Assembly: GCA_964036045.1 (NCBI GenBank)
Contig: OZ038384.1
Span: 29,617,771-29,681,770 of the forward strand
Source: Eutreptiella sp. 'Long Island Sound 2002'
Lineage: Eukaryota > Euglenozoa > Euglenophyceae > Eutreptiales > Eutreptiaceae
DNA: 64,000 nucleotides
Direction of reading: 5' to 3'
The notes beneath the pieces are model-generated. The model did not search any database. It saw only the letters and a program-made list of their open reading frames with translations, and was not told the origin of the DNA. Below are positions 1 to 64,000 of this stretch, in pieces. Every line of letters begins with the position of its first letter. The stretch's first letter is position 1. A program made the position numbers and the translations under genes.

Positions 1-334
1 CACCCCAATCCTGCCCGTGTGACGTGCCTGCATCATTCTTCGGGTATGCGATGTAGCATGGGGTGTGTGGTTCGTGTGTGTGGCCCTGTCCTGGAAGTCA
101 CATTTTTCTGGACCGTCAGTGCTTGGTACCAATAGGTATGGATGTGCTGAGTACAAGTAGGTACAGGTCTGCCTACCAGAGACACAGAGAAATAGGAACC
201 GGATATGAATGTGCTTGACACCAGGATGTATTAGTGCGGTTGGTATCATTGGGCGTTGGTGTTCTTGGTTCCCCTAAGTTTGGTGGTTTCCCTGTCCCTC
301 AGGCAGTCCTCTGCATACCATGCTCATGTTGTAG
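1..334 (+). other. Upstream intron of the NTE-like gene
   Basis: No coding similarity is visible here. The stretch ends in a TAG acceptor at 332-334, directly before the exon that starts GCC GAC ATC. It is read as the 3' part of an intron. Earlier exons, which in this family encode the membrane anchor and the cyclic-nucleotide-binding domains, would lie outside the window. Confidence 0.6.
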
Positions 335-688
335 GCCGACATCCTTTTGGTGGTGGGTCTCGCCAGCGCCGGACCAAACATTGGGCCAGTCGAAGCCGCC
401 ATCGAAGACCTTCTGTATCAATGCAGCGCCCGCAAAGAGTTTGTGATCCTGCACACTGAACAGCAGCGGAACGAGGACGGGCAGTGGAAGCGTGTGCCCA
501 CGCGGCAGTGGATGCTGCCCCGCTTCTGGACCAACGGCCATCACCATCTCCGTCTGTCTGACGTCATTCGGGAACTCCCCGGCGAAACAGCGACGGCCTC
601 TGGCCTAGACCCGGCCTCTCGGAGTATGCTCTGGCGCAGTGACTTCGGCCGCATTGCGCGGCGGATTGCGGGCACGTCCATTGGGCTG
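335..688 (+). CDS. NTE/PNPLA6-7-like phospholipase, exon A (linker before patatin domain)
   Basis: This exon encodes 118 residues and begins ADILLVVGLA. That matches the segment of animal neuropathy target esterase (NTE) between the last cyclic-nucleotide-binding domain and the patatin domain. Recognisable landmarks are EFVILHTEQQ, HHHLRL and SDFGRIARRIAGTSIGL, equivalent to the SDFSRLAR region of the animal protein. The acceptor is TAG at 332-334. The donor is GTGCGT at 689, in phase 0. The family are membrane-bound serine lysophospholipases/phospholipases acting on phosphatidylcholine at the endoplasmic reticulum. The family identity is firm; membership of a particular PNPLA subgroup is not settled. 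Confidence 0.88.
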
Positions 689-850
689 GTGCGTCCCTTC
701 TCTGCTTCGGTGGTCGGGTATTGCCACGCACAGTGACTGATCCCCCGGACCCATCCCCAGCCCAGTCCCTGTTTCCTGCACCCATTCCATCCCCCGTCCC
801 TTTTCCGTCCCCATCTCCATCCTCCTCTTCTGCCAACCCCTTGTGTCCAG
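689..850 (+). other. NTE-like gene, 162-bp intron
   Basis: The intron runs from GTGCGT to a pyrimidine-rich tract and ends CCAG. Removing it joins IGL to VLSGGGAKG in frame, which reproduces the start of the patatin domain. The C/T-rich stretch at about 740-840 serves as the polypyrimidine tract. Confidence 0.85.
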
Positions 851-1110
851 GTGCTCAGTGGTGGTGGGGCCAAGGGTGCGGCCCACATTGGGGTGATGCA
901 GCGCCTGAAAGAGATTGGAATGCCCATCGACATCATTGGCGGCACAAGTATGGGGGCTTTTCTTGGAGGTCTCTATGCCATGCATCTCGATATTGAGCCC
1001 GTGCTGCGGGACTACAAGACCTACTGCGAGCGCTTCAATAACAAATCAATGCAAATCCGTGATCTCACGTACCCTACAACATCCATGTTCTCTGGCGAGA
1101 GCTTCAACCG
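851..1110 (+). CDS. NTE-like phospholipase, exon B (oxyanion loop and catalytic Ser)
   Basis: The exon starts with VLSGGGAKGAAHIGV, the glycine-rich oxyanion-hole loop of patatin-like phospholipases. GGTSMGAF follows, with the nucleophile Ser codon at 947-949 (GXSXG elbow). The later DLTYPTTSMFSGESFNR closely matches animal NTE. The exon ends in phase 2 (AAC CG) at donor GTACTC (1111). Nothing essential is missing, so this part of the enzyme appears intact. Confidence 0.92.
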
Positions 1111-2184
1111 GTACTCTGACCCATCCCCATGTGCTTTATCCCCTGCCCCGTCTGCGGAAACGGGTGACACAGGTCCGTGCCACAGAGGGGCACGCAACCC
1201 CCCTTTGCACCTGATGCCAGTGCGAAGACCTGGACGGTCGGCGCCCCACAAACCGGTCGCCAGGCCACGCCCATTGCGCATCGGCGTGTCCGTGCACCGC
1301 CCGCTCGTGCGTGAGGGGCAAGAGAACGTGACTCCTACACGGCAGCCCCCCATTTGTGCACCATCAATATTCGTGCCCCGTTGCAGACATATTCCACCGA
1401 AACCGCAAATCCTTAGGCTGCATCCTCAACCTCCGTCGGTTCCAAGTACCCAGGTTTAGCTTTGGCAGTTCGTGCCACTTTGCTGGTTTGGAGATCCGAG
1501 ATGCCTTTTACTGGTGAGTAGTGGCGGTACTGTATGCATACCTCCCACATGACAGCCCCGTCATCACAAGCCTCCTGCTTCTCACCTCCCTCTGTTCACC
1601 TGTTGCTAACAACTCGTCTTGGATGTACCGTCCAACACCATTTCTTTGCGCCTTCCATGATGCACGCCTATTGTGGATCATGAAAATAGGCCCCTCCTCC
1701 TATTGTGGGGGCATATCAAACCACTCCATGGAGACATTTTCGATGGCCTCCAGCACGGTCTAGAGGTCATACGGCTCTTACCCCGAAGTGTGTTCCATAC
1801 ATTGCAGCTTCCGTTGCGCCGTAAACCCCCGTGGACGGCATGCCTACTGGTGGAACAGACCCTCAACAGGCGCCCACGAAGATGCACAACAGGGCTTACA
1901 CCAAGCCTGGCCATGTCTAACAGCCCCATCTGGGTCCACCAGACGCGAAAGCAATGGGGAAACCCCTGGTGACTTAGGCGAGAATCATCCCAGGCCTTTT
2001 TCAGTCAAATGGGGCACTGCGTTGACGCGACTCAGTGAAGATGGTGAATTCATGCCGGGAAGGATGTTGCAGATTGAGATGCGGATTTATTTGCTGCAGA
2101 TGGAGGCAAGAGGGGACACCCACTGCTAGCTTGCGCGGCAGGACGAAGCTGGCTCTTTGTGGTCATGTGCTCTGCCTCTGTCAG
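1111..2184 (+). other. NTE-like gene, 1,074-bp intron
   Basis: The intron begins GTACTC and ends CTGTCAG. Splicing restores FNR-TIREFFMD, colinear with animal NTE. The interior has only short open frames in several phases and no recognisable gene. Confidence 0.85.
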
Positions 2185-2423
2185 GACAATTCGTGAATTT
2201 TTCATGGATGTCTGCATTGAAGACCTCTGGATACCATATTTCTGTGTGACCACCAACATCACTACAGATATGCCTATGGCCCACCTGCAGGGCACCGCAT
2301 GGCGGTACATCCGCGCCTCCATGTCTTTGACCACATTCCTGCCGCCATTGTGCGACGGCCCTAACTTGCTTGTGGACGGTGGCTACGCCAACAATTTGCC
2401 TGCAGATGTCATCAAGTCTTTAG
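2185..2423 (+). CDS. NTE-like phospholipase, exon C (catalytic Asp)
   Basis: The exon encodes IEDLWIPYF, WRYIRASMSL, FLPPLCDG and LLVDGGYANNLPADVIKSLG. All are hallmark NTE segments. The second catalytic residue, the Asp of the DGG motif, is codon 2375-2377. The exon must end after the first G of a Gly codon (2423), because the downstream exon supplies the rest. The donor is GTTTGG at 2424. Reading on instead gives a short unrelated tail ending in a stop near 2480, which is how an unspliced or truncated product would look. Confidence 0.9.
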
Positions 2424-2488
2424 GTTTGGCGCATGCTTTGGTGCTTAGCACAGCCCCGTCTTTGCATAGACACTCCCCATGAACGTGT

Positions 2489-3015
2489 ATGTGTGTGTGT
2501 GTGTGTGTTTCCGCCGTGTTTTGTCACGCATTGTGTGTGTTTCCACCATCTGCAAGCCACGGCTGCCTAATACTCCTTGGCTTCAGCCGCTCGCGGCCCT
2601 GCACACTTTCCAAGTTACCGTTGTGCTTGGGGTACTCAGCTTCTGCAATGTGATTGAAAAGCCCTTTGCAGGGTCATGTATGAGTGATCTCTCCACCCAA
2701 TGCGATTGTTTGCAAAACGACAACTCCTTGGGGTTCTTGGCCAGGCAAGATCCACTTTGCAGCCATCCCAATGCAGGCATCTTATGCCAGCACTTCCTGT
2801 TAGCCACAACCATTGTTCTAGAGTCAACGCCAACCCAAAGCTGGTGAAAGCTCCCACAGTCCAACAATAGAAATATAAACAGGGGACATGTGTGGGGCTT
2901 TGTTTCTACTGCAACTCCTTCTGCGTGGCCAAATGGTGTCGTCCTGCTTCTCCCTCCCTCCCTCCCTCTCTCTCTCTCTCTCTCTGTGCGTGTGTGTGTG
3001 TGTGTGTTCATGTGT
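2489..3015. repeat. Microsatellites (TG)n and (CT)n-(GT)n
   Basis: A TG run lies at about 2489-2509. A composite CCCT/CT/TGTG run lies at about 2944-3010. The sequence between them has no recognisable coding content. Confidence 0.85.
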
Positions 3016-3020
3016 GTAGT

Positions 3021-4355
3021 ATCTGTTGCAGGATGCCAATTACCGCTACAAAACAAACAAACAAAGATGGAACCGTAGCTGAGGGAAGTGTTGCATACCA
3101 GGCAGCTGTACCACCATATGCACACTGTGAACACGGGTGCATAGACATTAATATCGCGTTCACAGCAGGTTGTGGACAACGATTGACTCAAAATGAGAAC
3201 ACCTGATTTCTGAGTGGTCTTGTACTCTCATCAGTACACACATGTGCATGCAAAGCTGACAAACAGAGCAACAAAGCGGTTCTTTGATTGTAGTTTGCTT
3301 CGTCAGGCCACGCACAACAAAAGTTGCCCAACTATGCGCATTTCTGCCACAGTTGGAGCGCGGAGGTATGAAATGTTGCGAAGCTGTCCAACCACCCCCA
3401 TGTACTGCGTGGTTTTGAGAGGTTCATGATCAGACGTGACATGCGCATGGTCCAAGGCAGCACCCACTGTTATGGAGTACCCTGTGCTACAGAGCAGGGC
3501 TCCCATGATAGGAACCATTATTCCCATTGGCGCCAAGGGGAGGAGAAGGGGGAGGCCATGCCGGCCGGCTTCTCTAGAGGTATCTAACCCACAACTTAAT
3601 CAACCCCCCCCCCTCAATGTAACCCCCCCTAGGGCTGGGTAGATGTTGGGAGTCTAATGTACCCTGGGGGTACATTAAGTTTGGGGGGGGTTTTACTGGG
3701 GGGGGGGAAGCGGGATCCTTGTGGGTGGAGGGGGGGGGAGGGAGACGGGGAGGCAGAAGGGGCGGCAGCGTGAGCTGTCTTCTCCAGGGGTCGTTCGGCC
3801 GGTTCCCAGGGCCCATGTGGCTGGTACTAGGGGGTAGCGGGATCCATGGGGCTGGAGCTTAGCAATGGGGTGCACATACAACTGACACTATTAGTACACC
3901 GCCCAGAGGGTGGCGCTTGGGCCCTGTCCTACCATGGGGGGCTTCGCACCTGGCACCCAGCCCCTGGGTAGGGCTAGGGAGTACCGAGGGTGTGTTGTAT
4001 CGTGTTGTGGTTTGATGTGGTGTGCCGAAGGCCCTGTTACCAAAAAGCCATGGCCGCTATGGTCTTGCACGTAGTAAAATGCAAGCCGGGAGGGCTGTGT
4101 GTCTAAACACACTGTGTGTGCTGTATTGTGCACCTGTGGCAGGGGGCCATCCCTCTCGGTGGTGCTGGCTGGTTGTTGTCCACGGCTGCCCGAAGACACC
4201 CTGCCCATTTGCTTGATTTTTCTACCGGAGCTCCCACTTTTTTTCGCCACGGGCCTTGGACGGGTTCCAGGCCGGCTTGTGGGCGGTTGAGAATCTGCAG
4301 TTCTTTGCCACACCGCGATGGGGAGTGGGCAACGGCGATCCTTCTAGACACATGT
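3021..4355. other. Intronic stretch without recognisable gene; homopolymer-rich
   Basis: Clusters of C and G runs sit at about 3605-3745, including runs of 8 or more G. Short frames here are unrelated to known proteins, and nothing supports a gene. Confidence 0.6.
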
Positions 4356-6364
4356 GTGGAGGTGTACTAAAGGAGTCCCGTTGCCCCGTGCTCCTCATCA
4401 TTGTGGCGAGGTACTCACGGCATCCCTTTTCTTACTACTCCCTGGCAGTGTGGCCTCGCGCTAAAGGAGTCCCACTCTCCATTCCTCGCCATCACGGTGA
4501 TGTTGTCCTGAAAGAGTCCCGCTTCCCATCAATTCATAGCATTGTGGCAGTGTCTTGGTGAAATCCCACCGTTCATAGGTCCCAAGCGGTATGGCGGTGT
4601 ATAGAAGAAGTGCCAATGCCAACTGCCCCGCATAAGTTATGCAGAATGTTGTAGGAGTCCCCGCTCCCGCTGTTCACGAGCTCCATGGCACTATATTGAA
4701 GGAATCCCGTTGCAAACTGCTCCTCGGTAACGTGGTGGTGTACTAAAGTAGTGCTAATGCGCATCGTAGCCCGACACTTTGGCAATATGCCGAAGGATTT
4801 TTTCCGCCTAGTGCTTCCCAATGTTGTGGCGGTCTGCCAAAGGATTCCCACTGCCCGGTGTGCACCCGCAATGTGGCGGTGTACTGAACGGGTCCCACTA
4901 CCCGCTACCCCCATCATTGTGCTCTGTCCTGGAAGAGTCCCACCTCGCACTACTGCTCAGCAACGTGGCACTGTAATGAAGGTGCTCCGTGGCTTTTGGC
5001 ATGTGTACCGAAGGCATCTCACCGTCCATTGCTCGCCAGTAGTGCGGCGGTATACTAAAGGAGTCCGATTGCTCAATGCTCCCTAGCAGTGTGGCAGTGT
5101 ACACCAAAAGTTCCCACTCGCCGCTGCTCCCAATCAATGATGCGGTGTATCGTACGAGTCCTACTGCCCATTGCTCCGCGGTAGTCTAGCAGTGTACTGA
5201 AGGAGTGTCATTGCGCACCGCACCTCACGGTGTGGCACCATGCTTCGGGTGTTTCACTACCCAGTGCGCAACAGCATAGTGCCCGTGTACTGAAGAAATC
5301 CGGATGCTCCCTCGCCCCAAGCAGTGTGGCGGTGTACTCCACGAGGTCCACTACCTACTCCCCCCGAGCAATGCGGCAGTGTAAAGAAGAGGTCCCACTC
5401 CTCACTACTCCGCAGCAACCATCCCCTGTTAAGCATGAGTCTCACTTCCCCGTGCTCCCTAGCAAAGTGGCATTGTACTACATGATTCTCATTGCGTCTT
5501 GGTCCTCAGCAATGTGGCATTGTCATGAAGGGGTCACACTTCCCAATGTTGCCCAACAGTTTGGCTCTATGATGAAGGATTTTTACGGCTTAGTGCTCCC
5601 CGACATTGTGGCGGTGTATTGAAGGAGTCCCACAGCCCGTTGCTCCCCATCTGTTGGCGTTGTAGCGACGGAGTATCACTGCCCATTGCTCCCCAGCGTT
5701 CGCGCAGTGTACTGGGAAGTGGGACTCCCAAAGGACAATGCAAAAGTACCTTAGACAAGTGGGCGATGGGACTCCTTTGATGCATTTCCAGACTATTCAG
5801 GAGCAGTGGGACTCCTTCAGCATAGTGCTACAGTGTTGGGAGGCAATGGGGAGTTGGACTCCTGTGCCGCATCACCAAAATGGTGGGGAGTAGTGGGTAA
5901 TGTAGTTCCCTTGGTACAACGCCACAAAGATGTGGAGCAGTGGGCCTTTGCAAACCCGTGGTACACCACCACAAATTTGGGGAGCAGTGGGCAATGGGAG
6001 TGCTTCGGCACAGTGCCACACGGCTAGGCGGCATTAGGAAGTGGGACTCCTTCACTACACCACCACACTGCTGAGGACTAGTGCACACTACGAATCCTAT
6101 AGTACAAGTGCCACAGTGCCCGGGAGCAGTGGGAAGTGACTATTGTTATACACCACGTGTCTTCCAAGTTGTGGCCCTGTACCAAATGTGTCCCACTCCC
6201 TGTTGCTGCAAAGCAGTGTGGCTGTGTATTGAAGAAATCCGACGGCCCATTGCTCTTCCATAGTGTGGCGGTGTACTAAGGGAGATGCACTACCCACAGC
6301 TCCCCAGCAATGTGGCAGTGCAAGGAAAAGGTCACAATGCCCACTGCTCGCGGAGCAGTGGGCA
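4356..6364. repeat. Orientation-switching minisatellite array 1 (about 47-48-bp units)
   Basis: Degenerate units carry the core GTGTACTRAAGGAGTCCCAC, followed by CCATTGCTCCCCAGCARTGTGGC-like sequence. Successive cores near 5055, 5103, 5150 and 5198 are 47-48 bp apart. Units read in + orientation from about 4360 to 5700. From about 5705 to 6150 they appear as the reverse complement (GTGGGACTCCTT), and from about 6160 to 6340 they are in + orientation again. Short reading frames across it simply translate the repeat. Confidence 0.85.
6338..6364. repeat. Perfect 12-bp-arm hairpin at the end of array 1
   Basis: TGCCCACTGCTC is followed by GCG and its exact reverse complement. The arm is itself part of the array unit, so this is a junction where the array turns back on itself. 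Confidence 0.9.
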
Positions 6365-6399
6365 GAGGGACCCTTTAAGGGCAGTCCCACACTGGTGGA

Positions 6400-8460
6400 A
6401 TCCTTAGATTGAAAAGACTTTGGTTTAAAAAGGCGTCGGACACGTTTAGCACCCATGCACGGCACGGACTACTCAAAAGCAAATCATGTTTCTAAGCGTT
6501 GCCCTGCATGTCTCGTCCCAAATCTACCAGTCATTGGACAGCGGTGTTGGGAACATCCCGTCCGAAAACACGTACTATGTGTCTGAATCCCATGGGATTA
6601 AGGAAGTCAGGCCGCCAAAATTGGTTGGAGAAACACCTCCGATTCCCACAGCGTCACTTGCGATGATTGGTCGCAATCAACCTGACCACATTTTAGGAGC
6701 GCTTCCCAAAGGGTGCGCATAATTGCTTGGAAGCTACTTCTCCTATCCCATGGTGATCCCATGGTTTCTCACAAAAAAGTCACAATCCCACCAATTGTAC
6801 CAACCCCCCCACGTGTGTCCGTAGTGCTGGTTGTATGACAAAATGGTGTGTTGCATACCTGCTTTGTGGATGCTTGCTATTGAGCCATTGTGCTGCAGCC
6901 CCTCTACCTTCTTTTCTCTAATTACATTTTCCAAAGTGAGGAAAGTGGTCTCTTCGGGTGTGACTAGCATGCCCCTTTTTCTGCAATCAAATGTCACCTC
7001 TGCCACGCAGGATGTTTTCATTGTTCCGCCCAACTAAATTCTAACTTACACACCAGGATGACCCCCACCCCAAAATCTTTAATGGGGAGGCAAAATGTTT
7101 CTCTCCTTTTTTTCCGTTCTTTTTTTTTGTGCCAAACCGCAACCCCCCCCCCCAATCAAAAAAGCAGTCCACGGAGCCCCGGCAGCGCAGCCAGCCTCTT
7201 GGGACACCTATAGGGAAGAATGACACACATACTAGTGTGGTTAGCTAGGGGCATGACAACTGCTTTTTGGTGCAAAATGGATGGAATTGCATTCTATTCA
7301 TGCCAATTGGGAATGCTTTGTTATGTTCCATGTTGTTGTTGGTGCTCGTTGTACAAGGTTAGGGGACACAAGCCATGTGGGACCATGCAATTTTAAATGT
7401 CGTGCCCCAGAAACCTGTACTGTTCTTTCTTTTGCCTCTTTTTGTAGCCGGTTTTGCGTTCCAACGTGCCACAAGTTTGAATTGTCACATACCACCAACT
7501 ACTTCTTTCTCACGCACACCAGGCCTGTCACGGGGCTTCATCGCAACACACACCCCCAAGAGGTGCAATACGAGCATAGGGACCCCGGACTAGCGGAGCC
7601 GCCGGAGTGGTAGGGCACCGGTGCGGTCGTTCGTGGAGCATGTTCCATTCTGAGACCCCCCCCCCAAACGCTCATCTACGTCATCGTGCCATCGTGTGCA
7701 GGGCACGTACGTAGCACGTGAGTAAGCCATGGCCCATGGACACAGCTACTTCATTAGCTGCCCATAGGTAGTTAGCACTTTGGTTCGGCGCCTCTCTCAG
7801 GGGGACAATGGCGGAACATATTTTTAAGAATTTGTCGCAAATATTGCCTTTTCATCCTTTGTCATGGGCATCCTCCCCAAGAGAATTGGAGTTTGGCGAC
7901 GAGCTGTCCGACCCACTCTGCTCCGCCTCGTTGTCATAGTGGGTGGTCTCCGAGCTGCAACTCTGGGACATGTCCCTCGGTCCCCGTGGAAACAGCGACA
8001 TTGCGAAACCCCTCTCACGGGTGTTTCCTGCACAACCACCCATTCTAACACCCCCTCCTTCACCTGCATCCCCATGGTGCGCGCCATCACCGCATCTAAT
8101 TTCACCACCATCTCACAGTACCGCACCACCAAAGCTCGTACCCGCAGATGCTTAATCCCCCCCCCCCTTGCAAAGGCCACCACCTCAACCACCCCCTGAA
8201 CAAGGCAGTGGTTGGGCTAGTTTGTGGAGTCTCTGGATGGGTACCTCGACATAGGGTGGGCGCATTATTAGTGTGAAAAGGTATGTTGAAGGAATATGTT
8301 TCTTGAGAGCTTGCTTGCTTGCTTGTCACACAGAATTTATCAACCTATCAAGAGGACTTTAACTAGTCATGGAGGCTATGAAAAGTCCTACTTTGCACCC
8401 TCTATCTCCTGCACTTGAAATATCGCTTGTCGCTGGCTCCTTTGCATTGACTTCACACTC
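6400..8460. other. Intronic stretch without recognisable gene
   Basis: Only short unrelated frames are seen. One sub-segment (about 7800-8200) resembles 15,080-15,300. Both contain GGGGGACAATGGCG, a TTGCCTTTTC stretch and a later CCACC-rich stretch. The two are probably copies of one old interspersed repeat. Confidence 0.5.
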
Positions 8461-8740
8461 CATTCATTATGGAAAAGCAACACTTGTATTTGGAAGCAAC
8501 ACTTCGGCACAACAAATTGCATCTTGAATTTGCAGCCCTCATCCTCACCCTAAAGTACCTCTTTCACACCATTGCCATGGCCGTAGCATGCAATTGTTGC
8601 TCCGAATATGGCTCCTTAGGGGCACATTTGCGTCTCTTTTTTTTTGTTCCATTCATTGTGGTGAATCAACGGCTGCATTTGGAAGCAGCAATTTTCGCAC
8701 AACAAGTTTCACGCCCTGAATTTGTAGCTTGAACGGTAGC
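8461..8740 (+). repeat. Direct repeat pair, about 188-bp period
   Basis: The block around 8465-8545 (TTTGGAAGCAACACTTCGGC, then CACAACAA and GAATTTG) recurs in diverged form at about 8652-8730 (TTTGGAAGCAGCAATTTTCG). The offset is about 187-190 bp. No coding function is visible. Confidence 0.7.
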
Positions 8741-8784
8741 TTGAAATGCCTTTTTTTACTAGTAAAATTGCCCCGGCGTGGAGT

Positions 8785-9850
8785 CACGGCTTGAGATATG
8801 CAGGGGTCCAAGGTTCCCAGGATCCGGGAACAGTAGGCGACTAAATGCTGTTTGGGTGCGGGTGAGAGGGTTTTTTACTAAAGGATCAAAGAGAGGAAAG
8901 TTTGTGACATAGGTTAAGGGATACAGATGGAGGGAAAACAGGGGAAAACGGCGGGAAAACAGGGGGAAACGGGGAAAAACGGGGGGAAACGGGGGCAAAA
9001 CGGGGTGGAAATGGGGGAGAGTGGGAACTGTGATGAATGGGTCAAGGTGCTCAGGTCTCTTGCACTGTCACCATTTTTTATATGCATACCCTTGCTTATG
9101 TTGCTCCTATCTCCACACAGATGTGTCCAATTTTCATCCTCATGAAGGTATATTGTATGTGCGCATACAACATTTGGTGTCACAAAAATGGGCTTTGTCG
9201 TCGGACATCTCCAAGGCCCTTAACACATCTTGGATGCATCAGCTTCCTCTTCTTCCATGGACCTCCGAAAAACAACAAAAAGAAAAAAAAGCAGAAAACC
9301 ACAAAACCCCCAAAAAAAAACAGCAGCAGCGAGGCCGGGCCAGGACAAGGGAAGGGACAGGGCAATCCCGGGGCCCGCCTAAAAGATTTCCTCGGGGCAA
9401 ACCGGAGACCGGTCAACATACAACAAAACAACACAAAGCTACCGGCGGGGCCGTACATTTGTTGGCATGTACGGTAGCATCAATGGGTGACGGGCATATT
9501 GATGATTTTCTTTTTGCTATGTGTGTCACCCTTTGGGGCTGGGATGCCTAACCCGGGAGAGCGCCTTGGCTTCAATTTGATTTGCAAAAAATGCTCCCCA
9601 CAGAATTATAAACAGGGGAGGGGGCAAAAGTCGGGTCGGTGGGTCTTGTCCAAAATACCCCCCCCTCAAATTTCCCTAGTTTTCCCCCGTTTTTCCCCAG
9701 TTTTCCCCCCGTTTTTCCTCCGTTTTCCCGTTTTCCCCCGTTTTTCCCCGTTTTCCCCCGTTTTTCCCCGTTTTTCCCAGTTTTTCCCTGCTACCGGGAA
9801 CCAAACGCCGATTGGGTACGGGAACCTTAAACCCCTAGATATGGCACCAA
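8785..9850. repeat. Foldback repeat with GGGGAAAA-type inner arms
   Basis: The left arm (about 8785-9010) contains GAGATATGCAGGGGTCCAAG and then runs of GGGAAAAC/GGGGAAAAAC units. The right arm (about 9660-9850) is the diverged reverse complement: CCCCCGTTTTTCCCC units, then GGAACC...CCCCTAGATATGG. About 650 bp of ordinary sequence separates the arms. The inner arm units are G4A4-like minisatellites. Confidence 0.75.
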
Positions 9851-9859
9851 ACTTGGTTG

Positions 9860-10570
9860 CTCGCATTCCTAATATGCCCTATTTGATGTGCAAACACAGC
9901 AGTGCCATTTGCGGGCACTACCTTGGGATAGCAGTTTGCATCCTAACTTCCTTGGACGACGAAATGGCCAAAAGCTGCCTAAAAATGGGCCGTTTTTGAC
10001 CAAGGTTTGGGCTATCGTGGACCACCAATGGATCAATTTTGAGAACCAAGGTGCGAAAAGTTGCCGTTTGATATGTCCATCAATATGCAAACTAACGTTT
10101 CAATGTTGAAACGGTATGCCGCACACATTATTCACTCGGGCTTGTTGTTGCCTGCTCGTTGTTGGCTTGTTGTTGCACACAAACTATTATGTTTTGAAGA
10201 GGATGTTCATTAGACACGGAGGCCATGTAAACTCCTCTTGACCCCCCTGCTCCTCCTCACCTTCGAATGAAGGCTTTTTGCACTTTGGACGGGCCAAAAG
10301 GATTCCAAAAGGGCTCATTTCACCCGTTTACGTATCACCAATAGTTCAAGATCAATCTTGGAAAGACGTGTTTTTTGCCCATTTTTGCCATCTTTTAGGT
10401 TTTTTTTGCCCATTTTAAAGGCATTTTGGGATTTTCAGTGGGCAACCACAAGCCACCACGGGCTCAAAGGGGGGCTAGAACCTTTTTTTTTGGCATACCA
10501 CATGCCTTAGGAGCCTGTCTCCAAAAAGTTATCTTTTTGCCCCCGGTGGACCCCGCTGCCCAATTTTGGC
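9860..10570. other. Intronic stretch without recognisable gene
   Basis: No coding similarity, RNA gene or strong repeat is visible apart from short T and G runs. Confidence 0.5.
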
Positions 10571-10575
10571 GCCCA

Positions 10576-11190
10576 CATGTTTGAGCTTGAGCGTGCACGT
10601 TGCTGCAACATGTTTGGCAACGGTACGGGGGTCTTGGGGTCCGTTTGAGCAATTTGGAGGGGTGGAAGCACAAAGGGGGGGCGGGGGTTGCGGGTGGTGT
10701 ACGCACTCTTTGAATGGCATTTTTAGCCATACAACCCGGCATATGCTTTGTTCTTGGATTGGGGCGGTTGGCATCCAAAGTCAGGCGGGAAACGGGTGTT
10801 TCTTGGTAAACAAATGACGCCCATAGCACAGGGCTAGGGCTTGCAATTTGGCTCAACAATGTGCATCATGTGCATCCCACTAATGCCCAAATGATTGTAA
10901 ACAAAAAAGAAAATGGTACTACTTGGAAAGGCCAGTTGGCATTGTTGCCCCTGTCATGAATTGTCAACCCAGAAGGGTGGAACCACACAAAGTGGGGGGG
11001 TGATGATGGTGTACGCACATTTGGAAGGCCATTTTGAGCCACACGGCCCATCTACGGTATGTTCTTGGTTTGGAAGCTGTCAACATCCAAAGTGAGGCTC
11101 AAAATGGTTGTTCCTTGGCAAAAATTGTCCATCGCCATGTGCCGCGGCTTGCAAATTGGTTCAATAGTGCCTCATTTGTTTCTTGCCGAT
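10576..11190 (+). repeat. Direct repeat pair, about 313-bp offset
   Basis: TGGTGTACGCAC, an ATGTTCTTGG/TTTGTTCTTGG stretch and CATCCAAAGT recur in the same order near 10,694-10,780 and 11,008-11,090. The copies are clearly related but diverged. A possible weaker third copy continues to about 11,500. Confidence 0.65.
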
Positions 11191-11628
11191 GCCCCATTGG
11201 TAGTCAAAAAACAATGGTTGCATGTGGAAACACCAACTCCGCATGGCAACCTGCGTCCTAAATTTTCATGGCAAAATCGCCCTATCTGGGCTAAGAATGG
11301 CCATTGTTAACGTCTTTCTTTGGCAATGGAGACCCATTACTTGCTTTGTTTTGGAACCCAAGTTCACAAGCTGACAAAACATTGGATGGGAAGTCCCTGT
11401 ATGGGACAACAATCAATCCATTTTGTAACGGCATGTTTGAGAAACAAAATTTCTGTGGGCTTGCCTACTTGTTGTTGGTCCTGCTAGCTCAATTCCAACC
11501 CCATCAGAAGGACCCTAACTACACATGAAGCCCACGCAAAGACCTGTGCTCTCTTCTCGTTTGCCTATTTGGCTCTTTAATGGGTCATGGCCCGGGCACC
11601 ATGAAAGCCCCAAAATGGCCGTTGACCT

Positions 11629-12090
11629 ATGTATGTCCTGTGGGACTGCCCGCGGTTGCACGGGGCGTGCGAGAGCTGGTACCCGTGGCTGCTAGCCGCG
11701 GCGGCGGCCCTACCCCACTTAGGCCTGCCCAAACATAGGCCGGCGTGCCTCCGACCGTTGGGGCTCTTGCCATCCCGCCTCTCGCAGGGCCGTGACAACG
11801 TTCCGGTGGATATGTTTCTTGACCACCTCTATGGTATGTACTTTGCGGTGTTGGCGGAGCGTATGCTCGCCTGCAACGACGGGTACGTTGAACCGGGGGG
11901 AAGGCTTCCCGCAGACACTGCAGCCGGGGAATGCGGCCGCTATCCGTGGGCTGACTCGTTTGGTCCGCTACCACGGCTGTCCCCGGCGCTTGCGTTGCGC
12001 GTGCGGCCGGGCATGCCCCCTAGATGGCCCGGGTTGGACGCGGCTATTGCCCACAAACTAGTCCGGTGGGCGGGGGGCCTCGATTGGTAA
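11629..12090 (+). pseudogene. Possible LINE reverse-transcriptase C-terminal fragment
   Basis: An open frame of about 153 codons begins YVLWDCPRLHGACESW. This resembles the cysteine/tryptophan segment that follows reverse-transcriptase domains in many non-LTR retrotransposons (H/Y-VLWECP). The frame upstream is closed, with a TGA just before it, and no catalytic FADD-type motif is present. The surrounding 11.6-13.6 kb is markedly GC-richer than the rest of the intron, which suggests inserted DNA. The assignment rests on a short motif and is tentative. Confidence 0.35.
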
Positions 12091-12203
12091 GCGGGTCCGG
12101 GATGTGTGTCCTGGGCCGAGCTGGCCCTGGACTAGGCCCTAGAATGTGATGCCTTCATAGGCTGGGCACTCCCCACAGCTCCGCACCACAAGCTGCGAGG
12201 GAC

Positions 12204-13445
12204 ATGCCTACCCTTCGGCGAAAGAGCCTTGGTGCCGCAATGCGCAACGCAGATAGTGCAGCGGCACGTGGCGCCGGGACTACCCTTGCCGAGAGCGCCC
12301 ACGGATCACTGCCCCCCCCCCCCCCCCTCATCCCGGTGGGTGGTCCGCGAAGCCAAGGGCTACGGGGGTGCCCGTCCATTGCGGCGCGAGAAGAGATGGT
12401 GTTGCAGCTGTTGCACCTAGCGGCCCGCTGCCAGGGGACATGGCTCAATCGGCTGCATGCCCCGGTGCGGCTTTGGCAGGCGATTGGGGACCACTTCCTC
12501 ATGACTGGCGTCCCCCGCCCCCTGGGGCGAGCCGGGGGGGGGGGGGGATTGCCTCCTTATGGGCGGCAACCATGCACAACCCCAGCGCACGGTGTCCTCC
12601 TAGCGGCTCCCCAGGCGCACCGGGGCCAGGGCCGCGGCACGCTGGGTGCCCGCTGCTTGGACCACAGTGACCCGTCTTGCGACTCGATTCGCCTAGTGTG
12701 GTATGGGAGCAGCCGGTGTTGCTAGGCGGGGCACGCAGGACACCAACGTTGTGGCATCAACACGGCGGCTTGCCGGCCGGTGCACCCGTGTTGGGGCCGC
12801 AGGCTGCCAGTCCTTACCCCGTAGATGCGGTGGGAGGGGGCTAGGGCCCTGTCCGCTTGGCTTGGCGGGCCACGTCTAGCCTCGGACACCCTGCTCCCCC
12901 CGGAGCGCCCGGTGGCGAGACACTGCCATGCGACGACGCTGGCGCTGGGCAAGGATCCCCTCCCCCCACCCCCCGGCACGCGACAAGCGCACCCCCCCCC
13001 CCGACGACGGGTGCACACGAGCACCGATGATGACCCCAGTGCGCACCAAGCCGCTCCAATGGGGGGAGGGACACCGCCGGAGCCTCCCCCCCTCCTTGCC
13101 CGGCCCGAGCAACCCAGGCTCTTGGAGCATACGCCCACACCCTCCCGCCGTCCAACAGCGCCCCCCCCCCCCCCCACAGGGCTCTCCGCCCTGCCAGAAA
13201 GCGGCCCCGCCACCGGAGCATGGCGGCACGGCGGCCTCGCTGCCGTAGGTTTTTTCGAGCATCTCGCGGGCCCTAGCCGCCGGCCGCTCGCGGGCGGATC
13301 CGGGTTCTCCATGTGTGTGCAGATTCCCCACGCCCCCCCGGGAGGGGGTCAGCTCTTCTTTGTCTTCATATTCATTACCCACGTTATCGTCTTTGTGGTC
13401 GTCACGGCAGTCCCACGGACCCCCGGAGGCACGCGAGCTTGCTAG
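12204..13445 (+). other. GC-rich block with two unrecognised open frames
   Basis: Frames at 12204-12725 and 12825-13445 are open for 173 and 206 codons but are rich in Pro, Ala, Gly and Arg. They are interrupted by long C and G runs (12310-12328, 12530-12548, 13160-13180). Frames open on both strands, as expected for GC-rich DNA, so coding is doubtful. The block may continue the decayed element at 11,629. Confidence 0.3.
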
Positions 13446-13679
13446 CCGTGGGCTTTTCACTGTCCTCCCCCTCGCGGGGGACTGCACATGATGGGCAGTA
13501 GCCAACATGGCGCAACGGGTGTGTGAGCCAAGAAGAGACATAGGCTTGACTTGCTCTTCCCTCTCCTCCTCCGTGCTCCATTTGTGGGCGGCCCTCATGT
13601 GGGGAGGGCGCCTGAACTCTCATCGGCCCCCTCTCCCCGCCTCTCATCTTGTGTGCATAGGCCTACGGGCCTTAAAAGG

Positions 13680-14040
13680 AGTCATGCCCAAAATTGCCAT
13701 TGTTTTGGCTTTCTTTTGGCAACTCAAATTTCCCAAAATTTCAACACCTTGTGAAACGCTTTGTCACCCCTTGGATGGGTTTGGGTGATATTTTGGTGAC
13801 AATACGGGTACTTGAGCACCCATGGGGACGCACGTAGTGGCAGCTAGGCCCATGTAGCCTCCATATTGCCGTTGTTTAGGATGATCAGTGGCAGCTGTGA
13901 ATTTTCAAATTTTTCACTTTTTCAACAAAAAAAGGTATGCCACCCTAGGGAAGGGTTTGGGTGATCAAATGGTGTCCGTACAGATACTTGACCATCCATT
14001 GGACCCATGTACTGGCTGATTGGCCCATGTAACCCAACTT
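13680..14040 (+). repeat. Dispersed repeat family, copies 1-2
   Basis: The stretch contains CCCTTGGATGGGTTTGGGTGA, then TACTTGAGCACCCATGGGGAC and CTAGGCCCATGTAGCC. It recurs in shorter, diverged form at about 13,950-14,035. Related copies lie at 22,090-22,270. Confidence 0.7.
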
Positions 14041-15545
14041 GTGCCCCCCGAAACCCCGAAACCTGTTGTTCTGTCTCATATTACCCTGTAGTCGTACCAT
14101 GCGGTGCAGTGATGGTATTCGCTTGCTTACCTACTGCTTGCTAGGCCGTGCATGCGGCAGCGTGATGATACAGACGAGTGGATGGGGGGGCTTCCTCCAA
14201 CTGCCAGATGGGCCATACACGACCGCCCCGGTACCTTGCCACTCCAGCAGCTCCCTTGGTCCGGGTCGCGGTATTCGTACCGGAGCTCTGGCGAGGGCAG
14301 GGGGGGGGGGGGGCACCATCAGCCCCCGCCTCAGGCATGGTGTGCTAGAAACGGCAGTGAATTGTGTCACAAATTTGCTTCACAACGACCAACGGCGGCA
14401 ACAGAGATAATGGTGAAGCACTAATAAAAAATCAGCTCGTTTTGAGGAAAAGCGATTTTCCACCATGCCCCGGACAGGCTAGCTGAATCCTTGCGTTGCC
14501 CATCGCCACTAGCATCCCGAGCAGGTGCCGATGGTGAGTCGTGCCGCCGTGACTCCACGGATTCCTTTCAAAGGGGGACGGGGGTGGGGTGACTTGCCAA
14601 AAGTGGGAAAAAGAAGAAAAAAAGAATTCCACTTTGTGTGCCACCAAGTTTGGGGGTTGAAGGGGGGGGGGGGGCTTTTTCGTTTCAATTTCCCAATAGG
14701 GGAAAACATGTTTGGGCAGTGGTAATCCAAGTGGTTTTGAAACGGGGCACGCCGGACGGCAACAACATGTATTTGTGTGTCTGATCAACTAGTCATAAGA
14801 AGCAAAATGAAAATTTACATCGGGTCCACCAAGCAGTCTGTTCTTGGCTGCATGGGGCAGCCAAATTGGCCTGGGACTCGGACGCGACATCGGAGACACC
14901 TCTGGAGGAGAAAATTCATCCAAAAAATTCCGGCATCCGAGGAACCATATAAAAGATTTTACCATGTTGGACCATGCTACGTGGCACCCAAATAGACCCG
15001 ACAAGAAAAACTTGGGAGTGCCATCCCCCATGTACACAACTGCTTTGTCCCTCCACTCCTCTTGTCCTTGACCGTTTTTGCTGTGCACCTTTTCTAGGGG
15101 GACAATGGCGAAATATGTTTTCAATCTGTCACAAGCATTGCCTTTTCTGCCTTCGTCCGCCGGGTCTCCCCTCTCGGTAGGGTGGGGGGATCTACGTGAG
15201 TCGCTGCTTTATGGCGATCAGGGCGACCGGTCACCGTGGTACTATGACGCCTCCAAAAGCCTTGCACAGGTGGCTTCACATCAACCACCAATGCTCAGCC
15301 CCCCCCCCCCCGCCCACACCACCCACACCAGCACCACCCCACCACCATCCTACGCCCCATGGTCACACACAATCCCCGGTCACCACCCTACCTCAGCCCC
15401 CCGCCAAAGATCCTCCTAGCCCAACAAGAACCCTCCCCCCCCCCTCTTGCCATGGTAGCTGACCCCATCACCCCAAGGACTGCGCAGTGGCTGGCGCAGC
15501 CCCTAGCAACGCTTGATGGCCTATTCGACCTCGGCTGGACAATGT
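14041..15545. other. Intronic stretch without recognisable gene
   Basis: Several short frames exist, but none resembles a known family. The C-rich tract at 15,295-15,450 produces proline-rich translations only. The part from about 15,080 to 15,300 resembles 7,800-8,200. Confidence 0.5.
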
Positions 15546-15549
15546 GCCA

Positions 15550-18110
15550 GTTGGCCATAAATAAATGCCATGCTCCTGTATTGAAAGACTGCAAATGGTC
15601 ACACCACAAGAGTGCCCTCATTGCCAGAACTTGAAATGTAATGTTCCCCTATCCAAAAGCTGCGGATGGTCGCGCCACAACGGTCCTCTCACTGCCACTA
15701 CTTGCCACTACTTCAAATGCTATGCTCCTCAATTGGAAAAATGTGGATGGTCGCACCACAAGAGGCCTCTGATTGCCATTGGTTGAAATGGTATGTCCCT
15801 CTATTGCAAAACTATAGATGGTCACACCACAACGGTCCTAGCATTGCCACTACTTGAGATGTTATGCTCCTCTATTTAATATCTGCGAATGGTCGCACCA
15901 CAACGGTCCTCTTATAGCCACTACTTGCCGCTACTATAGCTGCCGTGCTCCTGTAGTGAAAAGCTGCAAATGAGTACAACACAAGAGTGTCCTCATTTCC
16001 GCTACTCTGCATGTTATGGTCCTCTATCTAAAAGCTGCGAATGGTTGCCCCACAACGGTCCTATCACTGCCACTACTTCCAACCACTTTAAATGCTATGT
16101 TCCTCTATTGGAACACTATGGATGGCCGCACAACAAGAGTCCTCTCCCTACTGCTGTTTTCAATAGTATGCCCCTCTATTGCAAACCTGCGGATGGTCAC
16201 ACCACAAGAGTCCCCCCACTGCCACTCTTTTAAATGGTATGCTCCTCTATTGCAAAAGTGCGGATGGTAGCACCACAACGGTCCGCGTATTGCCACTACT
16301 TGAGATCTTATGCTCCTCCATTCGAAAACTACTGATGGTCGCACCACAACCGTCCTCTTATTGTCACTACGTGCCACTACTAGAAATGCCATTCTCCTGT
16401 TTTGAAAAACTATAGATGGTCGCACCACAAGAGTCCCCTCATTTCCACAATCTAAAATGTTATGCTCCTCTATCAACACGCTGCGCATGGTCGCACCACA
16501 AGTGGCCTCTCACTGCCACTACTTGCCACTACTTTAAATGCTATGCTCCTCTATTGGAAAACTGTGGTTGGTTGCACCACACGAGGCCCCTCATTGCTGT
16601 TACTTTAAATGGTACGCTCCTCTATTTAAGAACCGCGCATGGTCACACCGCAAGCGTCCCCACGCTGCGACTACTTTAATTTGTATGCTCCTCTATTGCA
16701 ACACTGAAGATGGTCGCACCACAACGATTCTCGCATTGCCACTACTTGAGATGTTATGCTCCTCTATTCAAAAGCCGCGGATGGTCGCACCATGACGGTC
16801 CTCATACTGCCACAACTTGCAACGCAACACATGTGATAGCAAACGTGTTGAGGACCCCTCAGATGGGAATGTCGATGGGTTGCGAATGCGGAAGAGCACT
16901 TTATCAAGAGCGGCATTATGCCCAATCTCCTTCCCATTGTGCATGTCCTTCAAATGGATGTAGTTGTCCCGATTATAAGAGGAACCAAAAACATTGGTAG
17001 GCACATGTTCCCTAGTGATTCGAACGTTCGTGACAGCGATGCCGGGAATAACCTTGTTCGCCATGGCTGAAAGTCACATCAGAAGAAACATCATGGGGTT
17101 GCAATGTGTGGTAGAATGTTGTTCTGAACACAATGCACTATCACAAACACGACTGAGCCCCTCTTTCCCTGTACAAACACTCTACAAACACCCAATCCTC
17201 CATTCTGGACCACGAAAACCGCCATCCCGGAAATTCCTCAAAATAGCGGTTCAACACCCACCCTATGCTTCGACAAGGCCGTGCATGCACAAGGGGGGGG
17301 GGGTACCATTTAAAGTAACGGCAATCAGGGGCCTCTTGTGGTGCGACCATCCACGGTTTTCATATGCAGGAGCATAGCACTTGAAGTAGTGGCAAGTAGT
17401 GGCAGTGAGAGGACCGTTGTGCCGCGACCATCTGCAGTTTTTAGATAGAGGAGCATTCAAAGTTATCGAAATGAGGGGACTCTTGCAGTGCGGCCATCTG
17501 CGGTTTTGTGATAGGGGAGCATACTATTTAAAGTAGTGGTAGTAGGGGGACTGTTGTGGTGTGACCATCCGCGATTTTGCAATAGAGGGGCATACCATGT
17601 CAAGTAACGGCAAGGAGGGGCCTCTTCTGGTGCGACCATCCACAGCTTTCCAATAGACGAGCATAGCAGTTAAAGTAGTGGCAAGTAGTTGCAGTGAGAG
17701 GACCGTTGTGGCGAGACCATGCGCAGTTTTTATATAGAGGAGCATAACATCTCAAGTACTGGCAATGCGAGGAACGTTGTAGTGCAACCATCTGCAGTTT
17801 TGCAATAGAGGAGCATACTATTTGAAGTAGTGGTAGTAGGGGGACTGTTGTGGTGTGACCATCCGTAGTTTTGCAATAGAGGGGCATACCATTTACAGTA
17901 GCAGTAGTGAGAGGACCCTTGTTTTCCGTCCACCCACAGCTTTCCAATAGACCAGCATAGCATCTAAAGTAGTGGCAGTGAGAGGACTCTAGTGGTGCGA
18001 GCATATGCAGTTTTCCATCAGAGGACCATAGCATTTAAAATAGTCCCAATGAGAGGACTCTTGTGGTGCGACCATCCGCAACTTTTCAATAGAACGGCAT
18101 ACTTTGTGCC
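15550..18110. repeat. Inverted minisatellite array 2 (71/81-bp units)
   Basis: Forward units from about 15,550 to 16,830 carry TATGCTCCTCTATTG, then GATGGTCGCACCACAA and GCCACTACTTGAGATGT. TATGCTCC starts at 16239, 16309, 16461, 16542, 16684 and 16755. This shows a 71-bp monomer and an 81-bp variant that duplicates CCACTACTTG. From about 17,290 to 18,110 the same unit appears as its reverse complement (TTGTGGTGCGACCATCC, AGAGGAGCATA). About 450 bp of unrelated sequence separates the two halves. Confidence 0.9.
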
Positions 18111-18118
18111 GTGCCCTA

Positions 18119-18588
18119 TGCTACAGTCTATCTACAGAATTCCCAGCGACAAGAAAAGGAAGAGAAGCACAGAAGAGAAGAAAGGGGCGTCAAAATTGGG
18201 TGCGAAGCAGCAGAAGAACATACTCTATCAAGGCACGCCAAAAGGACAAGCCAAGATCATCCCGTACAATATCATCCCGTACCAAGGCCCCCCACAACGA
18301 CAAGTGTCGATCGTACCGTACCAAGGCCCCCCACACCAAGTACAAGCACAAGCACGAGCCCCGCCCCAATCCCGCACCCCCCCCCCCCCTCGGCCTGCCC
18401 TCACTAGGCTAATGGCGGAGCGGCTGGTGAGCATTGCCTCCGGCCCCGCCCCCGCCCGTCCTACCCCGTCGCGGCTCTCGGCCTACCAACCGGCCGACCA
18501 CCAGCTCGGGCAGCCCGAGGGTGAGCCCACCGGAGCCACAACGGTGTTTTTCAACACCACCACCTCGGAAACACCCTTGCTTAGATGA
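18119..18588 (+). other. Unrecognised open frame, Pro/Gln/Lys-rich
   Basis: Downstream of array 2 the frame encodes a basic KKRKRSTEEKKG stretch. Three degenerate copies of an IIPYQGPP-like motif follow (IIPYNIIPYQGPP, IVPYQGPP), then a Pro-rich tract, and it stops at 18,586-18,588. The ATG that opens the longer frame lies inside the minisatellite. I see no known domain. It may be the first piece of a decayed gene continuing to 21,226. Confidence 0.3.
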
Positions 18589-18687
18589 CTGACTGACACA
18601 TTTCTTTCTGCGGATAGTGGCACAGGTGCAACGTGTAAGTGCTCATGCGGATGGTGTAAAAACCTCTCTCTATCTTGTCGCAAACCC

Positions 18688-19003
18688 ATGTCGACTCCTG
18701 CTATCCGATCCCACGAGTTTGTGGTGGATGAATCCGCCCTCTACGTCCGCGGCTCTGTGACCAGTTTTGAGGCCTTCCTCTTTGTCACCCCCATCACCGC
18801 GACCGAGACCTAAGTGAATGCCTTCATCACCGACTTCCCCTCGCAGTGCGCCCTCTCCGTCAAGGACCCGTATCGTGCCGTGTGGATGAAGGTGAAGGCG
18901 AACATTGTTCGTCGCCGCTTGACTACGGTCGTAGAGTCCAAGACCAGTCCCCCCACAGTGTCCACAAAGGGCCCCCCTCGCAACCATTGTTCTTTGCCAT
19001 GAG
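18688..19003 (+). pseudogene. Unrecognised broken frame
   Basis: The frame starting at ATG 18,688 encodes MSTPAIRSHEFVVDESALYV and continues to a TAA at about 18,811. It reopens in the same frame at once and runs to about 19,003, including DPYRAVWMKVKANIVRRRL. The composition looks protein-like rather than random, with a single interrupting stop. No family was recognised. Confidence 0.3.
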
Positions 19004-19338
19004 GGAATAGGGTCACAGGCCCTTTTTTGGAAGATGCGGCGCGCAACCCATGACCCGGGATTGTCATGGACGGAGCTTCGTGCCAATATTAATTGGGACA
19101 CGTGGAACGTCACATTGCTAGCTCAGCTCTCTTGCCTTCTTATAAATAACTGTAAGGGGCTTGTAGTCGGACACCACCACCACCCCCCCTTGCGGGGGTA
19201 ACTCTCCCAATCGGCGTGTATCATCAGGGCTGTACGGTGACAGGTACACACCGCGTGGTTGTTCAAATGTGAACATGAAGTTTGCGTTGATCGGCCAAAC
19301 TGGAGGCTTGTTCCCCTACACGCCCCAATTGTGGGGAC

Positions 19339-20339
19339 TTGTCACACAACACACCCATGCTGACACGGCGAAAGCTTCCCAAAAGGGATTTTGAAACCTC
19401 GGTTCCCCAGCACCGGGAAGAGTTGAGTGTGGCTCAGCGGGCCAAATTCAAAATGTCCATCGATTTCCAAGGGGTTACCACCACCACTACCATTAGCCTC
19501 AAGTTTCCTTTCATTAACGCCGACCACCACCATGTTTGGGGGGAGTTTGGCTGTAATGGGTGGGTGAGTTGGGGGTGGACACAACAAGAGGGGGTTGCTG
19601 GGTTGCTGCTACATCCGCTCCGCACTTTGCGGCAATGTGGCCAAAAATGTCGGGTTTTTGGTGTTAGCGGAGATGGTGAGGTTACCATCCACCAACCCAA
19701 CCTGCATAACTGCAAAGGATCATTCACTTTTTTGGCTTATGTGGTTGGCCGATGTTTGGTCCTTGAGCACCGGTTAATGTTTTGGAGGCCATTAGTGCCG
19801 TTGCGCGCCGATATGCCCCGCCTTAGCAACCACTTGGCAGCCGTCAAGTAATGAGATATGTGTCTTAGCGCTTCCAGAGCGGCATCAGTTTGATTGGCCG
19901 AGAGGCACGCACGATAGCCAGTATCGTGGCTAGTCGGATGTTGCTACCCCTTCCGTTCCATCCATGCATTCCGTCTTTCTCTGACATAATTCTGCTGCTC
20001 TATGCATGTGACCTTCCCATTAGCCACTCTTTGTGGCGTGCCCTGGGGGCCACACACCCTTTCTTGGTGCATCTAATTGCCGAATTCACCCATCAAGGGT
20101 GCACAAACACCCTGTACTTTCATGGCTTTAGCCATGTGTGGTTTGGAGACCGCCTCCCCATCCAGTTTGGGGATGAAGCACGGGAGGCGGATCTCCACAT
20201 GGCCAAAAGGATTGCGCCCTTGACCAGACTACAACGTCCATTGAGGATGGCTGGAAGCACGAGCTGTACACCAAGTTTTGCAAGGCCAAGACCAAGGGCA
20301 GGGTTGCCTCGTTTTGGCGGCATGTATGGTGGCCTCTAG
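19339..20339 (+). other. Two unrecognised open frames in the NTE intron
   Basis: The frame at 19339-19851 (170 codons) includes SIDFQGVTTTTTISLKFPF and ends AAVK-stop. The frame at 19890-20339 (149 codons) includes FLVHLIAEFTHQGCTNTLYF. A third frame near 20,255-20,415 reads protein-like as well (KAKTKGRVASFWRHVWWP). The pattern fits a coding sequence broken by indels, possibly a DNA transposon or a nested gene. No catalytic motif was identified. Confidence 0.3.
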
Positions 20340-20431
20340 TATTTGAACAATGTGTGGTTGGTGGTAATGCTGTATGGCAGAAAATTGTCCTTTGCTTGGT
20401 GGATACCTTGGTGTAGGCACATGAATGCACT

Positions 20432-21226
20432 TTGGTCATGCATTGTGCCACACAGTCAGTGAGACTGTGGTACACCGGTGCTGCCCAAGATGCCAATGAT
20501 GTGTACGGCGTCCATGGGAATTATGGATCCATGCGCAGTAGGCCACACCAATGGGTGCACTGCAACATGTCAGTTGTGTCAACCTGGCCCGACCTCGGTC
20601 TACATAGTTTGCGTGAGTACAAGCCTCCCAAGAGGCGGAAGGGTGCTATGGTCAGGCAGCAGATCGATTGTCCACGGGGGCCTCTGTTTGTGCCACCATC
20701 AGTTGAGATCATTGCTGATCCCCACCCTATAGACTCCGATGCCTCGGTCCAAGTGGAGGTGGCCGAGGCGCCCTCTCGTGTGCAGCCGCCGCGGGCATCC
20801 AAGCTTTGGCGCGTCGCGATTATTGAGACATCGGACGCTGAGGTAACCTGGCAACCCTCCAGCAGTAGGAGTAGTAGTAGCAGTAGCAGTAGCAGCAGCG
20901 GCGGCAGCAGTAGCAGCAGCGACAGTGATAGTGCTGGTGCTAGTTATGGCACTGTGGCATCGAGGGATAGGAGTGCTTGCACGAGTAGTGCTGTCGAGGT
21001 AAGTAGCTCCCGCAGTACTGCAGTGGAGGCAGCCCTTGCTCCTCCACTTGCCAAGAAAAAGTTTCGCCGATCGGTAGTGTGTGCCACTCAGCCTGCCGTC
21101 TCTGCAGCCATTGATGTGGATGCAGAATCCAGTTCTGCCCCAGCACCCCACTTGTTGAGTGAGGGTGATTTCTTTCCCACATACACGGAGGTGGCACTGC
21201 GAAAAAAAGAACGAATCGTGAGCTAA
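20432..21226 (+). CDS. Unrecognised 264-codon open frame with Ser-rich tract
   Basis: This is the longest open frame within the giant intron. The first third contains a basic PPKRRKGAMVRQQ segment. The middle is a serine tract encoded by AGT/AGC repeats (about 20,860-20,935). The last third has a KKKFRRS basic cluster followed by acidic, low-complexity sequence, and the frame ends at TAA 21,224-21,226. The low complexity and nuclear-type basic clusters could belong to a nested gene or to the tail of a decayed element. No homology was recognised. Confidence 0.35.
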   Translation: MVMHCATQSVRLWYTGAAQDANDVYGVHGNYGSMRSRPHQWVHCNMSVVSTWPDLGLHSLREYKPPKRRKGAMVRQQIDCPRGPLFVPPSVEIIADPHPIDSDASVQVEVAEAPSRVQPPRASKLWRVAIIETSDAEVTWQPSSSRSSSSSSSSSSGGSSSSSDSDSAGASYGTVASRDRSACTSSAVEVSSSRSTAVEAALAPPLAKKKFRRSVVCATQPAVSAAIDVDAESSSAPAPHLLSEGDFFPTYTEVALRKKERIVS

Positions 21227-21229
21227 CCA

Positions 21230-22069
21230 TAACCGTGCCATTGACCTTGACCATAACGCTGATTAGGCTAACCAAAAGGTGACGGTGACCGTGGCTGACT
21301 AGCGACATTTCGTATGAAGGGCTCACCTGCTAACCGGGCTAACCGAGGGGGGGGTCGACCCGGAGCTGCGTGACTCTATCCCACAATCGGGGACATGTGA
21401 TTGGCCACACGTGGCCTTGGTAGCCGGGGCGGCTTCCGTTTGGGGAGTGGCGGAGCATTGTGCATATTACTCAGGAGGGTTCAAAATAACCAATTTTTTG
21501 GTTTTTTGGTTGTTCTGAAATTTCGCGATGAAAAATTGTTGCCCGGAAGGAAGTAGCCGGCGGCTTGGCCGGAGCCCGGAAAAAGTAGCCTGCTAGCGAC
21601 CCAAAGGAGCCCCCGATGTCGAGTCCAATGTGTCGGCCGACTTTGGACCCAAGACCGAAAAGCAGGAAGTCCGTGTTGGTCCCGGAATCCGTGGAGGAGA
21701 CACAGCCCCCCGAAAAAAATTGGGGGCGGGGAGCGTTGCACTTATCTGGCGGATAATGCCATTCTATGCTAGGTGTCCAGGCTACATGTGTAGGCAGTTT
21801 AGTGGCAGCTAAAATTTTTTGGAAATTGTGTTTTCTCCAAACCCTTCTATTTCCCGGGTTTTATGCAAGATGCCTTCTTTGCACAAACGGCAATATCTTT
21901 TCAGGTTGTGCAAAGCGCACAGAGGTCTCGTGTTATTGAGTATGTCCTCGAGTGTACCATGGTTTGCTTCACAAATGTCTCATCAAGGATGCCCAACTCT
22001 TCAAGGCTCCCACCAAATTTGAATGTTGCGAGTAGTCACGTTAACGTATTTGTGATCATTTGGTGGCAA
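21230..22069. other. Intronic stretch without recognisable gene
   Basis: Short frames only. There is a degenerate set of TTAGCC/GCTAACC-like steps near 21,220-21,345. I see no gene. Confidence 0.5.
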
Positions 22070-22275
22070 TACAAATGGGCCCCAAAAGCCCCAAAATTGC
22101 CGTTGTGTAGCCTATTTAGTGGCACTTCAAAATTTCCGAAACTTTGACCTTCTCTGAAACCCTTGTGTTGCTTGCCCCTTGGATGGGTAAGGGTGATGAT
22201 TTGGTGGCAATGCGCGAACTTGAGCACCCATGTGGACGCATTTAGTGGCTTCTAGGCCCACGTAGCCTGGGCCAT
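22070..22275 (+). repeat. Dispersed repeat family, further copy
   Basis: It shares CCCTTGGATGGGTAAGGGTGA, GAACTTGAGCACCCATGTGG and CTAGGCCCACGTAGCC with 13,729-13,860. A diverged piece may extend upstream to about 21,830. Confidence 0.7.
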
Positions 22276-23670
22276 GGGCCCTCCAAAAGCCCCGAAGACT
22301 GCCCTTCCCCCCAAATCCCCGCCCCCAAGGATGCCTCCACCCAACAGTTAGTTGTCTCTCTTCAAGGTGCCTTGCCAAAGGCGATAGAATTTCATTTTTG
22401 CAATTTTTGTTGTGACAGCACCCAAAAATGGAAAGATATTACTCGACATTAATTTGCTAGTGCGATTCTGTAAAATTCATTTTTGTGTAGCTGCTTCTCG
22501 TTGGCTGTGGCAAATCTTTTTTTTTTTGCATTAGAGGTGATTGGCCACCTTTTTGTTTCATTCATTTTGGTGCCCCTGAAAAGGACCATGGGTAGCTTGG
22601 GGGGGGGGGGGGGCACCTGACGTGGCGCGCGTGGCGCAGAGATTTAGCCCCCTATTCCCACCAAGCAAGTGTGCTTACCACCAATGGGTTTTCTCTCCGT
22701 GGGGGCCATTTTAGGAGGGGGGAAAGCCTAGGCCGTTCCGGGAAACCATGCTGTAAAAGTAGCGTGTGGTGTGTGTGCGCAGCGCAGATACTCCCTCTTG
22801 GACTCTAGAATTGCAGTCCATACCTCCACAGGCACACAGACGTGGATAAGTTGGACCCTGCGATTAGTCCATAGCACAGACGTGTAGACCAATGACTGAT
22901 GACAATGCCCCTGCAGAAGTCAGGCACAGCCGCCTGGTCTGCAGCAGCAGCAAAGTATACTACAGCCGATTCATGGGGAATCACAGAAAATACCTGCGAA
23001 GGTTGAACATGGGCACTGTGGAATGACACTTATCGGGCACAGTAACAGCAATGTGCCCAGTTATAACAACATACCCTATTCATTTTTGTGTTTTTTGGGC
23101 GAATTTCAGTTTTTGCGATGGAGCAAAAACTACTTTTTTTGGGTTATTTGTTTTTTGTGTTTTGCCACACTTTGCGCTGGGAACTAAATATCTTTGCACA
23201 TAATTAATACTGGCACTGTATGCAGTGTATGCAGACATGTCCTGCAACCTGGGACAACAAAAGGTCACTCCGCAGTCCCATCCTCTACAAAGCAATGGCA
23301 TTCTAAATTGGAGCCCCTGTTTTGCATCTGTTCGGTGCGCCTACCTGTTCCTAGCAGGGGAGGATGCGTGACAACCGCCAGTTTGGAGAAGGGAGGAAAG
23401 GTTGGAAGAAGAGAGTGCAAGATGACCTCACACTGTCGAGGGTACATGGAGCAGGGTTTGTTGTTGATTTGCGCCACAGGAATAATGAACAATCATGAAA
23501 ACTCGCCCTTGTAGGAAATCATGAGAATGGCGAAGAATCCTGGTCTTCTCCCTTCCATCTGTTTTTTGTTGTTTTGTGCAGATTGTTCAGCACTAGGCAC
23601 TTGCACACAGTATGTATCTGCATACACTAGGTATCTGCAGCTGCACTGGGTTCCTGCACGGCAACACTCA
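22276..23670. other. Intronic stretch without recognisable gene
   Basis: It includes a run of about 14 G at 22,600. The final 15 bases before 23,682 form the C/T-rich tract and CAG acceptor used by exon D. Confidence 0.5.
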
Positions 23671-23681
23671 CTCGACCTCAG

Positions 23682-24049
23682 GTGCACAGACTATAATTGC
23701 CATCGACGTCGCCGCAGTAGACAACACAAATTACACAAACTATGGGGATTCACTAAGTGGCTGGTGGACGCTTTGGAAAAAGTTGCCGTTGCCCTCCAGC
23801 CTCATCGGTCAACCTGTGCTGGTGCCCACAATGGGGGACATTTCGGGGAGGCTGGCGTACCTGACATGCGAAATGCATGGCCGCAGGGTCAAGAGGGAGT
23901 TGATTGACATCTACGTGCAGCCCAAAGTGACTCACATTGGAATGCTGCAGTTCCAGCCCGAGACTACACAGTACTGTGTGCAGGCCGGCTATGATGCAAT
24001 TGTGATGCAGTTCCCGGAGCAATGGGAGCCCCGGCAGCATGCCTCGTGA
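23682..24049 (+). CDS. NTE-like phospholipase, last recognised exon D
   Basis: The exon begins in phase 1 and reads AQTIIAIDVAAVDNTNYTNYGDSLSGWW in segments matching animal NTE (IAIDV, YGDSLSGWW, LWKK). SGRLAYLTCE and a C-terminal VQAGYDAIVMQF segment follow. The stop is TGA at 24,047-24,049. Joined to exons A-C it yields an uninterrupted 406-residue C-terminal half with both catalytic residues. The animal protein extends roughly 100 residues beyond this point in a variable tail, which is absent here. Confidence 0.9.
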
Positions 24050-27000
24050 CCCCGTCGCTTTCATTTCCCTTCGCCCACCGCCATTGGTTCGCCCTTCAAC
24101 GAGCCGCCATGTTCTGTGTCCAATGATGAGGGCATTAGCTGAGCTGAGCTCACTTTGAATCGGAAATGTCCGCAGGTCTGTCCAGAGGTTCAAAGCACGG
24201 CTGGTGTTACTGAGTGCACGACACTGACAGAATCAAAGTGGCCAGGCCCTGCACGACTGAAGCAAGTCTGGCATTCACCTCCACATCCTTCGGTTAGTGG
24301 TGTGGCCCCCGGATGTCTGCGAGTGACCGAAGGGCGTTGCCTACGGCATCACAGCTGCTGGAGACAAGATCGCCGTGCCATCAACAACGTCCCCGATGCC
24401 CCCCCTCCCCCTCCCTGCAGTCACTGTTGACATGATCCCTGAAACCCAAAACAGTGCTATACCCAGACATACCTATCGGCTATGGCACCCCTTGCGCAAC
24501 CTCCAGCTCTCGTCAGGCCAGTCTGGCGAGGCTGTGTTGAGACTCTGCAGAAGGGGTACTGTCCATATTGCGATGCTGAACGGTCGGGCACAACGAATTC
24601 GGCGTGCAGCTCACTGGCGTTGGTGGTAAGGGACTGGAACAAGAGATGGTTCGGGCAGCACATCCGCAAGTATCAAGGTCCGTGATTAGGGGATGCGGGG
24701 AGAGGCTGATGGCTGTCGGTCCTGGGAATCTCTAGCAAACCGTCATGGTGACATGCTTTCCTGCTTGTGCCTGCCATACACCCTGTCTGCGAATGTGCTT
24801 CCGCAGCACTGCAGAGTGAAATGATTTGTTTGTCTAAATAGAGGATGTCAAGTCAGGTGTCTGGCCTCAGGAGGCCGCCTATGTGACGCCACCAGAGATC
24901 TGCTGCTGCCTGCCCCCGGTACCCGCGGTATTCTGACATGGTTATGGAAGCAAAAGCTCGGCACCCACGTATGTGGGGCTGGGTCGGGCATACGCACAGT
25001 GTGTGGGGCTGGGTAGACATAGGACTCTGCGGAGCTGAGAACTGGTCAACGGTTTCGGCCAGATCCCAAGTGCATTCTCCAGGTCACCATCTACGCACGG
25101 CAGCATGAGCCCATTCATGACAGCAGTGCCCTGCCCCGTGCTGTGACACCGCATGTTTTGCAGACAAGGCCAAGTGGGTGTTAACTGACTGTGGGACTAG
25201 CTGCCTCATGACCCTTCTCCATTTTCTTGAGGTCTTGTGAAGGCGCCTCCGCTGTGTTGCGTTTTATCATCTCAAAGGGTGTGTGGGGGTGCTCGGGGAT
25301 GAAGAGGGCCGTGACGTCAGGTTGTCCCAGTCCTTTGTTGCGACGCTTCTACCCATTCTAGACAAGTTTCTTGTCAATGAACAACTCTCAGAATCATTTT
25401 GCCCCCAGGCCCCTCCCCGTTTGGGGCTTCACACTGGTACCGCCGTTGCAATGTCGGTATCAACGCGAGGGATCGGGCCCAGAGTGTGCAATCAAGCGCT
25501 ATCTATCCACTACGGGAGCTGTCTGCCCATCTTATCAGCCCCCTCCAGGTTGTTGAAACACTGCTTCATGTGCTCTGGCCCGAAATGCACAGACATTCAG
25601 AACTGCCATATGTGGGCAGCCAGGGGCTGTCTCTCAGTTGTTGATTGTGACAACACCCATCTCATGCAGTATGACAGTGTGCGCAGAAGTGCGTTTGTAG
25701 CATTTCATTCCACACATGACATCAGTAAAGAATTCTGTTTTCTTTGCAAAGGTGGTGAAGCTAGTCACTGTACTTATCTGATAAGCTTTAAGTCCTGCTT
25801 CAAAGCGCCACAACGCTGATTCTTGGTGCCTGCATATGTTTGCATGGTGGGGCCATCTTGTGACGACAATATCCCGATGACGCCTCAGGATCCCACACCG
25901 CAATTGCCTGCCTTTTTGCGAGTTGTCAGCTACATTCTCTGCCGCTGCATTGCAGTCTGCGTGCATTCCTAATGGCGCATGCCTGTTGAGGCTTTTGAGG
26001 CAACTTGAGGGTTTGGGTCTCAGCTACTTGTCGAGTATTGAATCAGCAAAGGGCCCTCCAGCGTTGAGACTCCCTTTCACATCCTCTCTACAGCAATTCG
26101 TAGAAGCCATGCCGGCAGAAAGGGACCTGGACACTAAAGGACAGATGTCATGCCCGCATGTCTGCGTTCTGTGCCACGGATGTGACGGATGTTATGGATT
26201 TGAGATGATGTCTATGAATTTCTCGGCCTTGTCAACACAACGGCCAAGCCTGTGTAGAGATATGGCAGACATGCGGGGCCAGGGGTGGGGCAAGGAAGGG
26301 AAGGATGCCTGAGCCTCTGGAGGAACCATCCAGTCTGCCAGTCTGATGTGAGGGACAGCAGAGGGCCAAGAGCGGGGGGCATCTTGGGATGATGGGATGT
26401 CGTTGTATTGTAGTGTTCCTTTGTTTTTGTTGTACATTTTTCGTGGGGTATGTATTTGTTTGTGCAGGGGGGCCTGATTGTGGAAGGGAGTATAGGCACT
26501 GCCGCTGATGCATCTAGTGTGGGATTGTACGGCTGGGATGGTATTCCATTCTGCAGTTGCGAACTGTTATGTATTTTTCACTTTAAGAATCCTTTTCCCA
26601 TTTTGAATTACATGCAGCCATTGGGTGAACTGCTTTTATGTCCTTCTTGGGATTATTGTACATTGCCAAGTTTCTCTTGAGAGCACTGAGAGTCCTGATA
26701 GTGGTACCAACCCCAGGATGATTGCTGACCATTTCCTTAGCTGGGTTTTGTTGTCTCGGTGCATTGCACAACACTTTTTTTTCTCAGCGTTTGGTCTTTC
26801 TTGTGTGCCAGCAGCACACTGGCATGCCTACAGGCGTGACGTTTCCCACTGCATTTCCTTGGGTGTAGGCGTAGCTCACCTCATCCTTTTCTTGTGCTAT
26901 TCCTCCACAACATTGTGATCTGGGACAACCGTAGCATCAGAAGCTCTAGAAGCTCTGATCCTTGACTCTGAGAGTTTTCTCTGGTACCATCTGGTGAGAG

Positions 27001-27150
27001 GGCTTGTTCTGCTTACCTCGGCCCTGGGGGGTGCTCCCCTGAAACAATTCAGTCTGGGAGTCAGGGGGCAGATCAACGTGCTCCAAGGTCAATCGTGTGG
27101 GAAGTGGATGGCAAGACAGACAACAGGAGGATAAAGTTCTTGTAGCTGTG
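24050..27150. other. Intergenic or 3' region with unrecognised open frames
   Basis: Open + strand frames occur at 25283-25819 (178 codons, Cys-rich) and 25923-26312 (129 codons). They match no family I recognise and have no partner exons I can define. No clear AATAAA-type signal follows the NTE stop closely. The stretch AGCTCTGATCCTTGACTCTG near 26,945 resembles a motif repeated at 27,570 and 27,905. Confidence 0.45.
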
Positions 27151-27182
27151 CACCTGTTGGTCCCGGGCATAAAACCACATAA

Positions 27183-27375
27183 AAACACCCTTAAAACCAG
27201 CCCGGGTGGTTGTATGCCCAATTTTATGGGGGATAAAACCACCCCTTTTGGGGGATAAAACCACCCCTTTGGGGTGATATAACCACCCCTTATGGGAGAT
27301 AAAACCACCTCCCTTGTTAAAACCACCCCCTTCGGGGTGATAAAACCACCCCACGGTGGTTTTATACGACCAAAG
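27183..27375. repeat. ATAAAACCACCCC near-palindromic minisatellite
   Basis: Units of about 22 bp read GGGGGATAAAACCACCCCTT. Their CACCCC and GGGGTG ends can pair, so each unit is a potential hairpin. The same unit recurs at 28,870-28,940, 29,390-29,600, 32,510-32,695 and 34,995-35,215. Confidence 0.85.
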
Positions 27376-27915
27376 CAAAAAACGACACAACACAGCAAAG
27401 CAAAGCAAAACAATCTAAACCAAAGCAGTCTGAAGAGTGCAATGTGCGAACCGATACTTGTATGGCAGAATACCAGCACATCGCAAACCTTTATGGGGGG
27501 GGGGGGGGCAGTTCTGCTCAGTGACACAAATAAAAATCCCTCTCTGGCACCCTGGTGATCCCTGATTCCCTCATCCTTGATCTGTGACTCAAGACACATT
27601 CTCTGGAAGTGAAGCAAGTGCAAAACGGGGTACACAGACATCTACAGATCAACGGGGGGGATCAATTGTGGGTACTGATCAACTGAATGTCCCTACTATA
27701 GACAGAGTACTCGCACCACAGGCAGTTTCAACCATTAGTCCAGTAGATCTGCAAATGTTCAATCACTGTACATGTCCCCTTCTCGGTTGGGGTGCTCCAC
27801 TATTGTAAATAAATCAACTGCTGCAAACGGGGGGGGGGGGCAATTCTGCTCAGCGACACAAACAAAAATCCCTGGCCGGCACCCTGGTGATCCCCGATTC
27901 CCTCATCCTTGATCC

Positions 27916-28182
27916 TTGACTCACGACACATTCTCTGGAGTGAAGCAAGGTGCAGAACGGGGTGCGTTGACAAGTGAACACCAAAGGAGTGAATCTCAGC
28001 TGACTGGGCTTTGGTGTGCCTTCCAACGTGCATGGGATGATCTACTATTCAACTGGCTGAGACGTGAAATCGTTCTTCTTGTGATACACCATCCTGAATT
28101 CCTGTCTGCGCTGCGCTGCCCCTTGGGGCCAGGCTTCGTTCAGATGACCTTCAGTCACATAGACACAGCACAAAAAAATTAA
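27916..28182 (+). CDS. Small unrecognised open frame, conserved in the duplicate
   Basis: An 88-codon frame includes LWCAFQRAWDDLLFNWLRRE. It is retained at 33232-33498 with only a few amino-acid changes. Conservation between recent duplicates is expected even without function, so this is weak evidence. No family was recognised. Confidence 0.25.
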   Translation: MTHDTFSGVKQGAERGALTSEHQRSESQLTGLWCAFQRAWDDLLFNWLRREIVLLVIHHPEFLSALRCPLGPGFVQMTFSHIDTAQKN

Positions 28183-28935
28183 ATGTGTGCAACATCCCTG
28201 ACCTGTTGAAGTCCAGAAATGTGTGGAACCCGAGGGCAGGGGGCAAGAGGGCGGGGGTGGCCTAGGCGGGAGGGCAGGAGAGGAACTTACACATTTTTAT
28301 TTCTACATCCCACCCTTCTCTCTCGGACTCCTTGAGTGCCTGGGCGTCCTCTCCTCCTCCCCCCTAGTAGGGCAAGAAGGTGAAACCTGCCTACCCAGGC
28401 ACCCAGCCATCAAACAACACCTGTTTAACTAAGAAAGGATGGTTCGCCAAAAATGAAAAAATAAAATTTGCGAAGTGTGGCTGTAAGTGGCCCCCATGTG
28501 TTTAACTGACTTTTGTTTATTTCTTGCGAGGGGTTGGTTGCTTCGGGGAAGGGGTCGAGAGCATGGGGGAGGGGTTTGAGGGGGATGTGTGCCTGTGAGT
28601 GACTGATAGGGTCCCCCCCTAATGGGGGAACACGTAGCAACACACATGAAATGATGTCCTGCACACGTGAATAGCTGTCTTACAGCCACCAGAACCATGA
28701 AAACCCAATTCCCACTGGTAAAAAAGATTGTGCGAGAATTCAACCGCGGAAACAGGGGGCGGTTCTTGCACAAGGCGGTTGCTAGGCACGGGGGGCGGGG
28801 GAGGGAGGCAACCTCTATTCCGGGACTAAGTTTCCTAGTTCGCACTGAGATAGGCCGAGCCCCCCCCCCCCGGCCTATAGGAGGATAAAATCACCAAGAA
28901 TAGGGGACAAAAACCACCCCAAAGGGGTGATAAAA

Positions 28936-29398
28936 CCAAGCACCAACGGCTGCAGCATGCTGCAGCGCCAGGTTCTGGGAGCTGTTGGTGGGGGTTTTGA
29001 AGCATGCCGCAGCGAGCCAAAATTTTCACATGGTGGACTTTTTTTTTCATAACATGTCAAACCTGTGAACCCTTGTTGCACTGTGAACCCTTGTTGCACA
29101 GATGTCTCAGAATTGGTTGGTAGTTCAGTGGTCTATGTCCCAGGTGTTAGTGTGGAGGGTCCTGGGTTCCGTTCCCGGAATTGGTAGTTTTTTGCCTGTC
29201 AACTCTTCTCTATGGTTGCACAGATTTTCGCTTTTTTGGTGTTGTTTTGACATGTCAAGTCATGACGATACTCAAACTACCGAGGCATCACAGGCTTTTG
29301 AAACCTGTGCCGCTTTCGGGAAATTATGGTACCCTTGACCAACAGCTTGAAGCATGCCGCAGGGAGCCAAAATTTTCTTAGGGACCGTTGGTGCTTGG
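28936..29398. mobile_element. 463-bp inverted-repeat element with tRNA-like core
   Basis: The ends are a perfect 14-bp terminal inverted repeat, CCAAGCACCAACGG and CCGTTGGTGCTTGG. The element is flanked on both sides by ATAAAA, consistent with a 6-bp target duplication, though the flanking minisatellite itself contains ATAAAA. Duplicate copy 2 lacks it and has GATAAAATCCCCCC at the equivalent point, an empty site. Inside, a roughly 30-bp direct repeat (TGAAGCATGCCGCAG...CAAAATTTTC) at 29,000 and 29,350 brackets a tRNA-like sequence. Confidence 0.8.
29110..29192 (+). other. tRNA-like (SINE-type) sequence
   Basis: GGTAGTTCAGTGG resembles a D-arm/A-box. CTGGGTTCCGTTCCCGG forms a T-arm with a 5-bp stem and 7-nt loop and resembles a B-box. 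A T-run follows at about 29,189. The acceptor ends do not pair convincingly and no clean anticodon arm is visible. It reads as a tRNA-derived pol III promoter rather than a working tRNA. Confidence 0.55.
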
Positions 29399-29600
29399 AT
29401 AAAACCCCCCAATGACCAAATGGGGGGATAAAACCACCCTTTTGGGGGGATAAACCCACCCCTGCAAATGGGGGGATTAAAACCACCCCTAGGTGGCATA
29501 AAACCACCCCAGGGGTCAAAAATGGCAAAAAAAAAAAAAAAAAAGGGATGCAGGGTGGTTTCATCCCCCATTTGGGAATGGTTTTCTACCCACAACCACG
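29395..29600. repeat. ATAAAACCACCCC minisatellite with A-run
   Basis: Four to five degenerate ATAAAACCACCCC units surround an A18 run at 29,526-29,544. The matching stretch of duplicate copy 2 has only A7, so the run has expanded or contracted since duplication. Confidence 0.8.
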
Positions 29601-30339
29601 CAAGGGCGTGGGCGAGGTAGTACTGGGCAAATGGTGTGCCCCAACAGCCACAGCCCTGCCAAAAGTGCAATATCCATGCCCCGCACCCCCTCCACCCTCT
29701 GCCTTGTGCCCTTCACATGAGTCGGCACACATTTCTTGCACCCCAACTTTGTCGCTTTGTGAAGGGTTGAATCCCCGTTTGTCTCACAGCAGGGCATGTG
29801 ATGTGCACTGTGCGCGCTTTGCAGACCCACCCTCCGAAATGCAGAGAACAACACCAATTCCACAACTCCACACCCTCGTCAAAGGCATAATAACATTCTT
29901 CTCCCAATCCACATAGTCTCCTGCTGTGCCCTGTCCCCGTGCACAATGCAAGGCAGGCAGCGGGTGCAGAACAGCAGCAGTGAATGCACAACAATCACAT
30001 GGCACAAGCTGCAATGGCATGTTCAGGACAGAGCTCCACCCCCACCACCTCCACTCTCCTGCCCCAATACAACGACACTTTGTGTCTTGCCTGTGCATAG
30101 GCCCACCCACAAGCGCTATGGGGGTTTGAGGGATACAATCACGGAACAGCCCCCCAAAGTGGGTGCAAACTCCTGCACAGTTGAGGTCAAAGCAGAGATA
30201 TTCGGATGGGGACAGGGTTGCAACAGATTCAAAACAAGAGATGGGGTTTGCGAATGGCATCAGAAAAAACATGTATGCCGTGTTTTCTGTTGTATGTGTC
30301 CCTCCCATGGATTGGATGTAACGATCTCCACAAAGTGAT

Positions 30340-32480
30340 TCTATCCTTTTCGGCAAACGTGCTTTGCACACCATAACAAAAATACACTCTCCCCCTCCGG
30401 GCGCCTCAAAATACCGCAATAAGGTCAACAACGTATAGACATCCCGTAATTGTTGCTACGCATAGTTTGATGGTCATTGTGCGTGCTATGAGCATTCATA
30501 TAGCCAATTTTTACGAATTTGAATTTTGACACGCCCCGGGCGAAAAGCTGAAAAAACAGATTATGCACCAATTGTTTTGGAGATTAGCCTGCGGAGATGC
30601 ATACAATACCTAAAAAGGGTATGAAACACATTAATACTAAATGAAAAAAGTGTACATAGCAGTGACAGACAATGGGAGCGGTTAAGATGTCAAAACAATA
30701 ATTATTATATCAACATTTTTGCTGCCTGCGGTACATGGCTGCATCAGTGCTTTCTGTATTCTTTGTTTAGGACTCTCTCAACACAACCAACACAAACACA
30801 CACCGATTACCCATAAAAAGCACGCTTTTTCTAGCTTGAAAAGTGATTTTAAGTGGTCACAATATGAATAAATAAATTTGGCAAAACTCTACTTTCGGGC
30901 TGCAGTTGGCAAAAAGCGGCAAAAGCCGGTTTTGTACGAGCTCATTCACAAATGTAAACCATTTTTGGAAACCACGATTTTACAATCTTCGCAACAGACT
31001 TGACCGCTGATGCGCAAAGCTAGACACTGCAAGAAAAAAAGATATCCTTGTACGCATATACTTTCACAGCATCGGAGCTTCCATCCATTAGTGTGGGTAT
31101 CACAAAGTCACAGAATTTGAAAAAAAACACCAACTTGACAAAACCAACTAAAAAGTTGCGTCAATTAGGCGGGGTCTAGAGGGTTTGGATCAGGGTTCGG
31201 ATCAAAAAAGGATTCGGAGAAGTGGGTATCGGAGAAAATAACAATTTTACAAAAATTAAAAAAGCAACTCCACCCTTTTTAGTAAGGTCGTAACTATCCC
31301 CAATAGAGGCGCGGAGGGGGGGGGTACGTGGTGTGTTTCTCTATTTGCGGGCGTAGCTAACTTTCCACTGCCAACCTCCGTGAAGTGCTTGTAATGCATC
31401 CACGCTCTTTGGATCAGCAATACCCTATCACACAGCAGCTTCATGAAAAATAGCTGAAAAATATTGTTGACTAGGTCTGTAGTTACGGTAATGGTTTAAT
31501 ACATTCCATGGTGGCCACAATGGGGAAATGTAAGGTCCGCCCGTATGATTAAACCCATAAAAAAGCTCAGTAATTCTGAAATGAGAACCCGAAAAAGTAA
31601 GCCAAAAACAGACCTCTGTATCAACCAAAGCACCACACATCTACACCATCTATCACCGTACCCTCCGAACCCTCTGCAAACTATGGAAGATAGAATGAAG
31701 TTCGGTGATTTCTTGTTGGTGCCGCCAGCACACGCACCATGTATTTGGTGATGCGCACATCTTCCTCATATTAGATATTCCTCACATAGATTATTGCATG
31801 CAACAATGTCTTCTAGTAGCTCTACGCGCAAGTGCACACATAATTTTCAATGTATGCGGGCTATGCAAAGCAGAACTAATCTGTCCCTCACGTGGTTGAT
31901 GTTCACTTCAAGACGAAAAGGCGGCATCAGCCGCGGATTGCTGCCTGGTCCATCTCTCTATTTTTTTCGTACCAACAGATGCGACCTAATTCGTTTAATT
32001 TCACCTACCTTCCATTGGGCGCCAGTCGCTCACTCCAGATCTAGTTCCTCCGGCACCTACCTATATCCCTAGCACCCAAGGCACCCATCCCACGACAAGC
32101 AACTTGAGGCGACATCAACATAATTCACAAAAAAATGCAAATGACCAGCGGCGCTTGAATGATCCATGCATTTTTTTAACACCAACGATATGCCGCCAAG
32201 TGGCATTAATTTGATTCCGATGGGGAGCCAATGTGGATTTTAGTTGGTGCAAAAAATCACTTTGGTGCGTTAGAACTGAGTGTATTTTTATACAATAGCC
32301 TTAGCCATGCTTAAGGTACAAAATCCATGCTAGTAGTGCACTATCTATGCTCCCAATGTGCTATAGCAACCAGCCTCCGCCATGCTTGTGATACAATTGA
32401 CAGTGCTCATGGTCAACACTCATACCAGTCCTTCCTCGTGTTTAAACATGTCTCACCAAATTCACTGTAGCTCAAGCAAA
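30340..32480. other. AT-rich spacer between duplication copies
   Basis: This is single-copy sequence, clearly more AT-rich than its surroundings, with only short frames. I see no gene, RNA or repeat in it apart from a G9 run at 31,317. Confidence 0.6.
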
Positions 32481-33231
32481 GGGGTGGTCCTGGGCATGAA
32501 CCCGACCCCAAATGGGGGATAAAGCAACCCTTAAAACCACCCCGGTTGTTTTTATGCGTGTTTTTATGGGGGCAGAAAACCACCCCTTTGGGGTGATATA
32601 ACCACCCCTTATGGGGGATAAAACCACCTCCCTTGTTAAAACCACCCCCTTCGGGGTGATAAAACCACCCCACGGTGGTTTTATACGACCAAAGCAAAAA
32701 ACGACACAACACAGCAAAGCAAAGCAAAACAATCTAAACCAAAGCAGTCTGAAGAGTGCAATGTGCGAAACGATACTTGTATGGCACAATACCAGCACAT
32801 CGCAAACCTTTATGGGGGGGGGGGGCAGTTTTGCTCAGTGACACAAAAAGATTCCCCCGCTGGCACCCTGGTGATCCCTGATTCCCTCATCCTTGATCTG
32901 TGACTCAAGACACATTCTCTGGAAGTGAAGCAAGTGCAAAACGGGGTACACAGACATCTACAGATCAACGGGGGGGATCAATTGTGGGTACTGATCAACT
33001 GAATGTCCCTACTATAGACAGAGTACTCGCACCACAGGCAGTTTCAACCATTAGTCCAGTAGATCTGCAAATGTGCAATCACTGTACATGTCCCCTTCTC
33101 GGTTGGGGTGCTCCACTATTGTAAATAAATCAACTGCTGCAAATGGAGGGGGGGGGACCTTCTGCTCGGCGACACAAACAAAAATCCCTGGCCGGCACCC
33201 TGGTGATCCCCGATTCCCTCATCCTTGATCC

Positions 33232-33498
33232 TTGACTCACGACACAATCTCTGGAGTGAAGCAAGGTGCAAAACGGGGTGCGTTGACAAGTGAACACCAA
33301 AGGAGTGAATCTCAGCTGACTGGGCTTTGGTGTGCCTTCCAACGTGCATGGGATGATCTACTATTCAACTGGCTGAGACGTGAAATCGTTCTTCTTGTGA
33401 TACACCATCCTGAATTCCTGTCTGCGCTGTGCTGCCCCTTGGGGCCAGGCTTCGTTCAGATGACCTTCAGTCACATAGACACAGCACAAAAAAATTAA
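33232..33498 (+). CDS. Small unrecognised open frame, duplicate of 27916-28182
   Basis: It has the same length and reading frame as its copy, with a few substitutions including Phe to Ile and Glu to Lys. Function is unknown and it may not be coding. Confidence 0.25.
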   Translation: MTHDTISGVKQGAKRGALTSEHQRSESQLTGLWCAFQRAWDDLLFNWLRREIVLLVIHHPEFLSALCCPLGPGFVQMTFSHIDTAQKN

Positions 33499-33996
33499 AT
33501 GTGTGCAACATCCCTGACCTGTTGAAGTCCAGAAATGTGTGGAACCCGAGGGCAGGGGGCAAGAGGGCGGGGGTGGCCTAGGCGGGAGGGCAGGAGAGGA
33601 ACTTGCACATTTTTATTTCTACATCCCACCCTTCTCTCTCGGACCCCTTGAGTGCCTGGGTGTCCTCTCCTCCTCCCCCCTAGTAGGGCAAGAAGGTGAA
33701 ACCTGCCTACCCAGGCACCCAGCCATCAAACAACACCTGTTTAACTAAGAAAGGATGGTTCGCCAAAAATGAAAAAATAAAATTTGCGAAGTGTGGCTGT
33801 AAGTGGCCCCCATGTGTTTAACTGACTTTTGTTTATTTCTTGCGAGGGGTTGGTTGCTTCGGGGGAGGGGTCGAGAGCATGGGGGAGGGGTTTGAGGGGG
33901 ATGTGTGCCTGTGAGTGACTGATAGGGTCCCCCCTTGATGGGGGAACACGTAGCAACACACATGAAATGATGTCCTGCACACGTGAATGGCTGTCC

Positions 33997-34791
33997 TAGG
34001 GGGGATCTTTGCAATGCGCGCGCACTGCGCGCGCACTGCACGCAAACTGCGCGCTACTTTTGGACTATGTTCCCCCCAAAGAGCTCCCAAGCACACCCGT
34101 TGGAAACGTCCTTAGAATTAGGTGACCCAAACTGCCCCGGCTCAAGAAAATTGCAAACTACCTTCCCTTAACATACCACACACATGTTGGTTACGATGCC
34201 CCAGTGCCACATGCGTGGTTTCGGTTGTGAGGAAGGGGCTCTCTCCTTTCCCTTGCGGTTAGAATCGGATTGGGGTTGAGATTGTGTAGCCACAGGGGGT
34301 TGCGAGGACCGAGAGGGTTGAGGGAGAATGGAGCTGGACGAAGCAACATCAGCCCGAGGGGGCGCAGTAACACAAAAAGCATTCAGTGTGCGTTGCCGCT
34401 TTTCTAGGACCTGCTGCGCATGTTTTGCTTGTTTCTTGGCCTCTCTCTCTCTCTTTTTTGACGGCGCATACGGACAATCTCAGGCTGCAGTGGTGGCGCT
34501 TCACTGCCGCCTTCAGAGAATGGTTGGCCATCAAGCCCGTCATGGAGAATTACACTTTCCTCATCCCTTGGTAAGTGGTTACCCTTGCCGAACCGCAACA
34601 TCTGCTCAATCACCTTTGGCAAACCCAAACAAAGGGGGACAAAATCAGAAGTCAAAACGTCCGCTAGGGGTCACCATGATGCCCCTAGGGGCCACTAGTA
34701 TCTCAAAGTATGGGTCTCTAGTACGGCCAGACGCCCAAATAGTTGCACTGCGCGCGCACTGCACGCGCACTGCACTTAAGGCTCCCCCCTA
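33997..34791. mobile_element. 791-bp inverted-repeat element with TA target duplication
   Basis: TA at 33,997-33,998 and 34,790-34,791 flank GGGGGGATC...GCTCCCCCC inverted ends. Copy 1 retains the unoccupied site (CTGTCTTACAGCC, about 28,676). Just inside each end are subterminal TGCGCGCGCACTG repeats in opposite orientation. The centre keeps a - strand protein-like piece with a basic segment (KKEREREAKKQAK, then VLEKRQRTLNAF). A TA duplication suggests a Tc1/mariner-like or similar superfamily, but the family is not determined. Confidence 0.85.
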
Positions 34792-35814
34792 CAGCCACCA
34801 GAACCATGAAAACCCAATTCCCACTGGTAAAAAAGATTGTGCGAGAATTCAACCGCGGAAATAGGGGGCGGTTCTTGCACAAGGGGGTTCCTAGGCACGG
34901 GCGGAGAGGGAGGGGGGTAAGGCAACCTCTATTCCGGGACTAAGTTTCCTAGTTCGCACTGAGATGGGCCAACCCCCCCCCCGGCCAATACGAGGATAAA
35001 ATCACCAAAAATGGGTGATAAAATCCCCCCAATGACCAAATAGGGGGATAAAACCACCCCTTTGGGGGGGGGGGGGGATAACCGTCCCCTGCAAATGGGG
35101 GGATTAAAACCACCCCTAGGTGGCATAAAACCACCCCAGGGGTCAAAAATGGCAAAAAAAAGGGATGCAGGGTGGTTTCATCCCCCATTTGGGGGTGGTT
35201 TTCTACCCACAACCAGGCAAGGGCGTGGGCGAGGTAGTAATGGGCAAATGGTGTGCCCCAACAGCCACAGCCCTGCCAATAGTGCAGTATCCATGCCCCG
35301 CACCCCCTCCACCCTCTGCCTTGTGCCCTTCACAAGAGTCCGCATACATTTCTTGCACCCCAACTTTGTCGCTTTGTGAAGGGTTGAATCCCCGTTTGTC
35401 TCACAGCAGGGCATGTGATGTGCACTGTGCGCGCTTTGCAGACCCACCCTCCGAAATGCAGAGAACAACACCAATTCCACAACTCCATATCTGTGTCAGA
35501 GGCATGATAACATTCTTCTCCCAATCCACATAGTCTCCTGCCGTGCCCTGTCCCCGTGCACAATGCAAGGCAGGCAGCGGGTGCAGAACAGCAGCAGTGA
35601 ATGCACAACAATCACATGGCACAAACTGCAATGGCATGTTCAGGACAGAGCTCCACCCCCACCACCTCCACTCCCCTGCCCCAATACAACGACACTTTGT
35701 GTCTTGCTTGTGCAGTGCCGGCATCGGCCCACCCACAAGTGCTGTGGGGGTTTGAGGGATACATTCACTGAACAGCCCTCCAAAGTGGGTGCAGACCCCT
35801 GCAGAGTGGAGGTC

Positions 35815-36495
35815 AAAGCAGAGATATGGGGGTGGGGAGGGGAGGGGTGGTGGGGCAGTGGCATGGGCCTCGGCAACCATCTAGCAACCTCCCAGCCAAC
35901 GATGATGTGTGGAGGAGCCATCGGACTTGTGCTGCCTTCGCCATGAGCTACACTTTTGGGAGTCAACCTCGTAATCCTTCCTACTAAATAATGTACAAGC
36001 CATTGCCTGAGACTGAGGGGATCCAGTGGGGACGCTTCTCACGTCTATAATACAAACAGCACACCCCCCACACGTTTTTGAAACGCTGCCCTGAAGTCTG
36101 AAGCGACTTCCACAGCAGTCCACAATACCACCGCAAAGGCCCAACAAACCTAGGATAAGCCCTAATCCCCAACTCGTCATCTCCCGACACAACTGAGTGC
36201 GGCAGAGGCATCCGCCTAGCCCAGACGCCCAGATAAGGGCACAGCAGATGGGCAGGCAGAAGATTCACTAAAGTTCAGAAAAAGGGCACCAATCCAGAAG
36301 GTGGACGTCAGGACTGCGCGTGCAAAGCAAAGCACCCAGACTTGGACCCAACATTACAGAGCAAAGTGATCCCCAATGTTGTACAACAAGGGTAAAGTGT
36401 CCGCCCCTCAAGAGGGATCAGGGTGGGGGGGGGGGGGGGGGATAGATACACTCGTCAGCAGGTGCATAGACATGTGTTGAGCCCTCAGCCCACTG
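35815..36495. other. Stretch without recognisable gene
   Basis: Only short unrelated frames are present. A run of about 18 G lies at 36,423-36,441. Confidence 0.55.
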
Positions 36496-36499
36496 GGCA

Positions 36500-37115
36500 G
36501 GCTGGTATGTACCAAAAAAACCCTCGCGATGTACCAAAAAAAATACCCATTTTGAATAAAAAAAACCCCGACTTACCAAAAAAAAAAACGCCTGTTTTGT
36601 ACCAACCCCCCCCCCCGTTTTGTACCAGTCCCCACCCCATTTTTACCAAAAAAACCCCCGCGAGATATCAAAGTTTACCAAAAAAAAAACCCCCATTTTT
36701 TACCAAAAAGAAACCCATCTTACCAAAAGACCCCCCACCCAAAATCCTCACCAAAAAAAACCCATTTTTTACCAAAAAACCCCAAAACATTGCAAAAAAA
36801 ACCTCTTTTTTTTACCAAAAAAACCCCAAACCCCCCCCCCCATTTCTTACCATAAAAGCCAAGTGTTTCGACTACGCTTCAAAACACCCAACGAAGACTC
36901 TTACCCCCCCAAAAAAAACGCTTCTTCACCAAAAAAAACCAAAACCTTATCAAAAAACCCCCCGTTTCCTACCAAAAAAACGCCCCGTTTTTTTTTACCA
37001 AAACCCTCCCCGTTTTTTTACCAAAAGAAATCCCCGTTTTTTTTTACCAAAACCCCCCCTTTCTTTTTACCAAAAAAAAACCACCAAACCCCCAACTTCT
37101 CACCCAAAAACCTCC
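36500..37115 (+). repeat. TACCAAAAAAACCCC degenerate array
   Basis: There are many copies of a 14-25-bp unit with core TTTTTACCAAAAAAACCCCC. Long frames through it (for example 36423-37157) translate to monotonous Lys/Thr/Pro/Phe repeats and are not considered genes. Confidence 0.85.
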
Positions 37116-37508
37116 CAAACCTTACCAAAAAAGCTTTCGCACCGCTCAACCATTTGAACCACCCTGCCACACCCTGCACCCATACGTAATTGCACAACAA
37201 ACACAAAGCATTGAAACGCCTCAAGAATGTCCACATAGACAAACCGATTCACAAGTTGTTGTTGCATGGACGTAGGTATATGCACACTAGTAGATCCTGT
37301 GTTTTCCAAGCACTTAGTGTACCCGTACTAACTTGGCTGCACCACACGAATATGTTATGTTCACACAAGGGCTGTGCACCTGAAACAGGCCGAAAAAAAT
37401 TAGGAAAAAAGAGTAATGACCTACCAAAACAGTTGACTAGTCGGTAACGGATCGGTTGGTGTGGTGCAAGGGACACCAGTGCATGAGAAACGGTAACACT
37501 AAGGACCA

Positions 37509-37889
37509 TTACACCCAGGTAGCAAACACGCAGACAAACACCGCATGCAGTTTGCTTTTGTCCGATGAAGCATGTGCCTTGGCTTTCACCGGGTCAGACA
37601 TACATGCCATTATCTCTTCGCGCATGCGACTTTTGCAGATTGCCGACATATCATCACACTTCTCTTGGTCTAACTTCAGCCTACCACCATAGCCAGTAGG
37701 AACCGGAAACCGCTTCTTCCCGATTATGGCAAATGCGGTAGCGGGGATCGCTTCCTTATCCTTGCTATTAGAAACCTCATTAGAGGCAGATTGTGGTGCA
37801 TTCTTGGTGGGAGAGCGGGTGTCCGTTATAAGTGGCATGCCAACGGCCTCCTTCAATGTCTCCCATGGCCCCACATGCGCTGTGCCCAC
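37509..37889 (-). CDS. Unrecognised 126-codon open frame or exon
   Basis: The frame has balanced composition and includes TAFAIIGKKRFPVPTGYGG and KCDDMSAICKSRMREEIMAC. It could be an exon ending at GTGTTT near 37,538. No family was recognised and there are no partner exons nearby. It is listed because it lies outside the simple repeats and looks protein-like. Confidence 0.35.
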   Translation of the reverse strand: MGTAHVGPWETLKEAVGMPLITDTRSPTKNAPQSASNEVSNSKDKEAIPATAFAIIGKKRFPVPTGYGGRLKLDQEKCDDMSAICKSRMREEIMACMSDPVKAKAHASSDKSKLHAVFVCVFATWV

Positions 37890-38029
37890 CTCAACTAACG
37901 ACTAATACGCTAAATACGCGCCTTGCACACTGCTTGCAGATTTTTGGACCCGCTTGTGTGCACGACTAGCTCCCGCAAAGATACCCTCCACCCCCCTTGT
38001 CCTTCCCCGCCCCAAGGAAGATGGTACCC

Positions 38030-39085
38030 CGCCACCCCCTGGGGGACGGTCACCAAGTGACGGTCCCCCACCCCGGGGGACCGTAGTACCGCCGTACACA
38101 CACACTGTGGGGCACAGAAATTGGGGCAGAAGACGAAATAACACAACATAAAAAATGTTGGTGTGCAGAGCTTGTCACGGTGACAAATGAAAGCAAGTAC
38201 CCTCCCCCCCCCTTGCAAAGTCCCGGGGTAGCGCGCGACGGTCTCCCGGGTGGGGGGGGGAGACGGTCACCAAGTGACGGTGTCCCGGGGGGGGGGGGGG
38301 GGGAGATTGCAAGGGTATCTCAAGGCAAACTGTGGTACCCTCCACTGACGCAAGCAAAGAGAACACGTGTGAAGCGACTTTCGCGTTGATGCGGTGCCAA
38401 TGTGTTTCATCCAACACAAATGTTATTGAGGATCCAAAGGAACGGTAAAGAACTTCTGGGTACGAGAATAACACACTTTGAATTGGTGCACATGCTCAAC
38501 AGTGGCCAACACATGTGCACCAAGTGTGCGTGAGTGGTACCGTACATGGTCACCGGGAGAAAACATCTTGGGTCTGAAGTGGCAACACAACACACCCATA
38601 CAACGCCTTTGGAGAGAGAATATCACAGAACATACACAGGTGCTTGATTTGTAGTACTGGGAAAGCAATGCAAGGCCATGCGTAAAGCAGATGGGCAACA
38701 CAAACCAGCACAATTCATGTTAACTAGAAAAACATGGAAGTGACGGTGTCCCGGGGGGGGGGGGGACTTTGCAAGGGGGGGGACTTTGCAAGGGGGGGGG
38801 AGGGTAATGCAAGAATATGAAAATCATGCGCGTGCTCAATGGGCTGCCGATGTAATGAAATTTACTCCTTGGCTCGCTAGGTGTAGAATTTCTTTGTCCT
38901 GCTCCATTTGACCTTGAATTCTTGAACATGCTCACCACTTTCCACAGGAATGCTTTGGACAGCACCCTTGAACGGTGGCTTGGCCCTTTTGGGGTTCACC
39001 AAGTGACGGTCCCCCAGCCCCCCCCCCCCCCCCGGGGAAGGACAAGGGGCGGGGAAGGACGGGGGGGGGGGTACCAGTAGGGCCA
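38030..39085. repeat. Dispersed CACCAAGTGACGGTCCC blocks with G runs
   Basis: The near-palindromic core GGTCACCAAGTGACGG, embedded between C/G runs, occurs near 38,047, 38,264 and 38,993. A partial GTGACGGTGTCCCGGGG lies at 38,741. GACTTTGCAAGGGGGG pieces accompany it. Between the blocks is unremarkable sequence without a gene. Confidence 0.75.
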
Positions 39086-39325
39086 ATAAGTGTACTAATG
39101 GTGCATACGTAGATAGGCAAATGTAACAAGAAGCCATTGTGTTGGAATGTCCTGGCATAAGAAGGGGGTGTGCCTGTGTGTGGGTAATCGGGCAAGCGCA
39201 CATGTATGTTGGGTGAGGGGAAGTTGGATGATTGGAAAGGGTGCAAATAACGACAAACAAAAAAAAGAAGAAGAAAAGACAAAGAGGAACGAATGCAAAG
39301 CAGGCACCAAAGCGGGCCACACCGA

Positions 39326-39440
39326 AGCGTGGGAGTCCATATCCCCAACTCTAGAAGCCACCTCAAAGCGTGGGAGTCCGTATCCCCAGCTCAAGGGGCC
39401 ACGGCAAAGCCTGGGAGTCCGTATCTCCAACTCAAAGGGC
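39326..39440 (+). repeat. Short tandem repeat, about 45-bp unit, three copies
   Basis: GCGTGGGAGTCCRTATCCCC is repeated at about 39,326, 39,369 and 39,409. Each copy is followed by an AACTC/AGCTC stretch and a GCCAC step. Confidence 0.85.
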
Positions 39441-39489
39441 CACAAAAATTTTGTGGGTTTGAAATTTGTGGGCAAAATTTGGCGTTTGA

Positions 39490-40165
39490 AATGGGTTTAC
39501 CAGAAAACCCCCAAACCCCACCACAAAACCCACAGTTCTTACCAAACAAACACCCCACCCAAAAAAAACTGGCCAAAAGACCCCCCAAATCTTACCAAAA
39601 AAAACCCCATTTTTTCCCAATAAAAAACACCCACCCAAAAAAGGTACCCAAACACCCCCCCCCCATTTCTTTTACGGAAAAAAAACCCCATTGCTTACCA
39701 AAAAAAACCAAACGTTACCAAAAGACCCCCCCAAACCTTACCAAAACAAAACCCATTCTTACCGAAAACCCCCAAAACCTTACCAAAAACCCCCCCGATT
39801 CTTACCAAACCCCCCCCCATTTTTTACCAAAAAAAACCCCAAACCTTACCGGGGGGGTTTTCTGGTTAAAAAAAAATGGTGCAAATGGTCAGGTTTTTGG
39901 TATAAATTGGTACAGATTGGGTAAGAATGGGGCAGGGGGGTTTGGTAGGAATTGGTGCCAATTGGGAGTTTTTTTGGTGAAAAAAAAATAGGTCGGGGGG
40001 GGGGGGGTGTACAAAATTGTGCAAATGGGGGGTTTTTTGGTGGAAAAAAAAGGCGGGGGGGTTTTGGCGAGAAATGGAACAGATTGGGGGGTTTTTTTGG
40101 TACAAAATGGGGCGGGGGAGGGGGCGGAAATTTTTCAAATCGGGGGGGTTTTGGTACGCACCACT
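39490..40165. repeat. TACCAAAAAAACCCC array with strand reversal
   Basis: Units from 39,490 to 39,850 match the 36.5-kb array. From about 39,850 the same unit reads as its reverse complement (GGGGGGTTTTTTGGTG) to about 40,165. The turn is at CTTACCGGGGGGGTTTTCTGG. Confidence 0.85.
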
Positions 40166-40532
40166 GTGCAGGCGCCAGACCCAGTCTACCCGGAACCTAC
40201 TGTGTGGAGGAGGGGTGGCGGGGGGGGGGGGGGTTGAGGAGGGCACAGTCGTCCCCCAATTCCAACAAACAGCCACCCGTCGCCATCACTTCACCGCCAA
40301 CCGCTGTCAGTTGCCACCACCCGCCATCGTTGAATGAAATTCTGGAGAAGGCATTCCTCAGCAAACCAACAGCCTGTGTCCTGACAGAAAGCCCTAAATG
40401 CAAACCAGTATTGACCACCTTAGAGGCTCTCCTATACCCAAGAGATGTGCCCAGGGGGGGGGTGGGGTGACGTGGGGGTGGGGGTGGAGGTCAAGCGAAG
40501 CAAACAAAGCAGATATGTATTGAAAGCAATGT

Positions 40533-40570
40533 GTGCGGGTGGGTGGGTGGGTGGGTGGGTGGGTGGGTAG
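40533..40570 (+). repeat. (GGGT)n microsatellite
   Basis: About nine GGGT units follow in a row. They could form G-quadruplexes. Confidence 0.95.
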
Positions 40571-40579
40571 GGTGCTTGT

Positions 40580-41395
40580 AAAGGCTGGTTCGTCACTGTG
40601 TAGTATGCCTGACCTACTTTAGTTGCTTGAGGTCGGTTGTGTCTGTCGGACATCGGGGGCAGATGGCAGGAGTGAAGTGGAATCTTGGGCCATGATCGCT
40701 CCGATACATGCCTCAAACTATGAGAGTCCGCTGTGATGACCGCTGCCAGATGGTCGTTGCGGGGGATGGGGAAGTGGACTGTTTTCTTGGGTGGGGGGGG
40801 CGGGTCAGGCCTCAGCTCTCACCATGGCAGTCAATAAGCCTCTTGAGAAGAGGTCTTGGCGTGAACCATCAGAGCGGAACAGATTGTCCCACGACAAGCG
40901 AGTGATAGCGGACAAGCGCGTGATAGCGAACACAGCAAGCAGTTAATTCGCGACACCTGATGACTGGTGAGGAGTACGGGGAGGCGGGCTGGGCCCCCCC
41001 TGAAGACAATAGCAAGGGCCATGCAGCAGGGGGCACCATGTCAAACCAGACTGCACAGAAGTGGGCCCATGTGGGCCAAAGGCACAGGGATGTGCATGTT
41101 CAGAGCGCAGGAGTGGGACATGGGCACACATGGCCTGTGCTGCAGTCGGCCAATTGGACAGGGTTAGTATCACCCAGAACCACTGCAATATAACTGCCTC
41201 CAAATCAGGGGTTGAGGGTTGGGGCTGGGGCACAGAAGGGATGCGCGCAGGGCGGAGGGGGGGGGGGGGGGCTCAGTAGGGGGTGGGAATGCACCAGACA
41301 AGGCTGGGGGATGGGCATTTGAAGAGCCCGATGCAGCGCAGTAGGACTCTGTCAACGACGTGAGGACACAGGGAGCACCAGAGCAGGACAAAACT
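40580..41395. other. Stretch without recognisable gene
   Basis: Only short frames are seen. A run of about 15 G lies near 41,258-41,272. Confidence 0.5.
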
Positions 41396-41900
41396 TTGAC
41401 GCAATGCTGCAGCACAGGGCATGCCTCCTATGCACTGGTGCAGCATGGGGCATAATTGGGATGCAATGTTGTCCTAGAGGGCATTCTGTGGGTGCAATGC
41501 TATGGCAGAGGGCAAGCCTTTGATGAGATGCCCCAGCAAAGAGCTGCAGCAGAGGGCATGCCCCCAATGCAATGCCTTCAGCAATACTCCATGATGCACG
41601 ACCGCATACAGGGCACGCCCTCATTTGCAACATGACATCGGAGGCATAACCTTCAGGCATAACATCAGGTGCATGCCCCTTGCTTCATGCTGCAGCATTG
41701 CAAAGGCGGCATGCCCTATCCATGCCATGCTGCTACACAGAGAGCATGCCTGCGATGCAATGCAGCTGCAGATCATGCATCCAATGAAATGCGAGGGCAG
41801 ATACCTCTGACGCAAGGCCGCAGCGGAGGCCAGGCCTCCCGTTGCAATGCGACTGCAGAGGACAGGTCTCTGCTGCAATGCCTGCAACCTGCGCAATGCA
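41396..41900 (+). repeat. Degenerate GCAGAGGGCATGCC minisatellite
   Basis: Variants of AATGCWGCAGCAGAGGGCATGCC recur every 30-40 bp. Drift is considerable but the order is constant. Frames across it are translations of the repeat. Confidence 0.75.
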
Positions 41901-42535
41901 TCCCTTCGGATGCCACTGGTCCCTCAAACGATTCCCCTTCACACCCAAAAGGCAGAGTCGGCAATGCACAGCCCTTCTTCAAAGAAGAAGGGGCCCGACC
42001 AATGCCCGTACCCCTTTGGCCACGACCAACAGGAGCAGAGCTGGTGATGGGGAGAATGTCGGAGGAAAGAGGAAATGGAACTGGGGAGGGCCAGGGGATA
42101 GAGCATGCAAAAGGGGAACTGACAGAGTCAAGGGGTCAGAAAGGGGATATGGGAGGGGGATTTGGATTTGGGTGCCAATCCTCAGGCTCACAGGACGCCC
42201 GGGGGCGGGAGCACTATGGCGTCCCTGACGACTCTGCAGATCGGCTGGCCATGCCATATGATATGCGCACCCCAGGTCCCCGACAGACCTTGTCCACGTT
42301 CCCCCCGGGCGATGCCGGCCCCCGGCAGTGAAAGGCCACGCCCCGCTTGTCGCACAGCACGCTCCTGTTGCGCGTTGTGGCCTCGCCCACAGCCCGCAAT
42401 GGGCCGTTTGCTCTGGCTCCCAAGGCGCTGCCGGCCCTCGGCGGCGTAGGGTCACGCCCCGTTCGCCGCGTGGGGCGCTCCTGTTGCACACCTTGGCCTC
42501 GCCCACAGTTCTTGGGGTGAAAAATGTAACTCGTG

Positions 42536-42685
42536 TACAAAAAAAATCGTCAAGTTGTGTAATTTTTTTTTGCGGTAAGTCATGAAGATTATAAAAAAAA
42601 ATTGAATTGCTTTTTTTTTGCGGTAAATCCATGTAAGTATTTTTTTTGCGGTAAGTCATGTAAATTATATAAAAAAAAAAGAAAA
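42536..42685. repeat. TTTTTTTGCGGTAAGTCATG repeats
   Basis: Three copies of a T-run followed by GCGGTAAGTCATG or GCGGTAAATCCATG are present, and related copies lie at 44,225-44,395. At 44,380 one copy is inverted (TTTACCGCGAAAAAA). The repeat contains GGTAAGT, a splice-donor-like sequence. Confidence 0.75.
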
Positions 42686-42897
42686 ATTGAAAGAAATGCA
42701 ACTTTTGCAACACATGCGCACTATGTACAATTGCCGGTTCCGTACGGCACCCCATAGCGACCATAATGATGGGAAGCCGAGTCGACAGAGCACCTGTACT
42801 CTGTGTAGCCACCAATTAGTTGGGACTCGGCCAACGTAACATAGTATCACATGGTGTCATTAGCACTAGAAACAAAATCAGGCCCAAGAAAACAATC

Positions 42898-43507
42898 CTG
42901 AAGTCAGGTAACCCCATACCCTATTTTGAGGTCACTGGGTCCGAATATCATGGTGGTTTCACGCAACTTGGCGGTATTTTTGAGAAAATCACCGATTTAA
43001 GTCGAAAAATGCACTCGATAGGAATCTGCAAAACTCGTTAAGATATGCCAAAACCATGATGTGGCACCCACAAATTCGGAACAAGCGACCTCAAAATAGT
43101 GGGGTGGTATACTTTGATTTCAGAATGGGTCCACAATGTCGAACTTCCATGGTGGAACGCCTAAAAAGTTCGGGGTACTTTCAGGTATCCTGAGGAGGAT
43201 ATCACCCGTAAGGTCACAAGTGGAAAGCCTAAGTTTTTTTTTTTTTGGGCGTTCCACCATGTTCAACATTGTGGACCCATCCTGAAATCAAAGTATACCA
43301 CCCCACTATTTTGAGGTCGCTTGTTCCGAATTTGTGGGTGACATGTCATGGTTTGGGCATATCTTAACGAGTTTTGCAGATTCCTACCGAGTGCGATTTT
43401 CAACGTAAAACGGTGCTTTTCTCAAAAATACCGCCACGTTGCGTGAAACCACCATGATATTCGGACATAGCGACCTCAAAATAGGGTATGGGGTTACCCG
43501 ACTTCAA
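42898..43507. repeat. Foldback element with about 260-bp arms
   Basis: The left arm (42,898-43,161) and right arm (43,247-43,507) are reverse complements with few mismatches. For example, TGGTGGTTTCACGCAACTTG on the left pairs with CGTTGCGTGAAACCACCA on the right. An 85-bp spacer with a T13 run separates them. No target duplication is obvious and no protein is encoded. It would form a long hairpin RNA if transcribed. Confidence 0.9.
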
Positions 43508-43984
43508 AATCAGCTAGGTTACCCTATTTCCACAAGGGGGTCAAAATGCCCCCGTGCAGCTTGTTCATGAAACATCCCCGTTCTGGGGCAGGGTCATTCC
43601 TAGGGTAAAATTTTGAACAAGGGTGACATTACCCCGCATTTTGGGTTCGGAGAACACGATTTTGATGGTGGTTTCGCCCAATTTTGCTCGGAGCTCTCCC
43701 TAGGAACCCCCCCCAAACTCGTTAGGATCCCCCAAAAAACTCAGTAAGATCCCCCCGGTGAATTCGGACCTCACCACACGATCGGGCGATCTCAAAATAG
43801 GGGGGGTTGGTATGCTTGCCTTCGAGAGGGGTGGGGGTGGCCGGAACACTCTCCTTGATCCCCGAAAGTGCACGTTCAACTTGGGTGATGGGGGGGGGGG
43901 GTCCGGACGGCAAGGAAGCTCAATAACGCCCTCCAAATCATCACTAGGCAATTCAATGACCCGCTTCATAGGGGGAACAAAAAC

Positions 43985-44180
43985 CGAAGTGGACCACAAG
44001 TGGGCCGGGTCGCTGCATAACCCCTACCGTCTGGGGGGTCCCCAACGCTTCACAGCGAGGGACAAGAATCTAAGTGGACCACAAGTGGACCCAATGGCTA
44101 CATAACCCCTGCCGTCTGGGGGTCCCCAACGCTTCAAAGCGGGGGACAAAATCAGAAATGGCCCATGAATGGGCCGAGTG
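43985..44180 (+). repeat. Satellite, about 85-bp unit
   Basis: Two and a half units contain CCACAAGTGGGCC, CATAACCCCTRCCGTCTGGG and GGTCCCCAACGCTTC. The period is about 85 bp (43,994, 44,079, 44,163). The unit is related to the satellite at 53.6-54.05 kb. Confidence 0.85.
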
Positions 44181-44224
44181 GCTACATGCATGCATGTTTT
44201 TCGGTAAAACTGGAAACAAAAATT

Positions 44225-44650
44225 TTCTTTGCGGAAATGTATATAGTTATTTTTTTGCGGTAAGTTGTGCACAAAAAAACTGTGATATCATGTAATTTTT
44301 TTTGCGGCAACGCGTGTCACAGGTTTACACGACTTGCCACAAACAAAAATTACACAAAGTGACGATTTTTGTTACACCATTTACCGCGAAAAAAAATCAC
44401 ACATATTACAACATACACGCCCTTGGGTGCCGTCGGCCCTCGGCGGCGGAGCGTGACTCCCCACTTGCCACGAGGGGCACTACTTATGAGCGCCTAGGCC
44501 GCACCAACGCTCCCTCACGAGGGCACGCCAGGCGATCCTCATCCCTACCCATTGGGTTGCTTTACTCCTGCCCCCACCCCCCTCTCCACACTCCCCGCCC
44601 CTATTCCCGACTCTGCCCGAGCTCCCACATCCCCACACAATAGCAAGGGG
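44225..44650. other. GCGGTAAGT repeat remnants and gene-less sequence
   Basis: Copies of the T-run/GCGGTAAGT repeat lie at 44,245 and 44,295, with an inverted copy at 44,380. The rest has no recognised content. Confidence 0.5.
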
Positions 44651-44654
44651 ATGG

Positions 44655-45570
44655 GCTACACCCTTGTGCCCCTGTGCACGTCAGCATAGTGTAGAGGAGG
44701 GGGGGGGGCTGTTTTTGCCCTGTGCACATTAGCATAGGGCATGGAAGATGTGCCGTTGCCCTTGCGCACAACAACGTAGGGCAAAGGTGGGGTGTTTCTG
44801 CCCATGCATGTCAGCACAAGGTAGAGGGAGGTGTCATTGCCCTTGTGCATGGTAGCACAAGGAAGACGGGGTGTGTCTGCTGTGTCTATGTGTGTCTCCT
44901 CTACATATTAGTACTAGGCCGAGGGGGGTGCTTCTACCACTATGCAAATGAGCACATGGCACAAGAGAGCTGTCTCCATCCTTTTGCATGTCAGCACAAG
45001 GCGGAAGGGGGTGGGGCTTCCCGTTTGCATGTCAACATAGGGTAGAGGGGGCCCCTTTGTGCACACGGTTGGGGAATCCATCCCTCCACCTTGTGCAGAC
45101 GGGCACAAGATTGGGAAACCGTCCCTCCACCCTGTGCAAGTGTGCACAGGGGTGGGGAGTGCTACATTTCGCCCGGTGGTGGTACGCATAGGGGTGGGGA
45201 AGCCTTGCCTTCACCTTAGGTTGGTGCGGAGAGGGGTGGTAAATCTGTCCCACCGCCCTGTGTCGGAGCGCACAAGGGTGGGGAATCTGCCCCTCCACCC
45301 TCTGCTTGTGAGCACAGGGGTGGGGAACCCGTCCCTGCACCTTCGGTAGGTGCGCACAAAGGTGGGGGCCTATCCTTCCACCCCGGGCAAACGCGCACCG
45401 GGAAAGGGGATTAGTCTCTCCATCATGTGCAAGTGCACACATGGGTGGGGGTTCTATCCCTCCACCCTATGCTGTTGCGCATAGGGGTGGGGAACCATTC
45501 CCTCTGCCCTAAGTCGGTGCGCACGGCGGTGGGGAATTGGTCCCACCGCCTTGTGAACGTGCGCATAGTG
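44655..45570 (+). repeat. Minisatellite of about 42-bp units
   Basis: From about 45,060 to 45,570 the unit is TCCCTCCACCCTGTGCAAG, followed by GTGCGCACAGGGGTGGGGA. Successive copies near 45,143, 45,183, 45,225 and 45,268 are 40-43 bp apart. A related but longer and more diverged unit (GCACATTAGCATAGGGCA) fills 44,655-45,050. Confidence 0.85.
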
Positions 45571-46500
45571 GGGGGCTTGCTGCGAGCATTGGGTGCTGAC
45601 AACCGTTGGTGCGGCCGGACCAGGGTCCTGTTGACCTTACGTGCTACCAACCCTAGGTGCTGCCTTGTCTGCTCTGGGTGCATCGGAGGCTTACCCTATC
45701 CCCCTCTCTTAGGCGTCACAAGTTGCCCGCCCCCACCTGGCACTATGGCCCATGGAAGTCCATGTTGTAGTGAGGAGAAAAGTATGTGAGCAGGGATGTT
45801 TTTTTTTGGGTATCCATACCCCCCTGATGGCAACATGCAACAACAAGGTGTGTATTTGAAATATATGCCATTATTTGCATTTCTGGCTACACACAAAATT
45901 TCAAAGATAAAGATATTCAATCACCAAAATATAGTGTTGTTTTACATTTAGACCACTGCATTCCAGTGCCCGGAAAGGGGGGGGGGGTTACTGCCTATTG
46001 TTCCTCTGACCCCTCTGTTCCAGGGTGATCACAGAACCCCCCTATACACCACAGGTAAGGGAACCCCAAACATACGTTTCATCGAAGCACACAGAAAACT
46101 ATCCCCAAAGCATGTACTTGTATTTCCTACTTTAACCAACCTGGCTGAAATTTCGGCCAGCTCTTCGAAAAACGTCAAAACACATGGTCGTATTCAGCAG
46201 ACAGGCCTAAGCTGGCCGAAATTTTGGCCAAGTCCATCGAAGCTCGAAATACGATCACTGAAATTGGTACCTATGACAGTAGATAGGAGCAAGGAACACA
46301 GAAGCAATGACATTTCAGCATGGTGTACAATGTACTACACTCAATTACAAGCAAATACTTGCCACCTGACCAATCAATACAGGCTTTTGCAGTGCCTGTG
46401 GAGAAACACAATAATAAGAGATGAGAAACACTGAAGAATGCATGCTGGCCGAAATTTCAGCCAGACTTCATACTGATAGGCAATATAAGCATTAGGACTG
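45571..46500. other. Gene-less stretch with three short palindromes
   Basis: The near-palindrome CTGGCYGAAATTTCRGCCAG occurs at 46,141-46,160 and 46,445-46,464, with a variant at 46,212-46,231. No coding content is recognised. Confidence 0.7.
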
Positions 46501-46503
46501 GCA

Positions 46504-47351
46504 TTAGCGCTTGCGCAGACCAGATGCACGGGGCTTCTTAGCACCTGTGTTAGCAGGAGGCTTGGCAGTGGGTGCAGCAGCAGGCTTGGCAGTGGCAGAG
46601 TTCTGTGACTTTGCGTTTCCACCTTGGGATGGTGAAAAATGATTCACAAAAGTATTCATACCTTTGCCAGTAGAGGCCACAATGCCTGAGGAGGAAGCGG
46701 GGGTTGTTTGAGCGCACTGCGTGCCACTAGGTGAGGGGGCAGGGGCAGTTTTGGGTTTCTTCTTTGGGGTGTGTGTCTCTGGTTGTCACTCTGCCTCCCC
46801 ATCTTGCTCCTCAGGATCCTCATCTACATACCTAACCCTAGAACAATCCATAGTAAAACCTGCCCCCAAGTCATGGTTCACATCCTCCCATGACTTGGGG
46901 GGGCAGGTGTCGGCGTTGGTGATAGCCGCTCTGATGGACTGAACAAACTCATCAGGCACAGCAGTCTCCTCACCCAAAAGGGCACACACAACATTACAGT
47001 CCTTGGAAAACCTGGTAAACATCATGCTTGCAAAATGCACAGACAGGCTCCCCAGCAAAAACCAGTTGCCTGCCCGTTCTAGGACCGGAACCAAGCTCAA
47101 ACGGTACGAACTTCAGTATAAGCCACGTAACGAGGCATCCTCGTATCAAAGGCGGTAGCAGAGCAAATGGAAACCAGGTGGGAACCGGAAGTATACAACG
47201 GGGTCTTGGATGACAAATTGTAAATTGAAACATCACACTGATACATATCCACAGCCACAGTGGCCTTCAAAGCAGCAACAGTGGCTTTCACATCAGCAGA
47301 CTCACCCGCAATGAACACAGGCACACCGGACGGGAGCAGCTGCGCAACCAA
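46504..47351 (-). pseudogene. Unrecognised broken coding sequence
   Basis: Two frames overlap and read like one protein. The frame 47,351 to 47,097 encodes LPSGVPVFIAGESADV and later SSKTPLYTSGSHLVSIC. After one frameshift near 47,100, the frame 47,100 to 46,504 continues with RAGNWFLLGSLSVHFASMMF and ends in a basic tail (KKPRASGLRKR), with a single internal TGA at 46,786-46,788. The length is about 280 codons. The upstream edge is closed by a stop, and a CAG acceptor is possible near 47,340. I do not recognise the family. Confidence 0.4.
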
Positions 47352-48118
47352 GTTATGCTAACCAGGTGTATAGAGGTGGGGTTTCTAGGCAAATTCTTTT
47401 GGCTAAATGAGGTTACTTAAGCCAAACCATTCCTTTGTGCTTCCCCATTTGTGTTGTATGGCAGCCATTCTAATCTTGTCCTCTTTTTTTCCTCTGCTTC
47501 CCTTCGGGGAAGCAAGTTTGCATCAACACTAAGAACTTGCCCGGATAGTTGTGGAACAAATCTCTTGGCCGGTTGAAGGAATGGATGGTGATATTTGGTG
47601 TGCCGGCTCCGTTCCACTTGCGGGGCGCTCTCGTCCTCCCTCATGTTGTTTTGACGTTTGTTTCTTTTGCGAAGGTATCATTCAAAACATGTTGGTGGAT
47701 GCCATTAAAAGCCGTCACTGTCAATCGACAACGTCAAAAACAACGAAGGTGGACAAATCTTGAAGTGCGACTTAGCACGCCATGGCCCTTAACCTTAATT
47801 TTGACAGGGGTTTCCATGCTATATCCAGCATGTTCAGAACCTACATTTGTAACATAAAAAATTTAGTGCCAAGCAAGAATGTGAATGTTGGCGAAGTTTG
47901 CCAGGTATGGTTGGGGGGAGGCTGTGGGCAAATATAGGAGCATGTGTAAGGGCAAGGGCTAGGACTAGGGCCAAGATTAGGGGTAGGGGGCAAGAGATAC
48001 GAAGAAAGAGGATTAGGAAGGAGAAGGCAAAGTGCACACTGGCGTTGTGTCTGGGTATCCCTTGTGCGACAAAAGATGTGCTCAAGGAATAAATAACATT
48101 TTAATTTTCCAAGTGCAT
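47352..48118. other. Stretch without recognisable gene
   Basis: Short + and - frames only. The + frame at 47551-47763 is Cys-rich but has no recognised motif. Confidence 0.45.

Positions 48119-48188
<70 letters not shown>
48119..48188 (+). repeat. (CT)n microsatellite, about 35 units
   Basis: This is an uninterrupted TC/CT run of about 70 bp. Confidence 0.98.
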
Positions 48189-48191
<3 letters not shown>

Positions 48192-48394
48192 GTGCTTGTG
48201 TGCAAAGTGAATGTCGTTCCTTTGAGTTGGTTTCATGCTTGGGCTGGAACTAGATCGGAACAACGGGAAAGTCATTTTGCATCCGGGAAAACCCAAAGGG
48301 CCAAGGAGACGACAAGTCATGAAAGCAATGTGGAGTGGAGGGGGTGGCCTCAAGTCCTCCAAACCCGTTAGTATAGGCTTGGGCAAGATGGGTA

Positions 48395-48665
48395 GCGGTG
48401 CTATGCGGGTTGTACATGGCATGCCATGCAGACCACACAGAAACCGCTGAGCTGGCACTGTGCATGGAGGAGACACAGCGGAGGAGGATATCCCAAGTGG
48501 CGCGGCAGGCACTGGCAGGTAGAGGAAACATGAAGGACATGCCACGGGAGGCCATCATCAGGACGTGTGCAGTGAATACAAAAAGGCGCGGATTGCAGTT
48601 GGAGCCCACGAGAAGTGTGGTTGTCCCACATTCCATTGTCTACAGAGGGGACGTTTCTGTCCGGA
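48395..48665 (-). other. Segment resembling the start of another X-transposase unit (tentative)
   Basis: The - strand frame includes LFVFTAHVLMMASRGM. On the + strand, ACGTTTCTGTCCGGAAGCGC near 48,650 resembles ACGTTTCTGGCCGGAGGCGC near 56,317, at the upstream edge of unit 1. This suggests a third, truncated unit beginning here. The + strand also has an open frame (48398-48838), so the coding strand is uncertain. Confidence 0.25.
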
Positions 48666-48880
48666 AGCGCTCCGCGCGGCACAATACGTGCTGCGCGTGT
48701 TGCTTCATTACGCGCGGCCGCGCAGCACGTGCAGAACGCAAACAACACACGCATAACGCGCAGAACGCGCAAAACGCGCAGCACGGCGTTCTAGAGGCAG
48801 ACTTAGAAGCAGAGTTCCGGCACGCGCAAAACGCGTAGCACGTGGAGCACGTCACTATTGCACACGCGCGCACTTTTGGG

Positions 48881-48966
48881 GGGCCGCGTCCTCAAAGTTT
48901 GGGTATCCAGCCTACGCGGTTGTCCCCCAGGGTTCGCACTGGTCCCATGGGTAGGGATGGCACAGG
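48881..48966 (-). other. Highly conserved 3' block of unit 1
   Basis: This 86-bp block and 56,548-56,632 differ at only about five positions and one indel, although the sequence on either side is far more diverged. On the - strand it reads SLPMGPVRTLGDNRVGWIP just downstream of the transposase stop, in another frame. It may be a terminal exon, a 3' UTR element or a transposase-recognition region. Confidence 0.7.
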
Positions 48967-49024
48967 CTTGGCGGCCATGAAGTCCACGATTCCACAACGC
49001 CCGCCCTCCACCACCTTCTCCTTC

Positions 49025-50651
49025 CTAATCTTCGTCATCCTCCATGTCCTCGTCTTCTTCCCCGTCACTCTCCTCCTCCTCCTCACCCTCTTCCTCCTCA
49101 TCCTCCTCCCCCTCCTCCTCACTCTCCTCCTCCGTGTCATCCTCACTCTCCTCCCTCTCGCTTCCATCCTCCTCGGCCTCTTCGCTCTCCTCCTCCACAT
49201 CCGCCTCTACCACCCCGGTCACCCCATGTGCCACGGCAAAGCACCCCACATGGTACCACTTGCCACACCTACAACAAACGTAGTGGGTCTTGCCCCGGTT
49301 GCAATGGGTGCACACCCGGCGTCCCGGCATCCGCACCGGCACGTGGATGGGCTTGGCCACTGCCATTGTACAAAAGCGGCACCGGATAAGGTCCCACTGC
49401 CAGTCAAACATGGTACCCGTTTGGGCCCCCCCGAGGGACCGGCAAGTCGCGTGCGTTGACCACGGCGTACCGGAGGACGAACGCACGCACCGCATGCGAC
49501 CACGTCATCTGACGTCCCATCTGGCGCATCTGGAGCGCCATCTTGTTGACGTCATCCACCCCACGCGATAACTGGCGGTAGCTGGCGACCACCGGGTTCA
49601 CCTCATTCCCGCTGCGGCGATGCACGGGTCCGGCTTGTGGGAAGTGGACGTTCGTGAGCATTGGCACTACGCGGGGCGGCTTGTGACCCACCTTTGGGTT
49701 TCTGGAAAACCACCATGGCGTACCTCGCGTCGTCCACAGTGCACGTGGCGGTTTGTCCATCTCCTAGAAGTTCTCCTGCCCTGTCCACCCCGTACGTGGA
49801 GCGCTTCGTCATCATCAAGAAGGCGGGCCTCTCCGTAGCGAGGTCACGCGCTAGCTCGTGCGATCCAAAAAAGGAATCCGCCCAAAGGATGGTCCCGGAA
49901 GGGAGGAGACCTGCCCACATGGTCATGATCTGCTGGGCATTGAAGTTGCCCGCACTGTTGCCAAACCGCCGCAGGTGCCCGCGTCTACACATGTACAGGT
50001 ACATGTCCGGCACATACCCACTAATGGCATCGGCAAGGCAATAGAGCTTGATGCCGGTTGAGTGGGGCTTGCGGGCGATGAACATCCGTAGTGGGCCGGC
50101 ACGTATGCCTTTGTGCGGCACCACGGACTCATCCCCACAAGCCGCGCCACCCAACCGCCAGACACTAGCCCACTGCCCGTTGCACTCCTCCAGTAGTTCA
50201 ACAACGTCGGGCCGGATGTTACGGCGCAAGACGTCGTACTCCTTGCGGCTTAGCAATCGTGCCATGAAGGGGTTGTATAGTAACCCGTCCCGTTCCCAGA
50301 TGCCATCTACTTGCATAGGCCGTACCATGCCTAGTAGGAGGATGAAGGCGTTGTACCTACGGAAATGGAAGCCACCGCTAGAATCGATTGGGGCAAACAC
50401 TACAATCCATTGGGCCAACTGCTAGAATCAAGTGGGACACACCTTGGTACTAGGGGGATCAAGTGGGGAAGGTTCGCATGTCGGAGGGATGCCCGCTGTA
50501 ATTCCTGGATGGGAGCGAACATGTGGTCCCACACCTCATCCTCGGTGTACCCGACTAGTTCAGTTTGGCCTCGCCGGACTCCATGCATGATATTTGCTGC
50601 ACAATCCTCCAGGGGGAGTGCACCCGCATAAAGATTCATGGGAAATGGCAT
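49025..50651 (-). pseudogene. piggyBac-like transposase, copy 1 (broken)
   Basis: From ATG 50,651 the frame encodes LPLEDCAANIMHG and YTEDEVWDHMFAP, then after an 86-bp intron MVRPMQVDG. The DDE core follows: GDESVVPHKG (first Asp), KLYCLAD (second Asp) and LWADSFFGSHELA (third Asp). SRGVDDVNKMALQMRQ and a C-terminal zinc finger (CTHC...CCRCGKWYHVGC) come next, then an acidic Glu/Asp tail to 49,025. Frameshifts near 49,703 (between VVFQ and NPKVGHKPP) and near 49,455 (after YAVVNA) break the gene. Members of this family excise and insert at TTAA. Confidence 0.9.
50357..50442 (-). other. 86-bp intron present only in transposase copy 1
   Basis: On the - strand, AAG/GTGTGTCCC...TTCCGTAG/GTACAACGCC gives consensus GT-AG ends. 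Removing it joins PLVPR to YNAF, exactly as copy 2 reads without interruption (PLVLRYNAF). The intron contains the internal near-repeat CTAGAATC...GGGCMAAC. Confidence 0.85.
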
Positions 50652-51048
50652 TTTCAAAGAGCGGTGTGTCTGCATGACACCGAACACGGACATTCAGACT
50701 CCAGAGGCAGTACCGGAGGCAATGACCAGAACGCGCGACCCGCGCAGAACGCGCCAAACGCAGTGCAGAGGCACAGTCAGAGGCAACACGCAGCACATGT
50801 AGCACAGGGCAGTGTCGGTGTTTTTTTCTAGGGGGGGGGGGTTGAGCCTCAATTCCCCTACCACACAGCAATCTGCAGCGGAGGGGGGGGGGTTCAACCT
50901 CGATTCCCCGACCACAGAGCAATTGGCAACAGGTGTGGTATCTTTTTTTGCGGGACACCACCAGTTCGCTTGTGCTGGGCGCAGACCGGGCACTACATGC
51001 CCCATCGCCATAATACTCCATTATTGTACAGCCAAGAAACCGGTATTT

Positions 51049-52960
51049 CTACCAAATATTGCGACACCACCAGTCCGGCGCCTGTTGAGAAAAAGAGCCT
51101 GTCTGCGCTGAAACTTCCCAAAGGGGAACCCGCAAAGCGGGCCACGAACTCTGACGCCCCCGAGACTCGTCGGGGTCCGGCCATTCCGCACTCGGTTCCC
51201 CAAGCGGGGAGAAAAAACCCTCTGACCCCTCACCCTCCCACCCGTCCTCCCCCTCCCAGCCCTCCCACCCCTCTACAATTCTTGGACGTCGCCGTCCGTC
51301 ATCTTGCCCTCGGCAGCCGTCTCCGTATCTGGAGCCCCTTCCGGTTCGGCATGGCGTTCCGGGGAAACGGGGTGCTCTCCTCCAGAGGAGGGCAAGAATC
51401 GAGACACATGTAACGCGTAACACGCGCAGAACGCGCAACACACGCCGGGGCGGATTCCAGAGGCACAACAGAAGCATACAGGCATGACGCGCAAACGGCA
51501 GTGGCACCACAACGCGCACCTGCTCACCTGCCGGACCACCATCGCCCCTTACTAAGACCTCCGCACCCGCGGCAGCGCCTTCTGCAGCGCCTTCTGCGGC
51601 CTCCTTGGGCCCTTGTTTGGCCTCCTCACCTTTGGTCTCCGGGAGAAGCTTCTGCAGAACGCGAACAACGTGACGTCTCTCCTCCAGAGGCAACGCGCAG
51701 GCACGACATGTAGAACGCGCAGAAACGCAACACGCGCAACACGGAGCGCAGCGGGCTCTGGAGGTGACAAAGAAGCACACGCGGAGAACACCCAGCACAA
51801 CGATTTGCTGCCCTCCATGGCACCAGCGTTAGATCCTTCTGCTCTGATGCTCTGGGGCTGATCGTCCCGCGTCTCGCCGGTCTTTTGCGGATCCTGTGAA
51901 AACACAACGGGGGCCAGCCACGCACCTTCTTGATCTGTGCCACATCGGTGAACGGGCCGAGCAGCGCCTTCGGTTGAAGCTCGGGCGGCTCGCCCGTTGC
52001 GAAGGGGGGCGCGCCATAGGGCAGGGAAGGCGGGGGGCCCCGCGGCGGCGCGCCATGCGGCGGAGGCGGGGGGGGGGGGGGCGGTAGCAGCGGATAGGGG
52101 TGCCACTGCGGGTCTTGGTGGTACGACTTCTGGGATTAATTTGGGCATGAGGCGGCGGGTACTGCGGTGGCGGGGGGGGAAGGTGCGGGTACCCGCTCAT
52201 GTGAGGGGGCTCCCAATCGCAAGCGGCAGTCTACACAACGCGTAACACGGAAAGTCCTCCTCCAAAAGCGTGCGCGGAATCATACGTGCAACACGTGTAA
52301 AACGCGCATCACGCTACCATGGGCCTGCAGAGGCGCGGCGGAGGCAACAGCACACACACCACCGAAACCACAAAGCACACAAATACCCGCGGTTTCTTCG
52401 CCGCCAGCTCTCGGGTGCGCACCAGAGACCATGCTCCAGACGCCGGCAGTTCGAGGTTCCGTTCCTCTTCCAATTCGTATGCCATCAGGCCAGCCATCCG
52501 GACAAACCGGACGAACTTCTCTTGCAAAACGCGGAAAACGGGAATTTTCCTCCAGAGGCAGGCTAGAAGCAAACTCGCAGAATGCGCGCAACGCGCATGA
52601 CACGCGGCACGACTATGTAGAAACACAACAGAGCACGCGCGCAACACCTGCAAAACATCCGTTTCCATGTCAACGGTGTCTTCGATGCCGATTGCGCTTA
52701 CGTGATCGGCCCCGCCACCTCCACGCCCACCTCGCAGGCCCTCCATCTTCAGCTTGGCCAGATTAATACCCTCCGATGGGGGGCTGAGGTCCACCGGCCA
52801 TCGCGGTGCGGCGGCGCAACCCGTACAAACCGAAAGGCCCTTCAAAATCCCCTCCGCCACGGGGGGGACGTAGCAACGGGCCATACGCCGACTCCCTCCC
52901 ACTTTCCAGCCAATCTCAGGGTGGGGGGGGGGAGGGGGGGGGGGGCTGGGTCTGCGGGGG
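51049..52960 (-). pseudogene. Gene X1, distal exons
   Basis: Five exon-like blocks are separated by GCGTTCTG-type introns: about 52,930-52,648 (GINLAKLKMEGLRGG...DMETDVLQ), about 52,520-52,387 (FVRMAGLMAYELEEE), 52,230-51,792 (Pro-rich, then QSIRAEGSN), 51,651-51,529 (KLLPETKGEEAKQGPKEAA) and about 51,390-51,049. The last contains SAEWPDPDESRGRQ and ends near DWWCRNIW. It is homologous to the end of X2 (DEWPDPDEVRGRQ...QWWHR), which ties these exons to gene X. The clearest intron edges are 52,231-52,386 and 51,652-51,791. X2 lacks the middle blocks, so X1 is longer or X2 has lost them. Exon edges are inferred. Confidence 0.5.
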
Positions 52961-53620
52961 GGTCTGGGGCCGGCTGAAGGGGAGGGGGCCACCCGGACCC
53001 CAACATATATGGCTTAAAATGACCCCCTCATCCCGGTAGACATTTTTCCGGTATGTATGTTGGCAAAAAAAAATTGCAACGGGGGGGGGGGGCATGGTAG
53101 GTGGTACTTGTGTTTAAGGGCATAGCACCCCCGAGTCAATTCCCGGCCACTGTTGCCAGTGGCGCCCCACCCAGGCCTAACTATGCATGTTGCGAAGAAA
53201 GAGTGGATGTATGTTTCGTAACCCTTTGGAGGAGAGGGGGGGAAGGGTTTGCAACGCGCGCAATACGTTTTTTTAAAAAAAAAAGTTCTCTCCGCGCACT
53301 ACGTGCCCACAACGTGTGCACGTACTACGCAGTACTATGCCCACACACCGGTTGTACATCGTGTGCACCAAAGCGCCGCGTGCCCGTCATGGGGTTCTCC
53401 TCCTTGGGGCCTCAAAACATGGGTGATTGGAGTGGTGGAGTGGAGGAAGGTGATGGAAGGGGCGCTAAGAGCGCTTGTCCACCGGACGATCAAAGTAGTC
53501 CTCGTCGTCACTAGACAAATCGGTTGCTTCCCGGGTTCTCTTCTTTTTGGCCTCGAGAAGTGCGTCAAGGCGCTTCTTGTCTCTTGCCCGCTTCCCAGTG
53601 GACTTCAATGGGCGTGTCCG

Positions 53621-54056
53621 ACAAGTGGGCGGAAATGCTACATCACCCCTGCATTCTCGGGGATCCCCAAAGAAAGGGGGACAAAATCAGAATTGGATGC
53701 CTAACCCGTGCCTTTTCGGAGGCCCACAAGTGGGCGGAAATGCTACATCACCCCTGCATTCTCGGGGGTCCCCAACAAAGGGGTCAAAATCAAAGTGGGC
53801 CCACAAGTGGGCGGAAATGCTACATCACCCCTGCATTATCGGGGATCCCCAAAGAAAGGGGGACAAAGCCAGAATTGGATGCCTAACCCGTGCCTTTTGG
53901 AAGGCCCACAAGTGGGCGGAAATGCTACATCACCCCTGCATTCTCGGGGGTCCCCAACAAAGGGGACAAAATCAAAGTGGGCCCACAAGTGGGCGGAAAT
54001 GCTACATCACCCCTGCATTCTCGGGGATCCCCAAAGAAAGGGGACAAAGTCAAAGC
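53621..54056 (+). repeat. Dimeric satellite with 105/77-bp alternating monomers
   Basis: The element ACAAGTGGGCGGAAATGCTA starts at 53,621, 53,726, 53,803, 53,908 and 53,985. Spacings alternate 105, 77, 105 and 77, giving a 182-bp higher-order unit. The long monomer carries the extra TTGGATGCCTAACCCGTGCC. Open frames through it translate the repeat and are not genes. Confidence 0.95.
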
Positions 54057-54111
54057 AAAAAAAAGGCAAAAAAAAAAAACTGTCCCATGGTGTCCCTGAT
54101 CCTACCTACAT

Positions 54112-54192
54112 CCGTGCACATTACCCCCACTGGGGTTTGAACCCAGGTCCTCCAATTGCAGAGGCACTGCTTTACCACTAAGGTATGGCCCA
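54112..54192 (-). other. tRNA-like (SINE-type) sequence
   Basis: On the - strand, ACCTTAGTGGTAAAGC resembles a D-arm/A-box. CCTCTGCAATTGGAGG is anticodon-arm-like, and CTGGGTTCAAACCCCAG is a perfect T-arm with B-box. The acceptor strands (TGGGCCA and TGGGGGT) do not pair and the anticodon loop has 8 nt. It is therefore likely a tRNA pseudogene or SINE head rather than a working tRNA. Confidence 0.55.
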
Positions 54193-54389
54193 GATCAAAG
54201 ATATCTCTGCACAGGGGTGGTATTCATATTTTGTCCAATTTGGTTTTCATCCACTATTGGGTTCTCCTCCAAAAACTGAGCATTTTGAGTATAGACACAT
54301 GTGGTGGAAACCCATTTTTTCACCCTGTACTAAGTCAGGCAAAATTTCCTTAGGGCGCCTTCGGCGCCCATGGTCCGGCAGTTTCCAGC

Positions 54390-55206
54390 CAATTTCTAGG
54401 GAGGGAGGGGGGGGGAGGGGGGGGGGGGGGGGTCGGCGTAAAGGGTCCGGTGCCGGCATCCCTCCCGTGCCCTCCGCCACTTGCCGCGGGCTGCTCCAGG
54501 GATACCGCTTTTCGAAATACTCACGGGCTGCTGCAGCCGACTGGGCGTTCTTGGTCCCGCATCTCAACACGCTTTGCACGCTCACTGCCCGGACTCTGGT
54601 GTGCAGCAGAACTGCCAAACCGATCTCTTGCCTGGACTTGGGTTCCTCCGACAAGCACTCCTTGCAGTGCATCACCAATCGGCCCACGGTCGCATTGAAG
54701 TCCGTCTCCAAGATTCTCTGCATTGTGTCCAGATCACGGTCGTACCCGCCTTCATGGTGGAACTTCTCTGCTCTTGTCGGTGCGGCGCTAATGCTCTTCT
54801 GCGGGCCCTTCCCGCCGATCGCAAAGGACACGTGCCCAAGGGCCGGCTTGTCCTTGTCCTTCTTTTTCTTGGGCATCGGGCTCTGCTCCTCCGACTTCCG
54901 CTTCTTCTTCTCTGCCATTGTCTGCGGCTCCTGCTTGACCTCCAGCATGGTGGACCGTGCTGCCTTCGCGGAAGAAGAAGAGTGTTTCTCTGGCACAACG
55001 GGGTCCTCTGGCTCGTCCTCGGAATGCTCCTTCTTCGGTGTGCCTCAGGCCTGCTTCTTGCCATGGGGTGGCTCGTCGGCGTCTTCCTCCTCGGTCTCCT
55101 CCTCCTCCTCTTCGTCTCCGTCGTCTGCTGATGCCTCCTCGTCCTCTTCCTCCTCACTCTCTTCTTCTCCGCCCTCCAACCAGGTCCACAACCGGTTCGC
55201 TTGGAT
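54390..55206 (-). pseudogene. Gene X1, exon 4 (conserved core)
   Basis: The exon begins IQANRLWTWLEGG, then an acidic tract, a TGA at 55,045-55,047 and a Lys-rich nuclear-type segment (KKKRKSEEQSPMPKKKKDKD). The core shared with X2 follows: DTMQRILETDF, EIGLAVLLHTRVRA and QSVLRCGTKNAQSAAAARE, ending SSPRQVA near 54,478. Beyond this the sequence runs into a G-rich tract and the insertion. Helical core plus acidic and basic regions suggest a nuclear protein; function unknown. Confidence 0.65.
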
Positions 55207-55364
55207 CTGCAGAACGCGCAGCACGTGTAACACGATGGCGGCGCACCCAGAGGCGGAACGAGAGGCACATCACCGGAACGCGAAGAACGCGCAACACGCG
55301 CAACACGCGTATGACACGGGGCAAAATCACTTATAGATGCAACACGCAGCACGCGCACTACAAC

Positions 55365-55451
55365 CTTTGTGTACTCGAACCATCCATCCGGCTTGGCGCG
55401 GCAATCTTGGACTTTCGCGGGATCGCGCGGCTTCCCTTTCTTCGTCTTAAC
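55365..55451 (-). CDS. Gene X1, exon 3 (87 bp)
   Basis: The exon encodes VKTKKGKPRDPAKVQDC and then KPDGWFEYTK. The acceptor is CTGCAG and the donor AAG/GTTGTAG. Length and phase equal those of X2 exon 3. The downstream intron (55,207-55,364, 158 bp) has the GCGTTCTG/TGCCTCT composition. Confidence 0.75.
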
Positions 55452-55553
55452 CTGCAGGCAGTTGGTGGGGTAAGCAGCTTATTGAAAATGGAGACTAGGG
55501 ACTGTCACGGTGCAACCATACAAAACAACATGGCACGTGTCATGCATGGATAC

Positions 55554-55648
55554 TTGATATGCGATCACATTGATGAGGAACATCTCATCCTCTCGGCGAT
55601 CCTTGCTGCCGACCTTCTTGCGGTTCACCCAGGCGCCGTGCCACCCAG
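55554..55648 (-). CDS. Gene X1, exon 2 (95 bp)
   Basis: The exon encodes GWHGAWVNRKKVGSKD and then FLINVIAYQ. It lies between TTCACAG and donor GTATCC, in phases identical to X2. Introns 1 and 2 are 122 and 102 bp. Confidence 0.75.
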
Positions 55649-55770
55649 CTGTGAAGAAATGTGTGGCACGGCCCCAGAAGCAGAAACAAAAAGGCGAAAC
55701 GAACGGCGTCGACGTGGGAGACATCAAAATGCACGACACCCGTACTCCACCCCATTGAACAATCACATAC

Positions 55771-55900
55771 ATGTCTGCTGTTTGATCTGGAACACGATGA
55801 ACGCGTTGTGCTTCAGCGTGGCCGCGCTCCCCCAACAGCCCAGGTGGCCCCCCTTGGCGAGCCACTACTTGTGGCTTTGCGGCAAAAGGGGTGCGGGCAT
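55771..55900 (-). pseudogene. Gene X1, exon 1 (130 bp, TAG inside)
   Basis: From ATG at 55,900 it reads MPAPLLPQSHK, a TAG at 55,865-55,867, then WLAKGG and LKHNAFIVFQIKQQT. The aligned X2 residue is Gln, so TAG probably arose from CAG by C-to-T. The donor is GTATGT, as in X2. Confidence 0.7.
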
Positions 55901-56139
55901 AAAGAAAGGGCTGAGGTACAGGAGGACGCGTAGCTCGCGCAAAACGTGGGTTCTGGCCTCCAGAAGCATGGTGTTCGTTGCGTGCGGCACACAAAACACG
56001 CCTTGCACGGATATGCAACACCTGTTATTATTATTCGGTTTCCAGAGGCACACCTAGAATCGAAAGCTTAGAACACGTAACACGCGTAACACGCGCGGCA
56101 CACGGAGCACGAAAGCCAAGGTAGAGGCAACGGCACGAT

Positions 56140-56325
56140 ACGCTTCTCACATGGAGAACGGTGGAAATGAAAGAACGGATGCTTCCACGACGTCCGGCAC
56201 GTTCAAAAAACCCCCTGGAACAACAAAACTTCATGGATTCATTTTTCACGAACAAAAAACGTTGATTCCGTTCTGCGCGTGGTAGACAAAGGAATATTCC
56301 TTTGGCTACCATCTGTACGTTTCTG
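56140..56325 (-). other. Conserved upstream segment of unit 1
   Basis: It aligns with about 60,830-60,985 of unit 2. Shared landmarks include CAAAGGAATAT and, on the - strand, coding-like RGFFERAGRRGSIRS against RGVFEGARRNGTIRL. It could be a 5' exon or the terminal region of the element. It lies only about 220 bp from the 3' block of unit 2. Confidence 0.55.
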
Positions 56326-56329
56326 GCCG

Positions 56330-56525
56330 GAGGCGCGCTTTTGTGGCCCACGGTGTTGCACGTAAGGTTTCGAAAACGCGTGGAGCGCGCACAACGCGTA
56401 CAACACGTACACACCAAGTAACATGCACAGAACGCGTAGCACGCCGAACACGTGCCTCCAGAGGCACGTGCAGAATTGGAATACCGGACCGCGCAGAACG
56501 CGCAGAACGCGCAGCACGTCGCTTT
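56330..56525 (-). repeat. GCGTTCTG/GTGTTGCGCG-type repeat between units
   Basis: On the + strand this is a string of CGCGCAGAACGCGCAGCACG-like steps with one CCAGAGGCA. The same composition fills 48,660-48,860, 50,700-50,810, 51,405-51,500, 51,652-51,790, 52,231-52,340, 52,520-52,647, 55,207-55,364, 55,920-56,110, 58,320-58,480, 59,743-59,910, 60,430-60,500 and 60,690-60,800, mostly as introns of gene X or leaders of the transposase. Confidence 0.8.
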
Positions 56526-56547
56526 ACACAGGGGCGCACATCGAGGA

Positions 56548-56632
56548 GGGGCCGCGTCCTCACAGTTGGGTATCCAGCCTACGCGGTTGTCCCCCAGGGT
56601 TCGCATTGGTCCCATGGGTAGGGATAGCAGAG
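56548..56632 (-). other. Highly conserved 3' block of unit 2
   Basis: This is the counterpart of 48,881-48,966, with about five differences over 85 bp. It begins about 35 bp beyond the transposase stop. On the - strand it reads SLPMGPMRTLGDNRVGWIP, followed by NCEDAAPP. Confidence 0.7.
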
Positions 56633-56665
56633 GCTCCGTGTCCATGATCGTCTCGTTCAAGCCCC

Positions 56666-58291
56666 TCATTCCACCACACTACTCCTCATCTTCCCGTCCT
56701 CCTCATCCTCCTCGTCCTCCTCATCCTCCTCGTCCTCCTCGCCTTCCTCGTCCTCCTCGCCTTCCTCGTCCTCCTCGCCTTCCTCGTCCTCCTCATCCTC
56801 CTCGTCCTCCTCGTCCTCCTCGTCCTCCGCGTCCTCCTCGTCCTCCCCGTCCTCTTCGTCCTCCTCATGGTCCTCCTCCCACACCTCCTCGTCCTCCTCG
56901 TCTACCTCCATGTCCCGTGCGCCTTGCACACCTCCATAGCCATGTCCCGGTGCAAAGCACAACACGTGGAACGCCTTTCCACAACCGGTACATTCATGGC
57001 CGGTTCTTCCCCTCTTGCAAAGGTGGCACACACGCCGCCGTTGTGTCGCCACCGGCACGTGTACCTCTTGTCGGCGGGGGTGGGCAAAGTACCGCCGCCG
57101 CAACACTTGCCATTGCCATTCCCACATACTAGTGGTCTCCTTGCAAAGTCCCAATTGCCGGCAAGTTGCGAACACATTCACAACCGCGTACCGGAGCACG
57201 AACGCACGCACCGCGTGGGCCCATGTCATCTGGCGGCCAACCTGCCTCATCTGCAGGGCCATCTGGTTCCCACCATCGACACCGCGCGACAGTGTGCGGT
57301 ACGCCGCCACCACGGGGTGCACTTCCCGCCCGCTTCGCCGGTGAGGTGGTCCCTTTCGGGCAAACCACACATGCGTCAACATCGGCACAACGCGGGGGGG
57401 CTTGTGCCCGACCTTCGGATTCTTGTACGTGCACAAACTGTACTTGAAATCCGCAACAGTGAACACCGCCGTCTGCCCCTCCTGCACCTGCTCCCCGGCC
57501 CATGTCATGCCGTACGTGGACCTCTTCTTCATCATGAGGAATGCCCGCTTGTTGGCGGCCAATTCCTTTGCAAGGCCGTGGGACCCGAAAAAGGAGTCCG
57601 CACATAGCACCGTCCCCTCGGGCAGCAATGATGCCCACAACTTCATGATGTTTTTGGCATCAAAGTTTCCCGCCGCAGTGCCGTAGCGGCGTAGCCGGCC
57701 ACGTACACCGGTGTACAAATACATGTCCACCACGTACCCCCATGTTGCATCGGCCAGGCAATACAACTTTATCCCGGTTGGGTGCGGTTTTCAGGCAATG
57801 AACATTTTCAAGGGGCCCGCTAGCATCCCCTTGTGGGGCACCACGGACTCATCGCCGCAGGCCCCACCCCCCATGCACCACGCTCCCGCCCATTGGCGAT
57901 TGCAGTCTTCCAGTAGCGAGACGACATCGGTACGTAGCAACCGTTGCAGCAAGGAATATTGGCGACGCGTCAGCATGTTTGCCATATAGGGATTGTGTAA
58001 TAGGCCCTTGCGGTCCCAAACCCCGTCCACCTGCATTGGTCGCACCATCCCAAATAGAATTAGAAATGCATTGTACCTAAGTACTAGAGGTAGCAGGTCT
58101 GGCCTTCCGTGGTCCCGTAGGGCTTGGCATTGTAGATTCTCTATGGGTGCCATGATATGGTCCCACACCTCGTCCTCAGTATAGCCCATGAGCCAGGATT
58201 CCCCGGGCCGGATACCGTACTGGATATCGGCCGCACAGTCCTCCCGCGGGAGCCTATGGTCGTACAGCGGTGGTTGAAATTTTGGTGGCAT
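56666..58291 (-). pseudogene. piggyBac-like transposase, copy 2 (one stop)
   Basis: From ATG 58,291 one frame of about 541 codons runs to the stop at 56,666, broken only by TGA at 57,791-57,793. Copy 1 has Arg there (MFIAR). The motifs are YTEDEVWDHIMAP, GDESVVPHKG (Asp codon 57,851-57,853), KLYCLAD (57,749-57,751), CADSFFGSHGLAK (57,596-57,598) and LSRGVDGGNQMALQMRQ. The zinc finger CHLCKRG...CTGCGKAFHVLCF and an 80-residue Glu/Asp tail follow. The length is typical of piggyBac transposases. The acidic tail is encoded by a TCCTCCTCG microsatellite and is unusual. Confidence 0.92.
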
Positions 58292-58319
58292 CACAAACAA
58301 ATATTGTTGAGAAATGAGA

Positions 58320-58490
58320 CTCTGTAGAACACGCAACACACCAGTGGCAGTTCCAGAGGCAACTGCAGAGGCAGCAAAAGCGGAACGTGCAGAACGCGCA
58401 GCACACGCAGAACACGTAACACGACCTCCAGAGGCAGACACAGAAGCAGACACGTAGAGCGCGTATTACACAAATCACACGCAGGACAGG
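58320..58490 (-). promoter_or_regulatory. Leader or 5' intron of transposase copy 2
   Basis: Between the end of X2 and the transposase ATG lies a GCGTTCTG-type segment ending GTTCTACAG, with a GTGTGATTTG donor-like site near 58,480. A TATTTATTG sequence near 58,635 (- strand) could be a TATA-like element. This is position and motif inference only. Confidence 0.35.
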
Positions 58491-58670
58491 GGATGGGGCA
58501 ATGGGGGCGGCAACACGAACAAGTCAATTGTTGCTTTCTTGAAACGGTGTCCGTGCACCCTACATGGTCGACGCAGAGCAGCGGCCGCAGCCGCCACCAT
58601 TCATCCGAACGTCGAAAAAGCATTCACAACGCAATAAATACCGGCGCCGGTGCCCCAATGGAAGCGCCGC

Positions 58671-59742
58671 CTACCGATGCCACCACTGTGGGGTTGGCTG
58701 TGAATGTGCTTGCTGGGCCAACGGCACTGGCCTTGAAAAGAAGAGGGGTTGTGAGGTTTGTCTGCCGCGGACCTCATCGGGGTCGGGCCACTCATCCCCC
58801 TCCGGAAACCGTGTGTTTGAAAAAATGCTGCCTGGGCTGCACCAACTTAGGTCGGCCCGATTTACTAAATCTGCACTATCTCGTCCTTCTCCTCCATCTC
58901 CTCTCCCGCCGCTGCGGCTTCCTCCGGGTGCTCCTTTCCCATTTCCGCATCGCTCTTCGGCGCCCCAGCGCTCTCTTCCTTGGCTGATCAACCCGGTTGC
59001 GACTTGGCGGGGTGAGCTGCTGCGGTATCGCTCCTCAAACAGTTCTCTTGCAGCGGCTGTGCTTTGTGCATTCTTCGTGCCACAGCGGAGGACCATCTGC
59101 ACAGTGTACGCCCGCACGTCCGTCACCAGAAGCAGCGCCAGGCCCAATTCGCGGCGCGCTTGTGTTTCCTCGGCTAAACACACTTTGTAGTGTTGGCATA
59201 CTCGTCCGAGTGACACTTCATATTCCGACTCCAGGGTGCGCTGCATGACCTGCACATCGTTGTCGTAGGCGGCCCCGGCTTGGTACTTCTGCCCTCGGGT
59301 TGCACCTGTGGGCATCGTCCTGTGCGGTTCGCCTTCCACTGCGTAACGCACATGCTTACGCTTCTCCTCCACCTTCTTCTTGCCCTTGCTCTTCTTCTTG
59401 GGTGGACTCTTCGTCTTTTCCTTCTTCTTCTTGGACAGCTCCTCCGGCATTTGGCCTTGCCTCTGGCTTTGCCTCTGGCTTGGCCTTGACAGGGGTCCCC
59501 TTGGGTTGTGCGACCATGCGGGCAACAACCTCCAGGTGGGTGCTGCGGCGGGCGCGTTGGGCGAGGGAGGGCTCGTCCTCGTCCTTCAAACTGGCAGCAT
59601 CACTGCCCTCCTCGTCCTCCTCCTCCTCCGCCTCCCCTGCCTCCTCCGGCTCCTCTTCCTACTCCTCTTCCGACTCGTCCTCATCCGAACTCTCCGTGGT
59701 TCCCTCATCTTGGATCCACGTCCACAGCCGGTCGCGCAGAAT
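58671..59742 (-). pseudogene. Gene X2, exon 4 (conserved core and C-terminus)
   Basis: The exon begins ILRDRLWTWIQDEG, then an acidic tract with a TAG at 59,659-59,661. HLEVVARMVAQPKG follows, then a frameshift near 59,455 into the frame holding KKKKEKTKSPPKKK. The core VQVMQRTLESEY, ELGLALLLVTDVRA, QMVLRCGTKNAQSTAAARE and SSPRQVA matches X1 closely. The C-terminus DEWPDPDEVRGRQ...QWWHR matches the last X1 exon. No known domain was recognised. The gene ends about 380 bp before the transposase ATG. Confidence 0.7.
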
Positions 59743-59910
59743 CTGCAGAACATGCAGAACATGCAAGACACATGGAGGCAACCCCAGAGGCAATACCAGA
59801 GGAAGCGCGCAGAGCGCCGAGAACGCGCAAAACGCATAACACACAACCAGAGGCAGATCCAGAGGCAACGGAAAAGGGAACGGATAAAACGCACAGAACG
59901 CATAAAACAC
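59743..59910 (-). other. Gene X2 intron 3 (168 bp, repeat-type)
   Basis: The intron runs from GTGTTTTATGCG to GTTCTGCAG. It contains several GCGTTCTG steps and four TGCCTCTGG-like motifs. The homologous X1 intron (158 bp) has the same composition but does not align base for base. Confidence 0.75.
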
Positions 59911-59997
59911 CTATTTGTATTTCAAGTAGCCATCCTTCTTGTTGCGGACGCCTTGCACCACATGTGGCGCATGTGGCTTGCCCTTCGGGGCCTTGAC
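59911..59997 (-). pseudogene. Gene X2, exon 3 (87 bp, last codon TAG)
   Basis: The exon encodes VKAPKGKPHAPHVVQGV and DGYLKYK. Its last codon (59,911-59,913) is TAG where X1 has AAG (Lys). Exon length and flanking phases equal those of X1. Confidence 0.75.
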
Positions 59998-60084
59998 CTG
60001 TGAAAGGGTGCCACAGGCGGTAGGGGACAACAGGCAGCGCAAAATAGTGGTCACATGAACCGCAAACCCTTGACCGTGGTACAC

Positions 60085-60179
60085 CTGATACGTTGTGAGG
60101 TTCGTCAACCAAAATTCTTTCTCCTGCTTGTCCTTGGCCCCTTTCTTCTTCCGATTGACCCATCCGGCATGCCACCCCG
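60085..60179 (-). CDS. Gene X2, exon 2 (95 bp)
   Basis: The exon encodes GWHAGWVNRKKKGAKDKQ and FWLTNLTTYQ. Acceptor GTCGCAG and donor GTGTAC flank it. Introns 1 and 2 are 75 and 87 bp. Confidence 0.8.
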
Positions 60180-60254
60180 CTGCGACACAAGGGGGTGAGG
60201 AGGACAGCGGTGCAAGGCGAGAAGCGAGACGAAAACGGAAATACACACACATAC

Positions 60255-60384
60255 TGGTGGCTTGTTTAATTTGAAAGACAACGAAGGCGTCGTGCTTCAT
60301 TTTCTCCGGATGCTTCCACTCTCCCTGCTTCCCACCCTTCTGCAACCATTGAGAATGTGTGGCGGGGTACAGGGGTGCAGGCAT
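60255..60384 (-). CDS. Gene X2, exon 1 (130 bp)
   Basis: From ATG 60,384 it encodes MPAPLYPATHSQWLQKGG and MKHDAFVVFQIKQAT, with donor GTATGT. Alignment with X1 from the same ATG supports this start. An upstream GCGTTCTG-type segment (60,430-60,500) ending CTCTGCAG may be a 5' leader intron. Confidence 0.75.
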
Positions 60385-60829
60385 GGCTCCTGCACCATAA
60401 AAGCAGAGCGGCCTATGAATGTTGGGACAAAAACATGCTGCAGAGCACGTAGCACGCGTAGAACGGCTCCAGAGGCAACGTCAGAAGCGAAAAACGACAA
60501 CACACAAAACAACCAACACACGTGGGCAATGTAGCACCAAGGCAACCGTATAGGCAGAAGGCAATTGTCGTTGGAATACGCACGTTTCAGTTCCATTGGG
60601 AACGAGTGCAGGTGTGTGGCAGAGTACACAGGTGAAAGCATGGCAAAAAAAAAATCGGGTGTGGTATGATAGGTGTGAAGCACTTAGCCCCTGCAGAACG
60701 CGTAGAACGCGTAGGAAGACTTCCAGAGGCAGACTCAGAGGCACCGGACCGAAACACGCAGGACGCGCAACACACGCAGCACGCGTAGCACCAAGACAGA
60801 GGCAGAGGCACGAGGCAATTGTGCTTCTC

Positions 60830-60985
60830 TCCTCGGAAATGGTTGAATTGAGCTAAACGGATAGTTCCATTGCGTCGGGCACCCTCGAAAACCCCCCGGA
60901 AGCACAAAACAATCATAAAAGCAAAAACGCGACAAAAGTTCGTGCTATGCGTTCTACGCGTGTTAGCCAAAGGAATATGCACGGC
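60830..60985 (-). other. Conserved upstream segment of unit 2
   Basis: It aligns with 56,140-56,325. Similarity fades beyond about 60,985, which is taken as the outer edge of unit 2. A GCGTTCTG-type stretch (60,690-60,800) lies just inside it. Confidence 0.55.
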
Positions 60986-61297
60986 ATGATGGAATGGATG
61001 GTTACCAAGAAAAAAGTGGGAGATGGAGCACCGGGAGCGGGCCAATGGGAAAGCAAATTGGCATTCTATGGCCTGGTGGCAGGACTCGCAACGGCTAAGG
61101 TGAACAATCGAACCTTGAGAATGTCACTGATACCGACGCTTGTAACAGATAACGTGACAAGGACGCTTGCGGAACAACTGCCATATGCATGGATGACCAC
61201 CGTGGTGATCGCCCGAAAGTTGAAGGCCTTCTCCTTTTCGAACGACAAGTGCAATGAACACAACCTGGCCCGCTTCATTTGGAGTGTCAGAATTTAA
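60947..61297 (+). CDS. Unrecognised 116-codon open frame
   Basis: The protein-like translation includes KLAFYGLVAGLATAKVNN and RTLAEQLPYAWMTTVVIARK. Its beginning overlaps the conserved edge of unit 2. The same phase stays largely open, with a few stops, through 61,440-61,900. This suggests the remains of a longer gene. No family was recognised. Confidence 0.35.
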   Translation: MRSTRVSQRNMHGMMEWMVTKKKVGDGAPGAGQWESKLAFYGLVAGLATAKVNNRTLRMSLIPTLVTDNVTRTLAEQLPYAWMTTVVIARKLKAFSFSNDKCNEHNLARFIWSVRI

Positions 61298-61654
61298 CAA
61301 GTGTGAGCCCGACGGCAAGGGAGGCACTCTGCAGGGGGCAGAGCGGTCCAGCAGCAAACACGAACCCCACAGGGGAGTCAAATGGTAGCCGCTAAACTGC
61401 AACTAGCGAGGGCATTCCACGCATGCCAGGAAAAAGCTGTTGTGTGCGGACCAACACGACATTGGGCCACTAACTACATATCGGAGGGTAGGCAGCGTTG
61501 GCGCCTGTAGGTGGTGGGAAAACAACGCCTATGGGCTTCCTGGCAAGGGCGGGCTTGTGACATGTCAAGGCTTCTTGCAGCGCGCAGTTTTTGCCAAGGA
61601 ATTCACTAGGAGCAAGATTTTCCCCTCGTGCAACACTAGCACAAAGCCCAAGAA

Positions 61655-62362
61655 ATGGATGTGGAAATAACACGAGCGCGCTTTGCGGCTAGACGTGGGG
61701 GACCGGACGATGAAACGATGACTGGCGCACCGCGTTTCGCTGAACAACAACTAGGGTCATCCGCAGGTGTAGCGCAGCTGCTGGAGGCGCTGCTATCGGT
61801 GATGAGAAAAGGTGGGACGGGGCTCCGGGCCTCGGGATTAGCACCGCCCGCGGCAACAGGCAAAATCACATACACCACTATGGGCGAAGTCAACATGGCG
61901 GCAGTCTAGTTCTACCAAGTTTGCTAATGGTTAGAAGGAGGGCTGCAAGTGGCAGGGTGATTCATTGCATCTGGGTCTAGGCCAACGTATGCCACGGCGG
62001 TCCAGCAATTCCTCCTCGACCGGAACAGCGGGAACACAACGGTCAACACTGTGTACACTCGGATGCAAAGCTTTGCAAGGCTTACTCAAGCGGGCTCACC
62101 AACAAAGACGCTCGTGGCATCGCTCCAAGACATGGAGAAATTGGGATTCGTGGGAGCCGTCGTGCGGAAATTTCACTTTCTACAAACAAAGGCAACCGGG
62201 AGACTCCGAAAGCACAATAAGCCTGGAAAGATCTATGCCACAAGCGCCGATTTGGAGTGCTTCGGAACATCTCCACAATTTTGCCGTCGGAAAAGAACAT
62301 TCTTTCTGGGAGAATGTCTCGTTGTATACAAGACACACAAGATGCGAGTGGGAGGCATATAA
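61655..62362 (+). pseudogene. Unrecognised same-phase coding remnant
   Basis: The frame 61655-61909 (GVAQLLEALLSVMRKG, ITYTTMGEVNMAAV) is followed after about 75 bp with three stops by the same phase. It reopens with YATAVQQFLLDRNSGNTT, QSFARLTQAGSPTKTLVASL and FLGECLVVYKTHKMRVGGI, to a TAA at 62,360-62,362. Phase continuity over 1.4 kb, including the frame at 60,947, suggests a decayed gene or unrecognised small introns. Confidence 0.35.
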
Positions 62363-62429
62363 TTTGTCTGCGGGCGATGCCTGGAAACCACAATCTACAT
62401 CAAATTCCATGACGGAGGATTAATAAGCA

Positions 62430-63545
62430 GTGGGTCAACTACTTGTTGTCCTCCTTTGTGGAATCTCGATGACAACATCTGTGGGATACACGACAAGCCA
62501 ACGTAACGTTGGACAACTAGCTCTTGCCGGGGAGTGGGCTACAATCACAAAATCCTTCAAGACATGCATGGCGAGACATACAACGCTCCAATTTACCTGG
62601 CACAAGTTGGGCGCATTGGAACCGGCTGCATTTAAGAAAGTCCGGGGTACACGCACAGCACCACCGAGGTCGGCACGGTGGAGATCACAACTCGCCACAA
62701 TGCCGACCCCCCCCCCCCCCCGGGTGGAGCTTCCCTGAGTTCAAGGAACTACCCGTCCCAATGCGGAGACAAAATGGAGACCACACTCAGCAGGGGACAA
62801 TCATGGTCTCCCCCTTTTTTCGCGAGTCCTCCCTGGCTGGGCCCTAGACTCCGGTGTTCATAAGTCAATGACTTCCCACCAACCCCAGTCCAAATGGGAA
62901 GGAGATAACATGGTCATCACATAATTCAAGTAAAAGCATTTATGGCCCAAAGAGCCATAGGCACCACAACCTAGACGAACGCAGGCGAGGGAACCAACGC
63001 GGGGAAAGGTTGTGGTGTCCCATGAACAATAAAATGAAGACAATAGAAATGGGGGCAAGGAGTCATCATCATCCTCAAAGTGCCCTACAATCCTAGAGAG
63101 TGGCAGCGAGGACATGGACAGGGGAGCAGACAGTGCAAGGGGGGTGAGCTAGTAACTGATAGGGTACATTCTTTTGGGCAAAGAGAAGACCATAGGAGGT
63201 GGCCAAACGGTGGCACGAGGCAACCGGCAAAACACTGTATCCCTTGGGTTAATTACCAATAGTACATGATGGCATGCAACAACGTCCGAGGGCCACACAC
63301 AACGCCCTGCATTGCGGTTGTCGGCTCACGGCGCCCTTGCGCCAAGGACGTTACTGCCACTGGAAACCGCAGCGCCTGCTCGCGCCTGAGGATTTGGATC
63401 GGTTCCCCGTTGTCGGTGCACCACATGCAGAAGATAATGCGGAAAGCAGTGAACCAATACAACAACCATAAGGTGGGGGGATGCCACGATGTTGGCTGGG
63501 TTGTTCCGGGACTGGGGTATGCTCCCTTGGTGCGCGTTTGAAACC
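62430..63545. other. Stretch without recognisable gene
   Basis: Short frames on both strands and a C-run near 62,707. The + frame 63266-63541 includes MRKAVNQYNNHKVGGCHDVG and could be a fragment of a transposase, but no motif decides it. Confidence 0.4.
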
Positions 63546-63551
63546 CAATGT

Positions 63552-63598
63552 TGTTCCGGCCAAATTGTTCCAATGTTCTAGGCTATTTGGCCGGAACA
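63552..63598. repeat. Perfect 14-bp-arm hairpin
   Basis: TGTTCCGGCCAAAT and its exact reverse complement ATTTGGCCGGAACA flank a 19-nt loop. A7 follows directly. Degenerate GGAACA half-sites continue to 63,815. Confidence 0.9.
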
Positions 63599-63599
63599 A

Positions 63600-64000
63600 A
63601 AAAAGTTCAAAATTTATTTACCCCCCAACCAAGCCTACCCGTACATGGTGGCAAAATATGTTGTTTGCTAGCCTTGGGGGTCCCCGCTGGTATGCTCATA
63701 TTTGTTGCCCGGCGCGTTGCCACGAGAAAAAAACTTGTTTTCAAAAACAGTTTTTGTTAGAACACCATTGGAACACCGCTAGAACAAGTTATTGGAACGT
63801 CGCCGGAACAAGCACTCTACACCAAGAGCAAAGCACAAGGAAGGGTAAAATGGTAACATACATTGTTGTGTAGGGTGCCCCCGGGGGGCCCATCGGGTTA
63901 GTCTCTTGTTCTCACCTAAAAGTCCTGCGTGGTCGGGGGCCCGGCGGGCGCCCCCGAACTCTTGTCACCCGCCCCACTATCCCCCCCATCCCCCTCACCG
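63600..64000. other. Gene-less end of window
   Basis: Repeated (T/G)GAACAYCGCYGGAACAAG-like steps lie at 63,760-63,815, then a G/C-rich tail. I see no gene. Confidence 0.5.

Follow-up and report, generated by a model that had tools for sequence, protein, structure and literature searches.

A two-gene piggyBac-type transposon family with ATAT target duplications in Eutreptiella, and motif arrays that suggest a self-encoded recognition protein

What is a second gene doing beside a piggyBac-like transposase? PiggyBac elements are widely used one-protein, TTAA-specific tools. In a 64,000-nt stretch of the Eutreptiella sp. 'Long Island Sound 2002' genome (contig OZ038384.1; hereafter the window, whose positions are used throughout), we found two units on the - strand, each consisting of a gene X and, downstream of it, a transposase gene, T, that matches PF13843; all features listed below lie on that strand. 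A preliminary description had reported these two units, rightly, but its edges (60985-56548 and 56325-48881) shift to 60974-56298 and 56293-48632 when they are set by the terminal inverted repeats (TIRs). Homology between the units begins and ends at the TIRs in both, and these repeats, which start TCCTTTGGCTA..., enclose X and T together within each unit. Unit 2 (56298-60974; TCCTTTGGCTA ... TAGCCAAAGGA) is a decayed two-gene element without ~1.3 kb of X that is present in other copies, and unit 1 (48632-56293; imperfect TIRs, TCCTTTGTCTA ... TAGACAATGGA) represents a second, anciently diverged subfamily. An ATAT to the left of unit 2 (60975-60978) forms a 4-bp target duplication, the units abut with a single ATAT common to the right of unit 2 and the left of unit 1 (56294-56297), and the ATGT to the right of unit 1 (48628-48631) is perhaps a decayed ATAT. 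The head-to-tail pair could have arisen by insertion of one element into the ATAT flanking the other. The 17-mer end pattern matched three times in the window (0.48 expected; 1 of 100 shuffles reached three), and the four unit ends supplied four of the five matches to the end 12-mer at ≤1 mismatch; at ≤2 mismatches the 12-mer matched 14 times vs. 8.7 expected, which alone proves nothing. Each unit is one DNA transposon, a single TIR element carrying two genes, for which 'composite element', the term first proposed, is right about the two genes but not the best word.

To see whether this arrangement is general, we searched the 2.28-Gb genome, which gave 796 candidate loci, of which 40 were scored. 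Among the 25 copies read, X exons lay directly upstream of T in 24 and a short X remnant in one (L033); both TIR ends were found in 18 of the 20 copies tested, enclosing X and T and mostly 5.9 kb apart. The partner gene is therefore conserved, as had been claimed, and neither of the two contrary patterns raised beforehand was seen: X was not found widely without a transposase among the loci read (24/24), these having been located with a query that spans both genes and could therefore miss X-only loci, and the terminal repeats did not enclose the transposase alone. The 40 T-side matches comprised 27 with an adjoining X-side match and 13 without; five of these 13 were read (four with X exons, and L033 with its remnant). 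In protein-database contigs, 33 of 49 T matches shared a contig with a listed X match (~6-10 expected for a genome of 1-1.75 Gb), a figure that is supporting only, the genome being in fact 2.28 Gb and the database assembly having other contigs. Copies of the unit 1 type elsewhere in the genome were seen as ORFs only. That two unrelated mobile elements, one bearing X and one T, came to lie side by side by chance has nothing in its favour beyond the caution of the preliminary description, and the constant order of X before T and the TIRs around both make its probability negligible.

The same TIRs had been expected to be flanked by TTAA; the repeats exist, but TTAA was found at the element ends in 0 of 18 copies. 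With ATAT counted as the duplication, the TIR reads TCCTTTGGCTACC, with CCTT one base inside. Of the 18 copies, 13 had the same four bases at the two ends (12 ATAT; one ATAA, L009), and in the other five these bases differed. A related element inside a T gene (CCCT[ATAT]TCCTTTGG...CCAAAGGA[ATAT]GGC) could be compared with the uninterrupted site, which was intact in 20 of 20 other loci (≤3 mismatches), and this comparison establishes a 4-base ATAT duplication. An AT duplication with a TIR beginning ATTCC was considered and rejected because the abutting window junction has only GGA-ATAT-TCC; in the pair L018 and L024, compared as a possible empty site, the ATAT region is present, but a local duplication makes the left edges unlike, and the case is weak. 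We therefore describe a family of ~5.9-kb DNA transposons with 11-14 bp TIRs, a 4-bp and mostly ATAT target duplication, and a transposase gene with X upstream on the same strand.

Both window copies are broken, and gene models here and elsewhere are built from splice signals and homology. In unit 2, they place X exon A at 60255-60384 (ATG MPAPLYPATHSQWLQKGG...), exon B at 60085-60179 (GWHAGWVNRKKKG...), exon C at 59911-59997, terminating here in a stop codon, and exon D, an acidic, Lys-rich, conserved core with one stop and its tail deleted, at 58985-59742; a conserved EWPDPDE block, perhaps a 5' exon of T, follows at 58672-58803, and T, with PF13843 and one internal stop, at 56666-58291. In unit 1, exons A (55771-55900, one stop), B (55554-55648) and C (55365-55451) are followed by the first part of exon D (54470-55206, one stop) and, beyond a 1.6-kb insertion, by its remainder (52648-52850; ILKGLSVCTGC..., the same join being seen in database relatives). 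Exon E lies at 52387-52518, and exons F-I (51273-52230, at 52230-51926, 51893-51802, 51651-51520 and 51374-51273, the last with a stop) are placed by splice signals only, with an uncertain frame through F. The EWPDPDE block lies at 51052-51193 and T occupies 50443-50651 (exon 1) and 49025-50356 (exon 2, frameshifted), the gene being split over three frames.

Exons A, B and C are equal in length between the units (130, 95 and 87 b), and protein identity is 51% in the X core and 53-81% in T. Across X and T, synonymous differences are saturated or nearly so (pS 0.66-0.93) vs. low nonsynonymous ones (pN 0.14-0.34), and because of this we read the similarity as old, selected homology and not chance. 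Copies genome-wide give an X of 650 aa in seven modelled exons with its own stop; of 18 copies, 16 allowed modelling, and X is open in three of these (L012, L022 and L026). L012 has an open T as well, whose 522 aa include the three acidic motifs and the Cys-rich C-terminal part. X had no Pfam family, no PDB match and no recognised DNA-binding domain, and its two AlphaFold models were both poor (pLDDT 58.6 and 43.8). Protein-database searches returned 118 relatives of X in one case and 223 in the other (120 listed), and every match listed belonged either to an 'ena' contig or to the window, none to a named organism.

In T, PF13843 was detected in the window copies (4e-15 and 2.9e-10), in L012 (2.5e-21) and in a third lineage described below (3.3e-21), and an alignment of P0146 with the solved transposase 6x67 (E 0.036) pairs GDES, CADSFF and GVDG with acidic positions, those of 6x67 being what we take to be its catalytic DDD triad. 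The C-terminus carries a C..C..G.T..EC..CGK.FH.LCF pattern, to which Pfam zinc-finger matches fell below cut-off. The piggyBac superfamily is resembled in its domain, the acidic triad aligned to 6x67 and the 4-bp duplication, and perhaps in the Cys-rich C-terminus and the TIR, which begins CCYT in the superfamily and here has CCTT one base inside; in contrast, the elements here use ATAT instead of TTAA, have a second gene and motif arrays, and extend T by an acidic tail beyond the Cys-rich region. An animal piggyBac survey describes single ORFs and mostly TTAA, with a few other duplications (PMC10813416). In the parts of the literature open to us, which cover few subscription journals, we found no two-gene piggyBac element besides the giant Teratorn; Teratorn likewise has a piggyBac-like transposase and extra genes inside TIRs, but spans 180 kb with a herpesvirus genome and uses TTAA (PMC10175614). 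KolobokP also pairs a DDD/E transposase with a second protein and forms multimers, yet its transposase belongs to another family, its second protein is a nuclease and its terminal direct repeats are long (PMC9587614). A two-gene element is described in a baculovirus, the word piggyBac being absent from the text available (PMC4447894).

Could X and T be exons of one long transposase, with X as its N-terminal part? Their order is fixed, they share a strand and an acceptor-like TTCTACAG immediately precedes the T start. However, in both subfamilies the X reading frame closes ahead of T (EIVQI* in L012, L022 and L026; DVQEL* in the model of unit 1). T starts with an ATG of its own in each, preceded by codons that differ, and the EWPDPDE block, if joined to T, would not be in frame with it. 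We therefore regard a single transposase as very improbable.

What X might do is suggested by the non-coding DNA of the element. A 9-bp motif, YRCGYGTKY, forms same-strand arrays together with TTGCCTCTGGA boxes in the subterminal DNA, the X-T spacer and the longer X introns. With the pattern having been chosen after seeing the sequence, the two window units hold 40 forward motifs, 2 reverse and 0 in modelled exons (Markov resamplings: mean 2.6, maximum 8), and all 24 window matches to a motif 17-mer fall inside the units (0.1 expected). Across 18 copies we counted 434 forward and 6 reverse vs. 17 in 35.4 kb of flank, with L028 taken from left end 989 instead of 250 and hence over a shorter stretch. 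A scanning matrix trained on the units themselves (110 matches, 10 on the other strand) served for placement only. It located arrays in unit 2 in the 5' subterminal region (60687-60796), upstream of X exon A (60443-60524), in intron C-D (59739-59913), directly upstream of T (58318-58465) and in the 3' subterminal region (56374-56522). In unit 1, arrays lie in the 5' region (55924-56106), in X introns C-D (55203-55357), D-E (52527-52661), E-F (52236-52381), G-H (51657-51803) and H-I (51402-51446), upstream of T (50720-50810) and in the 3' subterminal region (48716-48846). No clear arrays were seen in the unit 1 T intron or in X introns A-B and B-C, both of which are short.

Such arrays might be passive short-repeat expansions or splicing signals bound by no protein, with X a mere passenger. 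Some introns do end in the motif (TTCTGCAG precedes exon D in both units and exon H in unit 1), which allows a splicing role for some of it, and X lacks a known domain. Against this, arrays also occur outside introns, the motif is far denser within the element than outside and is retained in both subfamilies past synonymous saturation, and X is under purifying selection between the subfamilies; we think a passenger improbable.

A protein-bound alternative has a precedent in the VANDAL elements of Arabidopsis, which are Mutator-like. In VANDAL21, the VANC protein is associated with a 9-base motif whose dense same-orientation non-coding arrays, introns included, show strong enrichment within the element; the motifs of another VANC family are different, and VANC binding and methylation loss were shown experimentally (PMC5735166). 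The elements described here share the partner protein gene and the dense, same-orientation arrays concentrated in the element, but their T is of the PF13843 type, not Mutator-like. We put at roughly 55% the reading that this is a two-gene piggyBac-type element whose X binds its own arrays, acting against silencing or supporting transcription and transposition. T would recognise the TIRs and cut at ATAT, and X would be a DNA-binding protein for the short same-strand arrays of its own element, its targets being those near the element ends, between X and T and inside the longer X introns. An X coat might then keep host silencing off the element, much as VANC protects VANDALs, or alternatively support its transcription and transposition. 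Together these features suggest self-recognition through a protein that the element itself encodes, although T or a host factor could bind the arrays just as well.

Binding by X need not imply a role in silencing. Some DNA transposons require a second DNA-binding protein, and in En/Spm (CACTA) elements TnpA and TnpD are two proteins of which one binds short repeated motifs. X could likewise be a transposition cofactor resembling TnpA, binding chiefly the subterminal arrays and joining the ends for T, with no silencing role. Arrays are indeed present at both subterminal regions, and two proteins and short repeated motifs, the binding here being proposed, are common to both systems. En/Spm motifs, in contrast, are subterminal, and its transposase family and target duplication differ; the arrays here also lie in introns and between the genes, and are nearly all one-way instead of inverted at the ends as end synapsis would predict. 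We consider a pure cofactor unlikely, though deserving of serious attention.

The self-recognition reading gains a further dimension from the third lineage, a single copy with the same TIR and ATAT and a T that is 40% identical. Its upstream ORF shows no similarity to X, and its arrays consist of 18 occurrences of the palindrome GACCGGTC and 11 of CTAAAGTG, the latter all forward; neither motif occurs in exons, in 10.8 kb of flanking DNA or in 18 elements of the X-bearing kind. Judging from this one copy, the ends appear to stay with T and the arrays to change with the partner gene. It is possible, although we hold this only tentatively, that the ATAT piggyBac-type clade evolved self-recognition independently of the VANDALs and that partner gene and private arrays are exchanged together while T and the ends stay constant; if so, sequence-specific counter-silencing by transposons would be both convergent and modular. 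An ATAT target, a constantly associated second gene and arrays like those bound by proteins would widen the known capabilities of the piggyBac superfamily, and offer an independent case, beside the VANDALs, for asking whether transposons commonly protect themselves with a self-encoded sequence-specific binding protein. L012, with both genes open, makes the self-protection question testable.

Two further features of the window units stand apart from the arrays. At an 80-bp non-coding block 3' of T in unit 2 (56550-56629) we found no structured RNA by Rfam (the sole regional match, E 0.21, lies elsewhere and below its cut-off) and structure z-scores of 0.04 to 1.17; the block is 95% identical to unit 1 at ~48967-48880. 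A search for tRNA genes found none. The insertion nested in unit 1 X exon D (52861-54469) is flanked by an 11-bp duplication, GTGGCGGAGGG, and contains 77/182-bp tandem repeats.

The preliminary description placed two - strand units in the window, each with a partner gene X followed by a piggyBac-like transposase (gene T here), and both are indeed present, T matching PF13843. The genes of the window have GT-AG introns and are eukaryotic. Homology between the units begins at ATATTCCTTTGKCTAMCACGCG and ends at GTAGMCAAWGGAAT and, together with the terminal inverted repeats (TIRs), sets the edges of unit 2 (60974-56298, - strand) and unit 1 (56293-48632, - strand). Minus the duplication, the TIR reads TCCTTTGGCTA(CC), imperfectly so in unit 1; the junction of the units holds one ATAT only, which is what insertion of one element into the other's target duplication would leave. 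Across the whole window, a 17-base left-end pattern (≤3 mismatches) was confined to three of the four unit ends (0.48 matches expected; three reached in 1/100 shuffles), and the fourth end was found with a 12-base pattern that alone is not above chance (14 matches vs. 8.7 expected). Further genome copies settle the element ends. Separately, an 80-bp block 3' of T (56550-56629 and ~48880-48967) is 95% identical between the units within an otherwise diverged alignment (next best stretch, 66/80), and a search of this block for RNA structure found none.

We searched the genome (2.28 Gb, 2205 contigs; the window maps to C7:29617771-29681770) with a 2-kb query spanning X and T, which yielded 796 candidates, 40 scored, and 102 matches; the query covers both genes together, and all counts concern loci matched by such a query. 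The scored list held 40 T-side matches, the window counted, 27 of them with an adjoining X-side match at a distance of ~1.3 kb in the non-window copies, a spacing explained by the loss of that stretch from unit 2. We retrieved 20 of the 26 X/T pairs outside the window. TIRs lie outside both genes at both ends of 18 copies (5.78-6.69 kb, mostly 5.9; mean pairwise identity 0.969), and the remaining two, L010 and L024, retain the right end. X exons B, C, D and E, the EWPDPDE block (a conserved stretch between X and T) and T occur in constant order in 20/20, some with stops, and X exon A was seen in 18/20. Of 13 apparent T-only matches, five were read: four carry upstream X exons, with exon D absent from L029, and the fifth, L033, has a short X remnant. 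The proposed pairing of X with a transposase elsewhere in the genome is thus borne out, at 20/20 pairs read and four apparent T-only loci. Relatives of the unit 1-type X are known here from database ORFs only. L033 (C7:30951080-30952131) also matches the window across the unit 2 deletion breakpoint at 98%, which indicates that it shares the deletion and that an internally deleted form exists at at least two places. Same-orientation copies lie 7-8 kb apart on C20 (41421297 and 41428535) and C6 (21525345 and 21533025), so head-to-tail clustering may recur.

The TTAA flanks anticipated for these elements were found in 0/18 copies; the four-base ends are ATAT on both sides in 12, ATAA on both sides in one (L009) and unequal in five. 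At L033/L034 a related element sits inside a T gene, as CCCT[ATAT]TCCTTTGG ... CCAAAGGA[ATAT]GGC, and the uninterrupted site is retained in 20/20 other loci (≤3 mismatches; exact CCCTATATGGC in 17). The same sequences would result from a 2-bp TA duplication within a strict ATAT; however, L009, with ATAA at each end, favours four bases, and argues that these are target rather than terminal repeat.

X encodes a 650-aa protein, MPAPLYPATHSQWLQKGG... to ...EIVQI*, in seven exons (130, 95, 87, 951, 129, 372 and 189 b); it was modelled in 16 of the 18 copies and is open in three (L012, L022, L026), with TT in place of GT at the border after exon F in L022. From an N-terminus that is basic and Trp-rich, the protein runs through an acidic and then a Lys-rich stretch, a conserved core and a Pro/Tyr-rich stretch to an acidic tail. 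A Pfam search of X returned no family at its cut-off, a PDB search with its N-terminus no match, one with a database relative of its D-E region a chance-level match only (E 0.73), and structure prediction no usable model. T of L012 encodes 522 aa with PF13843, a transposase of the piggyBac family, and the acidic triad of a relative aligns with the solved transposase 6x67 (E 0.036). Since the X stop precedes T in both subfamilies, two separate genes, both presumably expressed, are the simplest reading, which leaves a small probability to X and T being joined in one protein.

Between unit 1 and unit 2, X exons and T alike show pS of 0.66-0.93, saturated or nearly so, and pN of 0.14-0.34, so the pair has long been retained as such. 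The 18 recent copies differ from one another almost evenly by codon position (0.0152, 0.0167 and 0.0199 in X; 0.0115, 0.0115 and 0.0160 in T; non-coding, 0.0195), so they mostly drift once inserted.

A 9-bp repeat (consensus TGCGCGTTC), accompanied by TTGCCTCTGGA boxes, is clustered in the elements' subterminal regions, ahead of X, within the longer of its introns and directly upstream of T; no clear cluster was found in the short X introns A-B and B-C or the unit 1 T intron. All 24 window matches to TGCGCGTTCTGCGCGTT (≤3 mismatches; 0.1 expected) fall inside the units on their strand, as do, irrespective of strand, all 14 to TTGCCTCTGGA (1 mismatch; 1.7 expected), 12 on the units' strand and two, within exon D, opposite. 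A degenerate 9-mer pattern, picked after sequence inspection, matches the units 40 times forward and twice in reverse (mean 2.6 in 300 Markov resamplings), with 0/40 forward matches in modelled exons (6280 of 12347 b) and 17 in the remaining window; the 18 further copies hold 434 forward and six reverse, and their 35.4 kb of flanks 17.

The element nested in L033/L034 (L033:1-2164 plus L034:6508-7900, C7:30947507-30951063; 3557 b) represents a third lineage, in a single copy, with the TIR of the X/T elements and an ATAT duplication. Its transposase (453 aa, PF13843) is ~40% identical to T, and a different gene is found upstream on the same strand, an ORF with a terminal acidic tract and a probable second exon with a stop at its end. 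No similarity linked the first part of this ORF to the N-terminal portion of X, and a search of the element with X gave chance matches only. Its non-coding DNA holds GACCGGTC 18 times, without orientation because it is a palindrome, and CTAAAGTG 11 times, forward only (0.03 expected each); both are absent from its modelled exons (1974 of its 3557 b), from 10.8 kb of flanking sequence and from the 18 X/T elements, and the 64-kb window holds GACCGGTC twice.

In these sequence comparisons, ends and target follow the transposase, which the lineages have in common, and arrays with the partner gene, which differs. The economical explanation of arrays that vary with the partner gene, beside ends that stay with the shared transposase, would be binding of an element's arrays by its own partner protein; X might then lift silencing, or aid transcription or transposition, among which sequence alone does not choose. 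Among described systems, VANC of VANDAL21 in Arabidopsis comes closest, with a 9-base motif in same-orientation arrays in non-coding regions, introns included, and another motif for another VANC (PMC5735166). In contrast to canonical piggyBac, the element is without the two usual marks, TTAA and a single ORF, and we therefore file it as a new piggyBac-type variant; an animal piggyBac survey describes single ORFs and mostly TTAA, with a few other duplications (PMC10813416). A literature search for piggyBac elements with a second gene, most subscription papers and Repbase being outside its reach, found none besides Teratorn.

Exon D of X in unit 1 is interrupted by an insertion (52861-54469; 11-bp duplication GTGGCGGAGGG) with C-rich tracts, tandem repeats of 77/182 bp that resemble 43991-44187 by relation and, by eye, a tRNA A/B box-like stretch, in which ARAGORN found no tRNA. 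Elsewhere, the window holds a ~608-bp palindromic repeat (42899-43506; 85% identity with its reverse complement), diverged repeats in large arrays on both strands (15562-18103), a 1.4-kb direct repeat (27246-28682 and 32564-33998; 97.8% identical) and a patatin-like N-terminal ORF (851-1459; GGGAKG and GTSMG motifs, by eye), perhaps a host gene exon.
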